A stretch of 64,000 nucleotides of DNA from contig CM041293.1 in assembly GCA_023052935.1 (NCBI GenBank), positions 174,459,600 through 174,523,599 of the forward strand, read 5' to 3'. This DNA is from Piezodorus guildinii. Taxonomy: Eukaryota; Arthropoda; Insecta; Hemiptera; Pentatomidae. Shown here piece after piece: positions 1 through 64,000 of this stretch. The notes below the pieces were generated by a model. It saw only the letters and a program-made list of their open reading frames with translations. It searched no databases and was not told the DNA's origin. Both the position numbers and the translations under genes were made by a program. Position 1 is the stretch's first letter, and each line of letters starts with the position of its first letter.

Positions 1-120
1 AATTAAAAATGTCATATATGTAAATATATATATGTATTGATTTTTATACAAATATGGAAATAATTATGTAAAATTAGCGAAATAAATAAGTAAAATTAGT
101 GAAACTGAAATTAATCAGTG

Positions 121-300
121 AATAGCCTTTTAAAAAAGTCTATAATCTCATTTTGGTTTATTATTTTCAATAATCAACCTTTGTAATCGACCAAAAAAAA
201 AAAAAGAAAAAAAGACCCCTGCTCAAAATTTGAGGGTTTACGTTTCAAGATGCGTAGAATCCGAATAACAAAAAAAAATCCGTTTGTCCGCCATCCGCCC
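121..300. repeat. Dispersed repeat, left copy
   Basis: A block containing TTATTTTCAATAATCAACCT, an A-run, CTCAAAATTTGAG and GTAGAATCCGAATAAC recurs in the same orientation at about 1660-1835. The two copies bracket the 256-bp tandem array between them. Neither has coding potential; family unknown. Confidence 0.6.
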
Positions 301-429
301 TCCGCGGCATTTCTCCGAAACTACTGTACCATTTTTTTTAAATTCACCACTAAAATACTAGTTCATTCAACGATGATCCTAACACCTAGGATGTTGATAT
401 CAGCTGGTTAGTTTTAAACTGGCGTCTGA

Positions 430-1420
430 TTAAAAGGATTTTATTCAATAACTCAGTTATTTTTGAAAATAGAAAAAAAAGTATTAAGTGTTTTTAACCA
501 AAAAACCGCGAATAATTTTGTAAAAGTGAAAAAAGAAAATAAACCAAAAATTGAAATTTAACACATAAATACTCATACACTCATAACTCAGTTATTTTTG
601 ACGATAGAGAAAAGTATGTATACAGTTTTAGAATCAGTAAAGCGCGATAAACAAAAAAAAAAAAAAAAAAAAAAAAAGAATTCTCACCTCTATATACGCT
701 TGTAACTACGTTATTTTCGAAGATAGAAAAAAAAAAGGTTTATTGTTTTTTAACGAAACAGCCGCGAATAATTATATAAAAGAGAAAAAATAAAATAAAC
801 CAAAAATTGAAATTTAACACATAAATACTCATACGCTCATAACTCAGTTATTTTTGACGATAGAGAAAAGTATGTATACAGTTTTAGAATCAGTAAAGCG
901 CGATAAACAAAAAAAAAAAAAAAAAAAAAAAAAGAATTCTCACCTCTATATACGCTTGTAACTACGTTATTTTCGAAGATAGAAAAAAAAAAGGTTTATT
1001 GTTTTTTAACGAAACAGCCGCGAATAATTATATAAAAGAGAAAAAATAAAATAAACCAAAAATTGAAATTTAACACATAAATACTCATACGCTCATAACT
1101 CAGTTATTTTTGACTAGAGAGTATGTATACAGTTTTAGAATCAGTAAAGCGCGATAAACAAAAAAAAAAAAAAAAAAAAAAAAAAAATTCTCACCTCTAT
1201 ATACGCTTGTAACTACGTTATTTTCGAAGATAGAAAAAAAAAAGGTTATTGTTTTTTAACGAAACAGCCGCGAATAATTATATAAAAGAGAAAAAATAAA
1301 ATAAACCAAAAATTGAAATTTTACTCATAAATACGCTCATAACTCAGTTGTTTTGACGATAGAGAAAAGTATACAGTTTTAGAATCAGTAAAGCGCGATA
1401 AATAAATAAAATAAAATATT
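430..1420. repeat. Tandem repeat, ~256 bp unit, ~3.5 copies
   Basis: The motif TTGAAATTTAACACATAAA recurs at 551, 807 and 1063, with a near copy at 1313, giving periods of 256, 256 and 250. Each unit carries CAGTTATTTTTGACGATAG, a 20-plus A tract followed by TTCTCACCTC, and CAGCCGCGAATAATTA. The first unit is more diverged. No ORF. It resembles satellite DNA or an internally expanded repeat element. Confidence 0.85.
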
Positions 1421-1659
1421 CATTTGTATAATCAAGTAACATATTATAATAGATGTAATTACACCAAAAAATCGGTTATTATTGAAGATTGAGAAATTCG
1501 AAAAGATATCATCTTATATGGTCAAGCCACAACTTATTAGAGATGTGATTCCTGATAACTCGGTTATTATTGATGATAAAGATAAAATGTTAGGTTTTCT
1601 GGAATCAGGAAATTTTATTTGAATGAAAATCGAAAGAAAATAAAATGAAATAGTAACGC

Positions 1660-1835
1660 AGTCCTTATAAATGCTTTTGGTTCATTATTTTCAATAATCA
1701 ACCTTTGTAATTGAAAGAAAAAAAAAAAAAAAAAAATTACCAATGCTCAAAATTTGAGAGCTTACGATTCCCAAAACGCGTAGAATCCGAATAACGAATA
1801 AAAAAAAATTCGTTTTTCCTAATAAATAAATGAAT
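1660..1835. repeat. Dispersed repeat, right copy
   Basis: Second copy of the block at 121-300, with matching order of motifs and a longer A-run. The minus-strand ORF across it is low-complexity and is not treated as a gene. Confidence 0.55.
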
Positions 1836-2750
1836 AAATACAAAAAAGCTTTTAGTGTCATTTGATAGAGAATTAAATTTTGGATCAAATTAAAAAAGAA
1901 TCATTGAATTTGGTAAACAACTAGCTTAGATATTGCGTTTTGAAATCAGTGTAGTGTTATGATATGATGCTTTGAATTAGTGCTTTTCATATTACTTAAT
2001 TGCTGTCAACAGCCTTATAAACAGTTATACTACAATATTTTTATTTGAAAATAATAAACCATTGTGTAATGATTTGCAGTTTTTTTTTTTTTATTACAAT
2101 ACAAAAACGGTTTATTTTAAACACAAAAAATACAAAACGGTTTTATTTTAAACATAAAAAATACAAAAACAACAAACTTTTTAATCGCTGTAAGGAAACC
2201 AGTTCGAAACTGAAGGCATTTTCAAATTTCCAAACGTAAAACTCCGACCCAACTGGCCCCTCCTTGATATTTTCTCGTATTTTTGGAAGAGTTTTTGATA
2301 TATATCTTGCAGGTAGTCTTATCTCAAGGTGAATTCATCAGGCATTATTTTTCAATATACTTTTCCAAAAGAATTAAGAGACGGATTACAAAATTTGCTT
2401 AATGAAATATGGGCCTGCAAAAACACTCAACAAAATCTGTATGGGTTAGAAATTCGAATGTATGAGTGTTAGAAACTCGTGAAGATATTTTCAAACTGGT
2501 TCTTTGTTGTTGTTTTTTACGACTTTTCCCATTCAGACAAAAATGAATATGGAATAAATCACAAAATATAATTTTCAAATCGTGTTTGGCAAGAGTAGCA
2601 CGCAAGTTGAGTCGTAAATCACAGATGAACATTAAATAAGAAATAGGTTTGGTTCTGCTTATTCAGAGCCAAAATCAAGGGAGATAGAATCTCAGAATTG
2701 TTTCGTAGGGTATGGTTCTGAGAAGCAATTAACAGCTGGAATAGTGAAGA
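1836..2750. other. AT-rich DNA without recognised gene
   Basis: Contains a short duplicated ACAAAAAATACAAAAACGG-type segment around 2100-2170 and T-runs. Small ORFs on both strands show no family signature. No splice-compatible coding signal was seen. Confidence 0.4.
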
Positions 2751-2754
2751 AACT

Positions 2755-3044
2755 TTTTGTTTGTTTATTTATTAAACGTCACTTTATGCTACTATGGCTA
2801 ATCGGACGATGCTACAGTGGGAGTCCTAAATTTTGCCTACCCAGGTTTTATTAGGATATGGATCTTTAACGAGTACCTGACATCGCACAGGCTCGGGACC
2901 ACCTTTTAACGTCCCCTCCGAAGGACGGCATAACTAAGGAATTTTGACTCCCATTAAAAAATCCTAGGACCACCTGCGGGTTTGAACCCGTGACCTTTGG
3001 CATAGGAGGCTGTTATGCTAACCACCCAGCTACAAGTGATCCCA
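2755..3044 (-). mobile_element. tRNA-derived SINE (SINE-1 family)
   Basis: On the minus strand a tRNA-like head carries an A-box-like TGGGTGGTTAGCATAAC and a B-box-like GGGTTCAAACCC. A conserved body (GAGCCTGTGCGATGTCAGGT, TTAAAGATCC) and a TAAATAAACAAACA-like tail follow. At least six further copies occur in this window. The tRNA head does not fold into a full functional tRNA. Confidence 0.75.
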
Positions 3045-3344
3045 GAAATTTTTTTATTATGCACTCGTAATTCAGATTTGTTGCAAACAAATATAAAAAT
3101 GTTTGCAATAACAGAAAACATTATTTATTTATTATTTTCTTAAAGTACTTTTTAGTATGAATGGTCTAATTTAATTTTGAATTGCTATATTTGCAATGTT
3201 GTATCATATAAAAAGTTTTTAATAATGTATTGCACGTTTCGTTTTTATTCGACTTTGGATAAAAGTAATCAATCTGTCGATTACAGCGTTCATGGCCTCT
3301 TGGCATTATGGTATCTTAAGTTACTACTTTTTCAAGCATATAAT

Positions 3345-4180
3345 ATGACCTAAAGCAATTCCGTCACCTCCATCACCTCCTACCATTCAACACTCGTAAA
3401 CTCTTTGTTTCCTCCCTTGTCTTTACCCACTTCCACTATGGTTGTGAGGAGTACAGCGGACTTTCAGGTGAGCTCAAAGCAAAACTCAAGTGTAATATGA
3501 ACTGTGCAATATGGTTTCACCATATCACGGTATCACCAGAGACACACAATATAACCCAGTACTACGCCGAGTTAAGGTGGCTTTATCCTCGTTACAGATG
3601 TCAGTATTTCCTAGCTTCCTTCCTCTACCAGGTCATCAGAACTCATGGTCCCACCTATATCTTCTAATCCCTTCAATTTAAATCATCCATTCAGTCCCGT
3701 TCTACTAGATCCCGTCTTTCTGACCTCTACCCTCCTCCTCACCGTACTGCTGCCTTTGACAAGTCCTTTCTAGCCAAAGCAACCTCTCTTTGGAATTCTA
3801 TCCCTCCTGAAATCTGTCATGTAGGAACTGCTTCTTCCTTCAAATCACTCCTTTACAACTACCTTCCTTCAATCCTTACCCAGTCAAACAGACAATAACC
3901 TCAAACTGCAGATGCTAGAAGTACCAATTTTGTTATGTTTATATTATTTAAATTTCCACTGATGAAGTAGCTATTTCTGTTTTTTTTTTTAATTTTCATT
4001 TTGAGAGTCTGATTTGTAGATATGTACATATGTTACAACCATACTTATTATTTTTTAGTTCAGTAATTTGTTGTTCAAAGCCATGACCACATTGTTCTGG
4101 TCATCAATTCTGTATTTTTATTTTATTCTTAAGGGACTTTAGTCCCAGGATAATAAAGACGTTTTTCATTTCATAATCAA
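3345..4180 (+). mobile_element. Decayed LINE 3' end (RT C-terminus and 3' UTR)
   Basis: Conceptual translation with breaks gives a typical LINE reverse transcriptase tail, including LRWLYPRYRCQYFLASFLYQ, SLWNSIPPEICH and a final FKSLLYNYLPS. The 3' UTR ends in GGACTTTAGTCCCAGGATAA followed by TTTCATTTCATAA. Related tails lie on the minus strand at 13,190 and about 40,925. Jockey/CR1-like by the C-terminal motif; 5' truncated and inactive. Confidence 0.7.
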
Positions 4181-4654
4181 AAGAAAATTGATTCACAACT
4201 TCCCCTCCCCTGATATGGGTAGTGACATAAAAAAAATAGACTTAAGCAGTGATGGCCCTGTCTTATAACTATCATCGAGGATTGTGGTGTGGTCTCCGAA
4301 ATACTGCATCATGTGGCCAAGGACCTTCATGGCCTGTCGTTCCTATGGTGAAAGCATAAAATGTAACAATTTAAGTTTTTAAATATTCGGATATTTAGGA
4401 TATGAAAAATGCAGAATTGTACGGCATAAGTCCTGTCAGTATAATTGAGGTGATAGCATGGCGATGGTTGAAATGGATAAGAAAGTTGTTAGACTTGGTA
4501 ATGAATAAATACTTAAAAATATAATTAGCATTGAGCCATCAAGTAGGCGCCTGACACATAGGTTTCATCAAAGCTTAGTGGAGAGTTCAGTAGATGACAT
4601 TATGTAGGTATAACCTTCATGTTGGCTTTAGAAATTTATTCATTTAAAATGTAA

Positions 4655-4957
4655 AACCTGTACCTCTACAACTCATGAAGGGTCTTGGGCTCAGTACATA
4701 TAGAGACTAGTACTGTTTCTAGACCAACAGCAGTGCAATGAGATGACTAGGCCAAGATCACACTCAGTCAGGTTTTTCCCCCATTTTGGGTCTGCTTCAA
4801 AGAGGATGGGTCTGCCCCAGGAGGGCCTTCATACCCTTGGATCGCCCCCTAGCTAAATTAACAGAATAAATAATATTCTGCCACAGCCGGGATTTGAACC
4901 CAGAGCCCGGAAAACAATAGACTAGTGCTCTATCCACTAGACCGTGCCGCTCCCTTT
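4655..4957 (-). mobile_element. tRNA-derived SINE (SINE-2 family)
   Basis: Minus-strand head has A-box-like GGTCTAGTGGATAGAGCAC and B-box GGGTTCAAATCCCGG. The body includes GGGGCGATCCAAGGGTATGA. A second copy, interrupted by a MITE, lies at about 25,798-26,375. Confidence 0.7.
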
Positions 4958-5106
4958 AAAACGTAAACTCTTTATATACTAAACAATATTTTATTTATGT
5001 TATTAACAAGTTATGTGTTGCTTTGAAGATTGATGAAACTATCTTCTAGCATAAGAATCCAATAGACATAGTCATATTCAATTATCATGTATTTTATATT
5101 TATGTA

Positions 5107-5815
5107 TAAAATATGTAGTGAGGGAAATTATTGCGATCATGAAAATTTTCTAATTAGTTTTTCACCAGAAATACACATTTTAGTGACCTCAGAGTTCATA
5201 CGACCGAATCACGTAATTGTTTGTGTGAAGTCTAGCTCAAAAAAAATAAATTTTATATTTTAGAAGTGTGTATGCCTCAGTTGTTACAGAAACTTTTCCA
5301 ACAAAATTGCCAAACCAGGAGAGCCACTTTATACTGTGGCTCAGTGTGTTATATTTATGCATTTTATAAATTATTACAATTTTCACAAAAACGGCTCTTA
5401 CGATTTTGATTAAAATCGCTATAATGCTGTAAAATTTAATATGCTTTAATATAATGTAGGTTTTATTCTGATTGAAATAGTCTGACAGGGCTTAAATGCT
5501 GATATAAATTTTCATTGTGTAAAGTATCTTTAATGTTGTAGATTAAAAAAAAAACTAATCATTTCATGTTGTTAGCATTGATAAAAAACTGTTAAGAACA
5601 CAAAAACTTAAAATTTTGCTAACCAACTGAAGAAGAAAAGTGCAAATATTATTTTTTTAGTTATACTTTTAAGAATAGTAATATAGATATATAATATACC
5701 GTTAGAAAGCTAAAGATTTTATAAAAAAAAATCGTCTTATACACAAAGTTGTATAAAGTAATGGAGAGTGATAATAAGCTGACAAAACTAAGTAAAATAG
5801 TGTTATGTATTTTGG
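5107..5815 (+). mobile_element. Rep-A element, diverged copy
   Basis: Starts with a variant of the family end (TAGTGAGGGAAATTATTGCG) and follows family order through GCCACTTTATAC, TTTTGATTAAAATCGCTATA, GACAGGGCTTAAATGC and CCGTTAGAAAGCTAAAGATT. The 3' end is missing. No ORF. Confidence 0.65.
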
Positions 5816-5859
5816 ATACTGAGGGGAGTAAGTTCATTATTAAATAATTTGGATTACAA

Positions 5860-7035
5860 TTAAGTAAATGTTAACAAAACTTTGTCGGCAAAAGTTTAAA
5901 ATGTGTTTATCTATTCCCTATGAATTTCCCATGGACACCCTGTGATAGCCCTTGAACTTCCGAGACCCCAGATCAAAGGCTGGACCCCCGGCTTGGGGCC
6001 TTCCTATATCAGCCCCACTTCCTTTGTGAACTCTGAGAGAAGATTCCAAAATAAAGTATTTTTGAAAAGAAGAGGGGATGGATAGAAGTGATGAGGGCAA
6101 GATTGGAGAATCAAGAGGTCCGTTGAAGTCCAGCAAGAGAAGAGTCGAGTTACATCCTCAAGAAGAAGAGAGGTCCATCAGAGAGAAGCTGGAAAATGAA
6201 GCCTAGAAGGAGCGCTTTCCATTCCACCTTCGCCAGCCAACTGTTTTAAAGTTATTTCTTTGTTTGTAACATTGTATGGCAAGGCTAACTGTAATATCTC
6301 TCAGTATTATCTGGGATTGTGTAATTAGATTGTATTTATGTAAGTTGATTTTAAATTATAATTTCATTTATTGAAACCTGTCAAATTTAATCTTACCCTG
6401 CACGCTACCTATTGGGATTGGTAAACACGATACCTTTAGAAAAGAAATCCAACGGTTTCATTAAATATAGTCTATATATTGTAATATACCCATTTTTTAT
6501 AATTATAGTAGTTATTTATTTATTATTGATTATTGTGTTAGACAGGCTAATACTAAGATAAGAAGTAAAATTTAAATTTAAATACCAGTTCCAATTTGAT
6601 TGTATGTTTACAAACATAGCATCCATTTTGGATGCTAAGAAAAAGAGGTACTGGCAGGTACCTAGCAGGTAAGAGATAGGTAGAAAGGGTCAGTAGTTGG
6701 AGTTATGAGCTGGTAAGGGTGAGGAGCTGCTGTCTGAACATGGAGAGAGAATAATTATATTTAGCCTGCATATTGTTTGTATTATGTTTGTAAGTTATAG
6801 AATAATTAAAAATTATACATAAAAATATGTGCCTGATTGTCAAGAACCCATACCATACCCTGAGAGTAAAATGAATAATAATTAAGTAAATATTGTGATA
6901 AATAATTTTTTTCTTAAAAGAATATTTTTTAAAATAAGTATATTACAATATTGATTAAATATATTAATTAATCTAGTTTTTAGAAGGTACCGCTACCTTA
7001 GAAAAGCAGCCGGTCTAAAACATAGCAATAGATAA
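5860..7035. other. Intergenic, one GC-richer patch
   Basis: About 5930-6240 is clearly richer in G+C than its surroundings and includes ATCAAAGGCTGGACCCCCGG on the plus strand; it may be an LTR or other insertion remnant. The rest is AT-rich with no recognised element or coding signal. Confidence 0.3.
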
Positions 7036-7514
7036 TTTAATTAAACATATTTCTAAGGAAATTTATTGTTATTCTTTAACCTTTTTTTATCTTTAACTTT
7101 ATTCCCAAGTTCAAAAATTGATTTCAACAAAGGTCAGTGAAAGTCGTGTGTATTGTGCACCAGATTTTTTTTTATTACTATTACAACACAATATAAATTA
7201 CAATTTAATGTTGAAAGTAAGTATTCATTGCTTGATAATTTAAAATTAAATCAGGAATAAAATGATTAAGCTAACACTACAGTAAGGAATAAAAAATAAA
7301 CAAGTATTCTTTATATAGACAGTTATTTTATTTTTTAATCATAAAAGCAAGATTCCATCAGCTCATCTTGACTTTAATCTGAAACAAATAAGTAAAATGT
7401 GATATTAGTTCGAAAATTGACGAATATTTTAATTATGAGTGAAATATCTTACAGCTGTTAGTGAAAACTGTATTTTGCTAGATTAGTATTAGTATTACAG
7501 ATTTTTTATAGTCC
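7036..7514. repeat. ~480 bp direct duplication, copy A
   Basis: Near-identical (by eye roughly 3% different) to 10,695-11,173. The two copies abut the LINE at 7515-10,694 on each side. The block contains a copy of the terminal exon of the minus-strand microexon gene (acceptor then exon from 7378) and a Rep-A-like end (GTGAAAGTCGTGTGTATTGT). Copy B lies next to the last repeat exon, so this copy is probably the non-functional one. Confidence 0.85.
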
Positions 7515-7679
7515 TACATGGTACCCTCTCACTCATAACAGTACACTAAACACATATTCATTACATAAGGTCATTTACAGTACTCACCTCAGAATCACCT
7601 TCCCTGGGAAGACCCAAGGTTGGGGGTATAGCTAACCACCTGTGTTCTTACTGGGCCAATCACCCGTAAGAATGTAAAA

Positions 7680-8006
7680 ATGATTCAAAGAAACATTAGC
7701 TATTGCCTCGGATTTGGACAGTCTAGAAGGAAACGACTCGGCATGGAAAAGGACATACGTTTGGGAACTTGGAATATTAGATCTCTTACAGGCAAAGAAT
7801 CAGAAATCATCGAAGAGATGAAGACGTACAGGTTAGACATTCTAGGAATCAGTGAAGTACGAAGAAAAGGAGCTGGAGAGGTAGCGATGGACGACGGTCA
7901 TAGGTTAATATATTCGGGGGTTGCTCCAGGAAATAGAGCTGCAAAGGGAGTCGGCATTATAATGAGGGATGAGCTATTCAAAAGAGTGGAAAATGGGAGC
8001 CAGTGA
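7680..8006 (+). CDS. LINE endonuclease N-terminal fragment
   Basis: Begins the LINE protein: LGTWNIRSLTGKESEIIEEM is the first conserved block of the APE-like endonuclease family, and LDILGISEVRRKGAGE the second, containing the catalytic Glu. The frame terminates at a TGA four bases into the next ORF. The next frame carries the natural continuation, so this is one protein split by a 1-nt indel near the AAAA run at about 7989-7993. It nicks target DNA during target-primed reverse transcription. Confidence 0.85.
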   Translation: MIQRNISYCLGFGQSRRKRLGMEKDIRLGTWNIRSLTGKESEIIEEMKTYRLDILGISEVRRKGAGEVAMDDGHRLIYSGVAPGNRAAKGVGIIMRDELFKRVENGSQ

Positions 8007-10654
8007 ACTCACACCTTATTGCAGTCAATATTAATTTACGCACAGGAAACTGGACGTTAATACAAGTGTATGCTCCGACAAACGATGCAAACATATTGGA
8101 TAAGGAACAGTTTTATGCAGACCTTGAGCGTTTAGTGACCAAAAATAAAAATAGTAACAGGAGCATCCTAATTATGGGAGACCTCAATGCGCGGATAGGC
8201 AATGACCACACGAGAACGCATGGTGTAATGGGTCCACATGGAGGAGAGAGAGTGAAGAATGATAGCGGCCAACGACTGATCGAGTTCTGTGTGGACAATA
8301 ATATGATTATTGGGAATTCTTATTTTCCTCACAAGCCAGTGCACAAAATCACCTTCTCAGCAGTGGAACGTAATGCAAATAGCGTCATTGACTATTTTAT
8401 ATACGACCGGGAAATCAGGAGGTTTTTCACTGATGTTAAGGTTATCAGAGGAGCAGAAATTGGTAGTGATCATATGCTACTGGTTGCCGATACGAGGATA
8501 CTTAAGGAGCGCAAGACAAAACCAAAAGCATACGCTAGGATTGAGGTAAAAAAGCTTCAGGACCCTCAGATAAGACAGAGGTATGAAGAGGAACTGAAAA
8601 GAAAACTTCAGGAATTGGATGCGGATGCTAGTTTGGATGATGTATGGAAACATATAAAGGAGAGTATCCTAGAGTCGGCTACATTGGTCTGCGGAGTCAA
8701 AAGAATATATACAAAAGGTAAAAGGACTGCATGGTGGAGCGATGAATTAAAAGCATTGGTTAAGGAAAAGAAGGTAGCCTGGAAAAATTATTGCACTGCC
8801 AAAACTGCGGAAAAATGGCAGTCATATGTATTGGCCAGGAATAATACCAAAGAGGCCGTAAAAACTGCAAAAAGGAGATCTTGGGAAGAATTTGGAGAGA
8901 GATTGAACCAAGGCCATGGTGAAAACATAAAGCTATTCTGGAAAAAAATCAAAGCACTGAGAGGCCGAACAGTCAAGGGAATCAGGAATATTAAGAATGA
9001 GCTAGGAGAAATGGTCTCAGAAGATAAAGGCATCCTAGAGGTATGGAGGAGACATTATGAAAAACAATTCATAAATAAATATGTGTGTCCTTTGGACAGT
9101 CAAGAAGGGCGCTGGAATGAAGCTGAGTTCGATGAGGTCATCGAGGAGGAAGAAGTTGAGCTAGCTATCGAAAAGATCAAGACAGGAAAAGCTCCAGGAC
9201 GGGATACTATAGTTGGAGAGTTTGTTAAGTATGGTGGAATGGAGTTAATGAAGTCTCTCCAAATACTTTTTCAAAAAGCCTGGGATGAGAAAAAGATTCC
9301 TACAGAATGGGAATATAATGTGATAATTCCCATACATAAAAAAGGCAGCCAGGCTGAATGCTCCAACTACAGACCTATATGCCTGTCTCCAGTGGTATAC
9401 AAGTTGTATACAACCATCCTGCATAATAGACTGAAACCTCTAGTTGAGCCGTTTATAGGAGAGGAGCAAGATGGATTCAGGCCAGGACGTCAGACGCAGG
9501 ACCATATATTCACCCTAAGGAATATTATGAAAAAATCATGGGATCATGATAAAAATTTATACCTTGCCTTCCTAGACCTCCAAGGTGCATTTGACTCGGT
9601 CCCAAGAAACGAAATATGGGAAACACTAAGAACCAAGAATGTTCCAAGAAGCCTGGTGGAAGCTATAAAATCCGTATACCAAGATCCAAAGGGTATAGTG
9701 AGACTGAATGGGCAAGAATCTGACCATTTTAGCATAGCTAGAGGGGTTAAACAAGGGGATAGCTTAAGCCCATTGCTATTCACATTATATATGGATGAAA
9801 TAGCTGCAATCTGCAAAAGGCGAACAGAAAGGACTTTCCTAGGGCGAAGGAATCTGCTTCCAGTCGTGATACAGCTTCTCCTGTATGCGGACGATATTGT
9901 CCTGATTGCAGATTCTGTAGAGAAATTGCAGCAAGCAGTTGACGAATGGAATGAAGAGCTCCGCAGGAAGGGCATGACCATCTGTACCAGCAAGAGTAAG
10001 ATCTTACAGGTTGGAAGGGTACAGGAAGATGTTTTGGTATACTGCAATGGAGAGGCGATGGAAGAGGTGTCAGATTTCACCTACCTCGGCACTGTTATGC
10101 ATAGATCTGGGAAAGTAGACTCAGAAATAGTGAACAGGATAAGCAAGGCCAACGCTGTATACTACCAGATCTGCAATACAGTGATCGGGAAGAGAGAAGT
10201 CAGCAGAAATGTGAAACTGCACATCTTTAAGGCGGTGTACCTCCCTTTACTCCTTTATGGTGCAGAAAGCTGGGTGATGACTAGCAGACTGGAGAGCAAA
10301 GTCATTGCTGCGGAGATGAGATTTCTCCGAAGAATCGCAGGGAGAACAAGACGGGACTGCATCTGCAATGATAGGATCAGAGAGGAGTTAGGAGTACCCT
10401 CAATGAAGGATGTCCTGGAAACTCGGCAGCTTAAGTGGTTTGGACATGTTGTTCGGATGGAGGGACACAGAGATCCATTGAAAACCATGGACTATATTCC
10501 CATTGGTAAAAGACCCCGTGGCCGACCAAGAATGTCGTACCTGGAGTACGTAGACCGTTTGTGCAAGAAACGAAATAAAGATATTCGCCAAGCCACAAAT
10601 CTAGCATACAACAGGGAACATTGGCAATCCTGGCTAAACGCTCCCCTACGCTGA
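8003..10654 (+). CDS. LINE endonuclease/reverse transcriptase
   Basis: 883-residue frame, opened here by GTG because it is a continuation, not a true start. Residues about 1-170 hold the rest of the endonuclease: LIQVYAPTND, LIMGDLNARIG and the GSDHMLL histidine motif. The reverse transcriptase spans roughly residues 380-700, with KKGSQAECSNYRPICLS, LAFLDLQGAFDSVPR, RGVKQGDSLSPLLF and the catalytic YADDIVLIAD. The C-terminus has LKWFGHVVRM and KRPRGRPRMSYLEYV, typical of RTE-like and related insect LINEs. No internal stop, so it is a recent insertion. Encodes cDNA synthesis at the nicked target. Confidence 0.93.
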   Translation: MNSHLIAVNINLRTGNWTLIQVYAPTNDANILDKEQFYADLERLVTKNKNSNRSILIMGDLNARIGNDHTRTHGVMGPHGGERVKNDSGQRLIEFCVDNNMIIGNSYFPHKPVHKITFSAVERNANSVIDYFIYDREIRRFFTDVKVIRGAEIGSDHMLLVADTRILKERKTKPKAYARIEVKKLQDPQIRQRYEEELKRKLQELDADASLDDVWKHIKESILESATLVCGVKRIYTKGKRTAWWSDELKALVKEKKVAWKNYCTAKTAEKWQSYVLARNNTKEAVKTAKRRSWEEFGERLNQGHGENIKLFWKKIKALRGRTVKGIRNIKNELGEMVSEDKGILEVWRRHYEKQFINKYVCPLDSQEGRWNEAEFDEVIEEEEVELAIEKIKTGKAPGRDTIVGEFVKYGGMELMKSLQILFQKAWDEKKIPTEWEYNVIIPIHKKGSQAECSNYRPICLSPVVYKLYTTILHNRLKPLVEPFIGEEQDGFRPGRQTQDHIFTLRNIMKKSWDHDKNLYLAFLDLQGAFDSVPRNEIWETLRTKNVPRSLVEAIKSVYQDPKGIVRLNGQESDHFSIARGVKQGDSLSPLLFTLYMDEIAAICKRRTERTFLGRRNLLPVVIQLLLYADDIVLIADSVEKLQQAVDEWNEELRRKGMTICTSKSKILQVGRVQEDVLVYCNGEAMEEVSDFTYLGTVMHRSGKVDSEIVNRISKANAVYYQICNTVIGKREVSRNVKLHIFKAVYLPLLLYGAESWVMTSRLESKVIAAEMRFLRRIAGRTRRDCICNDRIREELGVPSMKDVLETRQLKWFGHVVRMEGHRDPLKTMDYIPIGKRPRGRPRMSYLEYVDRLCKKRNKDIRQATNLAYNREHWQSWLNAPLR

Positions 10655-10978
10655 AAGGCACTACAGGGTGATGCAAAAGAAGAAGAAGAAGAATTAAACA
10701 TATTTCTAAGGAAATTTATTGTGATTCTTTAACCTTTTTTATCTTTAACTTTATTCACAAGTTCAAAAATTGATTTCAACAAAGGTCAGTGAAAGTCGTG
10801 TGTATTGTGCACCAGATTTTTTTTTATTACTATTACAACACAATATAAATTACAATTTAATGTTGAAAGTAAGTATTCATTACTTGATAATTTAAAATTA
10901 AATCAGGAATAAAATGATTAAGCTAACACTACAGTAAGGAATAAAAAATAAACAAGTATTCTTTAAATAGACAGTTAT

Positions 10979-10984
10979 TTTATT
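10979..10984 (-). terminator. Poly(A) signal AATAAA of the microexon gene
   Basis: On the minus strand AATAAA lies about 42 nt after the predicted stop in the terminal exon. It is the first canonical hexamer downstream and is duplicated with the block in copy A. Confidence 0.55.
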
Positions 10985-11025
10985 TTTTAATCATAAAAGC
11001 AAGATTCCATCAGCTAATCTTGACT

Positions 11026-11030
11026 TCAAT
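11026..11030 (-). CDS. Microexon gene exon 17: stop codon
   Basis: A TTTGTTTCAG acceptor precedes ATTGA. With the A left from exon 16 it reads Asn then TGA. The duplicated copy at 7378 reads Asn then TAA, so a stop is kept. An alternative AG eight bases further in would add Ile-Lys-Ile-Ser before a stop. Confidence 0.55.
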
Positions 11031-14000
11031 CTGAAACAAATAAGTAAAATGTGATATTAGTTCAAAAATTGACGAATATTTTAATTATAAGTGAAATATC
11101 TTACAGCTGTTAGTGAAAACTGTATTTTTCTAGATTTGTATTATTATTAATTATTATTATAGATTCCTTATAGTTAAATACTTACTTGATCCACCACTTT
11201 CATTACTGCTTTTATCAGCCGATCCACTGTGGTCTCCTCCTAAACAGTAATAATAATATTTGTATTAAATTATTGTTGGTGATTGTAAAAAAAATAGTTG
11301 GTTTTCAAATTCCTGTGCCATTCTTCATTTTCATTTATGTGTTTTTCAATTCTATACTTATTTTGAAACGTTTTATTTCTGAATTGAATAGATAATTTTT
11401 TATTTATATAAATATTACACTGTTTGTTTGTTTATTTAACATCACTTTATGGTAATGTGTCTAATCGGGTGATGCTACAATGGGAGTCTTAAATTTTGCC
11501 TATCCAGGTTTAATTAGGATAGGAATCTTTGACAAGTACCTGTCATCGCACACACTCAGATCCACCATTTTATGTCCTCTCATAACCTTCTACTAGTGAG
11601 GTGTGGATTTTGTAAATCCCATTGTCTCGATCCGATGGCTTGTGAAAACCTGACATTTCCTTTATCGACATGATTGTAATACAGCATCCTTTTTTAGTCA
11701 GTTTTTATCCGGTATTGGGATCATCTTTCTTAAAGGATCACATGACCATATGGTCAGAAAAACTCTGACTTCCCCTGGAGCTTTGGTTTAAAGCTTTATC
11801 ATTTTTAGGGAAAAAATCCAGAAGAATCTAACACATATAGTCATGGAGGCCACACTGAAGAAAATGAGATGTTATTTTTGTCCAAAAAACAAGGATAGGA
11901 AGTCATCTATAGTTTATATTAAATGAGAACCAAATATTTGTGGACAATGTTTGGTTTCCTATCGCAAAAACTGTGCATACTTTCTTTACAATATAAAAGT
12001 TTCATTTTTTTAATCATTTTCCGTTTTTTAAATATAATAAACTTTTAGATATAGACTTGTTTATATATTATTTTACAAATGTTTTCATTGCTTAGAATAT
12101 AACTTTGATAAAAAAAGAAAAAAAAAGTATTTAATAATATCAGGCATTTATTCAATTTTATAAGCATCCTTTCGTATGGTACCTATATCAAATATGTTGA
12201 ATTAACGTATTTTACAAGAATAAACAATTCTAGATGTTTCAGGATTAAAAAAAAAAAAAAAAAGAAAAGAGGTCTGGGGTCTAAGAGACCCCACCTCACC
12301 AATTTTGACTATACATTTCACCACAGCAGTTAAAGGTTAAGGAAGGCATAACTAAGGATTTTTTACTCCCATTAAAAAATCCTTGGACCATCTGCGGGAA
12401 TATTACAATGTAATAGAATAATAAAACTTACCACTGCTGTCTCCTCCATGACTACCTGAATCTCCATGACTACCACCTAAACCAATCAGAAGTATTATAT
12501 TTTAAAAATGTGATAATGAAATATTTTGCTATTTAAAACATCTGATATTTAAATTACAATGTCTTGCTTAAACTACTTACCACTGGCACTCCCATGTTCT
12601 CCTGATCCACCATGATGGCCACCTGAGAATATTTAAGTTTTATTTTAATACATATTAATTACATCCATAATTAAATAATAATATATGGATGAATTTAATA
12701 AAAAATGACAATATGCAAGGGCCCATATTGAATTCTTTAAAATTACAGTAGGCACTTGTAATCAAAAGAAACATTTTGAGTAGCAATTAATGATTCTTTT
12801 ATTTTAAATTGTAAATTAAAAATTGTCACTGACTAATAACATAGACAGCAAAATGATAATCTTAGGCAATCTCCAGTCACAGAGAAGATATAGACTTCAT
12901 GTGCCAGTCACAAAAGATTGACGCATCTTCACCTCATCCAAAAGAAAATTCCAACCTGGTGTCAAAAGTATAGCAACATGGTCGCATAACATTTTGAAAA
13001 ACTGTCCTTTTTAAACAGAATTATTTAAATAATATGGTATACCCTTGAATATTTCAAAATCCTTAAGTAACAAGAAAGAAACGGTTTCTAAAACAGTCAA
13101 TTTTCTATCGCAGAAAGGTCTATTGAGGAGCATATAATTTTTTATTTATTTTAAATCATTAAATTTCTTCTCTTTTACTATATATAATGGAAATGAAATG
13201 AAATGAAAAGTCATTTTATTCTGGGACGAGTAGTCCCCTAAGAATAACAAGAAAAGTACAATATAAATAATAATTGTCTGGTCGTTTAAGACTTCAGTTT
13301 AACAGTAAAAGACAGGTTTTGTGACAACGAATAGTTATCATCTATTGATTTTAAATATTATATATGTTGGGAAGATGGATACTTTAGGAGATGGAGAAAT
13401 AGTTGGTGTTTGAAAGTGGATGATGATAAGGATTTGCGAATGGATACCGGTAAGGAATTCCAAATAGGGCAGCACGAATAATAAAGGATTTTTTGAAGGA
13501 AGCAGATCTGTGAGAAGGTATATACAAGTTTATAGGTTGGGATCTAGTGTTTACTGAATGGACAGAGGAACAAGTGGTAAGCATATCAAGAATATAAGAT
13601 GTTTTTTGTATTGAAAAATCGGAAGAGACAGACACCAAGGAGGTACTGTCGACGGAAAGAGGTGTACCAATTCAACTAGGTGTACCTTCTAGAAAAATGG
13701 GAGCATCTGGGGATTCCACATGTGAATCTAATGAAATATATTATATAATCTTTCGTTATCCTTAATGTTTATTTTAATTTACTTTCTTTATAATTTAATC
13801 TTATTTATTTATATTATTTTTATAAAGTTTTATTTTTATGGTTTGTATCTTTCTTTAGTCATGCTACTATGACTAATGGAACAATGTTACCGTGAGAGTA
13901 TTTTTTTATCCAGGTTTAATTAGGATAGACTACTTCAGCGAATACCTGACACCGCACAGGCTCGGCACTACCATTTTGTGACCTTTCTGAAGGACAACAT

Positions 14001-17000
14001 AATCAAGGATTTTTTACAACCTTAAAAAATGCTAAGAAAAATGCCAGGTTTCAACTTGTGATGTTGGGCATAGGAAGCTGTTATGCAAGCTACTACACCA
14101 CAATGACCCATTATTTTAATTAAAAGATATTAGAATAACTTAATAACTATACCATTGATGACCTATAAGGTTCAAGTCTTCACACCAAAACAACTAAGCT
14201 ACCAAAAATGTCATAAGTTTTATGACTTATTATGATTACGTTCAAAACTATTGTGCTGTTTTTGATTATCACTTTAAAATAAACTAATAACAAAAGTATA
14301 ATTTAAAAAATCTGATTTTGGCATGATTACGTCTTTAAAGAGAAACTGCTTTTTTTGTATATTTTAAATTATCTTCTCACCTTCTCCATCACTAATGTTA
14401 CTTGGCATTTTGGTATGATTGACTCAATTTTTGTTTAGGATCAATGATTTTTTTTTCTCATTTAATGCATCAAGTGATAAACATAAAACAAAAATAATTT
14501 AAGAGCCTAAAAGTTTTTTTTTTTTAAACTGATAAAAAATGTGAACAGATGTCAGTAAATATATAAAACCATAAAATCTCTTACTTAAACCACCACTGAC
14601 ACTCCCATGTCCTGAACCTCCTGATTCACCATGATGGCCACCTGAAAAATTTTATTTATGTTTATTGTTTGTTATATACACAATAAATAATAATACGTAG
14701 ATGGATTTAATAAAAAATTAAACTTCCATGCACCTGAGTTAAAATTAATTTGTTTACCAAGGTGAAATGGTTATCGCAGTATAAGAGAAAAAAAAAAAAA
14801 TCACAGGTACTTGTTATCAGGAGAACCATTTCGAGGAGGAGTTATACCTTCACAGTTTAAATAATAAATTAAAAAAATAAATCTATATTATCACGAGTGT
14901 TATATTGTCAAGAATTACTGAATAAATTCACAACAATAATATTTTAATGTCCATTAATAGTAGACTGTTTATTCGGTTATTATTAGTAGACGGGATATTC
15001 AGGAGAAAAAATCTGGTGTGGGCAACACACGACTTTCACTCCCTCAACTGTTTAAATCAATTTAAAAACTATTAAATATACTTCAATTTGAAAAATATTT
15101 GAAGTTGATTTTAATAAAACGTGTATTCATTTTTGTTAGAAAACATATGATTTAGATTAAATAATATAACTATATTAAAATGTTAATCAGTTATAAGTTC
15201 ATTTCCTCATTCGTCACTTTATGTTACCTTTTACAAATTTTTTATCAGATCATATTTTTTCTAAAATCTTTCTCTTTCCAACGGTATATTACTATATATT
15301 GCTGTTCTTATTATCAAAAACACAGAAATTGCATAAAAAATATGTTTGCACTTTTCTCCTTTAGTTGTTTATCATATTAGCTCAACTTGAATATTTAGCT
15401 GTTATTTATCTATGAAATTAGATGATTGCCTAATTTTTTGAAGTCTACAAAATTAAAGGTACTTTAGAGGAAGAAAATTCAAAATATCGGCATTTAAGCC
15501 CCATCAGACTATTTCAATCAGAATGAAATTTAAATGATATTAAAGCCCATTAAATTTACATCAACATAGGGAATTTAATCAAAATCGTTAGAACTGTTTT
15601 TAAGAAAAATCATAAAAAAGTGCAAATTGCATGGTATAAAGTGGCTCTTCTGGTTAGCCGATTTTTATGAAAAAGTTTCTGTAACATCTCAGGGATATAA
15701 TTATCTTAAATATAAAATTTCAGTTTCGTACCACTTATGGTTTTTGTGCTAAACTTACCACACAGAGACCTTTTTTCGGGACTTGATCATTTGGACTCAG
15801 GACACCTTAAAACGTGTATTTCCGTCGAAAACTGTATTTCACGATCGCAATACTTTCCCTTTCTATATAATTCATATAAAAGTAAGTGAAAGTAAAATAG
15901 TGAAAAAATGTCAGAATCAGTAGCTCATGCTTAAAATGTTCCTCCTGATGACAATTACTCACTGCATATAATTATAATTATAAGTAATTATTGCACATAA
16001 AATAAATAATAATATGTGGAATGGTTTAATCAATGATCATTTATATGTTTCCAAATTAAAATTAATTAGTTTTGATTTGAAACAAACTAAATTTTTAAAA
16101 AATACTATAGGTTAATGTAACAATGAAAAAAATTGCAAACCATTATTGATTCTTAAAGTTTAGGTAGAACATTTTTTTTTTTTTTTTCACAGAACATACC
16201 CCTGCACTTCTTATTACATTTGAAACAAGATTATTTTACATTTATCAATTGAAATGAATAATTAAACATAACATTCCTCAAAAAAAAAAATAAAGAAATA
16301 AAATAATTATAATAATAATTGTATCATTGAATATAATCAAAACAATACTATTAGTTTGTTTATTTATTTAAAATTTCTTTATGCTACTGTAGCTAATCGG
16401 ACAAAGCTACAGTGGGAGTCCTAAATGTTGCATATTTAGGTTTTATTAGGATAGAGATATTTAATGAGTACCTGACATTGCACAGGCTGGGGACCACCTT
16501 TTCATGTCCCCTCTGAAGGACAACATAACTGACGATTTTTTAATCACATTAATAAATCCTAGGGCCAACTGAAGGTTTGAACCCAGGACCTTGGGCATAG
16601 AAGGCAGTTATGTTAGCCACTATGCCACAGGTGACCCCACAATACTTTTTACTTAGTATCAGTTGTTAACCATTGGAAAATTGACAAGAAAAATAGTCAA
16701 GGTCATAGAAAAAAAAATAAAACAAGGGAATTGTCTTGAAATATTTGTAATAAATAGGGTATGCTTTTAATCTAAAATGTTAGCATTCACATTTCTGAGT
16801 TAAAATAAATTTGTTTAATGGATTATTTTGCTTTTAAGAATATTTAAAAAAAAAAAAAAATAAAATACTTATGTTGGAGCTTGTTATCAAGAGGAATACA
16901 TCATTTATTAGAATCACAACTATAAAAAATATATATATATATACAGGAAATGTTATTTTCTGTGAAATTCACCCTTATCTATTTTTTTGTTAATTACCTC

Positions 17001-20000
17001 ATATAAGTATTATCACAACATTTTTATTGCGTATCAGGATAACAACTGTTTTTATTTCAAAATAGTGTTTTAGTTTAACTTCCTATTACCTGCTTCACCA
17101 CTCCCACTGCCATGACCTTCTATGGTTCCTGAACCACTGCCACTAGCACCTGATAACAGAGTAATGATAAACATTTTATTTGAGGTTATGTTGTTATGTA
17201 AATTATCTTAAAGAGTTACTTACTCACTTCCTAAATAAGCATTACAGTCAAACAACTTATTTTTAGTATAGGGTATTAATAATTTAATTTATAATGTTTG
17301 TTTAATTTCTTATCATAATTAATAAATCATTATCCTGCCTAATCCATAATTTGCTCTGTGTTCCATGTTCATCAAAGTATGTTTTAAAGATTATTGTCAA
17401 CATCATAATATGGCTCTTAATGGATTGGTCCAAAGTATACTTAGATTAAAATAAATTTCTAATTTTGCTCTTTAGAAAGCATACTTTTTTGAAAAAGTAT
17501 TTATGCTGAATACGTAATACACAATAAATAATCCTCATCCAAGGGAAACATTTAACAAAAGCCCTCCTACCAAAAATTTACGGGATCAAGATATTCCAAA
17601 AATTGAATTTAAAAAGTATGTTTTTTTCATTGGTGTTTAATTACTACTACTATTGTGGCGCTACAACTCGGGACGAGTCTTGGCCTCCTCCACCAACTTC
17701 CTCCAGTCATCTCTGTTCTGTGCAGCTATCATCCAGTTCCTGACTCCCAAGAATCTCTGGAATCCTTTGCAACAACGTCTCTCAATCTCAATTTTGGTCT
17801 CCTTTCTTCGTATCATAGAGAGGATCTTTCGATCTTCTTTGCTATTGCTTCATCCTCAATCCTTGCCACGTGGCCCAGCCCTTCTAAGTCTTCCGAGCTT
17901 CATCCTCAGGATGACATCTTGATCATCAAGCATTGAATAAATTTTCAGCATTTGTCCGCCTTCTCCAGTTTCCACCGATTTGTACTCCTCCAAATATTCT
18001 TCGAAGAATTTTCCTCTAAAAGATTAGGAGGTCTTGTTCCATTCTTTTTGTTGTCGTCCATGTTTCCGATGTGTACAGCAGGACTGGGCGGATTAATGCT
18101 TTGAACAGATATAGCTTGTTCGGCCGGGATAGAAGGCAAGAGGTGAATTCCTTGCGAAGGGCAAAGTAGCACTTATTAGCCATCAATATTCTTTTCTTGA
18201 CTTCAACTTCAACTTGGTGTTTAATACTCTTTCCTTTATTATTAAAGAAAACAAGATGTGTCATCCTAAGTACCAACCTACCCCTTCAAAGAAAAAAAAT
18301 CAGGATTTTCATTTTGTGGGACAGTTCAATAACACATATTTCTATTTCTACTTTGCCAGTCATTATTCGAACCATTGCTTTTTAATTCGGGATGATACTA
18401 CATCCTAACTTCCTTCTAGACTTATTACTGAAATACAGAACAATTTGCTATCAATTGAATATTAGTAATTTATTAAAATTTATCATACCAGATCCACCAC
18501 TGCTGCTTCCATGACCTGATCCACTCAAACCACCACCTGATAACAATTATATTAATAATATTATTTTTATTTTAAGAAAGAAAATATTCTAGTATGATTA
18601 TGAACTAAATTAAACATATACTTATTGGCAGTACCTTTTTGAAATAATTTCATTTCTTAAGTGTATTTTAAAGGATTTGGGTGTTTTTAGATGAAATTGG
18701 ATAAAAGATTTCGATGTATAACAACACAGAATTGAAATATAAAGTTTCAATTTTGTTAAACATTTCCTGTACAGGGTGTCTGGCAACAGGGAAAACTGGA
18801 AAAGTAAAGGATTTTAAAATTATATGAAAAAGTCAGGGAATTTGTTCTTTGGTCAGAGAAAATGGTCCCTAAATAACATCGTTTCTTCTTCACTCAGACA
18901 AAAGTTCTAACTTGCCTACTTATTGTGATGTAGCAAATATTAAAGTGATTTTAATATTATAAAGGGACAGGAGAGCTGTGGAGAAGAGAAAAGTCAACCT
19001 TCAGGAAGGAATTGGAGCAAAAAAAAAGCAAAGAAGCTCTTCAGAAAGGCTGCAGAGATTCAAACATTAAAGAAAAGCTCTTAAGGTTTAAATAGATATA
19101 TTGATTGTAAACAAATTTGTGGTCAGATTTGTAAATATTGATTATTACTAACATCAGTATCCAAGTTCCTCATAATTCATTGGCAAGTCAACTTAAAAAA
19201 CTACAATTTCAGCTGGTGTCAGTGTTAAGGGAACAGGGTCCTTAACACTTTTACTACTGCCATCTAGCAGACAGTGTCATAATTAGTGTCATCAAAACGC
19301 CATCTAGGGGCTGCCAGAGGAAGGGACTCTCTGCCAAAATTGGCATGTATGAGCAAGACCCCCATGAAGTGAGCGATTGTGAGAGACTTTCAGTGAAGTG
19401 AGCACATGTGTCCAACAGTGCGAGGAACATTATTTCATTGCCTCATACATTAATAATTACTTCATCATGAAGGAGTAATTCATAGGAATCCGCCTACCCA
19501 TGGGCCGACAAAGAAGAGGACGAAGGGGAAGAGGAAGCAACTAGAAAATACAGATATGTACAATAGAATAAGAAAACTAACACTCCTTACCATATGTAGC
19601 AATAGTAACAAATACAACCCATTCGTTTATACAGTCCACTAGTCATTGAAAACCTAGCCCATCAATTAATTTATTATTATCAAAAGTCCCCTGGAACGCC
19701 CCAGGCCTTAGATAATAAACAGTAAGGTAGATATAGTTGAATCTTATCGTAAAGTTAGTAGTCATTATATATATTTTTAATCTAGTATACCCTATTAATT
19801 ATAATTATTCTTAGTTTTGTCGATTTTCACCGAGATTTAGCCAGGTAAAAGACTTCTTACAATACAGAGGGAATCTCTTTGAGCTGATTTGCTTGACATC
19901 CTGCTGTAGTACCTTTTGGGAACTAGTGTTTAGATTCTTTAAATTATGTTATTAATAGAAATTTGTAAGTATTATATCAAAATCCATAATAGAGAGATAA

Positions 20001-23000
20001 TAAATATGATTAATGTGTTAATAAAACTTAAAATTGTTACCTAAGCCCCCACTACCGCCTCCATGGCCACTGATATGTTCTGATCCAGAGTGACTGCCTC
20101 CTAAATACATTAAATATTAATTACTTAAATTTATAAATCAGGAAATAAATAATAGTTCTTATGTAATGTGTTAAAGTGTTAAGATATTTCACTTTTATTA
20201 TATAATCTGCTTTACCTGAGGATTCAAATTTTGTAATATTATATCAAAAAGAATTACAAAGTGATTATCATTTTTAATCTGAATCAGTAATTTTTTAAAC
20301 TGTTTTATTTAAATATATTGAAAAGTCTTAAAAGGCTTTAAGTTTTTTTTTTTTTTTTTAGCGAGTTAATAATGAGTTACCACTGAAAAATTAAATGATT
20401 ACATTTGTTTTATTACATGATTTCAATAATAAACCTTAGTCATTTACCAAGGAAACTATTTTTAGCAGCCCTTAGCTCTAAATTTGTGATTTTATGTTTC
20501 AAGGTAAGTATGTAAATACCAAAAATCAAATTAAGAAAAATATATTTGTTGCTTTTATTTTAAACTAATGGATTATTATATAATTTGGCGCCCAATCACA
20601 TGTAACTTCCGAATGATCCTCAGAATTCGAAAATTACAATCCATTATTTAAATATCAATCTGTAAATAAAAAGTAATTGTCATACCTAATCCACCACTGC
20701 TGCTTCCATGACCTCCAGTTCCACTTAAAATACCACCTGATAACAGTTCAAATATTTTAATTTGAATCAGTATTATTTATTGTTTGTACATATATCAAAA
20801 AAACACTACAAAGAAATAATCATATTTTTTAATGTGTTATTAAAACCCCTGAGAATGCTCTGTATTTGAGAGGGTCGATAAAGAAGAAGTGTTACTAAAA
20901 GAAATTTCATAAAAATATTTACACAGAATGGTGTACATAGGAGCTCAGTAATTGGATTATTGTTAAATTTTAAATGTCAGCCTTTGTGATTAACCAAGAA
21001 AAACAATTTTTTAACTGTCCCACCCTCTAAATGTAAGTTATTAGGTTTCAATATACCTAAGTAAGGTTTCAAAATTTAAAAAAAATCTAGCGATTTGTTA
21101 TTACTTATTGTTCTATACGACAACTGTGCTAAACTTTATGTTTAATTTTTCCTAAAAATCTAGCACACATTACATGATAATTTTGAGGACTTGATATAAA
21201 AATTAGTTGTCATAATTTCATTACGTTAATAAAAAGCACTGCTGCTTCCATGGACTCCTGATCCCCTTAAACCACCCCCTGATAACAGTTCAAATATTTT
21301 AATTTGAATCAGTATTACATATATTAATCATATCAAAAAGTGCTACAAAGAGATAATCATTTTTATTTTCACTTACCCATGTATGAAATATAGTAAAGGA
21401 AAGTATTGCAATCGTGAAAATTTTCTAATTCCAGTTTTCAATGGAAATACGTTTTAGGATCTCCTGAGTCCAAATGACCAAGTCCCTCAAAAAGGTCTGT
21501 GTGTGGTAACTCCAGCACGTAAACAAAAACTCCTATGAAAATTTAGGACAACTATACATCCCGAGATGTTACAAAAACATTTTCATCAAAATCAGCTGAC
21601 CGGAAGTGCTACTTTATACTATGTATTTTGCACATTTTTATAATTTTCTCAAAAACGGCTACAACGATTTTGATTAAACTCCCTATATCAATGTAAAATT
21701 TAATGGCCTTTAATATCATGTAGGTTTGATTCTGATTGAAATAATCCGAAAGGGCTTAAATGCCGATATTTTAAATTTTCTTCCTCTAAAGTATCTTTAA
21801 TTTTGTAGATTCTATAAAAATAATAATATTATCTTGTTACCAGTAATGAAAAACAGGTAAATATATAAGTTAAATGAATTTGATATCCAACTAAAGGAGA
21901 AAAGTGCAAACATATTTTTTTATGCGATTTTGGTTTTTTTGAAAATTACAACAGGTATACAGATGTATAATATACCGTTGGAAAGCTAAAGATTTTAGAA
22001 AAAAAATTAATTTATACACAAGCTTATAAAAGTTAATAAATAGTGATGAAAAGCCGATAAAACTAAGTGATTATTTTAGATAATAATATAATTGATTTTT
22101 TAATATAGCACGTTTCTATAGAAATTCAATTTAATTAATTCTTTAATGGTTTAATGGAATGCTCTGCATTTGAGGAGGTTGATAAAGAAACATCTTCCTT
22201 AAGTTTTACTAAAAGGAATTTCATGAAAAGATTTACACAGGATGCTGAAAAACATAGGAGCTCAGTAATTGGATTATTGTAAAATTTTAATAATCAAACT
22301 TTTTGATTAATCAAGAAAAACAATTTTTTCAAACTCAATATTTGAGGTATCAGATTTCAAAATAAAAAGGAATATAGTAATTTGTTATTTCTTATGTTTC
22401 TCTGAGACAACTGTTTTTGTAAAACAATATTTTTGCTTAAATTGGCCTCAAAGTCTGACGCAGGTCATCTTAGGATGATCTTCAGAGCTCGACATACTAA
22501 TTTTAAATATGTAAATATTTTTTTTTTAATATGTAAATAAAAAGTCATGATCATACCTAATCCACCACTGCTGCTTCCATGGCCTTCTGATCTACTTAAA
22601 CCACCACCTAATAAAGGTTTAGAATTGAATCAATCATTATTTAAAATATTTTATTGAAAGATACAAGTTTTTGAATATTATATCAAAACCATAGCAAAGA
22701 TACAATATTTTTAGTAATGAGTGAATACAAATTAAAATAAAATAATCACCTAATCCACTGCTACCACTAGTGTGTCCTGATCCAGAGTAACTGCCTCCTA
22801 GATACATTAAATAATTATTACTTGAATATAAAAATTATGAGATAAATCTTAACTTTTATGAGCCATATGCATCAAGTTTAATAGTTACCCATTACATTTC
22901 TGGTTAATTATGTGTTATAGTTCATATCATCAAAATAATGTTATTCATAATGAGATAAAACATTTAAGTAGGTTAAAATTATTCAGAATGCCAAGTGGGT

Positions 23001-24585
23001 TGAAAATATGTTATTTTTTGCTAACTCTGTAAGACAGCTATACGCCCGAAATTTTACAGCAACTTTTTCATCAGCTAACCAGAAGAACCACTGTATACCA
23101 TGCATTTTGGACATTTTTCCGATTTTCTCAAAAACTGCTGTAAAATTTTTATTAAACTCCCTTATATGAATGTAAAATTTCATGGACTTTAATATGATGT
23201 AGGTTTCATTCTGATTGAAATAGTATGCAGGGCTTAAATGCCGATATTTTGAAATTTTCTTCCTCTAAAGTACCTTTAATTTTGTAGATTTCCAAAAAAA
23301 TGGTACATTATCTTATTAGCATTGATAAATAACGGATAAATATGCAAGTTGAGCGAATTTGATAAACAATTAAAGGAGAAAAGTGCAAACATATTTTTAT
23401 TTTTTTCTAATGTCCTTCTTTATTTTTATTAACACTTTTCCTGGTCTAAACAGCCCTCTTCTGGCTGATGATGATATTAATATTTAAAATATTATAAAAA
23501 GGAATCATTGAACTGTTAGTGAAAAATCTCACCTGAACTACCGCCTCCATTCATAGGAGGAAGTGCAGGTCCTGGCCCTGAAAAAAAAAATCATGCTCAT
23601 ATAATTAAGTTAAAATAAACCTAATAATACATGTAATCTTAATTCTAATCGGTAAGTTTAAGGGTGTAAAAACAATTTCTGTATTCTTAAAATTTAAATT
23701 AAATAATTGATAGGTTTGGGCGCCAAAAATAAGACATAAAAGCTATTATGGACATATTTTTATACCAAATCTATATAGCCCATGAAAAAAACAAATTTCC
23801 TTAAATTGTCTCTATGTAGTTATAGCCTATTTTAAAATATTGGTATAAAATTATGAGCATTTCAAAATTTAATCAGATTATTGTATGACTAAAATCATTT
23901 ATTTTAATTTGCTAATTTTTGGGACTAAAAAAAAAAGTAAATACACAGATGTTCACACTCTAGGAATTAATTATTCAATATTCATGCAATATACTGACCG
24001 AAAATTCCACTAAATCCTGGATGTGGTCCAGTTGTCCAGTGACCTAAATTAATAAATTCATTATTTAATGATTTATTTATTAATTAATATTTATTATAAA
24101 TGGATGAAGGGTGAGGTTCAACAAATAAAAAATACAGAGAAAAGTTAAAAAATTACTGTGGGATGTCTAGATAAGACCTATTTTTTTTTTTTTTTTTTTT
24201 TTTTATATTGAGAATAAATCGTTATATGGTAATTTAAATTTTCAAATCAATCTATGACAATGAGAATACGTATACTATGTCTATAGTACTGGTATTCATC
24301 CGTTTTGATCATATTCAAAGAATCCAATACAGTTCATTTCGACAAATTTGATCTGAAAAATTTCTTCCAAAATAGACATACCAACCCAAGAAAACAAAAA
24401 AAAAAAAGAAGAAAATTCATAGATGTTTAAGGAGTCTTCTACAATTTTATTTCAATCAATTTTATCTCTAACTAGCTGACCCGACAGACAATTTCCTATC
24501 TGAACTATGTTGTAGCAAAATCTTTCAATGACCAAGGAAAAGTGGGATTATTTTTATATATGTAGATAAAGAGATTACATGATGG

Positions 24586-24627
<42 letters not shown>

Positions 24628-27600
24628 ATCTACCAAAGTAACTTTTCCCTTTTTTTCTTTCAAAAGATCCTTGTTCTGACTCATACAAACATAATAAAAA
24701 ATGAATTAGAGAAATCGGTCAAGCCATTCACCGATGACCAAGAGAAAAGGCAATTTATTTGTATATATATAATAAAATAATCTATGGCCTACTTATTTTT
24801 CTATTAAATTTCACAAAATTTTATTTATAATGATTTATTTAAATGTTTTTATGATATGCCTAATAAATATTTCTTACCTGGGAGCTGTCCTTCATGACTG
24901 ACACCCCCTCCTGTAAAGATTAATCACTATGAACAAATATATCAATAAAAACTAATAACAAATCTATACCAATATAACTTTAATCATTAACATAAAAATT
25001 AATACCATAATTCATGTAATTATCTTAAGAATACATTAATCTTATTAATTGGTTTTATTATTATATATCTTTCCATTGCATATAAGAAATCTGTTGTTTA
25101 TTCATCTAATGTTACTTTATGCTATGATGGCTAATGTAGGATGCTACAGTGGTAGTCTTAAATTTTGCCAATACAGGCTTAATTAGGATTTGAATCTTTA
25201 GTGAGAACCTGACATCGGAGAAGCTTGGGATCACCATTTTACATTCCCTCCAAAGGAAGGCATTAACAAGGATCCTTTACTCCTCATAAAAAATCCTAGG
25301 GCCATCTGCTGGATTTGAATCCGTGACCTTGGGCATAGAAGGCTAAGCTAGCCACTATAGCAATAGTACATTTGCTATATACTAGTATATTTTATGTCCA
25401 ATTTATGTGATGAATTCTACTGCTATAATTTCAAAGAACATACATTGGAACATATATTAAAATAATTCTGAGAAAACAGAGATGGAAAGTAATTTTTTTA
25501 GGTATGAAGTCGTTAACTACCAGGGTCCCATTCCGTGAAAAGTAATTTATAGTGTTCTAGTGGACATTTTGTATTTAGCACTGATGCAGTGAAGTAGTAA
25601 AAAAAAGTATTAGGTAATGAGAAAATGCAAATAATGAGTCGAATAAAAGTAGTTGTGTACAATGATTGGTAGTCTGCAAGTGGGAGTATTTGCATTAAAA
25701 TAATGACTCAATGCATATAATCTCTGATATGGTTGATTCACATGAGGTATGAGTAGTTTTCCCCAACATAAAAACAAAAAATAATATAAAATAATAAAAA
25801 CTGTACTTCTACAACGTTCTTGGTGGGGGTGGGTATAATCGAATGACGATTATGGGATCATTCGATTATCGCAATCATTCGGATTAATCGGCTTGGATAA
25901 GCGAATGATCAATGCACTGTAACGATAGTCGAGGGATTATAAGGAGCCTTTTTTTTTTTTTGCTCATCACATAAATCGTCTCTCACAATGCATACTAATC
26001 ATTCGATTATTTAAATCATCGAAGTCCGATCATCCGATTATGACGATCATTCGATTATGCCCACCCTAGTTCTTGGACTCAGTACATATTTCTATAGATA
26101 TAGATATCTACTCGTACAGTTTCTAGACCAACGACGAAGCAATGAGGTTTGAAAAATGTGGTGTTTAGGCCGAGATCACACTCGACTGCCTAGGGTTTTT
26201 CCCTCATTTTCTAGGAAAGCATTTTATAGAAGCTGGGTCTACCCCAGGAGGATCTCCATACACTAGGGTTGCCCTCCCCTAACTGAAATAATAGAATATA
26301 TAATATTCGGCCTATAATATAATATATATATTTAATATAATATAACCAGCTATCCATTAGACCAACTCACTCCCTAAGTTTTTCTCTACTTCCTCCCCAA
26401 CTAGCGCTGCTGTTTCCTCTTATGTCCCGTTTTTTGTATATACATGGATTGGACAGGTGTGTCAAAAGCCTTCCCGAATTATCTCAAAACCCACAACTAG
26501 ATCTAAAATATTAATTTCATAGATAAAATTAAATGGGACATGAACCTTTCTTACCTAGACTATGTTGACTTGATCGGTTCGAACTCAATGTTATTCCTCC
26601 ATTTTGTCCTTCAACAATATTGATAACCTGTGTCAATGAGTGTTAGTTAGTTAAAAATGTTTTTTAATACATCGACATTTAAAATTATATATAATAAATA
26701 ATTAAATTTGACATGGATATAGGAACATGTACTAGATTGTGAAGGAACTACATAAAAGTAGCTCTTCAATGAATACTTTAAGGTAGAAGATCTCGTGACC
26801 ATCTTCTTTTACTTTCACTTTCACGCCTGAGTCCAAATAACCAAGTCCCGCAAAAAGGTGTCTGTGTGTGTGGTAACAATAGCGCAAAAATGAAAAGTCG
26901 TACGGAAATGAAATTTCATATTTAAGACTACTATACGCCCGAGATGTTACAGTAAATTTTTTAATAAATTCGGCTGACCGGAAGTGCTCCTTTATACCAT
27001 GCATTTTGCACTTTTTTATAATTTTCTCAAAAACGGCTCGAACGATTTTGATTAAACTCGTTAGATGGATGTAAAATTAAATGGGCTTTAATATTATGTA
27101 GGTTTCATTCTGATTGAAATACTTTGACAGGACTTAAATGCCGATTTTTTAAATTGTTTTCCTCTAAAGCAACTTTAATTTTGTAGATTCTATAAAAATA
27201 ACCATATTATCTTGTTACCACTGATGAAAAACAAGTAAATATATCAATTGAACGAATTCGGTATCCGGCTAAAGGAGAAAACTGAAAAAAATATTTGTTT
27301 AATGCAATTTTTCGTTTTCCAACACAAGAACAGTAATATACATGTATAATATACCGTTGGAAAGCTAAATATTTTAGAAAAAAATATTATTTCATACACA
27401 ATCTTGTAAAATCTAATAAATAGATATGAAAAGCCGATAAAACTAACTGATTGTTTAGATAATAATATTATAGATTATTTATTTAAACTCGTTTCTATCG
27501 AAACCTAAAGTAATTAATGCTTTGATGGTAACACTCAATTTTATCTCTAACTGTATTTGAAAATTCTTTAAATTTAAATTAAATTTTTAAAACGGAAGTA

Positions 27601-27836
27601 AGTGAAAGTTGTGTGTTGCCCGCTCCAGATTTTTTTACTAAAATTTGCCTAAGATATGTGTGGTGTATATGTCTAAGTTCGTTATTTACTGATATTCCTG
27701 ATACTTAAAAGAGGAGTATCCAAGTAAAAGTATTCACTAATGGAATTTAAAAAATAAAATAAAATTGTTTATACACTTATAGGAATATACGAACCAGAAG
27801 ACCTGCAAAGGCACAAATAAGACCTGAACCCATCAT
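11026..27836 (-). CDS. Secreted Gly/Ser/His-rich microexon protein (17 exons)
   Basis: No known family recognised. Seventeen minus-strand exons join without a frame break: 27836-27795, 26627-26555, 24910-24878, 24043-23999, 23577-23533, 22797-22750, 22607-22557, 20736-20686, 20100-20041, 18536-18489, 17149-17090, 14641-14585, 12622-12581, 12476-12432, 11239-11186 and 11030-11026, with a dead exon at 21278 skipped (exon 8 in numbering). Length 759 nt, about 252 residues. The N-terminus MMGSGLICAFAGLLVINIV is a good signal peptide. The rest is low-complexity Gly, Ser and His, with repeats such as GGLSxSxGHGSSSGGL and GHHGESGGSGHG. Exons 3-16 are all phase 1-1 with lengths divisible by three, so units can be added or lost without shifting frame. 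Likely an extracellular structural, glue, silk-like or salivary protein; function is inference. Introns are full of transposons but splice sites are intact. Confidence 0.8.
11186..11239 (-). CDS. Microexon gene exon 16
   Basis: Acceptor CTGTTTAG, donor GTAAGT. 54 nt, coding GGDHSGSADKSSNESGGS. This last repeat is the most charged and least Gly-rich. Ends in A rather than G, so the split codon becomes Asn. Confidence 0.78.
11421..11590 (-). mobile_element. SINE-1 copy, left part
   Basis: Family tail (TTTGTTTGTTTATTTAACAT) and body up to ATTTTATGTCC. The head-proximal body resumes at about 12,330 (AGGCATAACTAAGGA to CCATCTGCGG). The SINE therefore appears split by the insertion at 11,595-12,301. 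Confidence 0.55.
11595..12301. mobile_element. Possible non-autonomous DNA transposon
   Basis: Interrupts a SINE-1 copy. Left end AGTGAGGTGTGG and the reverse complement of the right end, GGTGAGGTGGGG, form imperfect inverted termini. A hairpin GGGGTCT/AGACCCC sits just inside the right end. No coding capacity; superfamily undetermined. Confidence 0.4.
12432..12476 (-). CDS. Microexon gene exon 15
   Basis: 45 nt between TTGGTTTAG acceptor and GTAAGT donor, coding GGSHGDSGSHGGDSS plus the first base of a Gly codon. Phase 1-1. Confidence 0.82.
12581..12622 (-). CDS. Microexon gene exon 14
   Basis: 42 nt, acceptor ATTCTCAG, donor GTAAGTAG. Codes (S)GHHGGSGEHGSAS. The first codon is completed by the A of exon 13, giving Ser. 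Closely similar to exon 13, indicating exon duplication. Confidence 0.83.
13190..13720 (-). mobile_element. LINE 3' end fragment
   Basis: Minus-strand counterpart of the LINE tail at 3345-4180. The tail carries TTAGGGGACTACTCGTCCCA and TTTCATTTCATTTC, preceded by a broken RT C-terminus with RSASFKKSFIIRAALFGIP. Lies in the intron between exons 14 and 13 of the microexon gene. Confidence 0.6.
13845..14111 (-). mobile_element. SINE-1 copy
   Basis: Contains the family body (TACCTGACACCGCACAGGCT as read on plus) and a diverged tRNA-like head at its right end. Intronic in the microexon gene. Confidence 0.6.
14585..14641 (-). CDS. Microexon gene exon 13
   Basis: 57 nt, acceptor TTTTTCAG, donor GTAAGAG. 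Codes GGHHGESGGSGHGSVSGGL. Ends in A, so the following split residue is Ser instead of Gly. Confidence 0.84.
   Translation of the reverse strand: MAIMVNQEVQDMGVSVVV
15003..15897 (-). mobile_element. Rep-A element
   Basis: Reads from the AAATCTGGTGTGGGCAACAC end to CGATCGCAATACTTTCCC on plus, so it is in minus orientation. All internal family blocks are recognisable. Intronic in the microexon gene. Confidence 0.8.
16353..16640 (-). mobile_element. SINE-1 copy
   Basis: Near full length. The minus-strand head reads TGTGGCATAGTGGCTAACAT and GGGTTCAAACC. Intronic in the microexon gene. Confidence 0.7.
17090..17149 (-). CDS. Microexon gene exon 12
   Basis: 60 nt, acceptor TGTTATCAG, donor GTAATAGG. 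Codes GASGSGSGTIEGHGSGSGEA plus a split Gly. One of the two longest repeat exons. Confidence 0.83.
17643..18285 (-). mobile_element. LINE RT C-terminal fragment
   Basis: Minus-strand translation shows RRILMANKCYFALRKEF-type thumb sequence (here KKRILMANKCYFALRKEF), LFKALIRPVLLYTSETWT and, after breaks, NRDDWRKLVEEAKTRPEL. The 3' end is a short TAG-type tandem tail. 5' truncated insertion within the intron between exons 12 and 11. Confidence 0.75.
18489..18536 (-). CDS. Microexon gene exon 11
   Basis: 48 nt, acceptor TTGTTATCAG, donor GTATGATAA. Codes GGGLSGSGHGSSSGGS plus a split Gly. Same unit type as exons 7 and 9 and the dead exon at 21,278. Confidence 0.85.
18750..19980. other. Unclassified insertion in the exon 10-11 intron
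   Basis: A GC-richer stretch with GCCATCTAG repeated twice (about 19,260 and 19,300), a perfect 10-bp inverted repeat AGTGTTAAGG/CCTTAACACT around 19,221-19,250, and CCCCTGGAACGCCCCAGG. It could be an LTR or foldback remnant. No RT, protease or transposase motif was found. Confidence 0.3.
20041..20100 (-). CDS. Microexon gene exon 10
   Basis: 60 nt, acceptor TGTATTTAG, donor GTAACAATT. Codes GGSHSGSEHISGHGGGSGGL plus a split Gly. Shares its start and acceptor context with exon 6. Confidence 0.84.
   Translation of the reverse strand, partial: EAVTLDQNISVAMEAVVGA
20686..20736 (-). CDS. Microexon gene exon 9
   Basis: 51 nt, acceptor CTGTTATCAG, donor GTATGACAA. Codes GGILSGTGGHGSSSGGL plus a split Gly. 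Confidence 0.85.
21233..21278 (-). pseudogene. Dead repeat exon (exon 8) of the microexon gene
   Basis: Has the family acceptor (GTTATCAG) and reads GGLRGSGVHGSSS like its neighbours. The sequence then runs straight into intron without the GGTGGATTAG plus GTATGA donor found in exons 7 and 9. A deletion of about 20 bp explains it. If retained, the frame meets a TAA soon after, so it is probably skipped. Confidence 0.75.
21390..22140 (+). mobile_element. Rep-A element, 3' truncated
   Basis: From AAAGGAAAGTATTGCAATCG through all central blocks to ACACAAGCTTATAAAAGTTA. The family terminal block with GTGAAAGTCGTGTG is absent. Lies between dead exon 8 and exon 7. Confidence 0.75.
22557..22607 (-). 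CDS. Microexon gene exon 7
   Basis: 51 nt, acceptor CCTTTATTAG, donor GTATGATCA. Codes GGGLSRSEGHGSSSGGL plus a split Gly. Confidence 0.85.
22750..22797 (-). CDS. Microexon gene exon 6
   Basis: 48 nt, acceptor ATGTATCTAG, donor GTGATTATT. Codes GGSYSGSGHTSGSSGL plus a split Gly. Confidence 0.84.
   Translation of the reverse strand, partial: EAVTLDQDTLVVAVD
22990..23400 (+). mobile_element. Rep-A internal fragment
   Basis: Begins near CTATACGCCCGAAATTTTAC and ends at AAGGAGAAAAGTGCAAACAT. Both family ends are missing. Confidence 0.65.
23533..23577 (-). CDS. Microexon gene exon 5
   Basis: 45 nt, acceptor a T-run plus CAG, donor GTGAGATT. Codes GPGPALPPMNGGGSS plus a split Gly. Pro-rich, unlike the later repeats. 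Confidence 0.82.
23999..24043 (-). CDS. Microexon gene exon 4
   Basis: 45 nt, acceptor TTAATTTAG, donor GTCAGTAT. Codes GHWTTGPHPGFSGIF plus a split Gly. Holds the only Trp and the only two Phe outside the signal peptide. Confidence 0.8.
24878..24910 (-). CDS. Microexon gene exon 3
   Basis: 33 nt, acceptor TCTTTACAG, donor GTAAGAAA. Codes GGGVSHEGQLP plus a split Gly. The shortest repeat exon, eleven codons. Confidence 0.8.
25092..25371 (-). mobile_element. SINE-1 copy
   Basis: Tail, body (GAACCTGACATCGGAGAAGC on plus) and a decayed tRNA-like head. Intronic, between exons 2 and 3 of the microexon gene. Confidence 0.6.
25798..26375 (-). mobile_element. SINE-2 copy interrupted by a MITE
   Basis: Matches the copy at 4655-4957: CTCAGTACATAT, TTTCTAGACCAAC, CCAGGAGGATCTCCATAC and a decayed tRNA-like head (CCATTAGACCAAC). 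It is split by the hAT-like MITE at 25,824-26,068. Confidence 0.6.
25824..26068. mobile_element. hAT-like MITE, 245 bp
   Basis: Flanked by an exact 8-bp target duplication GTTCTTGG at 25,816-25,823 and 26,069-26,076. Ends are inverted: left TGGGGGTGGGTATAATCGAA, right reverse complement TAGGGTGGGCATAATCGAAT. Interior is full of ATCGAATGAT-type motifs in both orientations and a T-run. An 8-bp duplication and TAGGG termini are typical of hAT. Confidence 0.75.
26555..26627 (-). CDS. Microexon gene exon 2
   Basis: 73 nt, acceptor TTGACACAG, donor GTAAGAAAG. Starts in phase 0 with VINIVEGQNGGITLSS, completing the hydrophobic signal segment and cleavage region begun in exon 1, then NRSSQHSL and a split Gly. 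It sets the phase-1 frame used by all following exons. Confidence 0.82.
26806..27642 (+). mobile_element. Rep-A element
   Basis: Contains GAGTCCAAATAACCAAGTCC, GAAATTTCATATTTAAGAC, TACCGTTGGAAAGCTAAA and the end GTGTGTTGCCCGCTCCAGAT. The first ~100 bp of the family is missing. Fills most of intron 1 of the microexon gene. Confidence 0.8.
27795..27836 (-). CDS. Microexon gene exon 1: start and signal peptide
   Basis: Codes MMGSGLICAFAGLL in phase 0. Two adjacent ATGs; either may start. The donor GTTCGT is weak, but no better donor preserves the hydrophobic frame. An alternative is GTCTTC eight bases earlier. Preceded by a TATA box and a 5' UTR of only about 15 nt. Confidence 0.72.
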
Positions 27837-27847
27837 GTCTTCTTTGA

Positions 27848-27883
27848 AAAGTGAGGATTCTTTGGAGCATTGGAATATTTATA
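27848..27883 (-). promoter_or_regulatory. Core promoter of the microexon gene
   Basis: TATAAATA at 27,883-27,876 (minus). An initiator-like CTCACTTT puts its A at 27,852, 31 bp from the first T. The ATG follows within about 16 nt. A strong TATA with a very short leader is usual for abundantly expressed secreted-protein genes of insects. Confidence 0.65.
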
Positions 27884-28276
27884 CTCAACAACTTATCAAT
27901 TCTTACGCAAATATATTTTAGGATAATGTTAATTAACCGAATGTTAACATGACATGTCTAATTAAGCCTTGTCAATTAAGAGTTGCATTTTAACAATGTC
28001 AATAGGCATAAATGAGATATGTACTGACTGTCTTGAACAATATTATAAAAAAGAAAATTTTGAGAGAAAATAAAATTTTCATTAAATAAAACATTTAATC
28101 TGGCAAAAAAATATACAAATATAAGCATTACAAAACTTTGACTTACTTCCATACAAAAACGAAATTTTTCACACTCATAAAAGCACTCCTTAACTTACTT
28201 TTCTTACACATTTATTTTTCTTTTAAATCACTTTTTAACACACAAAACATTGTATTACATATCTAGCTTTTTTTTT

Positions 28277-28308
<32 letters not shown>

Positions 28309-28309
28309 T

Positions 28310-28515
28310 TGTCCACCCCTACCTCGCCTTTGAAGGCTATACGGGGGTTCTCTCGGGCCAGGAGGTGAGGGCGGGGGATATATGCCGAGATAAAATCCCT
28401 CAGCACGAGAGTCGAACTCGTAATTATTTGGTTTTCACTTTTTGGTTATCTGTTGCTAGGCAACGCGTGCTCACAGCAACGCGCGCTAACACGCTCGGCC
28501 ACCCCGCACCATATC
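28310..28515 (-). mobile_element. tRNA-derived SINE (SINE-3)
   Basis: Minus-strand head has GGTGGCCGAGCGTGTTAGCG (A-box region) and GAGTTCGACTCTCG (B box), as in Ser/Leu-type tRNAs. The tail is a long A-run (T-runs on plus at 28,269-28,310). The body is GC-rich against an AT-rich surround. Confidence 0.65.
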
Positions 28516-28564
28516 TAGCTTACAGCTATTCGTCCTATATATATATATATATATTCTAAAATAT

Positions 28565-28995
28565 TTCTAGCAGCATTTGCCAATATTCAGGAAGACCTAG
28601 ATAGAATCTGTGCCTGGGCAACCCTAAATAAATTAAGGCTAAATGCTATGAAAACTCAAGCCATTGTTATAGGTTCCAATTCCCTCCTCAGATCCCATAC
28701 TACATTTCTAACTCTAACCCTAAATGACCACCCAATCACCTTCACTTCCTCTGTCAAAACCTGGGTATTACCATTGACCAAACCCTCTCCTGGAAACCCC
28801 ACATTGCCCAAATATCCCATACTTCTAGGTCTCGGATGTGGGATTGAAGAATGTGGGAGGCAGTAACTGGATCATTATCTACACGTGTCATCAGCATAGG
28901 TCAAAGGAAAGTGTTAGGATGGGTTGGGATGTCAGCTGTATAGACTGTGTAAAGAATGGGTCCTAGGATGCTGCCTTGAAGAACACCAGCAGCGA
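28565..28995. mobile_element. LINE RT fragments, opposite strands
   Basis: 28,565-28,865 on plus encodes a broken RT segment with GITIDQTLSWKPHIAQI. 28,875-28,995 on minus encodes the RT block GSILGPI...YTADIP (interrupted), as in Jockey elements. Two small remnants side by side. Confidence 0.55.
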
Positions 28996-28999
28996 TATG

Positions 29000-29395
29000 T
29001 TTTATAAAACTGAAATTTAATATTTTAGGAGTGCTATGCCTGGAATGTTACAGCAACCTTTCCATCAAAATTTGCCTATCAGAAGAGCCACTTTATACCC
29101 TGTATTTCGCACTTTTTTACGATTTTCCCAAAAAACGGCTTGAACGATTTTAATTAAACTCATTATAAAGATGTATAACTTAATGGGATTTTATATGATG
29201 TAGGTTTCATCGTAATTGAAATAGTCCAACAAGGCTTAAATGCCGATAGTTTGAATTTTCTTCCACTAAACTACCTTTAATTTTTTATATTCGATAAAAT
29301 TAAACATTTCATACTGATATCATTGATAGAAAACGGTTAAATTTATAAGTTGTATGAATTCGATAATCAATTGAAAGAGAAAAAGTTTTTTTTTT
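29000..29395 (+). mobile_element. Rep-A internal fragment
   Basis: Family blocks from the TGTTACAGCAACCTTTCCAT region to CAATTGAAAGAGAAAAAG; both ends absent. Confidence 0.6.
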
Positions 29396-29399
29396 AATG

Positions 29400-31340
29400 T
29401 AATTGTTGTTTTGCAATAAATTTGCAGCCCTCTCAAATATCCAAACTGAAGCCACAATACCAAGTCATTCAGAACCATCCCCCCCCCCAATCTCTGTTGC
29501 TCTCGTCACCAACTTTGTAGTCTTTGCAAATGAAATACCGAAATTAATCGGAAATAAAACTAATTTCAAATGCTTTTCCCGGTTACAAGACTTACAAATA
29601 AATACGACCAACAAAGGTCATTATAAAAAATTAGTCACACACTTGACAGAAAAAAATATGACTTTCATTGCTACCAGTTTAAGGAAGATAAGTCGTATAG
29701 GGTTGTTCTAAGGGGACTTCACTCTACTACTTCCACTTCAGCCATCAAGCAGGACCTAGAAGAGTTGGGCCACAATGTTAGACAAATTACAAAAAAAAAA
29801 AAAAAGGCCTTTCATCCATCACAAGTCATCAACATAATTCAAAATTTACCTTCCAAAAAAGATCCTGGCCATGATCTCATTACATCCCACATCCTAAAAC
29901 TGCTCCCCAGAAAAGCCATATTATTCCTCACCTATATATATATATATATATATATAATGCCACTCTCCGTTATACCTATTTTCCAGACCACTGGAAACTG
30001 TCCATTATCAAAATGTTACCTAAACCAAAAAAGCCTCTTGAAAACTCTTACCGTCCTATCTCCCTCTTGCCCATTCTGGGCAAAATTCTCGAAAAACTTC
30101 TCCTCAAACGTTTATACCCAATCCTCGAATCCAACCACGTGATTCCTGACCACCAGTTTGGATTTCGGACATCCCATTCTACTACACAGCAGTGTCACCG
30201 TGTGGTGGATGTCATATCTTCCACATTGAAGCGCGGAATGTATTGCACTGGAGCTTTTCTCGACGTGGAACAGGCTTTTGATCGAGTTTGGCATCCAGGT
30301 CTGCTATTCAAGCTCCGTCAATTCCTCTCTCCAGCGTACTTCCTACTTATTCGTTCCTATCTCTCTGATAGAACCTTCAAAGTTAACCATAACCCTTAAT
30401 ACTCATCCGTATTCACTCAGTCAGCCGGTGTACCGCAAGGTAGTATCCTGGGTCCGATCCTTTACACGGTGTATACAGCTGATATTCCCTTCCATCCAAG
30501 CATTATCCTTACTTCCTACGCTGATGACACATGTATGTTATCTGTGAATTTGTGATCCTGTTACCGCATCAAAAATTCTACAGAACCATCTATTATCACC
30601 AGCCATTGAAGAATGGTGTAAAAACAGGAGAATTAAAGTAAATCCTAACAAATCCCATCAAATTACCTTTAATCTACGTCCTAAACCTATGACTTCCTGC
30701 CCCACCGTATCATTTAACAATATCCTACTTACTGCTGTTGAACAGATCCGGTACTTAGGATTCCACCTGGACAAACGCCTCACATGGAATCCTCATACTA
30801 GACTGAAACGACAGGAAACTGCTCGTAGATACAGATTACTACAACACTTACTCGACAAACGCTCAAAACTTCCTACTTACTACAAAAAACTCATTTATAT
30901 AACAATTTTCAGGCCTATTTGGACCTATGGCATTGAGCTATGGGGTCTACTAAACCTCTCGCATCCAATCCTTGCAGTCCAAAATCTTTAATGCTCCTTA
31001 CTTTGTTACTAATACAATCATCCATAAAGACCTAAATATCCCACTTGTCGAAGACTTGGCCCGTTACAGATATACCTCTTTTCATTCCAAACTCCCTACC
31101 CACTCAAACCCGCCTCATCCGTGACCTCTCTTCCATATCTATTCCCGACAACCCACCGAGGCGCCTTAAAAGAAGATGGCCAAGAGACCTCCTAACATAA
31201 ATTAGACATTGGAGTGCTACCAATGGATAGTTTTTTCACAGAACTACCATGTTTTCTAACCATTCATCAAGCCTATTTACTTGTTGTATTGATTTAATAC
31301 ATTTGTAAATTTCTTTAAATAAAATTAAAAAAAAAAAAAC
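29400..31340 (+). mobile_element. Jockey-like LINE, internally deleted
   Basis: The 5' part (to about 29,790) matches a Jockey ORF1/gag C-terminal region. It joins directly to reverse transcriptase (SYRPISLLPILGKILEKLLL, GAFLDVEQAFDRVWHPGL), so the zinc knuckles and endonuclease are deleted. The catalytic motif reads SYADDTCML. The C-terminus has YLGFHLDKRLTWNPHTRLKR and PIWTYGIELWG. Several stops and frame changes. A (TA)n expansion interrupts it near 29,935. Ends in an A-run at 31,329. Confidence 0.8.
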
Positions 31341-32435
31341 ATTGTTGTTTTCTTTAAACAACAATTCACATTAAAAATTGCTTCAATCTGTTGCACCAGA
31401 TTTTTTAACCCTGTAACATATTGTGTATTATTAGAGTAACAATCCTATTTATTTATTTTATTTTTTTTCAATATTGCTTTATTGAGAAATAATATAATCT
31501 GCCACTTACACTCTAATTTTTTTTTAAAAATAGGATTTTTAACACTCTAAAAATATAATTAGGAATAACTTGACATTTATAGTTATACAGTTAATACAGT
31601 TTGGTTTATTTCAAATTAAGTAAAACTTGAACAAGGTTTAATCATCTACATTCCATTATAAAGCGGTAACATTCTCTTATCAAGTAAACAAATACAGTGT
31701 TGAAACCTTTGAGCCCTGGCTTGCTTGATCAGTGTTGCCATATAGATAATTTCTTAAGGCACCTTCCCACACATCTACTGCGCAAGCGCTGTACAAGCTT
31801 TCCCGTCCTAAACCTACAATTGCTTGTTTTGGTAGTATAATAGTCTTCTGGAGCGGACGTGACTTTGAACTTCTGATTAAATTAAAACATATTTGATGAT
31901 GTTCAAATATTGAATATCGCAGGCAATCCTTTTTTCTGCAAGGTACTTAACCTTTTAACCGTATGAAGTTAATCTAGTTGGTTGAAATTTTTAATTAGAT
32001 TCAACCTTATAATGAAAATAAACTTTAAAATAAAATGACATGACAATCTAATTAAAATGATTGCAGATGTAACAACTATTTTTATTTAAAAACAGCCATT
32101 TTAATAATTTTAGTCTGTTATCATTAATGGTTACTATGGAAACAAGAACGTAAACAAAAGATTCAACCTTCCATCTCGACATTTTAGGGTTACCGTTCAT
32201 ATTTTAGGGAATACAGTATTCATATTTATTATATATTTTCGTTTAACATTCTATTTCAGAGAGAGTCGACAAGCAGTCAATTAATTGTGTAATTTTATCA
32301 ATGTAACTTCAAAGATATTCAAAAGATGTACAAGGATAATATGATCAGAACCAATACTTTTATGAATTTGTATAACCTCTTTATTTTTAAATTTTTCAAA
32401 ACCAAGCCATATATAATGCGATTTTGAGCTTATTA
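31341..32435. other. Non-coding, nothing recognised
   Basis: AT-rich with a modestly GC-richer stretch at 31,720-31,860. No repeat family member, RNA gene or coding signal was identified. Confidence 0.35.
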
Positions 32436-32448
32436 CTTTCACTTACTA

Positions 32449-33321
32449 TTGGGTTGATGCAAAATTAATGCAGGTTTCCTCTATTGCAATATCTTAATTC
32501 CAATTGTGTAAACAAAGCTAATCCTAACATTGATCATTATTATACCAAAACAAACCTTATCTAATACCCTCTCTTTCACCATGACTTTGTTTAGTAAAAT
32601 CGTTTTGTTCAGTGTGTTCAAAGGTCTTGAATCGAAAATGTCAAAGTGCGATTTTCGTCAAATTTATTTTTACGAATTTAAATTAGGGCGCAGCGCTGCG
32701 CAAACGGCTCGTAATATTAATGAAGTGTGGGGTGCAGCGTTGGTTCCAGAAGTTTCGCAGAGGAGATTTCGACCTCGAAGACAAGGAAGGTCGGGGCCGT
32801 CATCTTGCTCTGGACAACGACCAGCTGAGGTCAAAAGTGGAAGAAGACCCAACCAAAACCACACGAGAAATGGCGGCGGAACTCGGAACTCAAAAATTGC
32901 AACGTCTTTGTCCAGCATTGATGATTCGGAAGGGGCCGATCCTGCTCCACGATAACGCCAGACCACACGTTGCACAACCAACGCTTCGACGACTGCACGA
33001 GTTGGGCTACGAAGTTCTCCAACATCCGCCTTATTCACCTGACCTCTCTCCTACAGACTTCCACTTTTTCAGGCATCTGGACGACTTCTTGAAGGAGAAA
33101 AATTTTCAAAACCAGGACGACATTGAAAATTCTTTTCGTGATTTCATTGAGTCCAGGGATTCGGATTTTTTTTCTGGTGGAATAAGAAAGCTTGTTGAAC
33201 GTTGGCAAAAGTGCATTGATTCAGATGGAAATTATTTTGATTAAATATATATGGTTAAAGTAAAGATATGGCGTATTTACAATACCTACTAAAAACCTGC
33301 ATTAATTTTGCATCAACCCAA
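32449..33321 (+). mobile_element. Mariner element 1, deletion derivative
   Basis: Perfect 29-bp terminal inverted repeats beginning TTGGGTTGATGCAAAATTAA, flanked by TA. It sits exactly at a TA in the palindromic end of a Rep-A copy. The transposase is present at both ends but its centre is gone. Confidence 0.88.
32639..33244 (+). pseudogene. Mariner transposase, internally deleted
   Basis: Starts MSKCDFRQIYFYEFKLGRSA (helix-turn-helix region), then a frame change near 32,720 to VQRWFQKFRRGDFDLEDKEG. After REMAAELGTQKLQ the sequence jumps to the second half of the catalytic core, HDNARPHVAQ and YSPDLSPTDFHFF. The second and third catalytic Asp are spaced D34D; the first Asp block and the WVPH-type linker are missing. 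Ends RWQKCIDSDGNYFD. Cannot encode an active enzyme. Confidence 0.85.
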
Positions 33322-34165
33322 TATATATAGTAAGGGGAAGTATTGCGATCGTGAAAATTTTCGAATTCCAGTTTTCAACGAAAATACACGTTTTAGGGTT
33401 CCCTGAGTCCAAATAACCAAGTCCCGCTAAAAGGTCTGTGTGTGTGTGGTAACTCCCGGGCGGAAACGGTAAGTCCTATGAAACTGAAACTTCATATTTA
33501 GGACAAATGTACGCTCGAGACGTGACAAATTTTTTTTCATCGAAATGAGCTTACCAGAAGAGGCACTCGAACGGTTTCGACGATTTTGATTAAACTCGCT
33601 ATATCGATGTAAAATTTAATGGACTTTAATATAGTATAGGTTTTATTCTGATTAAAATGGTCTGACAGGGCTTAAATGCCGATATTTTAAATTTTCTTTT
33701 TCTAAAGTACCTTTAATTTTGTAGATTCAATAAAAATAACTATATTATCTTGTTAACTCTGATGAAAAACATGTAAATATATAAATTGAATAAATTCGAT
33801 ACCCAACTAAAGGAGAAAACAGAAAAAATATATTTTTTATGCAATTTTTCGTTTTTGAACATTAGAGCAGTAATATACATGTATGATATACCGTTGGAAA
33901 GCTAAAGATTTTAGAAAAAATATTATCTCATACACAAGCTTTATAAGTTATAGAGATTGATGAAATGATCATAAAACTAACTGATTATTTTAGATAATAA
34001 TATAATAGATTTTTTAATAAAACACATGTTTCTATATAAATTCAATTTAATTAATTCCTTAATAGTTTCACGTATGTTTATCTCTAACTGTAATTGAAAA
34101 TTCTTTCATTGAATTTAAAATTGGAGGTAAGTGAAAGTCGTGTGTTGCCCGCACCAGATTTTTTA
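33322..34165 (+). mobile_element. Rep-A element, near full length
   Basis: Best plus-strand reference copy. Begins TATATAGTAAGGGGAAGTAT and ends GTCGTGTGTTGCCCGCACCA plus a T-run. Its leftmost TTTCACTTAC lies at 32,437-32,446, beyond the inserted mariner. Confidence 0.85.
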
Positions 34166-34775
34166 TATCTTTGTAAACTGCATTATTAAAGGTTAACATT
34201 AAAATTCCAATAATTTTAGACATTTATCGTTACGAATATCTTCTTGGGAGTACCTTTTTTTATCAGTTGGAGTCTACTTTTAAGGTTAATTTATGGTTTT
34301 AAAAAAAGAAACAATTAAGCAGAATTATTGGTTAGGAAACACCTTTTGCTTGAGCGTTTGTATATCCGATGTTGATAGATCACATTGTTCCTTGTCAGAG
34401 CCTTAATAAAAGTAAGCCAATATGATCCTTCAGCTTTATTGTTATTTATATTTATTGTTTGTTTAAAATTTATTAGCCATATAATTAATATTTGAGCGAT
34501 TGGTTGACACGCTTACCCGGAAAGTTTGAATGTTATCTGCACATCGATTCCCTTTGATGTCTTCGCTATCTTCGTCTAAGTCCAGAGGTCAAATACCTTG
34601 CATAAGATTTTAAAATGTTCATTATATGTTTCCTTAAAAAAATAGTGCGCTCACCACACAACTTTCATACACATGAAGAAATCAATTATGAAAGCTCACA
34701 TTTATTCTGTTTTCAAATATGTCTTTTCGATCAAATAATATCGCAATACAAATTAATATTACTGATAATTACATC
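34166..34775. other. Non-coding, nothing recognised
   Basis: AT-rich DNA between repeats without ORFs or known repeat families. Confidence 0.3.
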
Positions 34776-34777
34776 AC

Positions 34778-34917
34778 AGTCACCTGTAGTGTAGTGGCTA
34801 GCAAAGCAGCCATCTATACTTAAGTTCGCGGGTTCAAACCCGGCAGATGGCCCAATAATTTTTTTAATGGGGTAAAATTCCATGGTTATGCCTTCCTTCG
34901 AAGAGGATAATAGTTAA
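34778..34917 (+). mobile_element. SINE-1 head, plus orientation
   Basis: Best preserved tRNA-like head of the family: CACCTGTAGTGTAGTGGCTA (A box) and CGGGTTCAAACCCGGC (B box). The body is truncated after TATGCCTTCCTTCGAAGAGG. Confidence 0.7.
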
Positions 34918-34918
34918 T

Positions 34919-35870
34919 TTCACTTACCTACATATGAAATATATAGTAAGGGAAAGTATTGCGATCGTGAAAATTTTCGAATTCCAGTTTTCGACGGAAA
35001 TACACGTTTTAGGGTCCCCTGTAACCAAATGACCAAGCCCCGCAAACAGTTCTGTATGTTTGTGGTAAGTACAGCGCGAAAACGAAAAGACCTATAAAAC
35101 TCAAAATACATAATTAAGATGTATATACGCCCGAGATGTTACAGCAACTTTTTCATCAAAATCAGCTAACCAGAAGAGCCACTTTATACCATGCGTTTTG
35201 CACCTTTTTACAATTTAATCAAAAACTCGAACTCGCTATATAGATGTAAAATATAATGAGCTAATATTATGTAGGTTTCCTTCTGATTGAAATAGTCTGA
35301 TAGGGTTTAAATGCCGATATTTTAAATTACCTTCTTTAATCATGTATCTTTAATTTTGTCGATATAAAAAAATAAGGCACATCGTCTTTATACAATTTAT
35401 AAATAACGGCTAAATATGCAAGTTGAGCGAATTTGATAAACAAGTTATCAACAATAAAAACGATTTTGATTTTTTTAAACATTAAAACAGAAATATAGAT
35501 GTATAGTATACATAAAAGCTATATATATGTGGAAAGCTTCCACTCGCCTGCCAGAGGCCCTGATGATGACCAACAATGGGGGTCGAAACGTTGGCAAACG
35601 ATAAACTAGTTGAAAATATTCAGTTGTTTCATTTAATGACCGCCACCCGGAATAATTCGTTCCAGTAATTCTCAACGGACAACTAATTATATCCACAATG
35701 AAAAAAATACTATCATATACACAAAATTCTAGAAGTTGACGGGAAAAGCCGATAAAATAAACTAATTCTTGTAGATAATAATATAATTTATTACTTAATA
35801 AAACACATGTTTCTATTCAAACTTAATTTAGTTACTTCTTTAACTTTTTATTTTAATCTCTAAATTTATT
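34919..35870 (+). mobile_element. Rep-A element, mosaic
   Basis: Starts TTTCACTTACCTACATATGA and continues to about 35,510. It is interrupted by a ~180 bp insert with a hammerhead-like core and resumes at about 35,698 with ATACTATCATATACACAAAA. Confidence 0.75.
35511..35698 (+). ncRNA. Hammerhead-ribozyme-like insert (probably inactive)
   Basis: The core CTGATGA at 35,560-35,566 is followed by a GACC/GGTC stem (35,568-35,571 with 35,581-35,584) and GAAAC at 35,585-35,589. CGTT/AACG can then form a short third stem with a 4-nt loop. This is the order of a hammerhead, as found in Penelope-like elements and retrozymes. Two deviations: one extra T before stem II, and the U expected after the third stem is replaced by A. 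Stem I is not evident. Confidence 0.4.
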
Positions 35871-35877
35871 TAAAACA

Positions 35878-36382
35878 TCTGGTGCGCGAAACACACAACT
35901 TTCACTTACCTCCGTTATTTATATCAATTTAAGAATTTTTAAACAAATTTAGAAACGAAATGAATAGTTAAAGAATTATTTGTTTGTTTATTCGTTTAAC
36001 GTCACTTTATGCTCCTGTGGTTAATCGGACGATGCTACTGTGGGAGTTCTAAATGTTGCCTATCCACGTTTTATTAGGATAGGGATCTTTTACGAGTACC
36101 TGACATCGCACAGGCTCGGGACTACCTTTTAACGTCCCCTCCGAAGGACGGCATAACTAAGAATTTTTTACTCTCATTAAAAAATCCTAGAGCCACCCGC
36201 AGGTCAAAGAATTATTTATATTAGATTTTAATAGAAACATGTGTTTTATTAAATAATCTATTCTCTTACTATTTACGACAATCAGTTTGTTTTATCGACA
36301 TTTCATCACTCTTCGTTAACTTTTAAAATAGCATGTGTCAGATGATTTTTTTTCTAAAATCTTAAGCATTCCAACGGTGTAT
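35878..36382 (-). mobile_element. Rep-A end fragment split by a SINE
   Basis: Plus reads ATCTGGTGCGCGAAACACAC (family terminal block, minus orientation). It continues after the SINE with TAGAAACATGTGTTTTATTA and AAAATCTTAAGCATTCCAAC. Confidence 0.65.
35979..36206 (-). mobile_element. SINE-1 copy, 5' truncated
   Basis: Tail and body intact (GAGTACCTGACATCGCACAG), with the tRNA-like head missing after CCACCCGCAGG. Flanked by a clear target duplication AAAGAATTATTT, showing retrotransposition into the Rep-A fragment. Confidence 0.75.
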
Positions 36383-37330
36383 GGGCCATTCTGGTAGACA
36401 TTCATAAGTTCCAATAAATGATTTTTTCTTGTATGAAAAATTTGAATAAATGTCCGAAAAATCATTGGCTCACCCTGTCCAAATAAGACTTTGCCAAATT
36501 CAACGTGGTACCCAGTCAAGGTGCTGGAAAGATTTTACTGGTTTGGTCCATTTCGTTCATACATACATTCTGTAGTTTCAGAATACAGAATTGCAGGCTT
36601 AGAAAACGGTTATATCCGTTTCAAATAAATAACACTGAAATGTCCAAGGGATTTTGCGTAATTGGCGCACCCTAAACGGTTTTTGGCGCCGTGATCTCCC
36701 TTCAAGCCATAAAAAGGCGGTAAAAGGCTCGCAAAAGCCGTTACACCTTCAGAAAGCCGACCAAGAGGTTTGTAACGGCCTTCTGTATCTTCCACGGTGG
36801 CAGTGAGGGAAGACGTACATAGTGAGTGAGAGTATTTTTATAGGCCGTCATTGTCGCACCCACTTTACCTCTGCTAGTTATTTTTAATTGATTAGATTTC
36901 TATTTTTCCGTGATAGGGTTCAACTTACTGAGTAGATTGATGAACTTCTTTATTTTGATACTTTGTTTTGTATTGAAAACTTTTTGGAAAACCTTCGATT
37001 CGTCATTGACGCACCCGTCATTAGCGCACTCCACAGTAAGGTGCGCCAATGATGAAACGGATGTTTAGTTGTTTTTTTTTTTCCTTTGAACCTACTGCTC
37101 TGGAATGAAGAAATATTCTGGTTCACACTTTATCGTACTCAATCGAGTGCTGATCGTATATAGAAGCGAATTTTTAAATATATTTAAAAGATGAAAGAGG
37201 CGAGGACTGTCTTAACCCTTTTAGACGTTCAAAAACCTTCGGGAGATCATTCCAAAATCATTGGCTCACCGACTCATCATTGGCTCACCACTAGATCGTC
37301 ATTAGCTAACTTTCTGATTTCTGGAATAAT
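36383..37330. repeat. Array of a ~13-bp TCATTGGCKCACC motif
   Basis: Variants occur at about 36,460, 36,660, 36,850, 37,003, 37,018, 37,045 (inverted), 37,258, 37,274 and 37,293. Between them lies a GC-richer core with GTAATTGGCGCACCC and repeated AAAAGGC. No ORF of note. It may be subterminal repeats of a DNA transposon or a transcription-factor cluster. Confidence 0.5.
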
Positions 37331-37439
37331 AATATTTTAATTAATTAATTAATTATGGAATTAATTATTTTTATAATTACACCGAATCAAGCTCTGCTGA
37401 GTGCTACACGCCCGATTGTTGAGAATGGCACATATTATA

Positions 37440-38067
37440 CACGTATATTACCGTTCTTAAATTCAAAAAATAAAAATTGTATTTAAAAAAATATTTTTTG
37501 CAGTTTTCTCCTTTAGTTGGATATCGAACTCGTTCAAGTTCTGTATGTACATGTTTTTTAGCAATTCCAATCACATAATATCGCCAATTTCATAAAATTT
37601 ACAAAATTAAAGATACTTTAGGAGAAGAAATTTTAAAATATCGGTATTTACGGCCTATCAGACTATTTCAATCAGAATACATCATATAAAAGCCCATTAA
37701 TTTTTACATCGATATAGCAAGTTTAATCAAAATCTATAGAGCCGTTTATGAAAAAATTGTAAAAAGGTGCAAAATGCATGGTATAAAGTGGTCCTTCTGG
37801 TAAATCGATTATGATGAAAACGTTGCTGTTACATCTCGGGTGTCTAGGTGTCTCAAATATGAAATTTTATTTTCATACACTTTTTCATTTTCGTGCTGAA
37901 CTTACCACAAACACACGGACACACAGAAACACACACAGACCATTTGGACTTGGTTATTTCGACTCAGGTGACCCTAAAACGTGTATTTCCGTTGAAAACT
38001 GGAATTCGAAAATTTTCACGATCGCAATACTTTACCATATATTTCATATATAGGTAAGTGAAAGTAA
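37440..38067 (-). mobile_element. Rep-A element, partial
   Basis: Plus reads TTTTGCAGTTTTCTCCTTTA through TCACGATCGCAATACTTTAC to TATATAGGTAAGTGAAAGTA. The terminal CTGGTGC block is missing. Confidence 0.75.
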
Positions 38068-38155
38068 AATATCCGATACACAAATTGAATATATAGTGAA
38101 TATAAAAGGAATAATGACGAATGGGGAAATAAATTATTACGGATTAACAATTTAA

Positions 38156-38156
38156 T

Positions 38157-38208
<52 letters not shown>

Positions 38209-38210
38209 AT
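38156..38210. repeat. (GATA)n microsatellite
   Basis: About 13 tandem GATA units directly following a short Rep-A remnant (GGATTAACAATTTAATATAG). Confidence 0.95.
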
Positions 38211-38214
38211 AACT

Positions 38215-38538
38215 GTTTTTTTTTGTTTTTTTATTTCAGCATATTACAACAAAAATTTAACATATAAAAATACATTAATAGAACTATGGTCTTTTAGACC
38301 GTCCAGTCCGGAGCCGACCTGTTCAATTTTATAATTTATATAACAGTAACTATATCCATATATGATACACTACACAATAACAGTAAAATAATCTCACTCA
38401 CTGATTCAACTATTTCATTAACAGGCTCAAAACAACCAAACAATAACAATAATAATAAACAATTACATATATAAATATATTACAATTTTTAAATATAGTT
38501 AAACTCTTTTATAAGTTTATATCTGTAGGGCCATGCTA
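38215..38538 (-). mobile_element. Outer LINE 3' end
   Basis: 3' part of the LINE whose C-terminal domain is at 39,698-40,500. After the 11-bp duplication the minus strand reads a short in-frame tail (RYKLIKEFNYI, stop), a 3' UTR and an A-rich end at 38,215-38,240. Separated from the rest by the nested LINE. Confidence 0.65.
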
Positions 38539-39697
38539 CATACATACATACATCCTTGGCGCTACAGCCCCGTTCGGGCCCTGGCCTCCAGAAGAAACCT
38601 TCCTCACTCTTCTCTATTCCTGACCATCGTCCACCAGCCTAACGCTCCCAGCTGCGCTGCATCCTTTCCAACCTGGTCCAACCATCTCATTCGGGGTCTC
38701 CCTCTCTTCCTTTTGCCTACCGGCGCATAGCTTATTATTCTCTTGGGGATACAATCATCTGCCATCCTTTGAACGTGGCCAGCCCAACGAAGCCTGCTTA
38801 TCTTTATAAATCTCACCACTGGGACATCCTTATACTTTTCATAAAGCTCTCGATTGTGTCTTATTCTCCAAAGACCATTTTCGCATATAGGCCCATAAAT
38901 CCTTCTGTTTTCCTTAACACCCAGGATTCACAGCCATAAGTCAGTATGGGCCTAATCAGGGTTTTGTAGAGCGTGGCATTCGTTTCCTTATTAATTTCTT
39001 TAGTTTTAAATATTCTTGTTAGACCATAATAACCCCTCGTAGCAGCTAAAATTCTCTTCTCTATTTCTTTGGAGGAATTATTTTCGGCATCTACAAACGA
39101 CCCGAGGTATACAAATCCCTGAACTGTTTCAAATTTGTATCCTTGTATCTCAATACATGGTTCTCGTACCTTAGCCCCTGCAACCATATACTTGGTCTTG
39201 GATTCATTTATGACAAGTCCCATTGTCTTGGCAGATTGCTCTAAAGCTTTAAAAGCCTCTCTTATGCCCGATTCTGATCTACTGACTATATCTATGTCAT
39301 CTGCATAAGCTAGTAGCTGAACACTTTTATTAAAGATATGTCCGCCTGTTTGTATTTGAGAATCCCTTATCACTTTCTCCAGAGCTATGTTGAATAGTAG
39401 GCATGCCAGGGCGTCTCCTTGCTTCAGTCCATTCCATGTTTGTATGGGGTCTGACAGGTTGGATTGGATCCTAATTATACATTTAGTGTTGGAGATGGCT
39501 ACTCTCACCATACGGACCAATTTGGGCGGTATATTCATCTCTCTCATAGCTTTATAAAGCATCTCTCTATTTATGGAGTCATACGCAGCTTCAAAGTCCA
39601 CAAATAAATGGTGCGTTGTAATTCCGAATTCTAATGTCTTTTCCAGGATTAGTCTTAGCGTGAAGATCTGATCAGTGGTTGATTTACCTCGCATGAA
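38539..39697 (-). mobile_element. Nested, 5'-truncated LINE with (ATGT)n tail
   Basis: Flanked by the exact duplication GGGCCATGCTA at 38,528-38,538 and 39,698-39,708. Minus strand carries RT from GKSTTDQIFTLRLILEKT through FVDFEAAYDSINREML, NGLKQGDALACLLFNIALE and the catalytic AYADDIDIV to LIRPILTYGCESWVLRK. After one break comes LRWAGHVQRM and GKRKRGRPRMRWLDQV. Ends in an ATGT tandem tail. RTE-like or related group. Confidence 0.85.
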
Positions 39698-39988
39698 GGG
39701 CCATGCTATTTTACAATATTTATACACAGCCATCCAGTTCTGTCCATTAAGATAGTTTATTACTTCATCGGTGTTTAAATAATTCTTTCCGAAACACCTT
39801 ATTCTAATTTCAGATAAAATGGGACATGTGGCGAGGAAATGAAAGGTATTTTCTACTTCTTTTCTATTACAAAGCGAACACATCACATTGTTATTTGACC
39901 AAAATATATTATAGTTGAGGTATACCAATTCACATCTAACTTTAAATATCCTTTTTGTCCCATTAAAACTTAATTTGGTATAAAACAA
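38861..39988 (-). pseudogene. Chimeric LINE ORF (375 codons)
   Basis: One open frame crosses two different retrotransposons. Residues 1 to about 98 are the outer LINE's C-terminal zinc-binding region, with MCSLCNRKEVENTFHFLATC. From about residue 99 on it is the nested LINE's RT. The fusion arose by insertion and is not a functional protein. Confidence 0.8.
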
Positions 39989-40500
39989 ATATTGCGTCCC
40001 ATTATCATGATCTAAGTTTTTATATACAAATTTTTTCTCTGAGACTATAGCCCTTTGTAAAAATTTTGATCTATAAATACCTACCTGTGATTGTCTAAAT
40101 TGCTGTAAGATTAGAGCCTAGTTATATATGTTTTCAAGTTGAATGTCTATTGAAATATTATCTTTTTCAGCCAGTTCTCTTACATCTGTAATCCAGAAAA
40201 TATTTTGTTTGATGACTTCCTCATTTATAAAATGTGGCAGTCTATTATTTGGTAGATTTTTAACTTTTAGAATGTAGTTATTTTGAATTTTTAAAGTTTC
40301 CACGAACATTTGGACTATTTTTGTTTCGATGTGCAGCAGGTATGACGATGTGGCTTGAGGCAGGCTAAATAATTAAAAAAAAAAAAAATTAATATAGTTA
40401 TATTATTTAATTGAAAATGAATGTACGCTTTATTAAAATCAACTTTAAATATTTTTTTAATTGATTTTAACATTCGAGGTAAGTGAAAGTCGTGTGTTGC
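39698..40500 (-). mobile_element. Outer LINE C-terminal region
   Basis: Holds the Cys-His motif CSLCNRKEVENTFHFLATC and, after frame breaks, upstream sequence with KNLPNNRLPHFINEEVIK. This Cys-x2-Cys...His...Cys layout is common after RT in R1/I-like and related LINEs. Right boundary approximate. Confidence 0.6.
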
Positions 40501-40605
40501 CCGCACCAGATTTTTTATTTAAATTTTAAATTTATTAAAAACATGATTTCAAGAAGTGAAATAATATAAGTGAAAGCCGTGTACTGCGCACCAAATTTTT
40601 CCTTA
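40400..40605 (+). mobile_element. Rep-A terminal fragments
   Basis: Ends with GTGAAAGTCGTGTGTTGCCC and CACCAGATTTTTT, then a second, more diverged end at 40,570 (GTGAAAGCCGTGTACTGCGC). Confidence 0.6.
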
Positions 40606-40919
40606 TTAGAATCATCCATCCATAATTGCAGATTCCACTAACTATTAGATCAAACTATGCAAGGTTTACTTTTTAGAATACGGTGACATCACGTATCCTC
40701 TAAGCTAGCTAACAAATCCGGTATTAGTTAGAACACACGAGATAAGAGGGATAAATATAAATAATAAAGATTGGTCATTTCAAGTATCAGGCTTTATTCA
40801 AGAGATGCTTTTCTACGAGGCAATAATTCTTCTGGCATGTGAGTAGTTAGAGTTCGGGTATGGGAGGCATTTAATTTAACGAAAATACAGTAAGGATTGT
40901 GGTCAGTAAAAGAAACCAT

Positions 40920-41030
40920 TAATTATAATAATAATTCTTTATTTTTCTGGGACAAGCCCCTTCAGAATAATATAACAGGGAATAAACAGAGGCCTTAGGA
41001 CTAGAGTATTAGATTAAAAAAATTTTAAAG
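40920..41030 (-). mobile_element. LINE 3' tail fragment
   Basis: ATTCTTTATTTTTCTGGGAC and AAGCCCCTTCAGAATAATAT match, in reverse, the tail of the LINE at 3345-4180. Confidence 0.45.
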
Positions 41031-41133
41031 AAGAGAATTAAACTAATAACATAAAAATCTGGTGCGCGCAACACACGACTTTCACTTACCTCTGTTATTA
41101 ATATCAATTCAAAAGAATTTAGAAACGAAAATA

Positions 41134-42036
41134 TTGGGTTGTGTTACATGAAATGTCCGTTTTCAAGGTTAAGGATTTTTATTAAAAATACGATATGAAA
41201 ACAAGATAATTTTATTCGAAGTATTTACCTTCTTTTTCTACACATTTTTCCCAACGTGACACCAACTTTTTCATCACCGAACTGAAAAACTCTGAGCTTT
41301 GAAGTGAAACAAAATCTGAAAACTCAATTTTCACTTGATCATCATTTTCAAAAACTTTTTCTTTGACTAAGTTGTCTAAATTCCTGAACATATGGTAATC
41401 TGTTGGAGACAAGTCGGGAGAATATAGTGGGTGCGGAAGAACTTCGTAGCCCAGTTCTTTCAATTTTTGCACGGTATGTTTTGAAACATGGGGTCTTGCT
41501 GCCGCTCAGTGAGATCATGAGGTACCCATGTATCGAGCTTTTTTACTTTCCCAATACACTTTAAATGTCTGGAAACGGTAGATGTACTTGCATTTAGTTG
41601 TGCTGAGATTCCTTTAACTGTTTGGTAGGGGTTTCCTTCTACTGTATGTTTGAGGACATCGTTGTCTATTACGGACGGAGGTCTTCCTCGGGACAAGTTT
41701 TCCAAGTCGGTATCCCCAGCTGAATACTTTGCAAACCAACGGCGAATGTTCCGTTCATTAACACTCCCTTCCCCAAACGCCTTGTAAATATTTCTAGCGG
41801 CCTCAGCTGCTGACTGGCCGGGTTTAAACTCGTACAAAAATATTATTCGAAAATCGCGCGTTTCCATGTTCGTATTTGGAGGTATACTAAAAACTGGGTA
41901 ATTGAGTGGGAAGCTGTTTTTTATACGGAGGTATGTTTAAATATGTAAACATTTCTAAGAAAAAAACAGAGATCTGCAAAACCCTTTATGTATTTCTGAA
42001 ACTATAAAAACGGACATTTCATGTGAAACAACCCAA
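41134..42036 (-). mobile_element. Mariner element 2, deletion derivative
   Basis: Inverted ends TTGGGTTGTGTTACATGAAA and TTGGGTTGTTTCACATGAAA; TA on the left, TG on the right. Interior encodes a broken transposase. A different mariner lineage from element 1, since the internal TIR sequence and protein differ. Confidence 0.85.
41212..41867 (-). pseudogene. Mariner transposase, internally deleted
   Basis: N-terminal METRDFRIIFLYEFKPGQSA, helix-turn-helix NERNIRRWFAKYSAGD and the linker motif WVPHDLTE are intact up to about 41,460. The frame then shifts and reaches only the end of the catalytic core: LGYEVLPHPLYSPDLSPTDY (third Asp) to KLVSRWEKCVEKEGKYFE. The first two catalytic Asp regions are deleted. 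Confidence 0.88.
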
Positions 42037-42789
42037 TGAATTGTTAAAGAATTATTTACATTTGATTTTTATAGAAAGAGCTATTTTATTAAATAATATG
42101 TCATAATATTATATATGAAATTCAGTAAGTTTTTTTTTTTTTTTTTTTCAACACTCCGTGTTAAAACTACTTGGAGCGTCCAGCGATGACAGCGCCATAC
42201 AGTGACCAAACGATGAAACAATTGCATTAAAATATTTTTTCAGTTTTCTCCTTTAGTTGGGTATCGAATTCATTCAATTTATATATTTACTAGTTTTTTA
42301 TCAATTGGTAACAAGATAATATAGTTATTTTTATAGAATCAACAAAATTAAAGGTACTTTAGAGAAAGAAAATATCGGCATTTAAGCCATGTCAGACCAT
42401 TTTAATCAGGATGAAATCTTGAAACCTTAAATAGCCCAATAAATATTACATCGATACAGCGAGTTTAATCAAAATCGTCGGAACCGTTTTCGAGAAAATC
42501 GTAAAAACGTGCTATAAAGTCGGACTTCGGGGCAGCCGATTTTAGTGAAAATGTTGCTGTAACATCTCAGGCGTATAGTAGTCTTAAATATAAAATTTCA
42601 GTTTCATAGGACTTTTCGTTTCCGCTCGGGAGTTACCACACACGGACACACACACAAATCTTTTTGAGGGACTTGGTTATTTGGACTCAGGGGACCCTAA
42701 AACGTGTATTTCCGCTGAAAACTGGAATTCGAAAAATTTCACGATCGCAATACTTTCCCTTACTATATATAGTAAGTGAAAGCAAAATT

Positions 42790-43390
42790 TGAAATTAATT
42801 AATGATGATTTTTTATCTGATTCTTATTAGTCAAAGGCATGAAAAAACAATATAATCATGATTCTTAGGCAAAAAGCCAATTTTCAGTGGAAGAAAGAAA
42901 ACCGAAATACGTATTTTTTTAACCTTTTTGAAAAGTGCCAATCGTCTGTTATTTTCAAAAAATGTCTTGTTATACTCCTCTATACCCAGGATTTTTTTTC
43001 TCGAATTTTTTGAATTGTTGGAACAATATAAAATAAAAACTTATTTTAATTCTAAAATCTTGCAACTAACTTATATTTCTTATTATATTTGAAAAATGTG
43101 TAAACAATTATTTCTCACCAAAGACTCAGAATTACATTACTTATAAAACATTTTCAATCATTTTACTAAAAAATGATTGGATAAATAAAAGCTATGTTTT
43201 AGCCACTATATATCATTTCTTCTAAGGTCTCGCTTGTTCAGGTATTCTCTTTGGCTTTCTTTAGGGAGGATGTAATTTCAGTTTAAAAAATTATTTTTCT
43301 TGCATTTTTCGATAATCTAATCTAAAAACTAAAAAATTCTTAAAACGCAAAATTTAAGTGAAAAGATCAGTTTCAATTTTTTTACTTTCA
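42790..43390. other. Non-coding, nothing recognised
   Basis: AT-rich interval between Rep-A copies. No ORF, repeat family member or RNA signature seen. Confidence 0.3.
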
Positions 43391-43397
43391 CTTACTG

Positions 43398-43881
43398 TAT
43401 ATCATCATCATCATCATCATCATAATCATTCCCCCTTCAACCGCTGTTCGGTGTGAGGGTCCTGCTTATAGAGTCTGGTCCAGTTGTCTCTCTCCTGCAC
43501 CAACTCTGCTCTCCTGTCCCAATTTATTCTGCGTTTCCTGCATGCTTCTTTTACACTATCCTCCCAGGAGATGCGCGGCCTACCTCTGGGTCTTTTTCCT
43601 TCTGTGCGGGTCTCGTAGGTCTTCCTGACGCTTCTGTCTGGATCCATCCTAAGAAGATGTCCAAACCACCTCAGTTTTTGCTCCTCCAGTATGGTCTCTG
43701 CCGGTTTGACATCGAGATTAGCCCGTATGGTGGCGTTCCTTATTCTATCTCTTCTTGTTTTTCTCTCTATTTTTCGTAGATACCTCATTTCCATCGCTTG
43801 TATCTGACTCCTGTGTTTTGTGCTGAGGGTCCACGATTCTGAGGAGTACGATAGAATAGGGAGGAATGTCGATTTATAGAC
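43398..43881 (-). mobile_element. LINE C-terminal fragment with (ATG)n tail
   Basis: Minus strand encodes STFLPILSYSSESWTL, EMRYLRKIERKTRRDRIRN, LRWFGHLLRM and GKRPRGRPRISWEDSV, an RTE-like RT C-terminus. It ends in an (ATG)n tail at 43,400-43,425. Both edges are Rep-A palindrome sequence (CTTACTGTATAT and ACTATATATAGTAAG), so it inserted into that site. Confidence 0.8.
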
Positions 43882-44822
43882 TATATATAGTAAGAGAAAG
43901 TGTTGCGATCGTGAAAATTTTCGAATTCCAGTTTTCAACGGCAATACACATTTTAGGGTCCCTTGAGTCCAAATAACTTAGTCCCGCAAAAAGGTGTGTG
44001 TGTGTGTGGTAACTCCCGGGCGGAAACGATAAGTCCTATGAAACTGAAATTTCATATTTAAGACAACTATACGCCCGAGACGTGACAAAACTTTTTTCAT
44101 CAAAGTGAGCTTACCAGAAGAGGCACTTTATACCATGCATTTCGCACCTTTTTTCGATTTTCTCAAAAACGGTTCCGACGATTTTGATTAAACTCGCTAT
44201 ATCGATGTAAAATTTAATGGGCTTTAATATCATGTAGGTTTTATTTGGATAAAAATGGTCTGTCAGGGCTTAAATGCCGATATTTTCTTCCCCTAAAGTA
44301 CCTTTAATTTTGTAGATTCAATAATAATAACTAGATTATCTTGTTAACGCTGATGAAAAACAGGTAAATATATAAATTCGAAGGAAAAAACAGAAAAATA
44401 CTTTTTTAATGCAATTTTTCGTTTTTGAACATAAGAGCAGTAATATACATGTATGATATACTGTTGGAAAGCTAAAGATTTTAGAAAAAATATCATCTCA
44501 TACACAAGCTTTTAGAAGTTGATAGAGAGTGATGAGAAGAAGATAAAACTAACTGATTATTTTAGATAATAATATAATAGGTTTTTTAATGAAACACATG
44601 TTTCTATAGAAATTCAATTTGATTAATTCCTTAATAGTTTCACGTAATTTCATCTCTAACTGTATTTGAAAATTCCCTTATTGATTTTGAAAATCGAGGT
44701 AATTGAAAGTCGTGTGTTGCCCGCACCAGATTTTTTTTATCTGTAACTGTATTTGAAAATTCTTTCATTGATTTTAAAAATAGAAGTATGTGAAAGTCGT
44801 GTGTTGCCCGCACTTGATTTTT
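43882..44822 (+). mobile_element. Rep-A element with duplicated end
   Basis: Full order of family blocks to GCCCGCACCAGATTTTTTTT at 44,735. An extra end unit (TATTTGAAAATTCTTTCATT ... GTGTTGCCCGCACTTGATT) runs to 44,822. Confidence 0.82.
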
Positions 44823-44882
44823 TATATTGTTCCACCTCTTCGAAAAAATTCTTCAGTACTATTCAGAGGAGCATAAAAGACA

Positions 44883-44898
44883 ATGTCTGACAAAACTG
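44883..44898 (+). CDS. Possible exon 1 of the HCDH-repeat gene
   Basis: ATG codes MSDKT plus one base, followed by a strong donor GTGAGTGAC. It leaves phase 1, exactly what the exon at 46,511 needs (GT completes a Gly codon). An in-frame TAA lies just upstream, so the coding exon can only start here. Weakness: no signal peptide, although the C-terminal domain suggests export. The intron would hold one Rep-A copy. Confidence 0.4.
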
Positions 44899-44927
44899 GT
44901 GAGTGACACTTTTCAAATTTAAATAAA

Positions 44928-46092
44928 AAATCTGGTGCGGGCAACACACGGCTTTCACTTACCTCGATTTTTAAAATCAATGAAAGAATTTTCAAATACA
45001 GTTAGAGATAAAAATACGTGAAACTATTAAGGAATTAATTAAATTGAATTTATATAGAAACATGTGCTTTATTAAAAATCTGGTGCGGGCAACACACGAC
45101 TTTCACTTACCTCGATTTTTAAAATCAATGAAAGATTTTTCAAATACAGTTAGAGATAAAAATACGTGAAACTATTAAGGAATTAATCAAATTGCATTTA
45201 TATAGAAACATGTGCTTTATTAAAAATCTGGTGCGGGCAACACACGACTTTCACTTACCTCGATTTTTAAAATCAATGAAAGATTTTTCAAATACAGTTA
45301 GAGATAAAAATACGTGAAACTATTAAGGAATTAATCAAATTGAATTTATATAGTAACATGTGTTTTATGAAAAAATCTATTAAATTATTATCTAAAATAA
45401 TCAATTAGTTTTATGTTCATTTCATCACTCTCTATTAACTTTTAAAAGCTTGTGTATGAGATGATATTTTTTCTAAAATCTTTAGCTTTCCAACGGTATA
45501 TCATACATGTATATTACTGCTCTTATGTTCAAAAACGAAAAATTGCATTAAAAATATTATGGTTTTCTCCTTTAGTTGGGTATCGAATTTATTCAATTTA
45601 TATATTTACCTGTTTTTCATCAGCGTTAACAAGATAATCTAGTTATTATTATTGAATCTACAAAATTAAAGGTACTTTAGGGAAAGAAAATTAAAAATAT
45701 AGGAATTTAAGCCCTGTCAGACCATTTTTATCCAAATAAAACCTACATGATATTAAAGCCCATTAAATTTTACATCGATATAGCGAGTTTAATCAAAATC
45801 GTCGGAACCGTTTTTGAGAAAATCGAAAAAAGGTGCAAAATGCATGGTATAAAGTGCCTCTTCTGGTAAGCTCATTTTGATGAAAAAAGTTTTGTCACGT
45901 CTCGGGCGTATAGTTGTCTTAAATATGAAATTTCAGTTTCATAGAACTTACTGTTTCCGCCCGGGAGTTACCACACACACACACACCCACTCACACAGAC
46001 CTTTTTGCGGGACTTGGTTATTTGGACTCAGGGGACCCTAAAACGTGTATAATTTTTACTGTACGCAATACTTTCCCTTACTATATATAGTA
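44928..46092 (-). mobile_element. Rep-A element with tandem end repeats
   Basis: The terminal block (AATCTGGTGCGGGCAACACA through ATGTGCTTTATTAA) is present three times with a period of about 150 bp (near 44,930, 45,080 and 45,230). A single collinear body then runs to TTACTGTACGCAATACTTTC. Lies in the putative first intron of the HCDH-repeat gene. Confidence 0.85.
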
Positions 46093-46510
46093 AGTGAAAA
46101 TAAAAAGCCACGGGGGTAGATTTACCATCCTAATCCGGCCAAACCCTTTAGGCCGACATTATTAAATTAAGTTTCTACATAATTTGACTGTGCTCTCAAC
46201 TAACTTATCCTCTTAATAAATTTGATTGATATAACTAAAACGAAAAAGTGCTACGTATAAGGTACATTTCCACTAGGAGTCTCAGCTGTGCATAAGCAGT
46301 ACTCTGTTGACGGATGATCAGTGTAGTTTTCTGGTCGTAAACAAAGGTAAAGACTATACAGACTCGGTTCTCCGCATGCGCAGCTGGCTAAGTAGTGGTG
46401 GTTACCATAGAACTAATTAATCTGCCGAGCCATAACATCTTAAATAATCGTTTATCTAAGTACATTACTTCTTTTTACCAATTTATTTACAAATCTCTCA
46501 ATTTTTGCAG

Positions 46511-48633
46511 GTACTACTGTGATTTCTGGAGAAACCCCAAAGAAAACAGAACCATGGAACAAAGCTGATAACACCGCTGAAACTATTGATACAAAAATAC
46601 CTATAATAAGATATGACCTTCCTAAAGTCGGTTTGTCCAAAACAAATATTAACTTAGGTAATGAAGCTAAATTACTAAAAAAATCAAAATCCGTAACCGA
46701 TTATGTAATTACTCGCTTTAAAAGAGCTACCAAAAAACGACATAGAACAACTGAAGCCCCTTCCACTAAACATTGTGACCATTCCAAATCACCTGCAACC
46801 ACAACTAAACATACCGCTGAAACACCAATTATCAGATTTAGTACAACAACTGAAGCCCCTTCCACTAAACATTGTGACCATTCCAAATCATCTGCATCCA
46901 CAACAAAACATACCGCTGAAACGCCAGTTATCAGATTTAGTACAACAACTGAATTCCCTACCACTAAACATTGTGACCATTCCAAATCACCTGCAACCAC
47001 AACTAAACATACCGCTGAAACACCAGTTATCAGATTTAGTACAACTAAAGCCCCTACCACTAAACATTGTGACCATTCCAAATCACCTGGAACCACAACT
47101 AAACATGCCGCTGAAACACCAGTTATAAGATTTAGTACAACAACTGAATTCCCTACCACTAAACATTGTGACCATTCTAAATCATCTGTAACCACAACGA
47201 ACCTCGCCGCTGAAACACCAGTTATAAGATTTAGTACAACAACTGAATCCCCGTCCACTAAACATTGTGACCATTCCAAATCATCTGCAACAACTAAACA
47301 TACCGCTGAAACACCAGTTATCAGATTTAGTACAACTAAAGCCCCTACCACTAAACATTGTGACCATTCCAAATCACCTGGAACCACAACTAAACATGCC
47401 GCTGAAACACCAGTTATAAGATTTAGTACAACAACTGAATCCCCTTCCACTAAACATTGTGACCATTCCAAATCTTCTGCAACAACTAAACATACCGCTG
47501 AAACACCAGTTATCAGATTTAGTACAACTAAAACCCCTACCACTAAACATTGTGACCATTCCAAATCACCTGCAACCACAACTAAACATGCCGCTGAAAC
47601 ACCAGTTATAAGATTTAGTACAACAACTGAATCCCCTTCCACTAAACATTGTGACCATTCCAAATCACCTGCAACCACAACTAAACATGCCGCTGAAACA
47701 CCAGTTATAAGATTTAGTACAACAACTGAATCCCCTTCCACTAAACATTGTGACCATTCCAAATCATCTGCAACAACTAAACATACCGCTGAAACACCAG
47801 TTATCAGATTTAGTACAACAACTGAATCCCCTTCCACTAAACATTGTGACCATTCCAAATCACCTGCAACCACAACTAAACATACCGCTGAAACACCAGT
47901 TATCAGATTTAGTACAACAACTGAATCCCCTTCCACTAAACATTGTGACCATTCCAAATCACCTGCAACCACAACTAAACATACCGCTGAAACACCAGTT
48001 ATCAGATTTAGTACAACTGAATCCCCTTCCACTAAACATTGTGACCATTCCAAATCACCTGCAACCACAACTAAACATACCGCTGAAACACCAGTTATCA
48101 GATTTAGTACAACAACTCAAGCCCCTACCACTAAACATTGTGACCATTCTAAATCATCTGTACCCACAACAAACCTTGCCGCTGAAACACCAGTTATAAG
48201 ATTTACTACAACAACAGAATCCCCTTCCACTAAACATTGTGACCATTCCAAATCATCCGCAACAACTAAACATACCGCTGAAACACCAGTTATCAGATTT
48301 AGTACAACAACTGAATCCCCTTCCACTAAACATTGTGACCATTCTAAATCATCTGCACCCGCAACAAATCCTACTGCTGAAACGCCAGTTGTCAGATTTA
48401 GTACAACATCTAAGCCTTGTGACCATTCCAAAAAATCTTCTGAGGAGCAAAGATCAGGAAATCATAAATCTGAATGCCATGTAGGAGAAAAAAGACCTTA
48501 CATTTGGAATTGTCGTATGTATGAAGAATGTAACGCAGATGGAGAGTGGGAAAGGAAGAAGTGTGAATGGATGCGGCATTTTGACAAGGTCGGCTCAGAG
48601 TGTAAATTTTGGAAAGCTGTCTGTGCTAATTGA
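46511..48633 (+). CDS. HCDH-repeat mucin-like protein with CBM14-like domain
   Basis: Single large exon after acceptor TCAATTTTTGCAG; no ATG at its start, so it is not the first exon. About 707 residues. An acidic/neutral N-terminal segment with a degenerate repeat (AETIDTKIPIIRYD) leads to a basic stretch RFKRATKKRHR resembling a furin site. Then come about 17 tandem units of 32-33 residues, consensus TTTESPSTKHCDHSKS followed by PATTTKHTAETPVIRFS, rich in Thr/Ser/Pro for O-glycosylation. The C-terminus (about residues 655-706) has six Cys with spacings 11, 5, 10, 12 and 6 and aromatic residues, matching the peritrophin-A/CBM14 pattern with a slightly short first gap. Inferred role: chitin-associated extracellular mucin with one Cys and three His per repeat. 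Repeat DNA has slipped frequently, always in frame. Confidence 0.85.
46747..48410 (+). repeat. Coding tandem repeat, 96-99 bp x 17
   Basis: Seventeen units each holding ACTAAACATTGTGACCATTC. Units differ by whole codons (TTT versus TT, TTTKH versus TTKH). Blocks of two to three units are themselves repeated, which shows recent multi-unit duplication. Long open frames on other strands here are by-products of this repeat. Confidence 0.95.
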
Positions 48634-50100
48634 TTAATTATATTCATACCAACAGTACAATGTATGTTCATAAATATTTTATATAAAAAAATATATATAT
48701 ATATTTTGAGTAAATTACAGTAAAAAAATTCGTTGCATTTTCTTTAGTATTATTTAAAATAGACAATCAAATCAGGTGTTTATAGTTGAAACTTGTTTTA
48801 TTTGTAAGAAAAGGCCTATTTAATAGTAGCATTTAATGTCCTATATCACTAACACAACATATCCAACACAAACTAAAATAAGTTCATATACCTTCATATT
48901 ATCTTATTACCTCGTTATATCATAGTATAATTTTGAAGAACTCTTTATATCTTAGTATTCTCCCTTATCCTACCCAACTTTGTAGTATTTAAATGAAGCC
49001 AAAAAAAAAAGAAAAACTGTACTTATTTGGTTCAATGAACGTTATATATACAGATCACAAGATATCTCAAAATAAAAACATGTTTAAAGTAATTTTAATT
49101 CAACTTTACATATGGTCTTAAAGACTTTTGTTGGAAGTAATTTTTAGATTACTTCGTCATAATTCCAAAGAGCTAAGTTACCGAACACCGGTATTTCCAT
49201 AACCTATAGCTATTACATTTGCTTTAAAATGTAGGTTTGTTGGTAATTTAAATCCAAGTCTTTAGTCATTTGGATATACTGATTTATTAATGCACAGTAT
49301 AAAACAGAAATAATATAACTGCGTTAACTCGAAGGTTTGTAGAGGACTAATGATTAAATTAAAAAAAAAAGTGTATATTAATTGTATTATAATTACTTCT
49401 ATAGATCTGCAATCGATTATTAATTAACAAATTTGTAACATAATTGTAACCTTATTATTAATTGTTAAGTTAGTTAAATCATCACATGTTAGAGTTAATT
49501 ATTAATAAAAGTTTCTAATTGAATTGAATTATTATATTGTTACTTAATACTAGAACACGCATATAGTAAAAACAGAAACAGTAACAGTAACAGGTTCTTC
49601 CAATCGTCAGGTTACCTCACACAGTGTTGCCAGGCTCACAGTCAGTGTTGCCAGGCTCCGACAAAAACATATTGATTTATTTATTATTTGCCAATTTTTT
49701 TCCAACTTGGAGTTTTTACTTGCAGCTTTTCATACATATTGACGTAATTTAGTAACATTGTTTTTAATGTTAATGAACCCTTGAAAAGTTTCGTTCAATC
49801 TATTTAATATTTTGTATGTTCTGTAGTATAATAAAGTGATTCAATCGTTCATTGCATATGTTGCATGTTTTTATTATACAATATACAACGTGGAATACAT
49901 ACCCTGATGAACTCGATAATTTATAATAATTAAAGTCTAAAGTAATGCTTAGATAAATAAAACACATGTTAGTTAAAGTTAATATTTACGTAAAGTTACA
50001 CAGAGGAGAGTTTATTATTCATAATTAGTTTAAATAAAAGCATCAGTGAAATTCTTGAATTGTTGAAGGAACTAAAATTTGAAGATGTAGACATCCTTTT
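48634..50100. other. 3' flank, mostly featureless
   Basis: No canonical AATAAA lies close to the stop; a (TA)n run is at 48,690-48,705, and the first AATAAA is near 49,504. GTGTTGCCAGGCTC occurs twice in 50 bp at 49,624-49,660. No other gene or repeat recognised. Confidence 0.35.
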
Positions 50101-50113
50101 TTCTGGATAATAA

Positions 50114-50400
50114 CAAAAAGGTATGTTCAATATTATTATCGATACTGGAGCGAACAGCGAGGTTATAAACATAAACTTAAATATAAAATTAGAGCCTCAT
50201 TAGGCAATGGTTCGATGAAATGCTGTATTTTGATTCCAACTCATAAATTATTGGAGTATGAGGGAGATATTATTTTTCTGTAGGTTTTATGGTTAACGGG
50301 TTTCAGATATTTTTCCATATGAATGTATATAGCTTAGGAGAGGAGTCGCTTTTTATAATTGGGTACTATGGCTAGGGTGTCAGGGTTGTCAAAATCAAAA
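50114..50400 (+). pseudogene. Retroelement aspartic-protease remnant
   Basis: Reads MFNIIIDTGANSEVININLN before a stop. IIIDTGAN is the active-site motif of retroviral-type proteases as in LTR retrotransposons. Downstream frames are broken. No RT or LTR could be found next to it. Confidence 0.45.
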
Positions 50401-50445
50401 TTATGGTCGAGGGATTTTGTATTATCAGATAATTTTTAGGAGAAC

Positions 50446-50450
<5 letters not shown>

Positions 50451-50479
<29 letters not shown>

Positions 50480-52256
50480 TCGTATATATATATTACAATT
50501 TGTCATAATAGACAATAATAATAGTGCTACAGGACCTCATTTATACAATATTTACAATATAAAAAAAAGGAAAGTCAAATTACATAAAATAAAATCAAAA
50601 TAAATAAACGTATACAATAACAAAATTTATAGACAAAATAAATGATGTTAACAAATATATAAACAAAACATGTCACATTCATACCTATGTACAATATTTA
50701 CAATCAGCTCGGGAACTCCAGACGGGGCTTGTCCCCCCACTTGTGGAAGGACAAGCAGAGTCCAAAGGATCCCAGCGCCTCCCTCTCAGCCGCATCACTG
50801 GTGAGAGCTAAGAAGCTAAGTGAGGGCGCCACAGCCACAATCACACCGCACATGAGAGGAGAATCTGACCAGTGTCAGAACTCCAGAATAGATGTTTACA
50901 ATATGTCTCGGGCCACTGCCGTTTTAACCTTCTAGGAGGGTTGTATGGATGAGTGGAGCTGGATAGGGATTGTGCTAGAGGATTAGGATGATGAATGAGG
51001 TTCTGGTGGAATTTGGAAAATTTAGATGGAATCAGGTCTGAAATAAATGGAACATTAAGGTCGTGGTGTAGGGTATAGTTGGAGACATAATAAGGAGCAT
51101 TTACTATTGTTCGGAGGACTTTGGATTGAAAGGATTGAATGCGTTTGATGTTAGAACGTTTAGCTGTCCCCCACAGTTCAAGTCCGTAGGTCCACATTGG
51201 CTTCAGTATTGTCTTGTAAAGTAATAATTTGTTGTCAACTGTAAGCTTAGATTTTCTGTTTAGTAGTCTGTATAACTGTCCGAATCGTCTGTTAAGTTCT
51301 TTTCGTTTAAGTCTTGTATGTGGGTTCCACGTCAATCTTTTGTCTAGTAGTAAGCCAAGATACCGGACTGTGTCTGAGGAAGGAAGCGGTATGGAATTGA
51401 AATGAACCATTGGACAGGATTTGCGTCGAAGGGTGAAGGTGACGTGGGTGCATTTGCTTTCATTAACCTTAATACGCCCAGCATTACACCAGTCTTCGAT
51501 AAGACAAAGGTGTCTTTGCAGGATTGAGGATGCTATTTCAGGATCGGAATTGGATGATAGGATGGCGGTGTCATCTGCAAATGTTGCCAGAAAGGTGTCA
51601 GGATGATTAGGAATATCAGCAGTGTAAAGGATGTAGAGGACGGGTCCCAAGACGCTGCCTTGAGGAACACCGGCCTCAATGGGATAAAAGTTAGAAAATT
51701 CTACACCACAGCGAACTCGGAAGGAGCGGTTTGAGAGATAGGATCGGAGAATGAGGTATATAGACTGGGGTAAATGCGTTTTAAGCTTGAAGAGTAATCC
51801 GGTGTGCCATACCCGGTCAAAAGCTTGCGCTATGTCCAGAAACGCACCAGAACAATACTCTTTGCATTCAAGGGCTGAGGAAATATGGTCTACAACTCGG
51901 AGTCCTTGTTGAACAGTGGAATGATGAGCACGGAAACCGAACTGATAGGAAGGAAGATTTTGTGATTCTAATATAGGCAGGATTCGTTTTAGAAGGAGTT
52001 TTTCAAAGACTTTTGAGAGGATAGGGAGTAGACTAATAGGTCTGTAGGATGAAGTGTTGCTGGAAGGTTTACCTGGTTTTAGGAAGAGAATGATTGTGGA
52101 ATGTTTCCACAAAAGAGGAAAATAGGTGGTGCGTAGGATGCAGTTGTAGATATAGGTAAGGAATATAATAGCTTTCTGTGGAAGTTGACGGAGGATCTGG
52201 GGAGGAGAACAGATTAAGGGTATATTTGTGTTGATGGTTTCTTTTTTTTCAAACAA
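50451..52256 (-). mobile_element. Jockey LINE, 5' truncated
   Basis: Ends in a ~28-nt poly(A) (T on plus at 50,451-50,478) and extends upstream through the RT ORF. Younger than the copy at 29.4 kb, as the RT frame is open throughout. Confidence 0.88.
50841..52256 (-). CDS. Jockey reverse transcriptase (partial, open)
   Basis: 471 codons. Contains FLKPGKPSSNTSSYRPISLL, FGFRAHHSTVQQ, GAFLDIAQAFDRVWHTGL, AGVPQGSVLGPVLYILYTAD and the catalytic FADDTAIL, then YLGLLLDKRLTWNPHTRLKR and PMWTYGLELWG. The end NPPRRLKRQWPETYC is shared with the copy at 55.6 kb; a late frame change may alter the last ~20 residues. The N-terminal endonuclease is absent through 5' truncation. Confidence 0.85.
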   Translation of the reverse strand: MFEKKETINTNIPLICSPPQILRQLPQKAIIFLTYIYNCILRTTYFPLLWKHSTIILFLKPGKPSSNTSSYRPISLLPILSKVFEKLLLKRILPILESQNLPSYQFGFRAHHSTVQQGLRVVDHISSALECKEYCSGAFLDIAQAFDRVWHTGLLFKLKTHLPQSIYLILRSYLSNRSFRVRCGVEFSNFYPIEAGVPQGSVLGPVLYILYTADIPNHPDTFLATFADDTAILSSNSDPEIASSILQRHLCLIEDWCNAGRIKVNESKCTHVTFTLRRKSCPMVHFNSIPLPSSDTVRYLGLLLDKRLTWNPHTRLKRKELNRRFGQLYRLLNRKSKLTVDNKLLLYKTILKPMWTYGLELWGTAKRSNIKRIQSFQSKVLRTIVNAPYYVSNYTLHHDLNVPFISDLIPSKFSKFHQNLIHHPNPLAQSLSSSTHPYNPPRRLKRQWPETYCKHLFWSSDTGQILLSCAV

Positions 52257-52344
52257 TTATTGATATCGCCAATATAGCAGAAATTAAAATGTAAGTAAAG
52301 GCAGGAAATTTACTAGAAAAGGAATGAGACCTTACTAATGAGTT

Positions 52345-52630
52345 GAACTAAATAGTCTTGGTTTCTTTTACTCACCAGTTGTCTCTCAGTCAGCCGGTGT
52401 ACCTCAAGGGTAGTATCCTAGGGCCAATGATCTACGCGCAGTTTGAAGCTGACATTCATATGAATGCAAGTACTGTTCTTACTACTTTCCCCGATGACAC
52501 GTGAATGTTATCCGTGAATAAAGGTCCTGTTGCTGCATCCCAAATCCTACAGACCGTTTATCAGTCATTGAAGAATGGTGCCTAAAATAGAGAATGAAAA
52601 CAAATTTTAATAAATCCCATCAAATCGCCG
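52345..52630 (+). mobile_element. Jockey RT remnant
   Basis: Broken reading of the SAGVPQ...SILGP, ADI and DDT regions, corresponding to 30,420-30,660 of the plus-strand Jockey copy. Runs into a Rep-A copy. Confidence 0.55.
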
Positions 52631-53632
52631 AAACTGAAATTTCATATTTAAAACTATACGCCCGAGATGTTCTTCTTCTTCTTCCAGTGGCGCGACAGGC
52701 CGTGTAGGCCTTGGGCCTCGCGATGTATTCTCCTGGGAGATTACACTCGCGTTTTTGATTCATTTTGTAGGGTAGCCACTCCTACGCCTCATTTTGTGAG
52801 TGTCCACCATTTGGCTGACGGGTCTCATATACCCGGGGGAGAGGCTGTGTGTGAATCCTCATTGATATACATCCTTATAAAAGCCCCGTCGTGACTGGGA
52901 TTCGAACTCAAACCTGTAGACTAGCGCGCTAGCCACTCAGCCACGGGCTCCCCACGCCCGAGTTGCTACAGCCACTTTTTCACCAAATCAGCTAACCAGA
53001 AGAGCCACTTTATACCATGCATTTCGCACCTTTTTATTATTTTCTCAAAAACAGCTCTTACGATTTTGATTAAATTGGCTATATTGATGTAAAATTTAAT
53101 GGGCTTTAATATCATCTAGGTTTTATTCTATTTTATTCTGACTGAAATGCCGATATTTTTAATTTTCTTCCTCTAAACTACTTTATTTTTGTATATTCCA
53201 AAAGATTAACCATATCATCTAAAATATACAAGCTAAATAAACAAGTTGGACGAATATGATGACCAAATAAAGAATAAAAGGAAAAAACTATTATTTGACG
53301 TTATTTTTGTTTTGTTTTTTATATCAATAACAGTAATATAGACGTATAATATATAGTTGAAAAGAGAAAGATTTTAGACAAAAATTATCTTATACACAAA
53401 GTTGTAAAAGATAACATAAAGTGACGAATAGGAAATAAACTTTTTACTGATTAACAATTTAATAAAGTTATATTATTTAATCTAAATCACGTTTCCAACG
53501 AAAATGAATGCACGTTTTATTAAAATCAACTTCAAATATTTTTCAAATTGAAATATATGTAATAGTTTTTAAATTGATTTTAAAAATCGAGGTGGGTGAA
53601 AGTCGTGTGTTGCTCGCACAAGATTTTTTATT
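52630..53632 (+). mobile_element. Rep-A element split by a SINE
   Basis: GAAACTGAAATTTCATATTT at the left, SINE-4 inserted at ACGCCCGAG, then continuation to GTGAAAGTCGTGTGTTGCTC and a T-run. Confidence 0.8.
52676..52953 (-). mobile_element. tRNA-derived SINE (SINE-4) with (GAA)n tail
   Basis: Minus-strand head GTGGCTGAGTGGCTAGCGCG (A box) and GAGTTCGAATCCCAG (B box). The tail is GAAGAAGAAGAAGAA. Target duplication ACGCCCGAG on both sides within Rep-A. The tail type is shared with the RTE-like LINE at 7.5-10.7 kb. Confidence 0.8.
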
Positions 53633-53671
53633 TATTGAGATGTAATACATGTGTAACCTTCCACAATATAA

Positions 53672-54625
53672 TAAGTAATAATAATAATAATAGGCTTAGC
53701 GAACCCGAAGGTTCGATGCCGATACCATCAAATTCCGCCTACACAGACTCGTCTAATGTTCACCATTCAAGCCTAAGCCCCCGAGATCAGCCTGAACGCA
53801 ATCCTCCCATCTACGCTTCGGCCTACCTTTCGGACGCCTACCAGTCGGATCAGCAAATACCAACTTTCTCGGAATCCGCTCGTCATCGAACCCAACAACT
53901 TTACTCGCCCATTCGCGAGTCTCCGAGATGCAATCAGCTCAATTATATTCACAGGATACAAGTTCCGCAATTCCGCGTTGTGCAACCTTCTAAACTTCCT
54001 AGTGGCCTCATCTCTCTTCGGACCAAATATTTTATGCAATACCTTATTTTAGAAAACCTTAAGCCGTTGTTCATCCTTCAAAGTAAGCAGTCACGTTTCA
54101 CACCCGTAAAGAACCGTTGGAAGAATAATAGTTTTATAAATTCTAACCTTTAAGTTTTTAGATAGAAGTCGCGAACTAAGTAACTTAGCAACTGAATAAT
54201 AACACCCATTTCCCACTTTTAATCGCTACTTTATTTCTTCCTGGATTTCATTTTTTCTTGTTATAATTGAACCTAAATACTTGAATTTCTCTACGTGTTT
54301 AAAAGTATGTTCTGATACATCAATATCACCAAGATCGCCACCGTTTATGCTACTAATCATATATTTCGTCTTATCGGTATTTAATTCGAATCCTATTTCT
54401 TTACCGGTTTTTATTAACACACTTGTATTTAGTTGTGTGGTTTCCGTGTCTTCACCTAGCAGTACCAGATCATCGGCATACCCCAAAACCGGAATCTCGT
54501 CACCCATATTTAAGCCTTTCTCGGTACACATCACCTTTTCTATGACATATTCTAAAGCTATATTAAATAACACAGTTGAAAGGGAGTCGCCCTGTTTCAA
54601 ACCCGATCGCCCCTCAAAACTCTCG
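53672..54625 (-). mobile_element. LINE RT fragment with (TTA)n tail
   Basis: Minus strand encodes MKQGDSLSTVLFNIALEYVI, GYADDLVLLGEDTE and TDKTKYMISS, then broken frames with IFGPKRDEATRKFRRLHNAE and NIIE.IASRR. Ends in TTA-type tandem repeats at 53,672-53,693. Confidence 0.75.
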
Positions 54626-55039
54626 GAGTAATTATGAGCGACTTGAATTTTTGACTTTTTATTTTTTTATTTTTTTTATTTTTTGACTTGAATAATTATG
54701 ACCGACTTGGAAAACAATTAATCATGAATAAGTCTATGTATAATCTATTGTTTTTTCAAGGCAGGAAGAAATGGAGTTTGCAGGCGGAACGACGGATTGA
54801 TAATTATTTGAAATAAACCAAGTAGACTGAAAATAAAACTTTTATTTATTTATTCAAACTCATATGACTGCTAAACTGTATACAACAAATAATGTCTTTT
54901 ATTAAATTCTGATAAAGAAACTGCCGGTAAATTTTCAATCAGAGGGACACTAACAGAAAGCATTTTTAAGGAAGAAGATAAATTACCAAAAAAAAAACTT
55001 GTTTCATTTAAACTAATGTAGGTGGAGGCCGGGCAATGC

Positions 55040-55750
55040 GGATAGCCCTAGTTTTTTTTTTAGTTTTTTTTTTTATTTATTGAGAAATATTACAATTTGT
55101 TACATAATGAACAGTAGTAATAGTGATGTAGTACACATTCATACAATATATATAAAAAATAATGATACAGTCAAATTACATAAAATCGGAAATAAATAAA
55201 TCCAAATATATACAAAAAATAAGAATTAATAAAAAAAAAAAAAAAAAAAAAAAAAAAACAACAACAAACAAATGAAAACAACAACCTGTAGTAGAGATAA
55301 ATACAAGTTGGGAAATAAATAAAAATCATACAAGCAAACTTAACTATATACAATATATACAATCTGCTAAAGGGACTCTACACTCGGCTGCTCCCTCCAC
55401 ACAAGTGGGGGAAGAAGCCGAATCCAAGAGATCCTAGCGCCTCCCACTCAGTGCTTCACTGGTGTAAGCCAGTGGAGGCCGAGCTAGGGCGGAATAGCCA
55501 CAAACATACAGTACATGAGTGGAGGATCTGACCAGTGTTAGAACTCCAGAATAAATGTTTACAAAACGTCGCGAGGCCACTGCCGTTTCAATCTTCGAGG
55601 AGGATTGTAGGGATGGGTGGAGCTGGAGAGCGATTGAGCAAGAGGATTAGGATGATGAAGAAGGTTCTGATGGAATTTGGATGGTACCAGGTCTAAAATA
55701 AATGGAATAATAAGGTCATGGTGTAGGGTACAGTTGGTAACGTAAGTAGA
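55040..55750 (-). mobile_element. Jockey LINE 3' end
   Basis: Shares its C-terminal coding sequence (HHPNPLAQSLSSSTHPYNPP) and 3' UTR with the copy at 50.4-52.3 kb. Truncated at about 55,750, where the viral-type element begins. Confidence 0.75.
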
Positions 55751-56640
55751 TAAGAATTGGGCGAGCTGGCGCACTTTTTTGAGGAGCCAATCAGATGCCA
55801 GCATTTGGTCACGTGACCTATGGCGGGAGATTTGAATTTGAATTTCGATCACGACCTAACCTTAACCACGCTGGTTCGCGCCATCGACCTAACCTAAACC
55901 ACCGGGCCAAGCCCCTTTTTAGTCACGTGACCCATCATCGACCTAACCTAAACCACTAAGCCACGCCCCTTTTTGATCACGTGACCCCTGTTTGAGGGTA
56001 TTAAGTCATTATAAAGCATGAGTCTACCCGGCGTCCATTTTCTTTTCTCTACGTTTTGGGCTAATTTAGTCTTTATAAAGCATGAGTCTACCCGTCCGCC
56101 ATTTTCTTTTATGGCGTCACAGTTTACAAAGCATGAGTCTACCCGACGTCCATTTTGCTCCCCCCACTCCTGCATTAGTTAACCAATCAGAGTGCCTAAC
56201 TTGAGAGTTCCTCCCGGCTAGGTCCGATGGTCGAATTGTAATGTGTGCTTTTACGGAACCTTTCAAACTGTGACATAACCTTACTATTGTTTACATTTTT
56301 TTAAACCTCCCTTACTGTTACATAACCTTCTCATTGTTTACATTTTGCTCCCCCCCCCACTCCTTCATTAGTTAACCAATCAGAGTGCCTAACTTGAGAG
56401 TTTATAAAGCATGAGTCTACCCGGCGTCCATTTTCTTTTCCCTACGTTTTGAGCGTATTAAGTCTTTATAAAGCATGAGTCTACCCTGCGTCCATCTTCT
56501 TTTCCCTACGTTTTGAGCGTATTAAGTCATTATAAAGCATAAGTCTACTCGTCCGCCATTTTGTTTTATGACGTCACAATTTAAAAGCCTTAAGTCTATC
56601 CAGCCGCCATTTTGTTTTTTTTTAATATAGGATGATTATA
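55751..56640. promoter_or_regulatory. Palindrome- and repeat-rich terminal region of the Polinton-like element
   Basis: Seven copies of a module with AAGCATGAGTCTACCCG and CGCCATTTT/CGTCCATTTT lie at about 56,012, 56,076, 56,127, 56,405, 56,469, 56,530 and 56,586. There are three TCACGTGAC palindromes (55,810, 55,923, 55,976), a CRE-type ATGACGTCACA (56,568) with a variant near 56,112, and two ACCAATCAGAGTGCC blocks. GACCTAACCT...AACCAC appears three times. Could be a terminal repeat, enhancer or origin. Confidence 0.6.
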
Positions 56641-56799
56641 CCTGACCGGTTCGAGCATGCACCGACATGTCGAATCATGTAAAAACAGGTTAGCGAAAGT
56701 ACAAACAGGTTTGAATCATGTTTAAGCATGCAAGTAAGTGAAACGTAAACATGGACTTTGAACCTTCTTAATGCCTTTAATGTAAACATCGTTATACGG

Positions 56800-57140
56800 C
56801 TTCTTAATCCTGTACAGCTTTGAACTTTGATCCTTAATCCTAATATTTAAATAGCGATAAAAGGTTTCTTAAGCTCTTGGACTACGGTCTATTATCCTCC
56901 TATGTGTAATGATTTTTAATCCTATACAGCTTAGAACTTTGATTCTTAATCCTACTATTTTAAGTGGCGATAAAAGGTTCCTTAAGCTCTTGGACCATGG
57001 GCTATTATCTTCCTATGTATAATGATTTTTAATACTATACAGCTGTGAACTTTGGTCATTAATCCTACATTTTAAGTAGCGATAAAAGATTTCTTAAGCT
57101 CCGAGACTTTGAAGCATTATCCTCTTAAGTATATGTATAA
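56800..57140. repeat. ~112 bp tandem repeat x 3
   Basis: TACAGC at 56,813, 56,925 and 57,038 marks units containing GAACTTTGAT, TTAATCCTA, GCGATAAAAG and TTCTTAAGCTC. The same order (TTTGAACTTTG, TAATCC, a GC step, then ATAAA) is present once in the functional-looking promoter at 57,600-57,645. Confidence 0.8.
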
Positions 57141-57632
57141 ATATAATGCGGACCTTGTACGTTTTATCTCTTAGTATAGTAAAAAGATTTAATCGTAAAC
57201 AAGATAAATTTGCCAATATCAACTTTGTTCTAATAATTGCTTAAAGTATAAATAATATAATAATATAAAACTTGTACCTATTTCGGTAGGCGAGTATAAT
57301 TTTTTATATATTTTTTCAACATTTTTAGTTATTTTCTCATCTTCTTAGACCATTTTCTACTTTTTCTATGTATTATTTACTTATAATTAACAATTCTGCC
57401 TTAGAATTGCTATTTGCGATGTTTTCGGAAGAGTTCGGCAAAGCTCGGAAATATTCGGCTAGCAGCTATTTTTTAGAAACACTTGGGAGTGTTGGGCTTT
57501 TTCGGCTGCTCTCGGGGCTCATTCGGCTTCCCACCCACTCCTTCCCCCACTCCTCCTTGCCCTTCCCCCACTCCTTCTCACACGTCTTAATCCTATACTT
57601 TTGAACTTTGCTCGGATAATCCCTAAGGCGGC

Positions 57633-57669
57633 TATAAATAGGTGTGTTTTTCAGAACTCTTTCTCATTC
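57633..57669 (+). promoter_or_regulatory. Core promoter of the polymerase gene
   Basis: TATAAATA at 57,633 and a TCATTC initiator with A at 57,666, 33 bp from the first T. Drives the family B polymerase reading frame at 58,003. Confidence 0.65.
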
Positions 57670-57704
57670 TCTTATCCAGCATCAAGGTGACATCTCGATA
57701 ACTT

Positions 57705-57961
57705 GTGAGTACCATTTTTTCTACTTTGGCCTTATAGTGTGCATTAGTGTTTAAAAAAAAATTATCCTAACTTTTCTTTCAACTATTTCTTTAACGATTT
57801 TTTTATTTCATACCTAGCTTCATATTTCATTTTTTCTTTAGTTTAATATTAATTTTTTTTTTAGGACTCTTTTTGGTTTTTTTTTTTTTAATTCATAGTT
57901 TGAATTTGTTTTATTTTAAGTTAGTAAATTATTTCCATTTTATATTTTCACTATTTGACAG
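57705..57961 (+). other. Possible 5' UTR intron
   Basis: Donor CTT|GTGAGTACC at 57,705 and acceptor TTTGACAG ending at 57,961, with a T-rich interior. If spliced, the leader before the ATG at 58,003 is about 80 nt. Inferred from splice consensus only. Confidence 0.4.
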
Positions 57962-58002
57962 TGTTTTGGTTTATTTGTATTTTTTAAATTTTAAAATTAA
58001 AA

Positions 58003-59103
58003 ATGTCAACTACCAATAATAACTGCCAGTATTGTAATAGAGAGTTTAGCAGGGAGGATAATAAACTTCGTCATCAAAAGTCATGCTTGACCTCACAGGC
58101 ACGGCGTACATGTGTTTCTTGCGGAGAGAATTTCCAGTCTAAAAAACAGTGGATGAAGCATGTACGCCGCTGCCTGAGAGAAACGCCGCTCGTCATGACC
58201 AAGCGGAGGCGGTTGGAGGCGGCTATGGGGTCTTTATACCAGATTGAAACTTCCTTTGGAGGGGACCTCAAGACTTTTTTTCTCCCATGTTCGGAATCAA
58301 TTGATGTAGTAGAATTTCTGTGCAAACAGACGGACACTCTGCATCGGTTGATTTCAGAATTTTGGGCGGAATCAGACTCTCCCTTAAAATTCAATTTGGT
58401 TTTGGAGGCCACGTACGAAAACGTCAGAGGAGAGTCTTGTGATCGTGCCTTCAAAACCAAAAATAAAGCTATATATGACATCTCTTCCATCTTGGATATT
58501 CTCAGTGGCATGTATGCGAAGTTGGCTACCGAGATGGAAGAGATGGCAATGAAAGGGAGCGGCTGGTTCCTAAAAAGTCTTGACGGTCTTCTCTTAAGGG
58601 TGAATAGATTCAGACCTCTAGGCGCCTCCAGCTATATACCTCTTCCACCTAAAATAGCCGCCAGAAAAGCTGTAATTAATGTCCAGAATAATGACGAGCG
58701 GTGTTTCAAATATTCCATATTAGCCCACCTCATCGACAGCGACGGACAACGGTTAAGCAAATATAGGAACTTGGAGCACAGATATAACTTCGACTGCATT
58801 TCCTTCCCCACTCCTCTCCAAGAGGTGAAAACATTCGAACGACACAATGACATCAGTGTGAATGTTTTTGCCATTGGAGAGACAGGAGACGTGTACCCGC
58901 TGAAGGTGGTAAAGGAGGAGAAGGCCGACCATCGTGATTTACTTCTGCTGACAACGGAGGATGGGCGAAGCCACTACGCCTATATCAAAGACTTCAATAA
59001 ATTAGTGGCGTCGCAGATTTCTGGCCATCATAGCGGAATGAACGTCTGTAAGCGATGTTTCACCCATTTCAATCTCGATGGAGAGACATCGCTGAGCGGG
59101 TGA
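58003..59103 (+). pseudogene. Polymerase fragment 1: zinc fingers and N-terminal region
   Basis: 366 codons from the natural ATG after an AATTAAAA context. Residues 8-29 and about 37-57 are C2H2 fingers (CQYC...H...C and CVSC...H...C). The remainder matches the N-terminal part of insect Polinton polymerases, ending with CKRCFTHF before the frame is lost. Confidence 0.85.
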
Positions 59104-59390
59104 GGGAGCACATGGAGTACTGTGGGGATAATAAGGCTACACGCATCGTACTCCCGGCTTGCGACGACGAAGGGAATCCTCAAAAGGTATCTTTTATTAA
59201 TATACAACGGCAGGTGAGGATTCCTTTCGTTGTCTATGCTGATTTTGAGTCTATGTTGGAAAAGATTCAGCCGGGAGATCCAAGAAAAACTAATCCCTAC
59301 CAGAGACACCTTCCTATGAGTTTTTGCACGTACAGTCAAGGTATCAGAAGATATCCCACGCCACTTATTGCCTATAAATTTTCCCACTGA
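59055..59390 (+). pseudogene. Polymerase fragment 2: exonuclease motif I
   Basis: The in-frame homologous part is about residues 15-111. FVVYADFESML is exonuclease motif I, with Asp and Glu as metal ligands of the proofreading site. Ends at a stop directly before a stretch with no usable single frame. Confidence 0.8.
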
Positions 59391-59581
59391 ACCCTTCATC
59401 TACACAGGTGAGGATTCAGCGGAAAAATTTATGAATTATATAAGGAAGTAGCAGGGAAGGTGTCTCAGATGTACTCCATGAAGCGGCACATGCTACCCCT
59501 GACACCATCGCAGATGGAAGCCCACCATCTATCCCAATCCTGTTACCTCTGTTCCCGCCCATTTATCCCGACAATGGGAAA

Positions 59582-60049
59582 GTGATGGATCACGATCACA
59601 TCACAGGGATGTATCGTGGTCCAGCACATTCCAAATGTAACATCCTTTATAAAACCCCACGTTTCCTACCCGTCCTATTCCACAATCTTAGCGGTTATGA
59701 CTCTCACTTCATCGTCCGAGAGTTGGGGCATGGATTAAGTGAAGAAGAAAAAAATAAGTTAAGAATAGATGTCATCCCCAACTCTGAGGAAAAATACATC
59801 TCCTTTGGAATGACAGTGGGCGCATTAACCGTTAGGTTTGTGGACTCCTTTCGTTTCATGGCTTCCAGTCTCGATAGATTGTCCAAGAATTTGCCCAAAC
59901 CTAATTTTAAGGAGACGAGCAAATTCTTCCCCGCCGATCATTTGGACCTCGTGATCAGAAAAGGAGTGTACCCCTATGATTACATGGACTCGTTTGAGAA
60001 ACTTCAGGAGACGGTTCTGCCCCGAAGGAGGCATTTTATAGTCAATTGA
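59582..60049 (+). pseudogene. Polymerase fragment 3: exonuclease motif II region
   Basis: Starts with DHDHITGMYRGPAHSKCN, a His/Cys-rich segment typical of these polymerases, followed by FHNLSGYDSHFIVREL (exonuclease motif II, Asp in GYD). Continues to the next frame break. Confidence 0.82.
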
Positions 60050-61650
60050 ATGAAATGCCTATCTCAGACGAGGACTATCAGCATGCTCAAGCGGTATGGG
60101 ACGTGTTTAATATCAGAACCCTGGCCGAGTACAGTGAATTATACCTCAAGGTAGACGTGACGCTTCTTTGCGACGTCTTTGAAAATTTCAGAGATGTCTG
60201 CTTGAGGGCTTATTCACTGGACCCGGCCTGGTATTACACGGCACCCGGACTCGCTTGGGATGCCATGCTGAAGTATACGGGAGTACAATTAGATCTTTTG
60301 ACTGATTATGATATGGTCCTAATGATCGAACGGGGAATAAGGGGTGGCTTGTGCCAATGCAGTCACCGGTATGGAAAGGCGAATAATAAATATCTGAACC
60401 CAAGTCGCGATCCCCAGGAGGAAACTTCGTACATCGCCTATCTGGACGCTAATAACTTGTACGGGTGGGCGATGTCGAAAACCCTTCCGTCTGGCGGTTT
60501 CGAATGGGTTCAGAATCCGGAAACTCTAGATTGGCTCAACTTACCGGAAGACGGGCCTTTTGGTTACATAGTTGAAGCCGACTTAGAGTATCCGGAAAGC
60601 TTACACGATTTGCACAACGACTTCCCTCTGTTGCCAGAAAATAAGGTACCCCCAGGATCAAATTTTAAAAAACTTTTAGCTACTCTGAGCAACAGAGAGA
60701 AATACGTTTTGCATTTCGTTAATCTACAGCAGGCCATGGGCTTAGGACTAAGGTTAGTTCGGGTACATCGAGTACTTAGATTCCGGCAATCACCTTGGCT
60801 TCGTAGTTACATTGACCTCAACACCAGACATCGACAACAGGCGACTAACGATTTCGACAAAGACTTTTACAAGCTCATGAACAATGCCGTTTTCGGCAAA
60901 TTCATGGAAGATGTTCGAAAACGGCATAAGATTGAGCTTGTAGTTAGTCAAAGACGACTGAACAAACTCATATCAAAACCTACATTTAAGGACAGGACAG
61001 TATACACAGAGTCATTGGTTGCAGTACATTCGGACTTTGAACAGATTAAGATGAACAAACCTATTTACGTAGGGATGGCCATCCTTGATCTATCCAAAGT
61101 CCGAATGTACGATTTCCATTACAACACGATATTACCACATTACGGACCGAACAGACTAACACTCATGTATACGGACACGGACAGTTTGTTATATATTATA
61201 AGGACTGATGACTTTTACAAAGACATACAAAATTTTATAGACGAAATGGACACATCAGACTACCCCCACGACCACCCCGCATACAGTACACACAACAAAA
61301 AGGTGTTGGGTAAATTTAAAGACGAAGCCAACGGAGTGCCCGTCTCTGAGTTTGTCGGACTGCGTGCTAAGATGTACTCGATACGAATTCACGCCGATAA
61401 AGAAAAGAAAAAGGCGAAAGGGATAAAAAAGATCGCTGTAGAGAAGAAACTGACATTCAACGACTACATCACATCTCTGTTCGAAGGAAAAGAGTTCAAA
61501 ACTACTTTTCGCTCAATAATTTCAAAGCACCACGAACTCTTTTCCGTCGAACAGACTAAAACATCCCTTTCGCCTCACGACGATAAGCGACATCAAGTCG
61601 ACGGAATTCGTACCTTGGCCCATGGTCATTATTCCATACCGGATGTGTAG
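60046..61650 (+). pseudogene. Polymerase fragment 4: exonuclease III and palm
   Basis: Contains YSELYLKVDVTLLCDVF (exonuclease III, Tyr and Asp), YLDANNLYGWAMS (polymerase motif A), KDFYKLMNNAVFGKFMEDV (motif B region) and MYTDTDSLLY (motif C with the catalytic Asp pair). 534 codons without a stop. The largest intact piece; it retains all visible palm residues. Confidence 0.88.
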
Positions 61651-62270
61651 ATGAGGTGTGGCGGCAACAATCAAAATCTCTATTGCAATATTGGCAAACT
61701 TTGATAATGTTCACTTGTAAATATTGTATATTATAAAGAGATATCAGTTTTTTTTGTATTTAAATTAGTCACAACTTTTTTTTCTGTTCAAAACATGTTT
61801 TGTTTCAACTATTACAAGATGACTTTTTATTTTATTTTATTTCATAGCAATCTTTGAAGTTTTATGTTTATTTTTTTAAATATATATATTTTTTTTTTTT
61901 TATTAAAAGAGATTTTTTTTTTTTTGTTGTTTTTTATTAAAAGAGAAGTAGGAAACTGTTAGATTTTTTTTTGTTTCATTCAAGAAGGATATTTTTTTTT
62001 GTATATGAAAGGATGGAATTTTTTATTTTTAGTATTTGAAGATTACGTTTTTATTTTTTAACATATGTATTCTTTTAATCTGCACTGTGGCCAAATGAAA
62101 AATGGTTTTAATAATTTTTTAGTTATCGCTCCAGATGCTGTATAAGAGATTTTATTTTTATTTTTGTTGATATAATATTGTTGTTTTTATTTGTAAACTA
62201 AAGTATGTATGTGAGATGGAATGAATGGGTCCCTGGCGTGGCTCTAAAGGCTCGCAAACCTAAAAGGAAT
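61651..62270. other. T-rich 3' flank of the polymerase gene
   Basis: Strongly T-rich, with ATTAAA hexamers near 61,903 and 61,936 as possible poly(A) signals. No ORF. Confidence 0.4.
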
Positions 62271-62279
62271 GTGTGTTAT

Positions 62280-62452
62280 GGTTTCAAGAGAGGTTTAAAA
62301 CGATAAACCTGGAAACCTTAAATGAAAAAAAAAAAAAAAAACTACGTTGTGGTTCCAAGAGAGGTTTAAAAAGATAAACCTGGAAACCTAAAATGAAAAA
62401 AAAAACTGCGTTTTGGTTCCAAGAGAGGTTTAAAACGATAAACCTGGAAACC
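62280..62452. repeat. Nested hairpin repeated three times
   Basis: A 38-bp unit at 62,280-62,317, 62,351-62,388 and 62,415-62,452 consists of an outer arm GGTTTC/GAAACC (GGTTCC in copies 2 and 3), an inner perfect arm AGGTTTA/TAAACCT and a six-base loop AAACGA. A-runs separate the units. Lies between the polymerase and ATPase genes. Confidence 0.88.
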
Positions 62453-62710
62453 AACATAAAAAATAAGAAAAATAGTTTTACAAAATATTAACAACCATAT
62501 TATATCAACATACCTTCTCGACGCACTCACACCTTGACGAGGTGGGAAGGCTTACTTCTAAATTATATTTAGAAAACCAAGATGAGTGCAAAAAAAAAAA
62601 AAAAAAAAAATTATATATAATAGATAAATAATTTTAATATGGTACCAATTTTTAATTTGAAAAATTCTATTAACGAAGATTAGTCGATAAATTTCAACCA
62701 CGTCGGTAAG

Positions 62711-62747
62711 TATAAAAGGAGAGGTCAAAGTGCGATTCTTTTCATTT
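62711..62747 (+). promoter_or_regulatory. Core promoter of the ATPase gene
   Basis: TATAAAAG at 62,711 and a TCATTT initiator with A at 62,744, 33 bp apart. This puts the start site about 10 nt before the ATG at 62,754 and argues against the earlier in-frame GTG at 62,730. Confidence 0.7.
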
Positions 62748-62753
62748 AACATC

Positions 62754-63443
62754 ATGCGCTTGGTAAAGCAACATACTACGATCCGTATTCATAATCTGGA
62801 CGGAGGCGCTCCAATTAAGAAAGAATCTAGGCACGGTTTACTATTTCCTGATTCGATTCGATGTTTAATATGCGGTCCCTCCAATTGTGGTAAGACTAAT
62901 CTTATGCTAAGCTTAATTTATGACTCAAAGGGATTAAAATTTGAAAATATCTATTTGTTCGCAAAATCCTTACATCAACCTAAATATAGAGAGTTAGCGC
63001 AAATATTAGAACCTTTAACTGATATCGGGTTTTATCAATATGAAGATAACTCACAAGTTCCTCCGCCCAAAGAGACACTACCCAACTCAGTCTTTATATT
63101 CGATGATATTGCCTGTGACAAACAAGATAATGTGAGATCATACTTTTGTATGGGGCGCCATAACGGTGTTGATATATTTTATCTGAGCCAGAGTTATACT
63201 AGAGTCCCAAAACATTTGATTAGAGAAAATGCTAACTTTCTTATACTCTTTAGACAAGATGAATTAAATCTAAGACGAATTTATGATGATCATGTCAATT
63301 CAGACATGTCATTTCAAACTTTCAAAAAGGTTTGCCAATGGTGCTGGAAAGACGACAGGTACGGATTTTTAGTCTTGGACAAGGATAGACAAATTAATGA
63401 TGGAAGGTATCGAAAGGGTTTCGAGGCCTATATAATACCGTGA
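62754..63443 (+). CDS. A32-like DNA packaging ATPase
   Basis: 229 residues from the ATG selected by the promoter (MRLVKQHTTIRIHNLDGG). Walker A is CGPSNCGKTNLM at about residues 43-54 and Walker B is SVFIFDDIAC at about 120-129, followed by a polar segment YLSQSYTRVPKHLIREN and RQDELNLRRIYDDHV. This is the FtsK/HerA-type genome-packaging ATPase conserved in Polintons, adintoviruses and related DNA viruses; it would pump DNA into capsids. Intact frame, unlike the neighbouring polymerase. Followed after 32 bp by the next gene on the same strand. Confidence 0.88.
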   Translation: MRLVKQHTTIRIHNLDGGAPIKKESRHGLLFPDSIRCLICGPSNCGKTNLMLSLIYDSKGLKFENIYLFAKSLHQPKYRELAQILEPLTDIGFYQYEDNSQVPPPKETLPNSVFIFDDIACDKQDNVRSYFCMGRHNGVDIFYLSQSYTRVPKHLIRENANFLILFRQDELNLRRIYDDHVNSDMSFQTFKKVCQWCWKDDRYGFLVLDKDRQINDGRYRKGFEAYIIP

Positions 63444-63464
63444 GGTGTTGGGTCAAGCTCATTC
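63429..63464 (+). promoter_or_regulatory. Promoter of the last gene, inside the ATPase end
   Basis: TATATAATA overlaps the last ATPase codons and a TCATTC initiator has its A at 63,461, 30-32 bp downstream. Leader to the ATG at 63,476 about 15 nt. Same layout as the two preceding genes. Confidence 0.55.
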
Positions 63465-63475
63465 CCTAGTTAGGC

Positions 63476-64000
63476 ATGGAAGAGTCAACTAGTGATGTAG
63501 TAATGCGTGAAATAATCGAGACCAGGAAGGTTATACAGGAAAAGTGTAATTTATTGAAAAGGAGTCGAGAAGAGACTGATGAATATTTGAAATTGAAGTA
63601 TAAACCTTTATTGAAATCTATGGAAAGACTAGCGAGTAAGCAGGAGGTTAAAATTCCCCCCTCCGCCCAATGTGAAATTCGAAAGAAGGAAGAAGAAGAA
63701 GAAGAAATTCCTCATATTCCATCAAAAATGCCTAAATATTGTCTAGAACAATCGTCACTAACAGATACAACACCAAAGCCTGGGCCTTCTAAAATATTTA
63801 CTCGTCGTTTAGAGCACGTTTGGGAAAGTACACCAATTCTAAAGTCGGAAGAAGAGTGTGAGCCACCGAAAACCCCACTGCAGGAGGTGAGAGAAGCAAC
63901 TCAAACTCCTAAAGGAGAAGAAATGTTACAAAAATATTTAGAAAAGATTGGAAATATATCCTCAAAGTATATAATAAAGCTTGTGAACAATGACATTAAA
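63476..64000 (+). CDS. Coiled-coil viral-type protein, 5' part
   Basis: Open for 175 codons to the window edge, from MEESTSDVVMREIIETRKVI. Residues about 5-60 form a Lys/Glu-rich helix likely to be coiled coil. A run of six Glu follows near residue 70, then a Pro/Thr/Ser-rich linker and a short helical start (EEMLQKYLEKIG) at the edge. Its position next to the ATPase suggests a structural or accessory protein of the Polinton-like element; it resembles an uncharacterised protein recurrent in insect copies, but the diagnostic part lies outside the window. Confidence 0.7.
   Translation, partial: MEESTSDVVMREIIETRKVIQEKCNLLKRSREETDEYLKLKYKPLLKSMERLASKQEVKIPPSAQCEIRKKEEEEEEIPHIPSKMPKYCLEQSSLTDTTPKPGPSKIFTRRLEHVWESTPILKSEEECEPPKTPLQEVREATQTPKGEEMLQKYLEKIGNISSKYIIKLVNNDIK

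Follow-up and report, generated by a model that had tools for sequence, protein, structure and literature searches.

A predicted tandem pair of microexon genes for a secreted-looking, cysteine-free Gly/Ser/His-rich protein

The window (the whole 64,000-nucleotide stretch of DNA that was analysed) contains on its minus strand a predicted gene, here called gene A, that runs from an ATG at position 27836 to a TGA at 11026. An earlier note on this DNA had proposed 15 exons and a stop exon on this strand, and rebuilding the gene reproduced that model exactly (27836-11026). The resulting 16 exons make up 4.5% of a span of approximately 16.8 kb, and the introns range from 104 to 2448 nt in length. 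As had been claimed, every intron (15/15) has GT-AG boundaries, and the joined frame is open over 759 nt with a single terminal stop, giving a protein of 252 aa. The TATA box and poly(A) signal that the note placed upstream and downstream are also present, at 27876-27883 and 10979-10984. The statement that exons 3 to 16 are all phase 1-1 holds for exons 3 to 15 (13 exons of 33-60 nt), but not for exon 16, whose 5 coding nt include the terminal stop. The features of gene A, some of which recur in a second predicted gene (gene B) outside the window, are as follows.

27876..27883, minus strand: TATA box, TATAAATA, seen in the sequence; it occurs in gene B too
27849..27854, minus strand: initiator-like TCACTT, whose A lies 31 nt downstream of the first T of the TATA box; likewise in gene B
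27795..27836, minus strand: exon 1, 42 nt, phase 0-0, with the start codon and the initial part of the predicted signal peptide; length and phase identical in gene B
26555..26627, minus strand: exon 2, 73 nt, phase 0-1, with the remainder of the predicted signal peptide and the mature N terminus; length and phase identical in gene B
24878..24910, minus strand: exon 3, 33 nt, phase 1-1
23999..24043, minus strand: exon 4, 45 nt, phase 1-1
23533..23577, minus strand: exon 5, 45 nt, phase 1-1
22750..22797, minus strand: exon 6, 48 nt, phase 1-1, a duplicate of exon 9
22557..22607, minus strand: exon 7, 51 nt, phase 1-1, grouped with exons 8 and 10 and the truncated copy
21237..21278, minus strand: truncated exon copy, with an acceptor but lacking the final 9 nt and the donor; an in-frame stop follows directly
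20686..20736, minus strand: exon 8, 51 nt, phase 1-1
20041..20100, minus strand: exon 9, 60 nt, phase 1-1
18489..18536, minus strand: exon 10, 48 nt, phase 1-1
17090..17149, minus strand: exon 11, 60 nt, phase 1-1
14585..14641, minus strand: exon 12, 57 nt, phase 1-1, a duplicate of exon 13
12581..12622, minus strand: exon 13, 42 nt, phase 1-1
12432..12476, minus strand: exon 14, 45 nt, phase 1-1, grouped with exon 12 of gene B
11186..11239, minus strand: exon 15, 54 nt, phase 1-1, grouped with exon 13 of gene B
11026..11030, minus strand: stop exon (exon 16), whose 5 coding nt complete an AAT codon and then supply TGA
10979..10984, minus strand: AATAAA poly(A) signal, seen in the sequence

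The 31-nt spacing between the TATA box and the initiator is typical. Some splice sites are weak, namely the exon 1 donor (GTTCGT in gene A and GTCTGT in gene B) and the AAG acceptors of exons 4, 11 and 12 in gene B. Both strands of the 64-kb window were scanned for GT-AG exons of phase 1-1 in which Gly, Ser and His (G/S/H) make up 60% or more. The minus strand returned 24 candidate segments, which overlap and all fall within the gene A locus, and the plus strand returned none; the mean was 0.2 in 20 simulated 64-kb sequences from a third-order Markov model. Of the 13 symmetric exons, 10 are marked by these segments; exons 3 to 5, which are less rich in G/S/H, were not recovered. As far as sequence can establish, gene A is confirmed as a real-looking protein-coding gene.

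Gene B lies directly to the left of the window in head-to-tail arrangement with gene A, and on the same strand. It extends from window coordinate -326 to -14901 (positions 174459273-174444698 of the contig, on which the window occupies 174459600-174523599; the genome measures 1.203 Gb). Its model consists of a 42-nt exon 1, a 73-nt exon 2, 12 phase-1-1 exons and a final exon of 5 coding nt, whose stop codon is TAA, in contrast to the TGA of gene A. The 15 exons join into a frame of 738 nt that corresponds to 245 aa; they were selected among candidates, and three more copies with weak or absent splice sites were omitted. Gene B is the only further array of such exons in the 100 kb on either side of the window, and six isolated G/S/H-rich stretches elsewhere in these flanks do not form arrays. 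Because gene B has the same layout of exon 1, exon 2, 1-1 exons and stop exon, it provides the strongest check on the model of gene A, and the two predicted genes form a tandem pair. The reading proposed earlier, a gene of frame-preserving microexons for a secreted protein, agrees with the model, with its secreted-looking product and with this sister gene.

The two loci were also compared by a blind blastn search (E 1e-5), in which only non-repeat matches were counted; matches consisting at least half of repeats, defined as those found elsewhere in 264 kb, were excluded beforehand. All nine of the remaining matches overlap an exon of gene A, and eight overlap an exon of gene B. The ninth corresponds to a possible gene B exon that was omitted from the model owing to its weak donor. 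The best-preserved part of the comparison is the upstream region, where 120 nt are 83% identical (98/118), followed by exon 1 (81%, 34/42) and the first 100 nt of intron 1 (74%, or 64 of 87 aligned positions with gap columns excluded), and exon 2 falls below the start of intron 1 (64%, 47/73). Because the identities upstream and in intron 1 are comparable or higher, exons 1 and 2 are no better conserved than their surroundings, and there is little difference between pN (0.27) and pS (0.36) in these exons. A search of the 1.2-Gb genome with the promoter and exon 1 gave matches at at least two places, genes A and B. When protein A was used as the query, the genome yielded seven matches, all within gene A, and this search must be considered insensitive because it did not detect gene B.

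Both genes seem to have grown by tandem exon duplication. Within gene A, exons have been duplicated together with flanking introns (6 and 9; 7, 8 and 10; 12 and 13). Five exon pairs were compared, three of them sharing exons 7, 8 and 10, and in every pair the identity of the exons exceeds that of either 60-nt flank, with gap columns excluded. Summed over four pairs, pS is 0.295 and pN is 0.132 (Fisher p = 0.012), although this sum covers few sites, uses exon 8 in two of the four pairs, omits pair 7/10, and takes 7.1 of its 13.6 synonymous differences from pair 6/9. In pair 7/8, the two values hardly differ (pS 0.16, pN 0.13). The truncated copy is identical to exon 8 at 34 of 42 positions, whereas its upstream intron is identical to that of exon 8 at 51 of 58, so in this comparison it is less coding-like. 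However, its identity to exon 7 (37/42, and the counts are small) equals the likeness of live exons to one another, and the copy is therefore a thin internal control.

A tree was built from the exons of both genes with 40-nt flanks, in which 6 of 23 inner branches are well supported and the truncated copy was entered with edges 4 to 5 nt off. Two groups join the genes to each other (A14 with B12, and A15 with B13), and others lie within one gene (A6 with A9, A12 with A13, and B5 with B10). A7 and A8 group with the truncated copy, and exon 10 is adjacent at lower support. Because the tree contains pairs of both kinds, some exons appear to predate the gene duplication, and others appear to have been copied later. 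The earlier note held that this architecture permits exon shuffling; the evidence shows tandem duplication of exons within the gene, and not shuffling between different genes. Because all inner exons have the same phase, copies of them could be gained, skipped or lost without a break in the frame.

A retrotransposon protein is encoded nearby. Among the best 120 of its 2151 database matches, the top match is at 76%, and the best of the named ones are two psyllids, Diaphorina citri (45%) and Cacopsylla melanoneura (44%). These psyllid-named relatives weakly favour an insect over a fluke as the source of the DNA, which is probably an insect and perhaps a hemipteran. Viral and genome contigs yielded no exact match to a repeat core, both collections yielded nothing for the retrotransposon protein, and the viral contigs yielded nothing for an ATPase ORF.

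After residue 20, protein A is composed of 37% Gly, 25% Ser and 9% His. The hydrophobic N termini of proteins A and B look like signal peptides, with best 12-residue hydropathies of 2.73 and 2.07, respectively, and cleavage after residue 21 would leave mature chains of 231 aa (A) and 224 aa (B). Gly, Ser and His account for 72% of mature A and 78% of mature B, neither of which contains any Cys. The basic residues are 21 His and three Lys or Arg in A, and 32 His and three Lys or Arg in B, and the predicted pI values are 6.1 and 6.5. We infer that both proteins are secreted and disordered.

The product had been said to match no recognisable family, and a search of its translation had been proposed. 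A search with whole protein A against 5.8 billion proteins found no match at E 1e-3 among the best 7994 word-sharing candidates that were scored, and residues 1-82 gave 55 candidates in the same database, none at E 10; the low complexity of the protein and the number of candidates scored limit the sensitivity of both searches. Searches of Pfam and PDB with protein A returned nothing at E 1e-3. The searches conducted therefore agree with the claim, as they revealed neither a homologue nor a Pfam domain nor a relative in the PDB, and at the sensitivity used, protein A appears to be an orphan.

Our preferred explanation, to which we assign a probability of roughly 0.6, is that the locus is a tandem-pair gene for a small secreted, Cys-free, Gly/Ser/His-rich and probably disordered protein that serves as a structural secretion and has grown by exon copying. 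In this arrangement, each gene would be headed by a TATA/initiator promoter and a signal-peptide cassette split over exons 1 and 2; 13 tiny phase-1-1 exons in A, or 12 in B, would come next, before the stop exon. The exon arrays would have been rebuilt in part, by copies of exons with flanking intron, after the genes separated. The structural role is the less firm part of this explanation; composition alone suggests a sheath, coat, glue or silk-like material. Because His is nearly the sole basic residue, condensation driven by pH or metals is possible, and exit from an acidic secretory granule, or metal ions, could be the trigger. The proteins may thus be responsive to pH or metals. A more tentative possibility, which we hold with considerable doubt, is that they belong to an orphan family of structural proteins that switch with pH or metals, and that this family evolves in length and repeat content as single phase-1 microexons are gained and lost.

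Secreted disordered proteins encoded by many small same-phase exons that are added or skipped are known from vertebrates, as in elastin and the SCPP/casein proteins. However, elastin is crosslinked through Lys and belongs to an unrelated vertebrate lineage, whereas mature A and B each have only three Lys or Arg residues. A literature search over titles and abstract openings, which included few subscription papers, showed no comparable G/S/H-rich microexon gene among the matches listed. A brochosome protein was considered and is unsupported because brochosomins are reported to carry Cys (PMC10607721). An amphibian glue protein was rejected because the type of exon described for it differs (PMC11237159).

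A rather unlikely alternative is that the genes encode salivary effectors of a plant-feeding hemipteran, delivered into the host and resembling bicycle or KQY/KHI proteins, with a conserved signal cassette joined to fast-changing microexons. Bicycle genes of aphids, phylloxerids and coccids are described as having a signal peptide and about 17 small exons that encode a small, fast-changing secreted protein, and nearly all of their internal exons begin at codon position 2 (PMC9168663). Gene A shares this starting position in 13 of 14 internal exons and gene B in 12 of 13. The pea aphid KQY/KHI effectors likewise are reported to combine a conserved signal-peptide cassette with miniature exons, and one pair is in tandem (PMC7495047). 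The predicted signal cassette, the small and largely same-phase exons, and the large gene for a small protein recall these systems, and the tandem pair recalls that of the KQY/KHI effectors. The greater likeness of the upstream region (83%) than of exon 2 (64%) between A and B is also consistent with an effector, as are the psyllids that, among the matches listed, are the best named relatives of the nearby retrotransposon.

Other evidence argues against this alternative. The published bicycle classifier was applied with its coefficients and its cut-off of 0.72, phase 2 being read as a start at codon position 2 (PMC9168663), and it gives p = 0.17 for gene A and 0.085 for gene B, both below the cut-off. 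The alternative phase convention gives 0 for gene A. The one phase-0 internal exon is a further difference from bicycle genes; if it were phase 2, gene A would score 0.95. Because neither mature protein contains Cys, both lack the CYC motif, which is reported to be absent from some putative bicycle homologues as well (PMC9168663). KQY1a is described as having 37 exons, of which 33 are at most 15 bp, over 45.7 kb (PMC7495047), whereas gene A covers 16.8 kb, contains recognisable exon copies and has 16 exons, of which the stop exon is the only one outside the range of 33-73 nt. The low-complexity G/S/H sequence is a further contrast, as to our knowledge aphid-type bicycle and KQY effectors are not composed of such sequence. 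The resemblance to microexon effector genes that had been noted earlier therefore stands for the layout, but the bicycle classifier rejects gene A.

The microexon genes (MEGs) of schistosomes are reported to encode secreted proteins in 10-20 short exons, most of them 15 bp and most a multiple of three in length, separated by long introns (PMC10526429). Symmetric 1-1 exons (13 of 16 in gene A), long introns and a hydrophobic N terminus are points of likeness, whereas the gene A exons other than the stop exon are longer than 15 bp. No match to a MEG was found with the whole protein at E 1e-3 or with residues 1-82 at E 10, at a sensitivity limited by low complexity. The likeness of genes A and B to bicycle, KQY and MEG genes thus appears to be one of layout only.

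A small, secreted-looking protein rich in Gly and His might instead be an antimicrobial or antifungal peptide, with a composition like that of tenecin-3 or of the Gly/His-rich holotricin, but we regard this as improbable. Antimicrobial peptide genes usually have few exons, and cationic antimicrobial peptides differ from these chains, which have few charged residues and only three Lys or Arg. No homologue or Pfam match emerged from the searches. Insect precedents do exist, in that tenecin-3 is reported as a glycine-rich antimicrobial peptide and the Nasonia nasonins as secreted proteins that gained length through duplicated exons separated by phase 1 introns (PMC2853521). This insect-type duplication resembles that in genes A and B, but the nasonin repeats are described as defensin-like domains, one per exon (PMC2853521). 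Finally, a pseudogene, or the mirage of a gene pieced together from splice signals that arose by chance in a decaying array of repeats, would account for the truncated or splice-weak exon copies at both loci, the weak splice sites of a few exons, and an exon 2 no more alike between A and B than intron 1, but it is highly improbable given the frames that stay intact over the 16 exons of A and the 15 of B, the conserved promoter and start, and the centring of conservation on exons.

The matched and gene-specific exon copies of the tandem pair would permit direct dating of the birth and death of exons. Gene A also exemplifies a class of genes that is overlooked by ORF calling. In flukes and aphids, genes with a comparable microexon layout have been linked to secretions that manipulate the host. 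If the switchable-material reading is true, the same-phase layout of the bicycle genes and MEGs would have been invented independently, and it would serve a material and not host manipulation, and splicing could adjust the length of the chain. That this layout occurs in a Cys-free, repeat-like G/S/H protein hints at a general route by which secreted proteins might change rapidly in length and content.

The 3' end of gene A, the minus-strand microexon gene, is present in two copies, both of which include the stop exon and which lie on either side of a retrotransposon:

7294-7497, gene A 3'-end copy
10946-11149, gene A 3'-end copy

The two copies are near-identical (196 of 205 aligned bases), and the element between them carries an ORF at 7973-10654 that encodes a reverse transcriptase. 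The paired arrangement resembles a target duplication that is longer than usual.

Gene B, the sister gene to the left of the window (hence negative window coordinates), contains three further exon-like Gly/Ser/His copies:

about -7956 to -7915, copy without a donor
about -6229 to -6185, copy with a weak donor
about -6027 to -5977, copy with a weak acceptor

These copies fit either exon decay or weak additional exons.

Other repeats and mobile elements were also found. The repeat core GTGAAAGTCGTGTGTTGCCCGCACCAGATTTTT is dispersed in the window, where it occurs 11 times with at most three mismatches (shuffled mean 0.00, 100 shuffles), and it recurs inside a 148-bp tandem array at 44926-45374:

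15007, 27602, 34131, 40483, 41053, 44703-45254 and 53596, repeat core

57988-63443, Maverick/polinton-like element with a packaging-ATPase-like ORF and a polymerase-like reading frame

The first of these ORFs matches Pox_A32 (Pfam, E 1.9e-5). The second reading frame, for which a Pfam search returned no match, we take by eye, from its motif, to resemble a family B DNA polymerase.

46444-48633, plus strand, long ORF of 729 amino acids between stops

This ORF is Thr-rich, and within it a 99-bp repeat occurs about 17 times. Its C terminus has six Cys residues and a weak likeness to the chitin-binding peritrophin domain (CBM_14, E 0.0022, which falls below the curated cut-off). The product is perhaps a mucin-like secreted protein.
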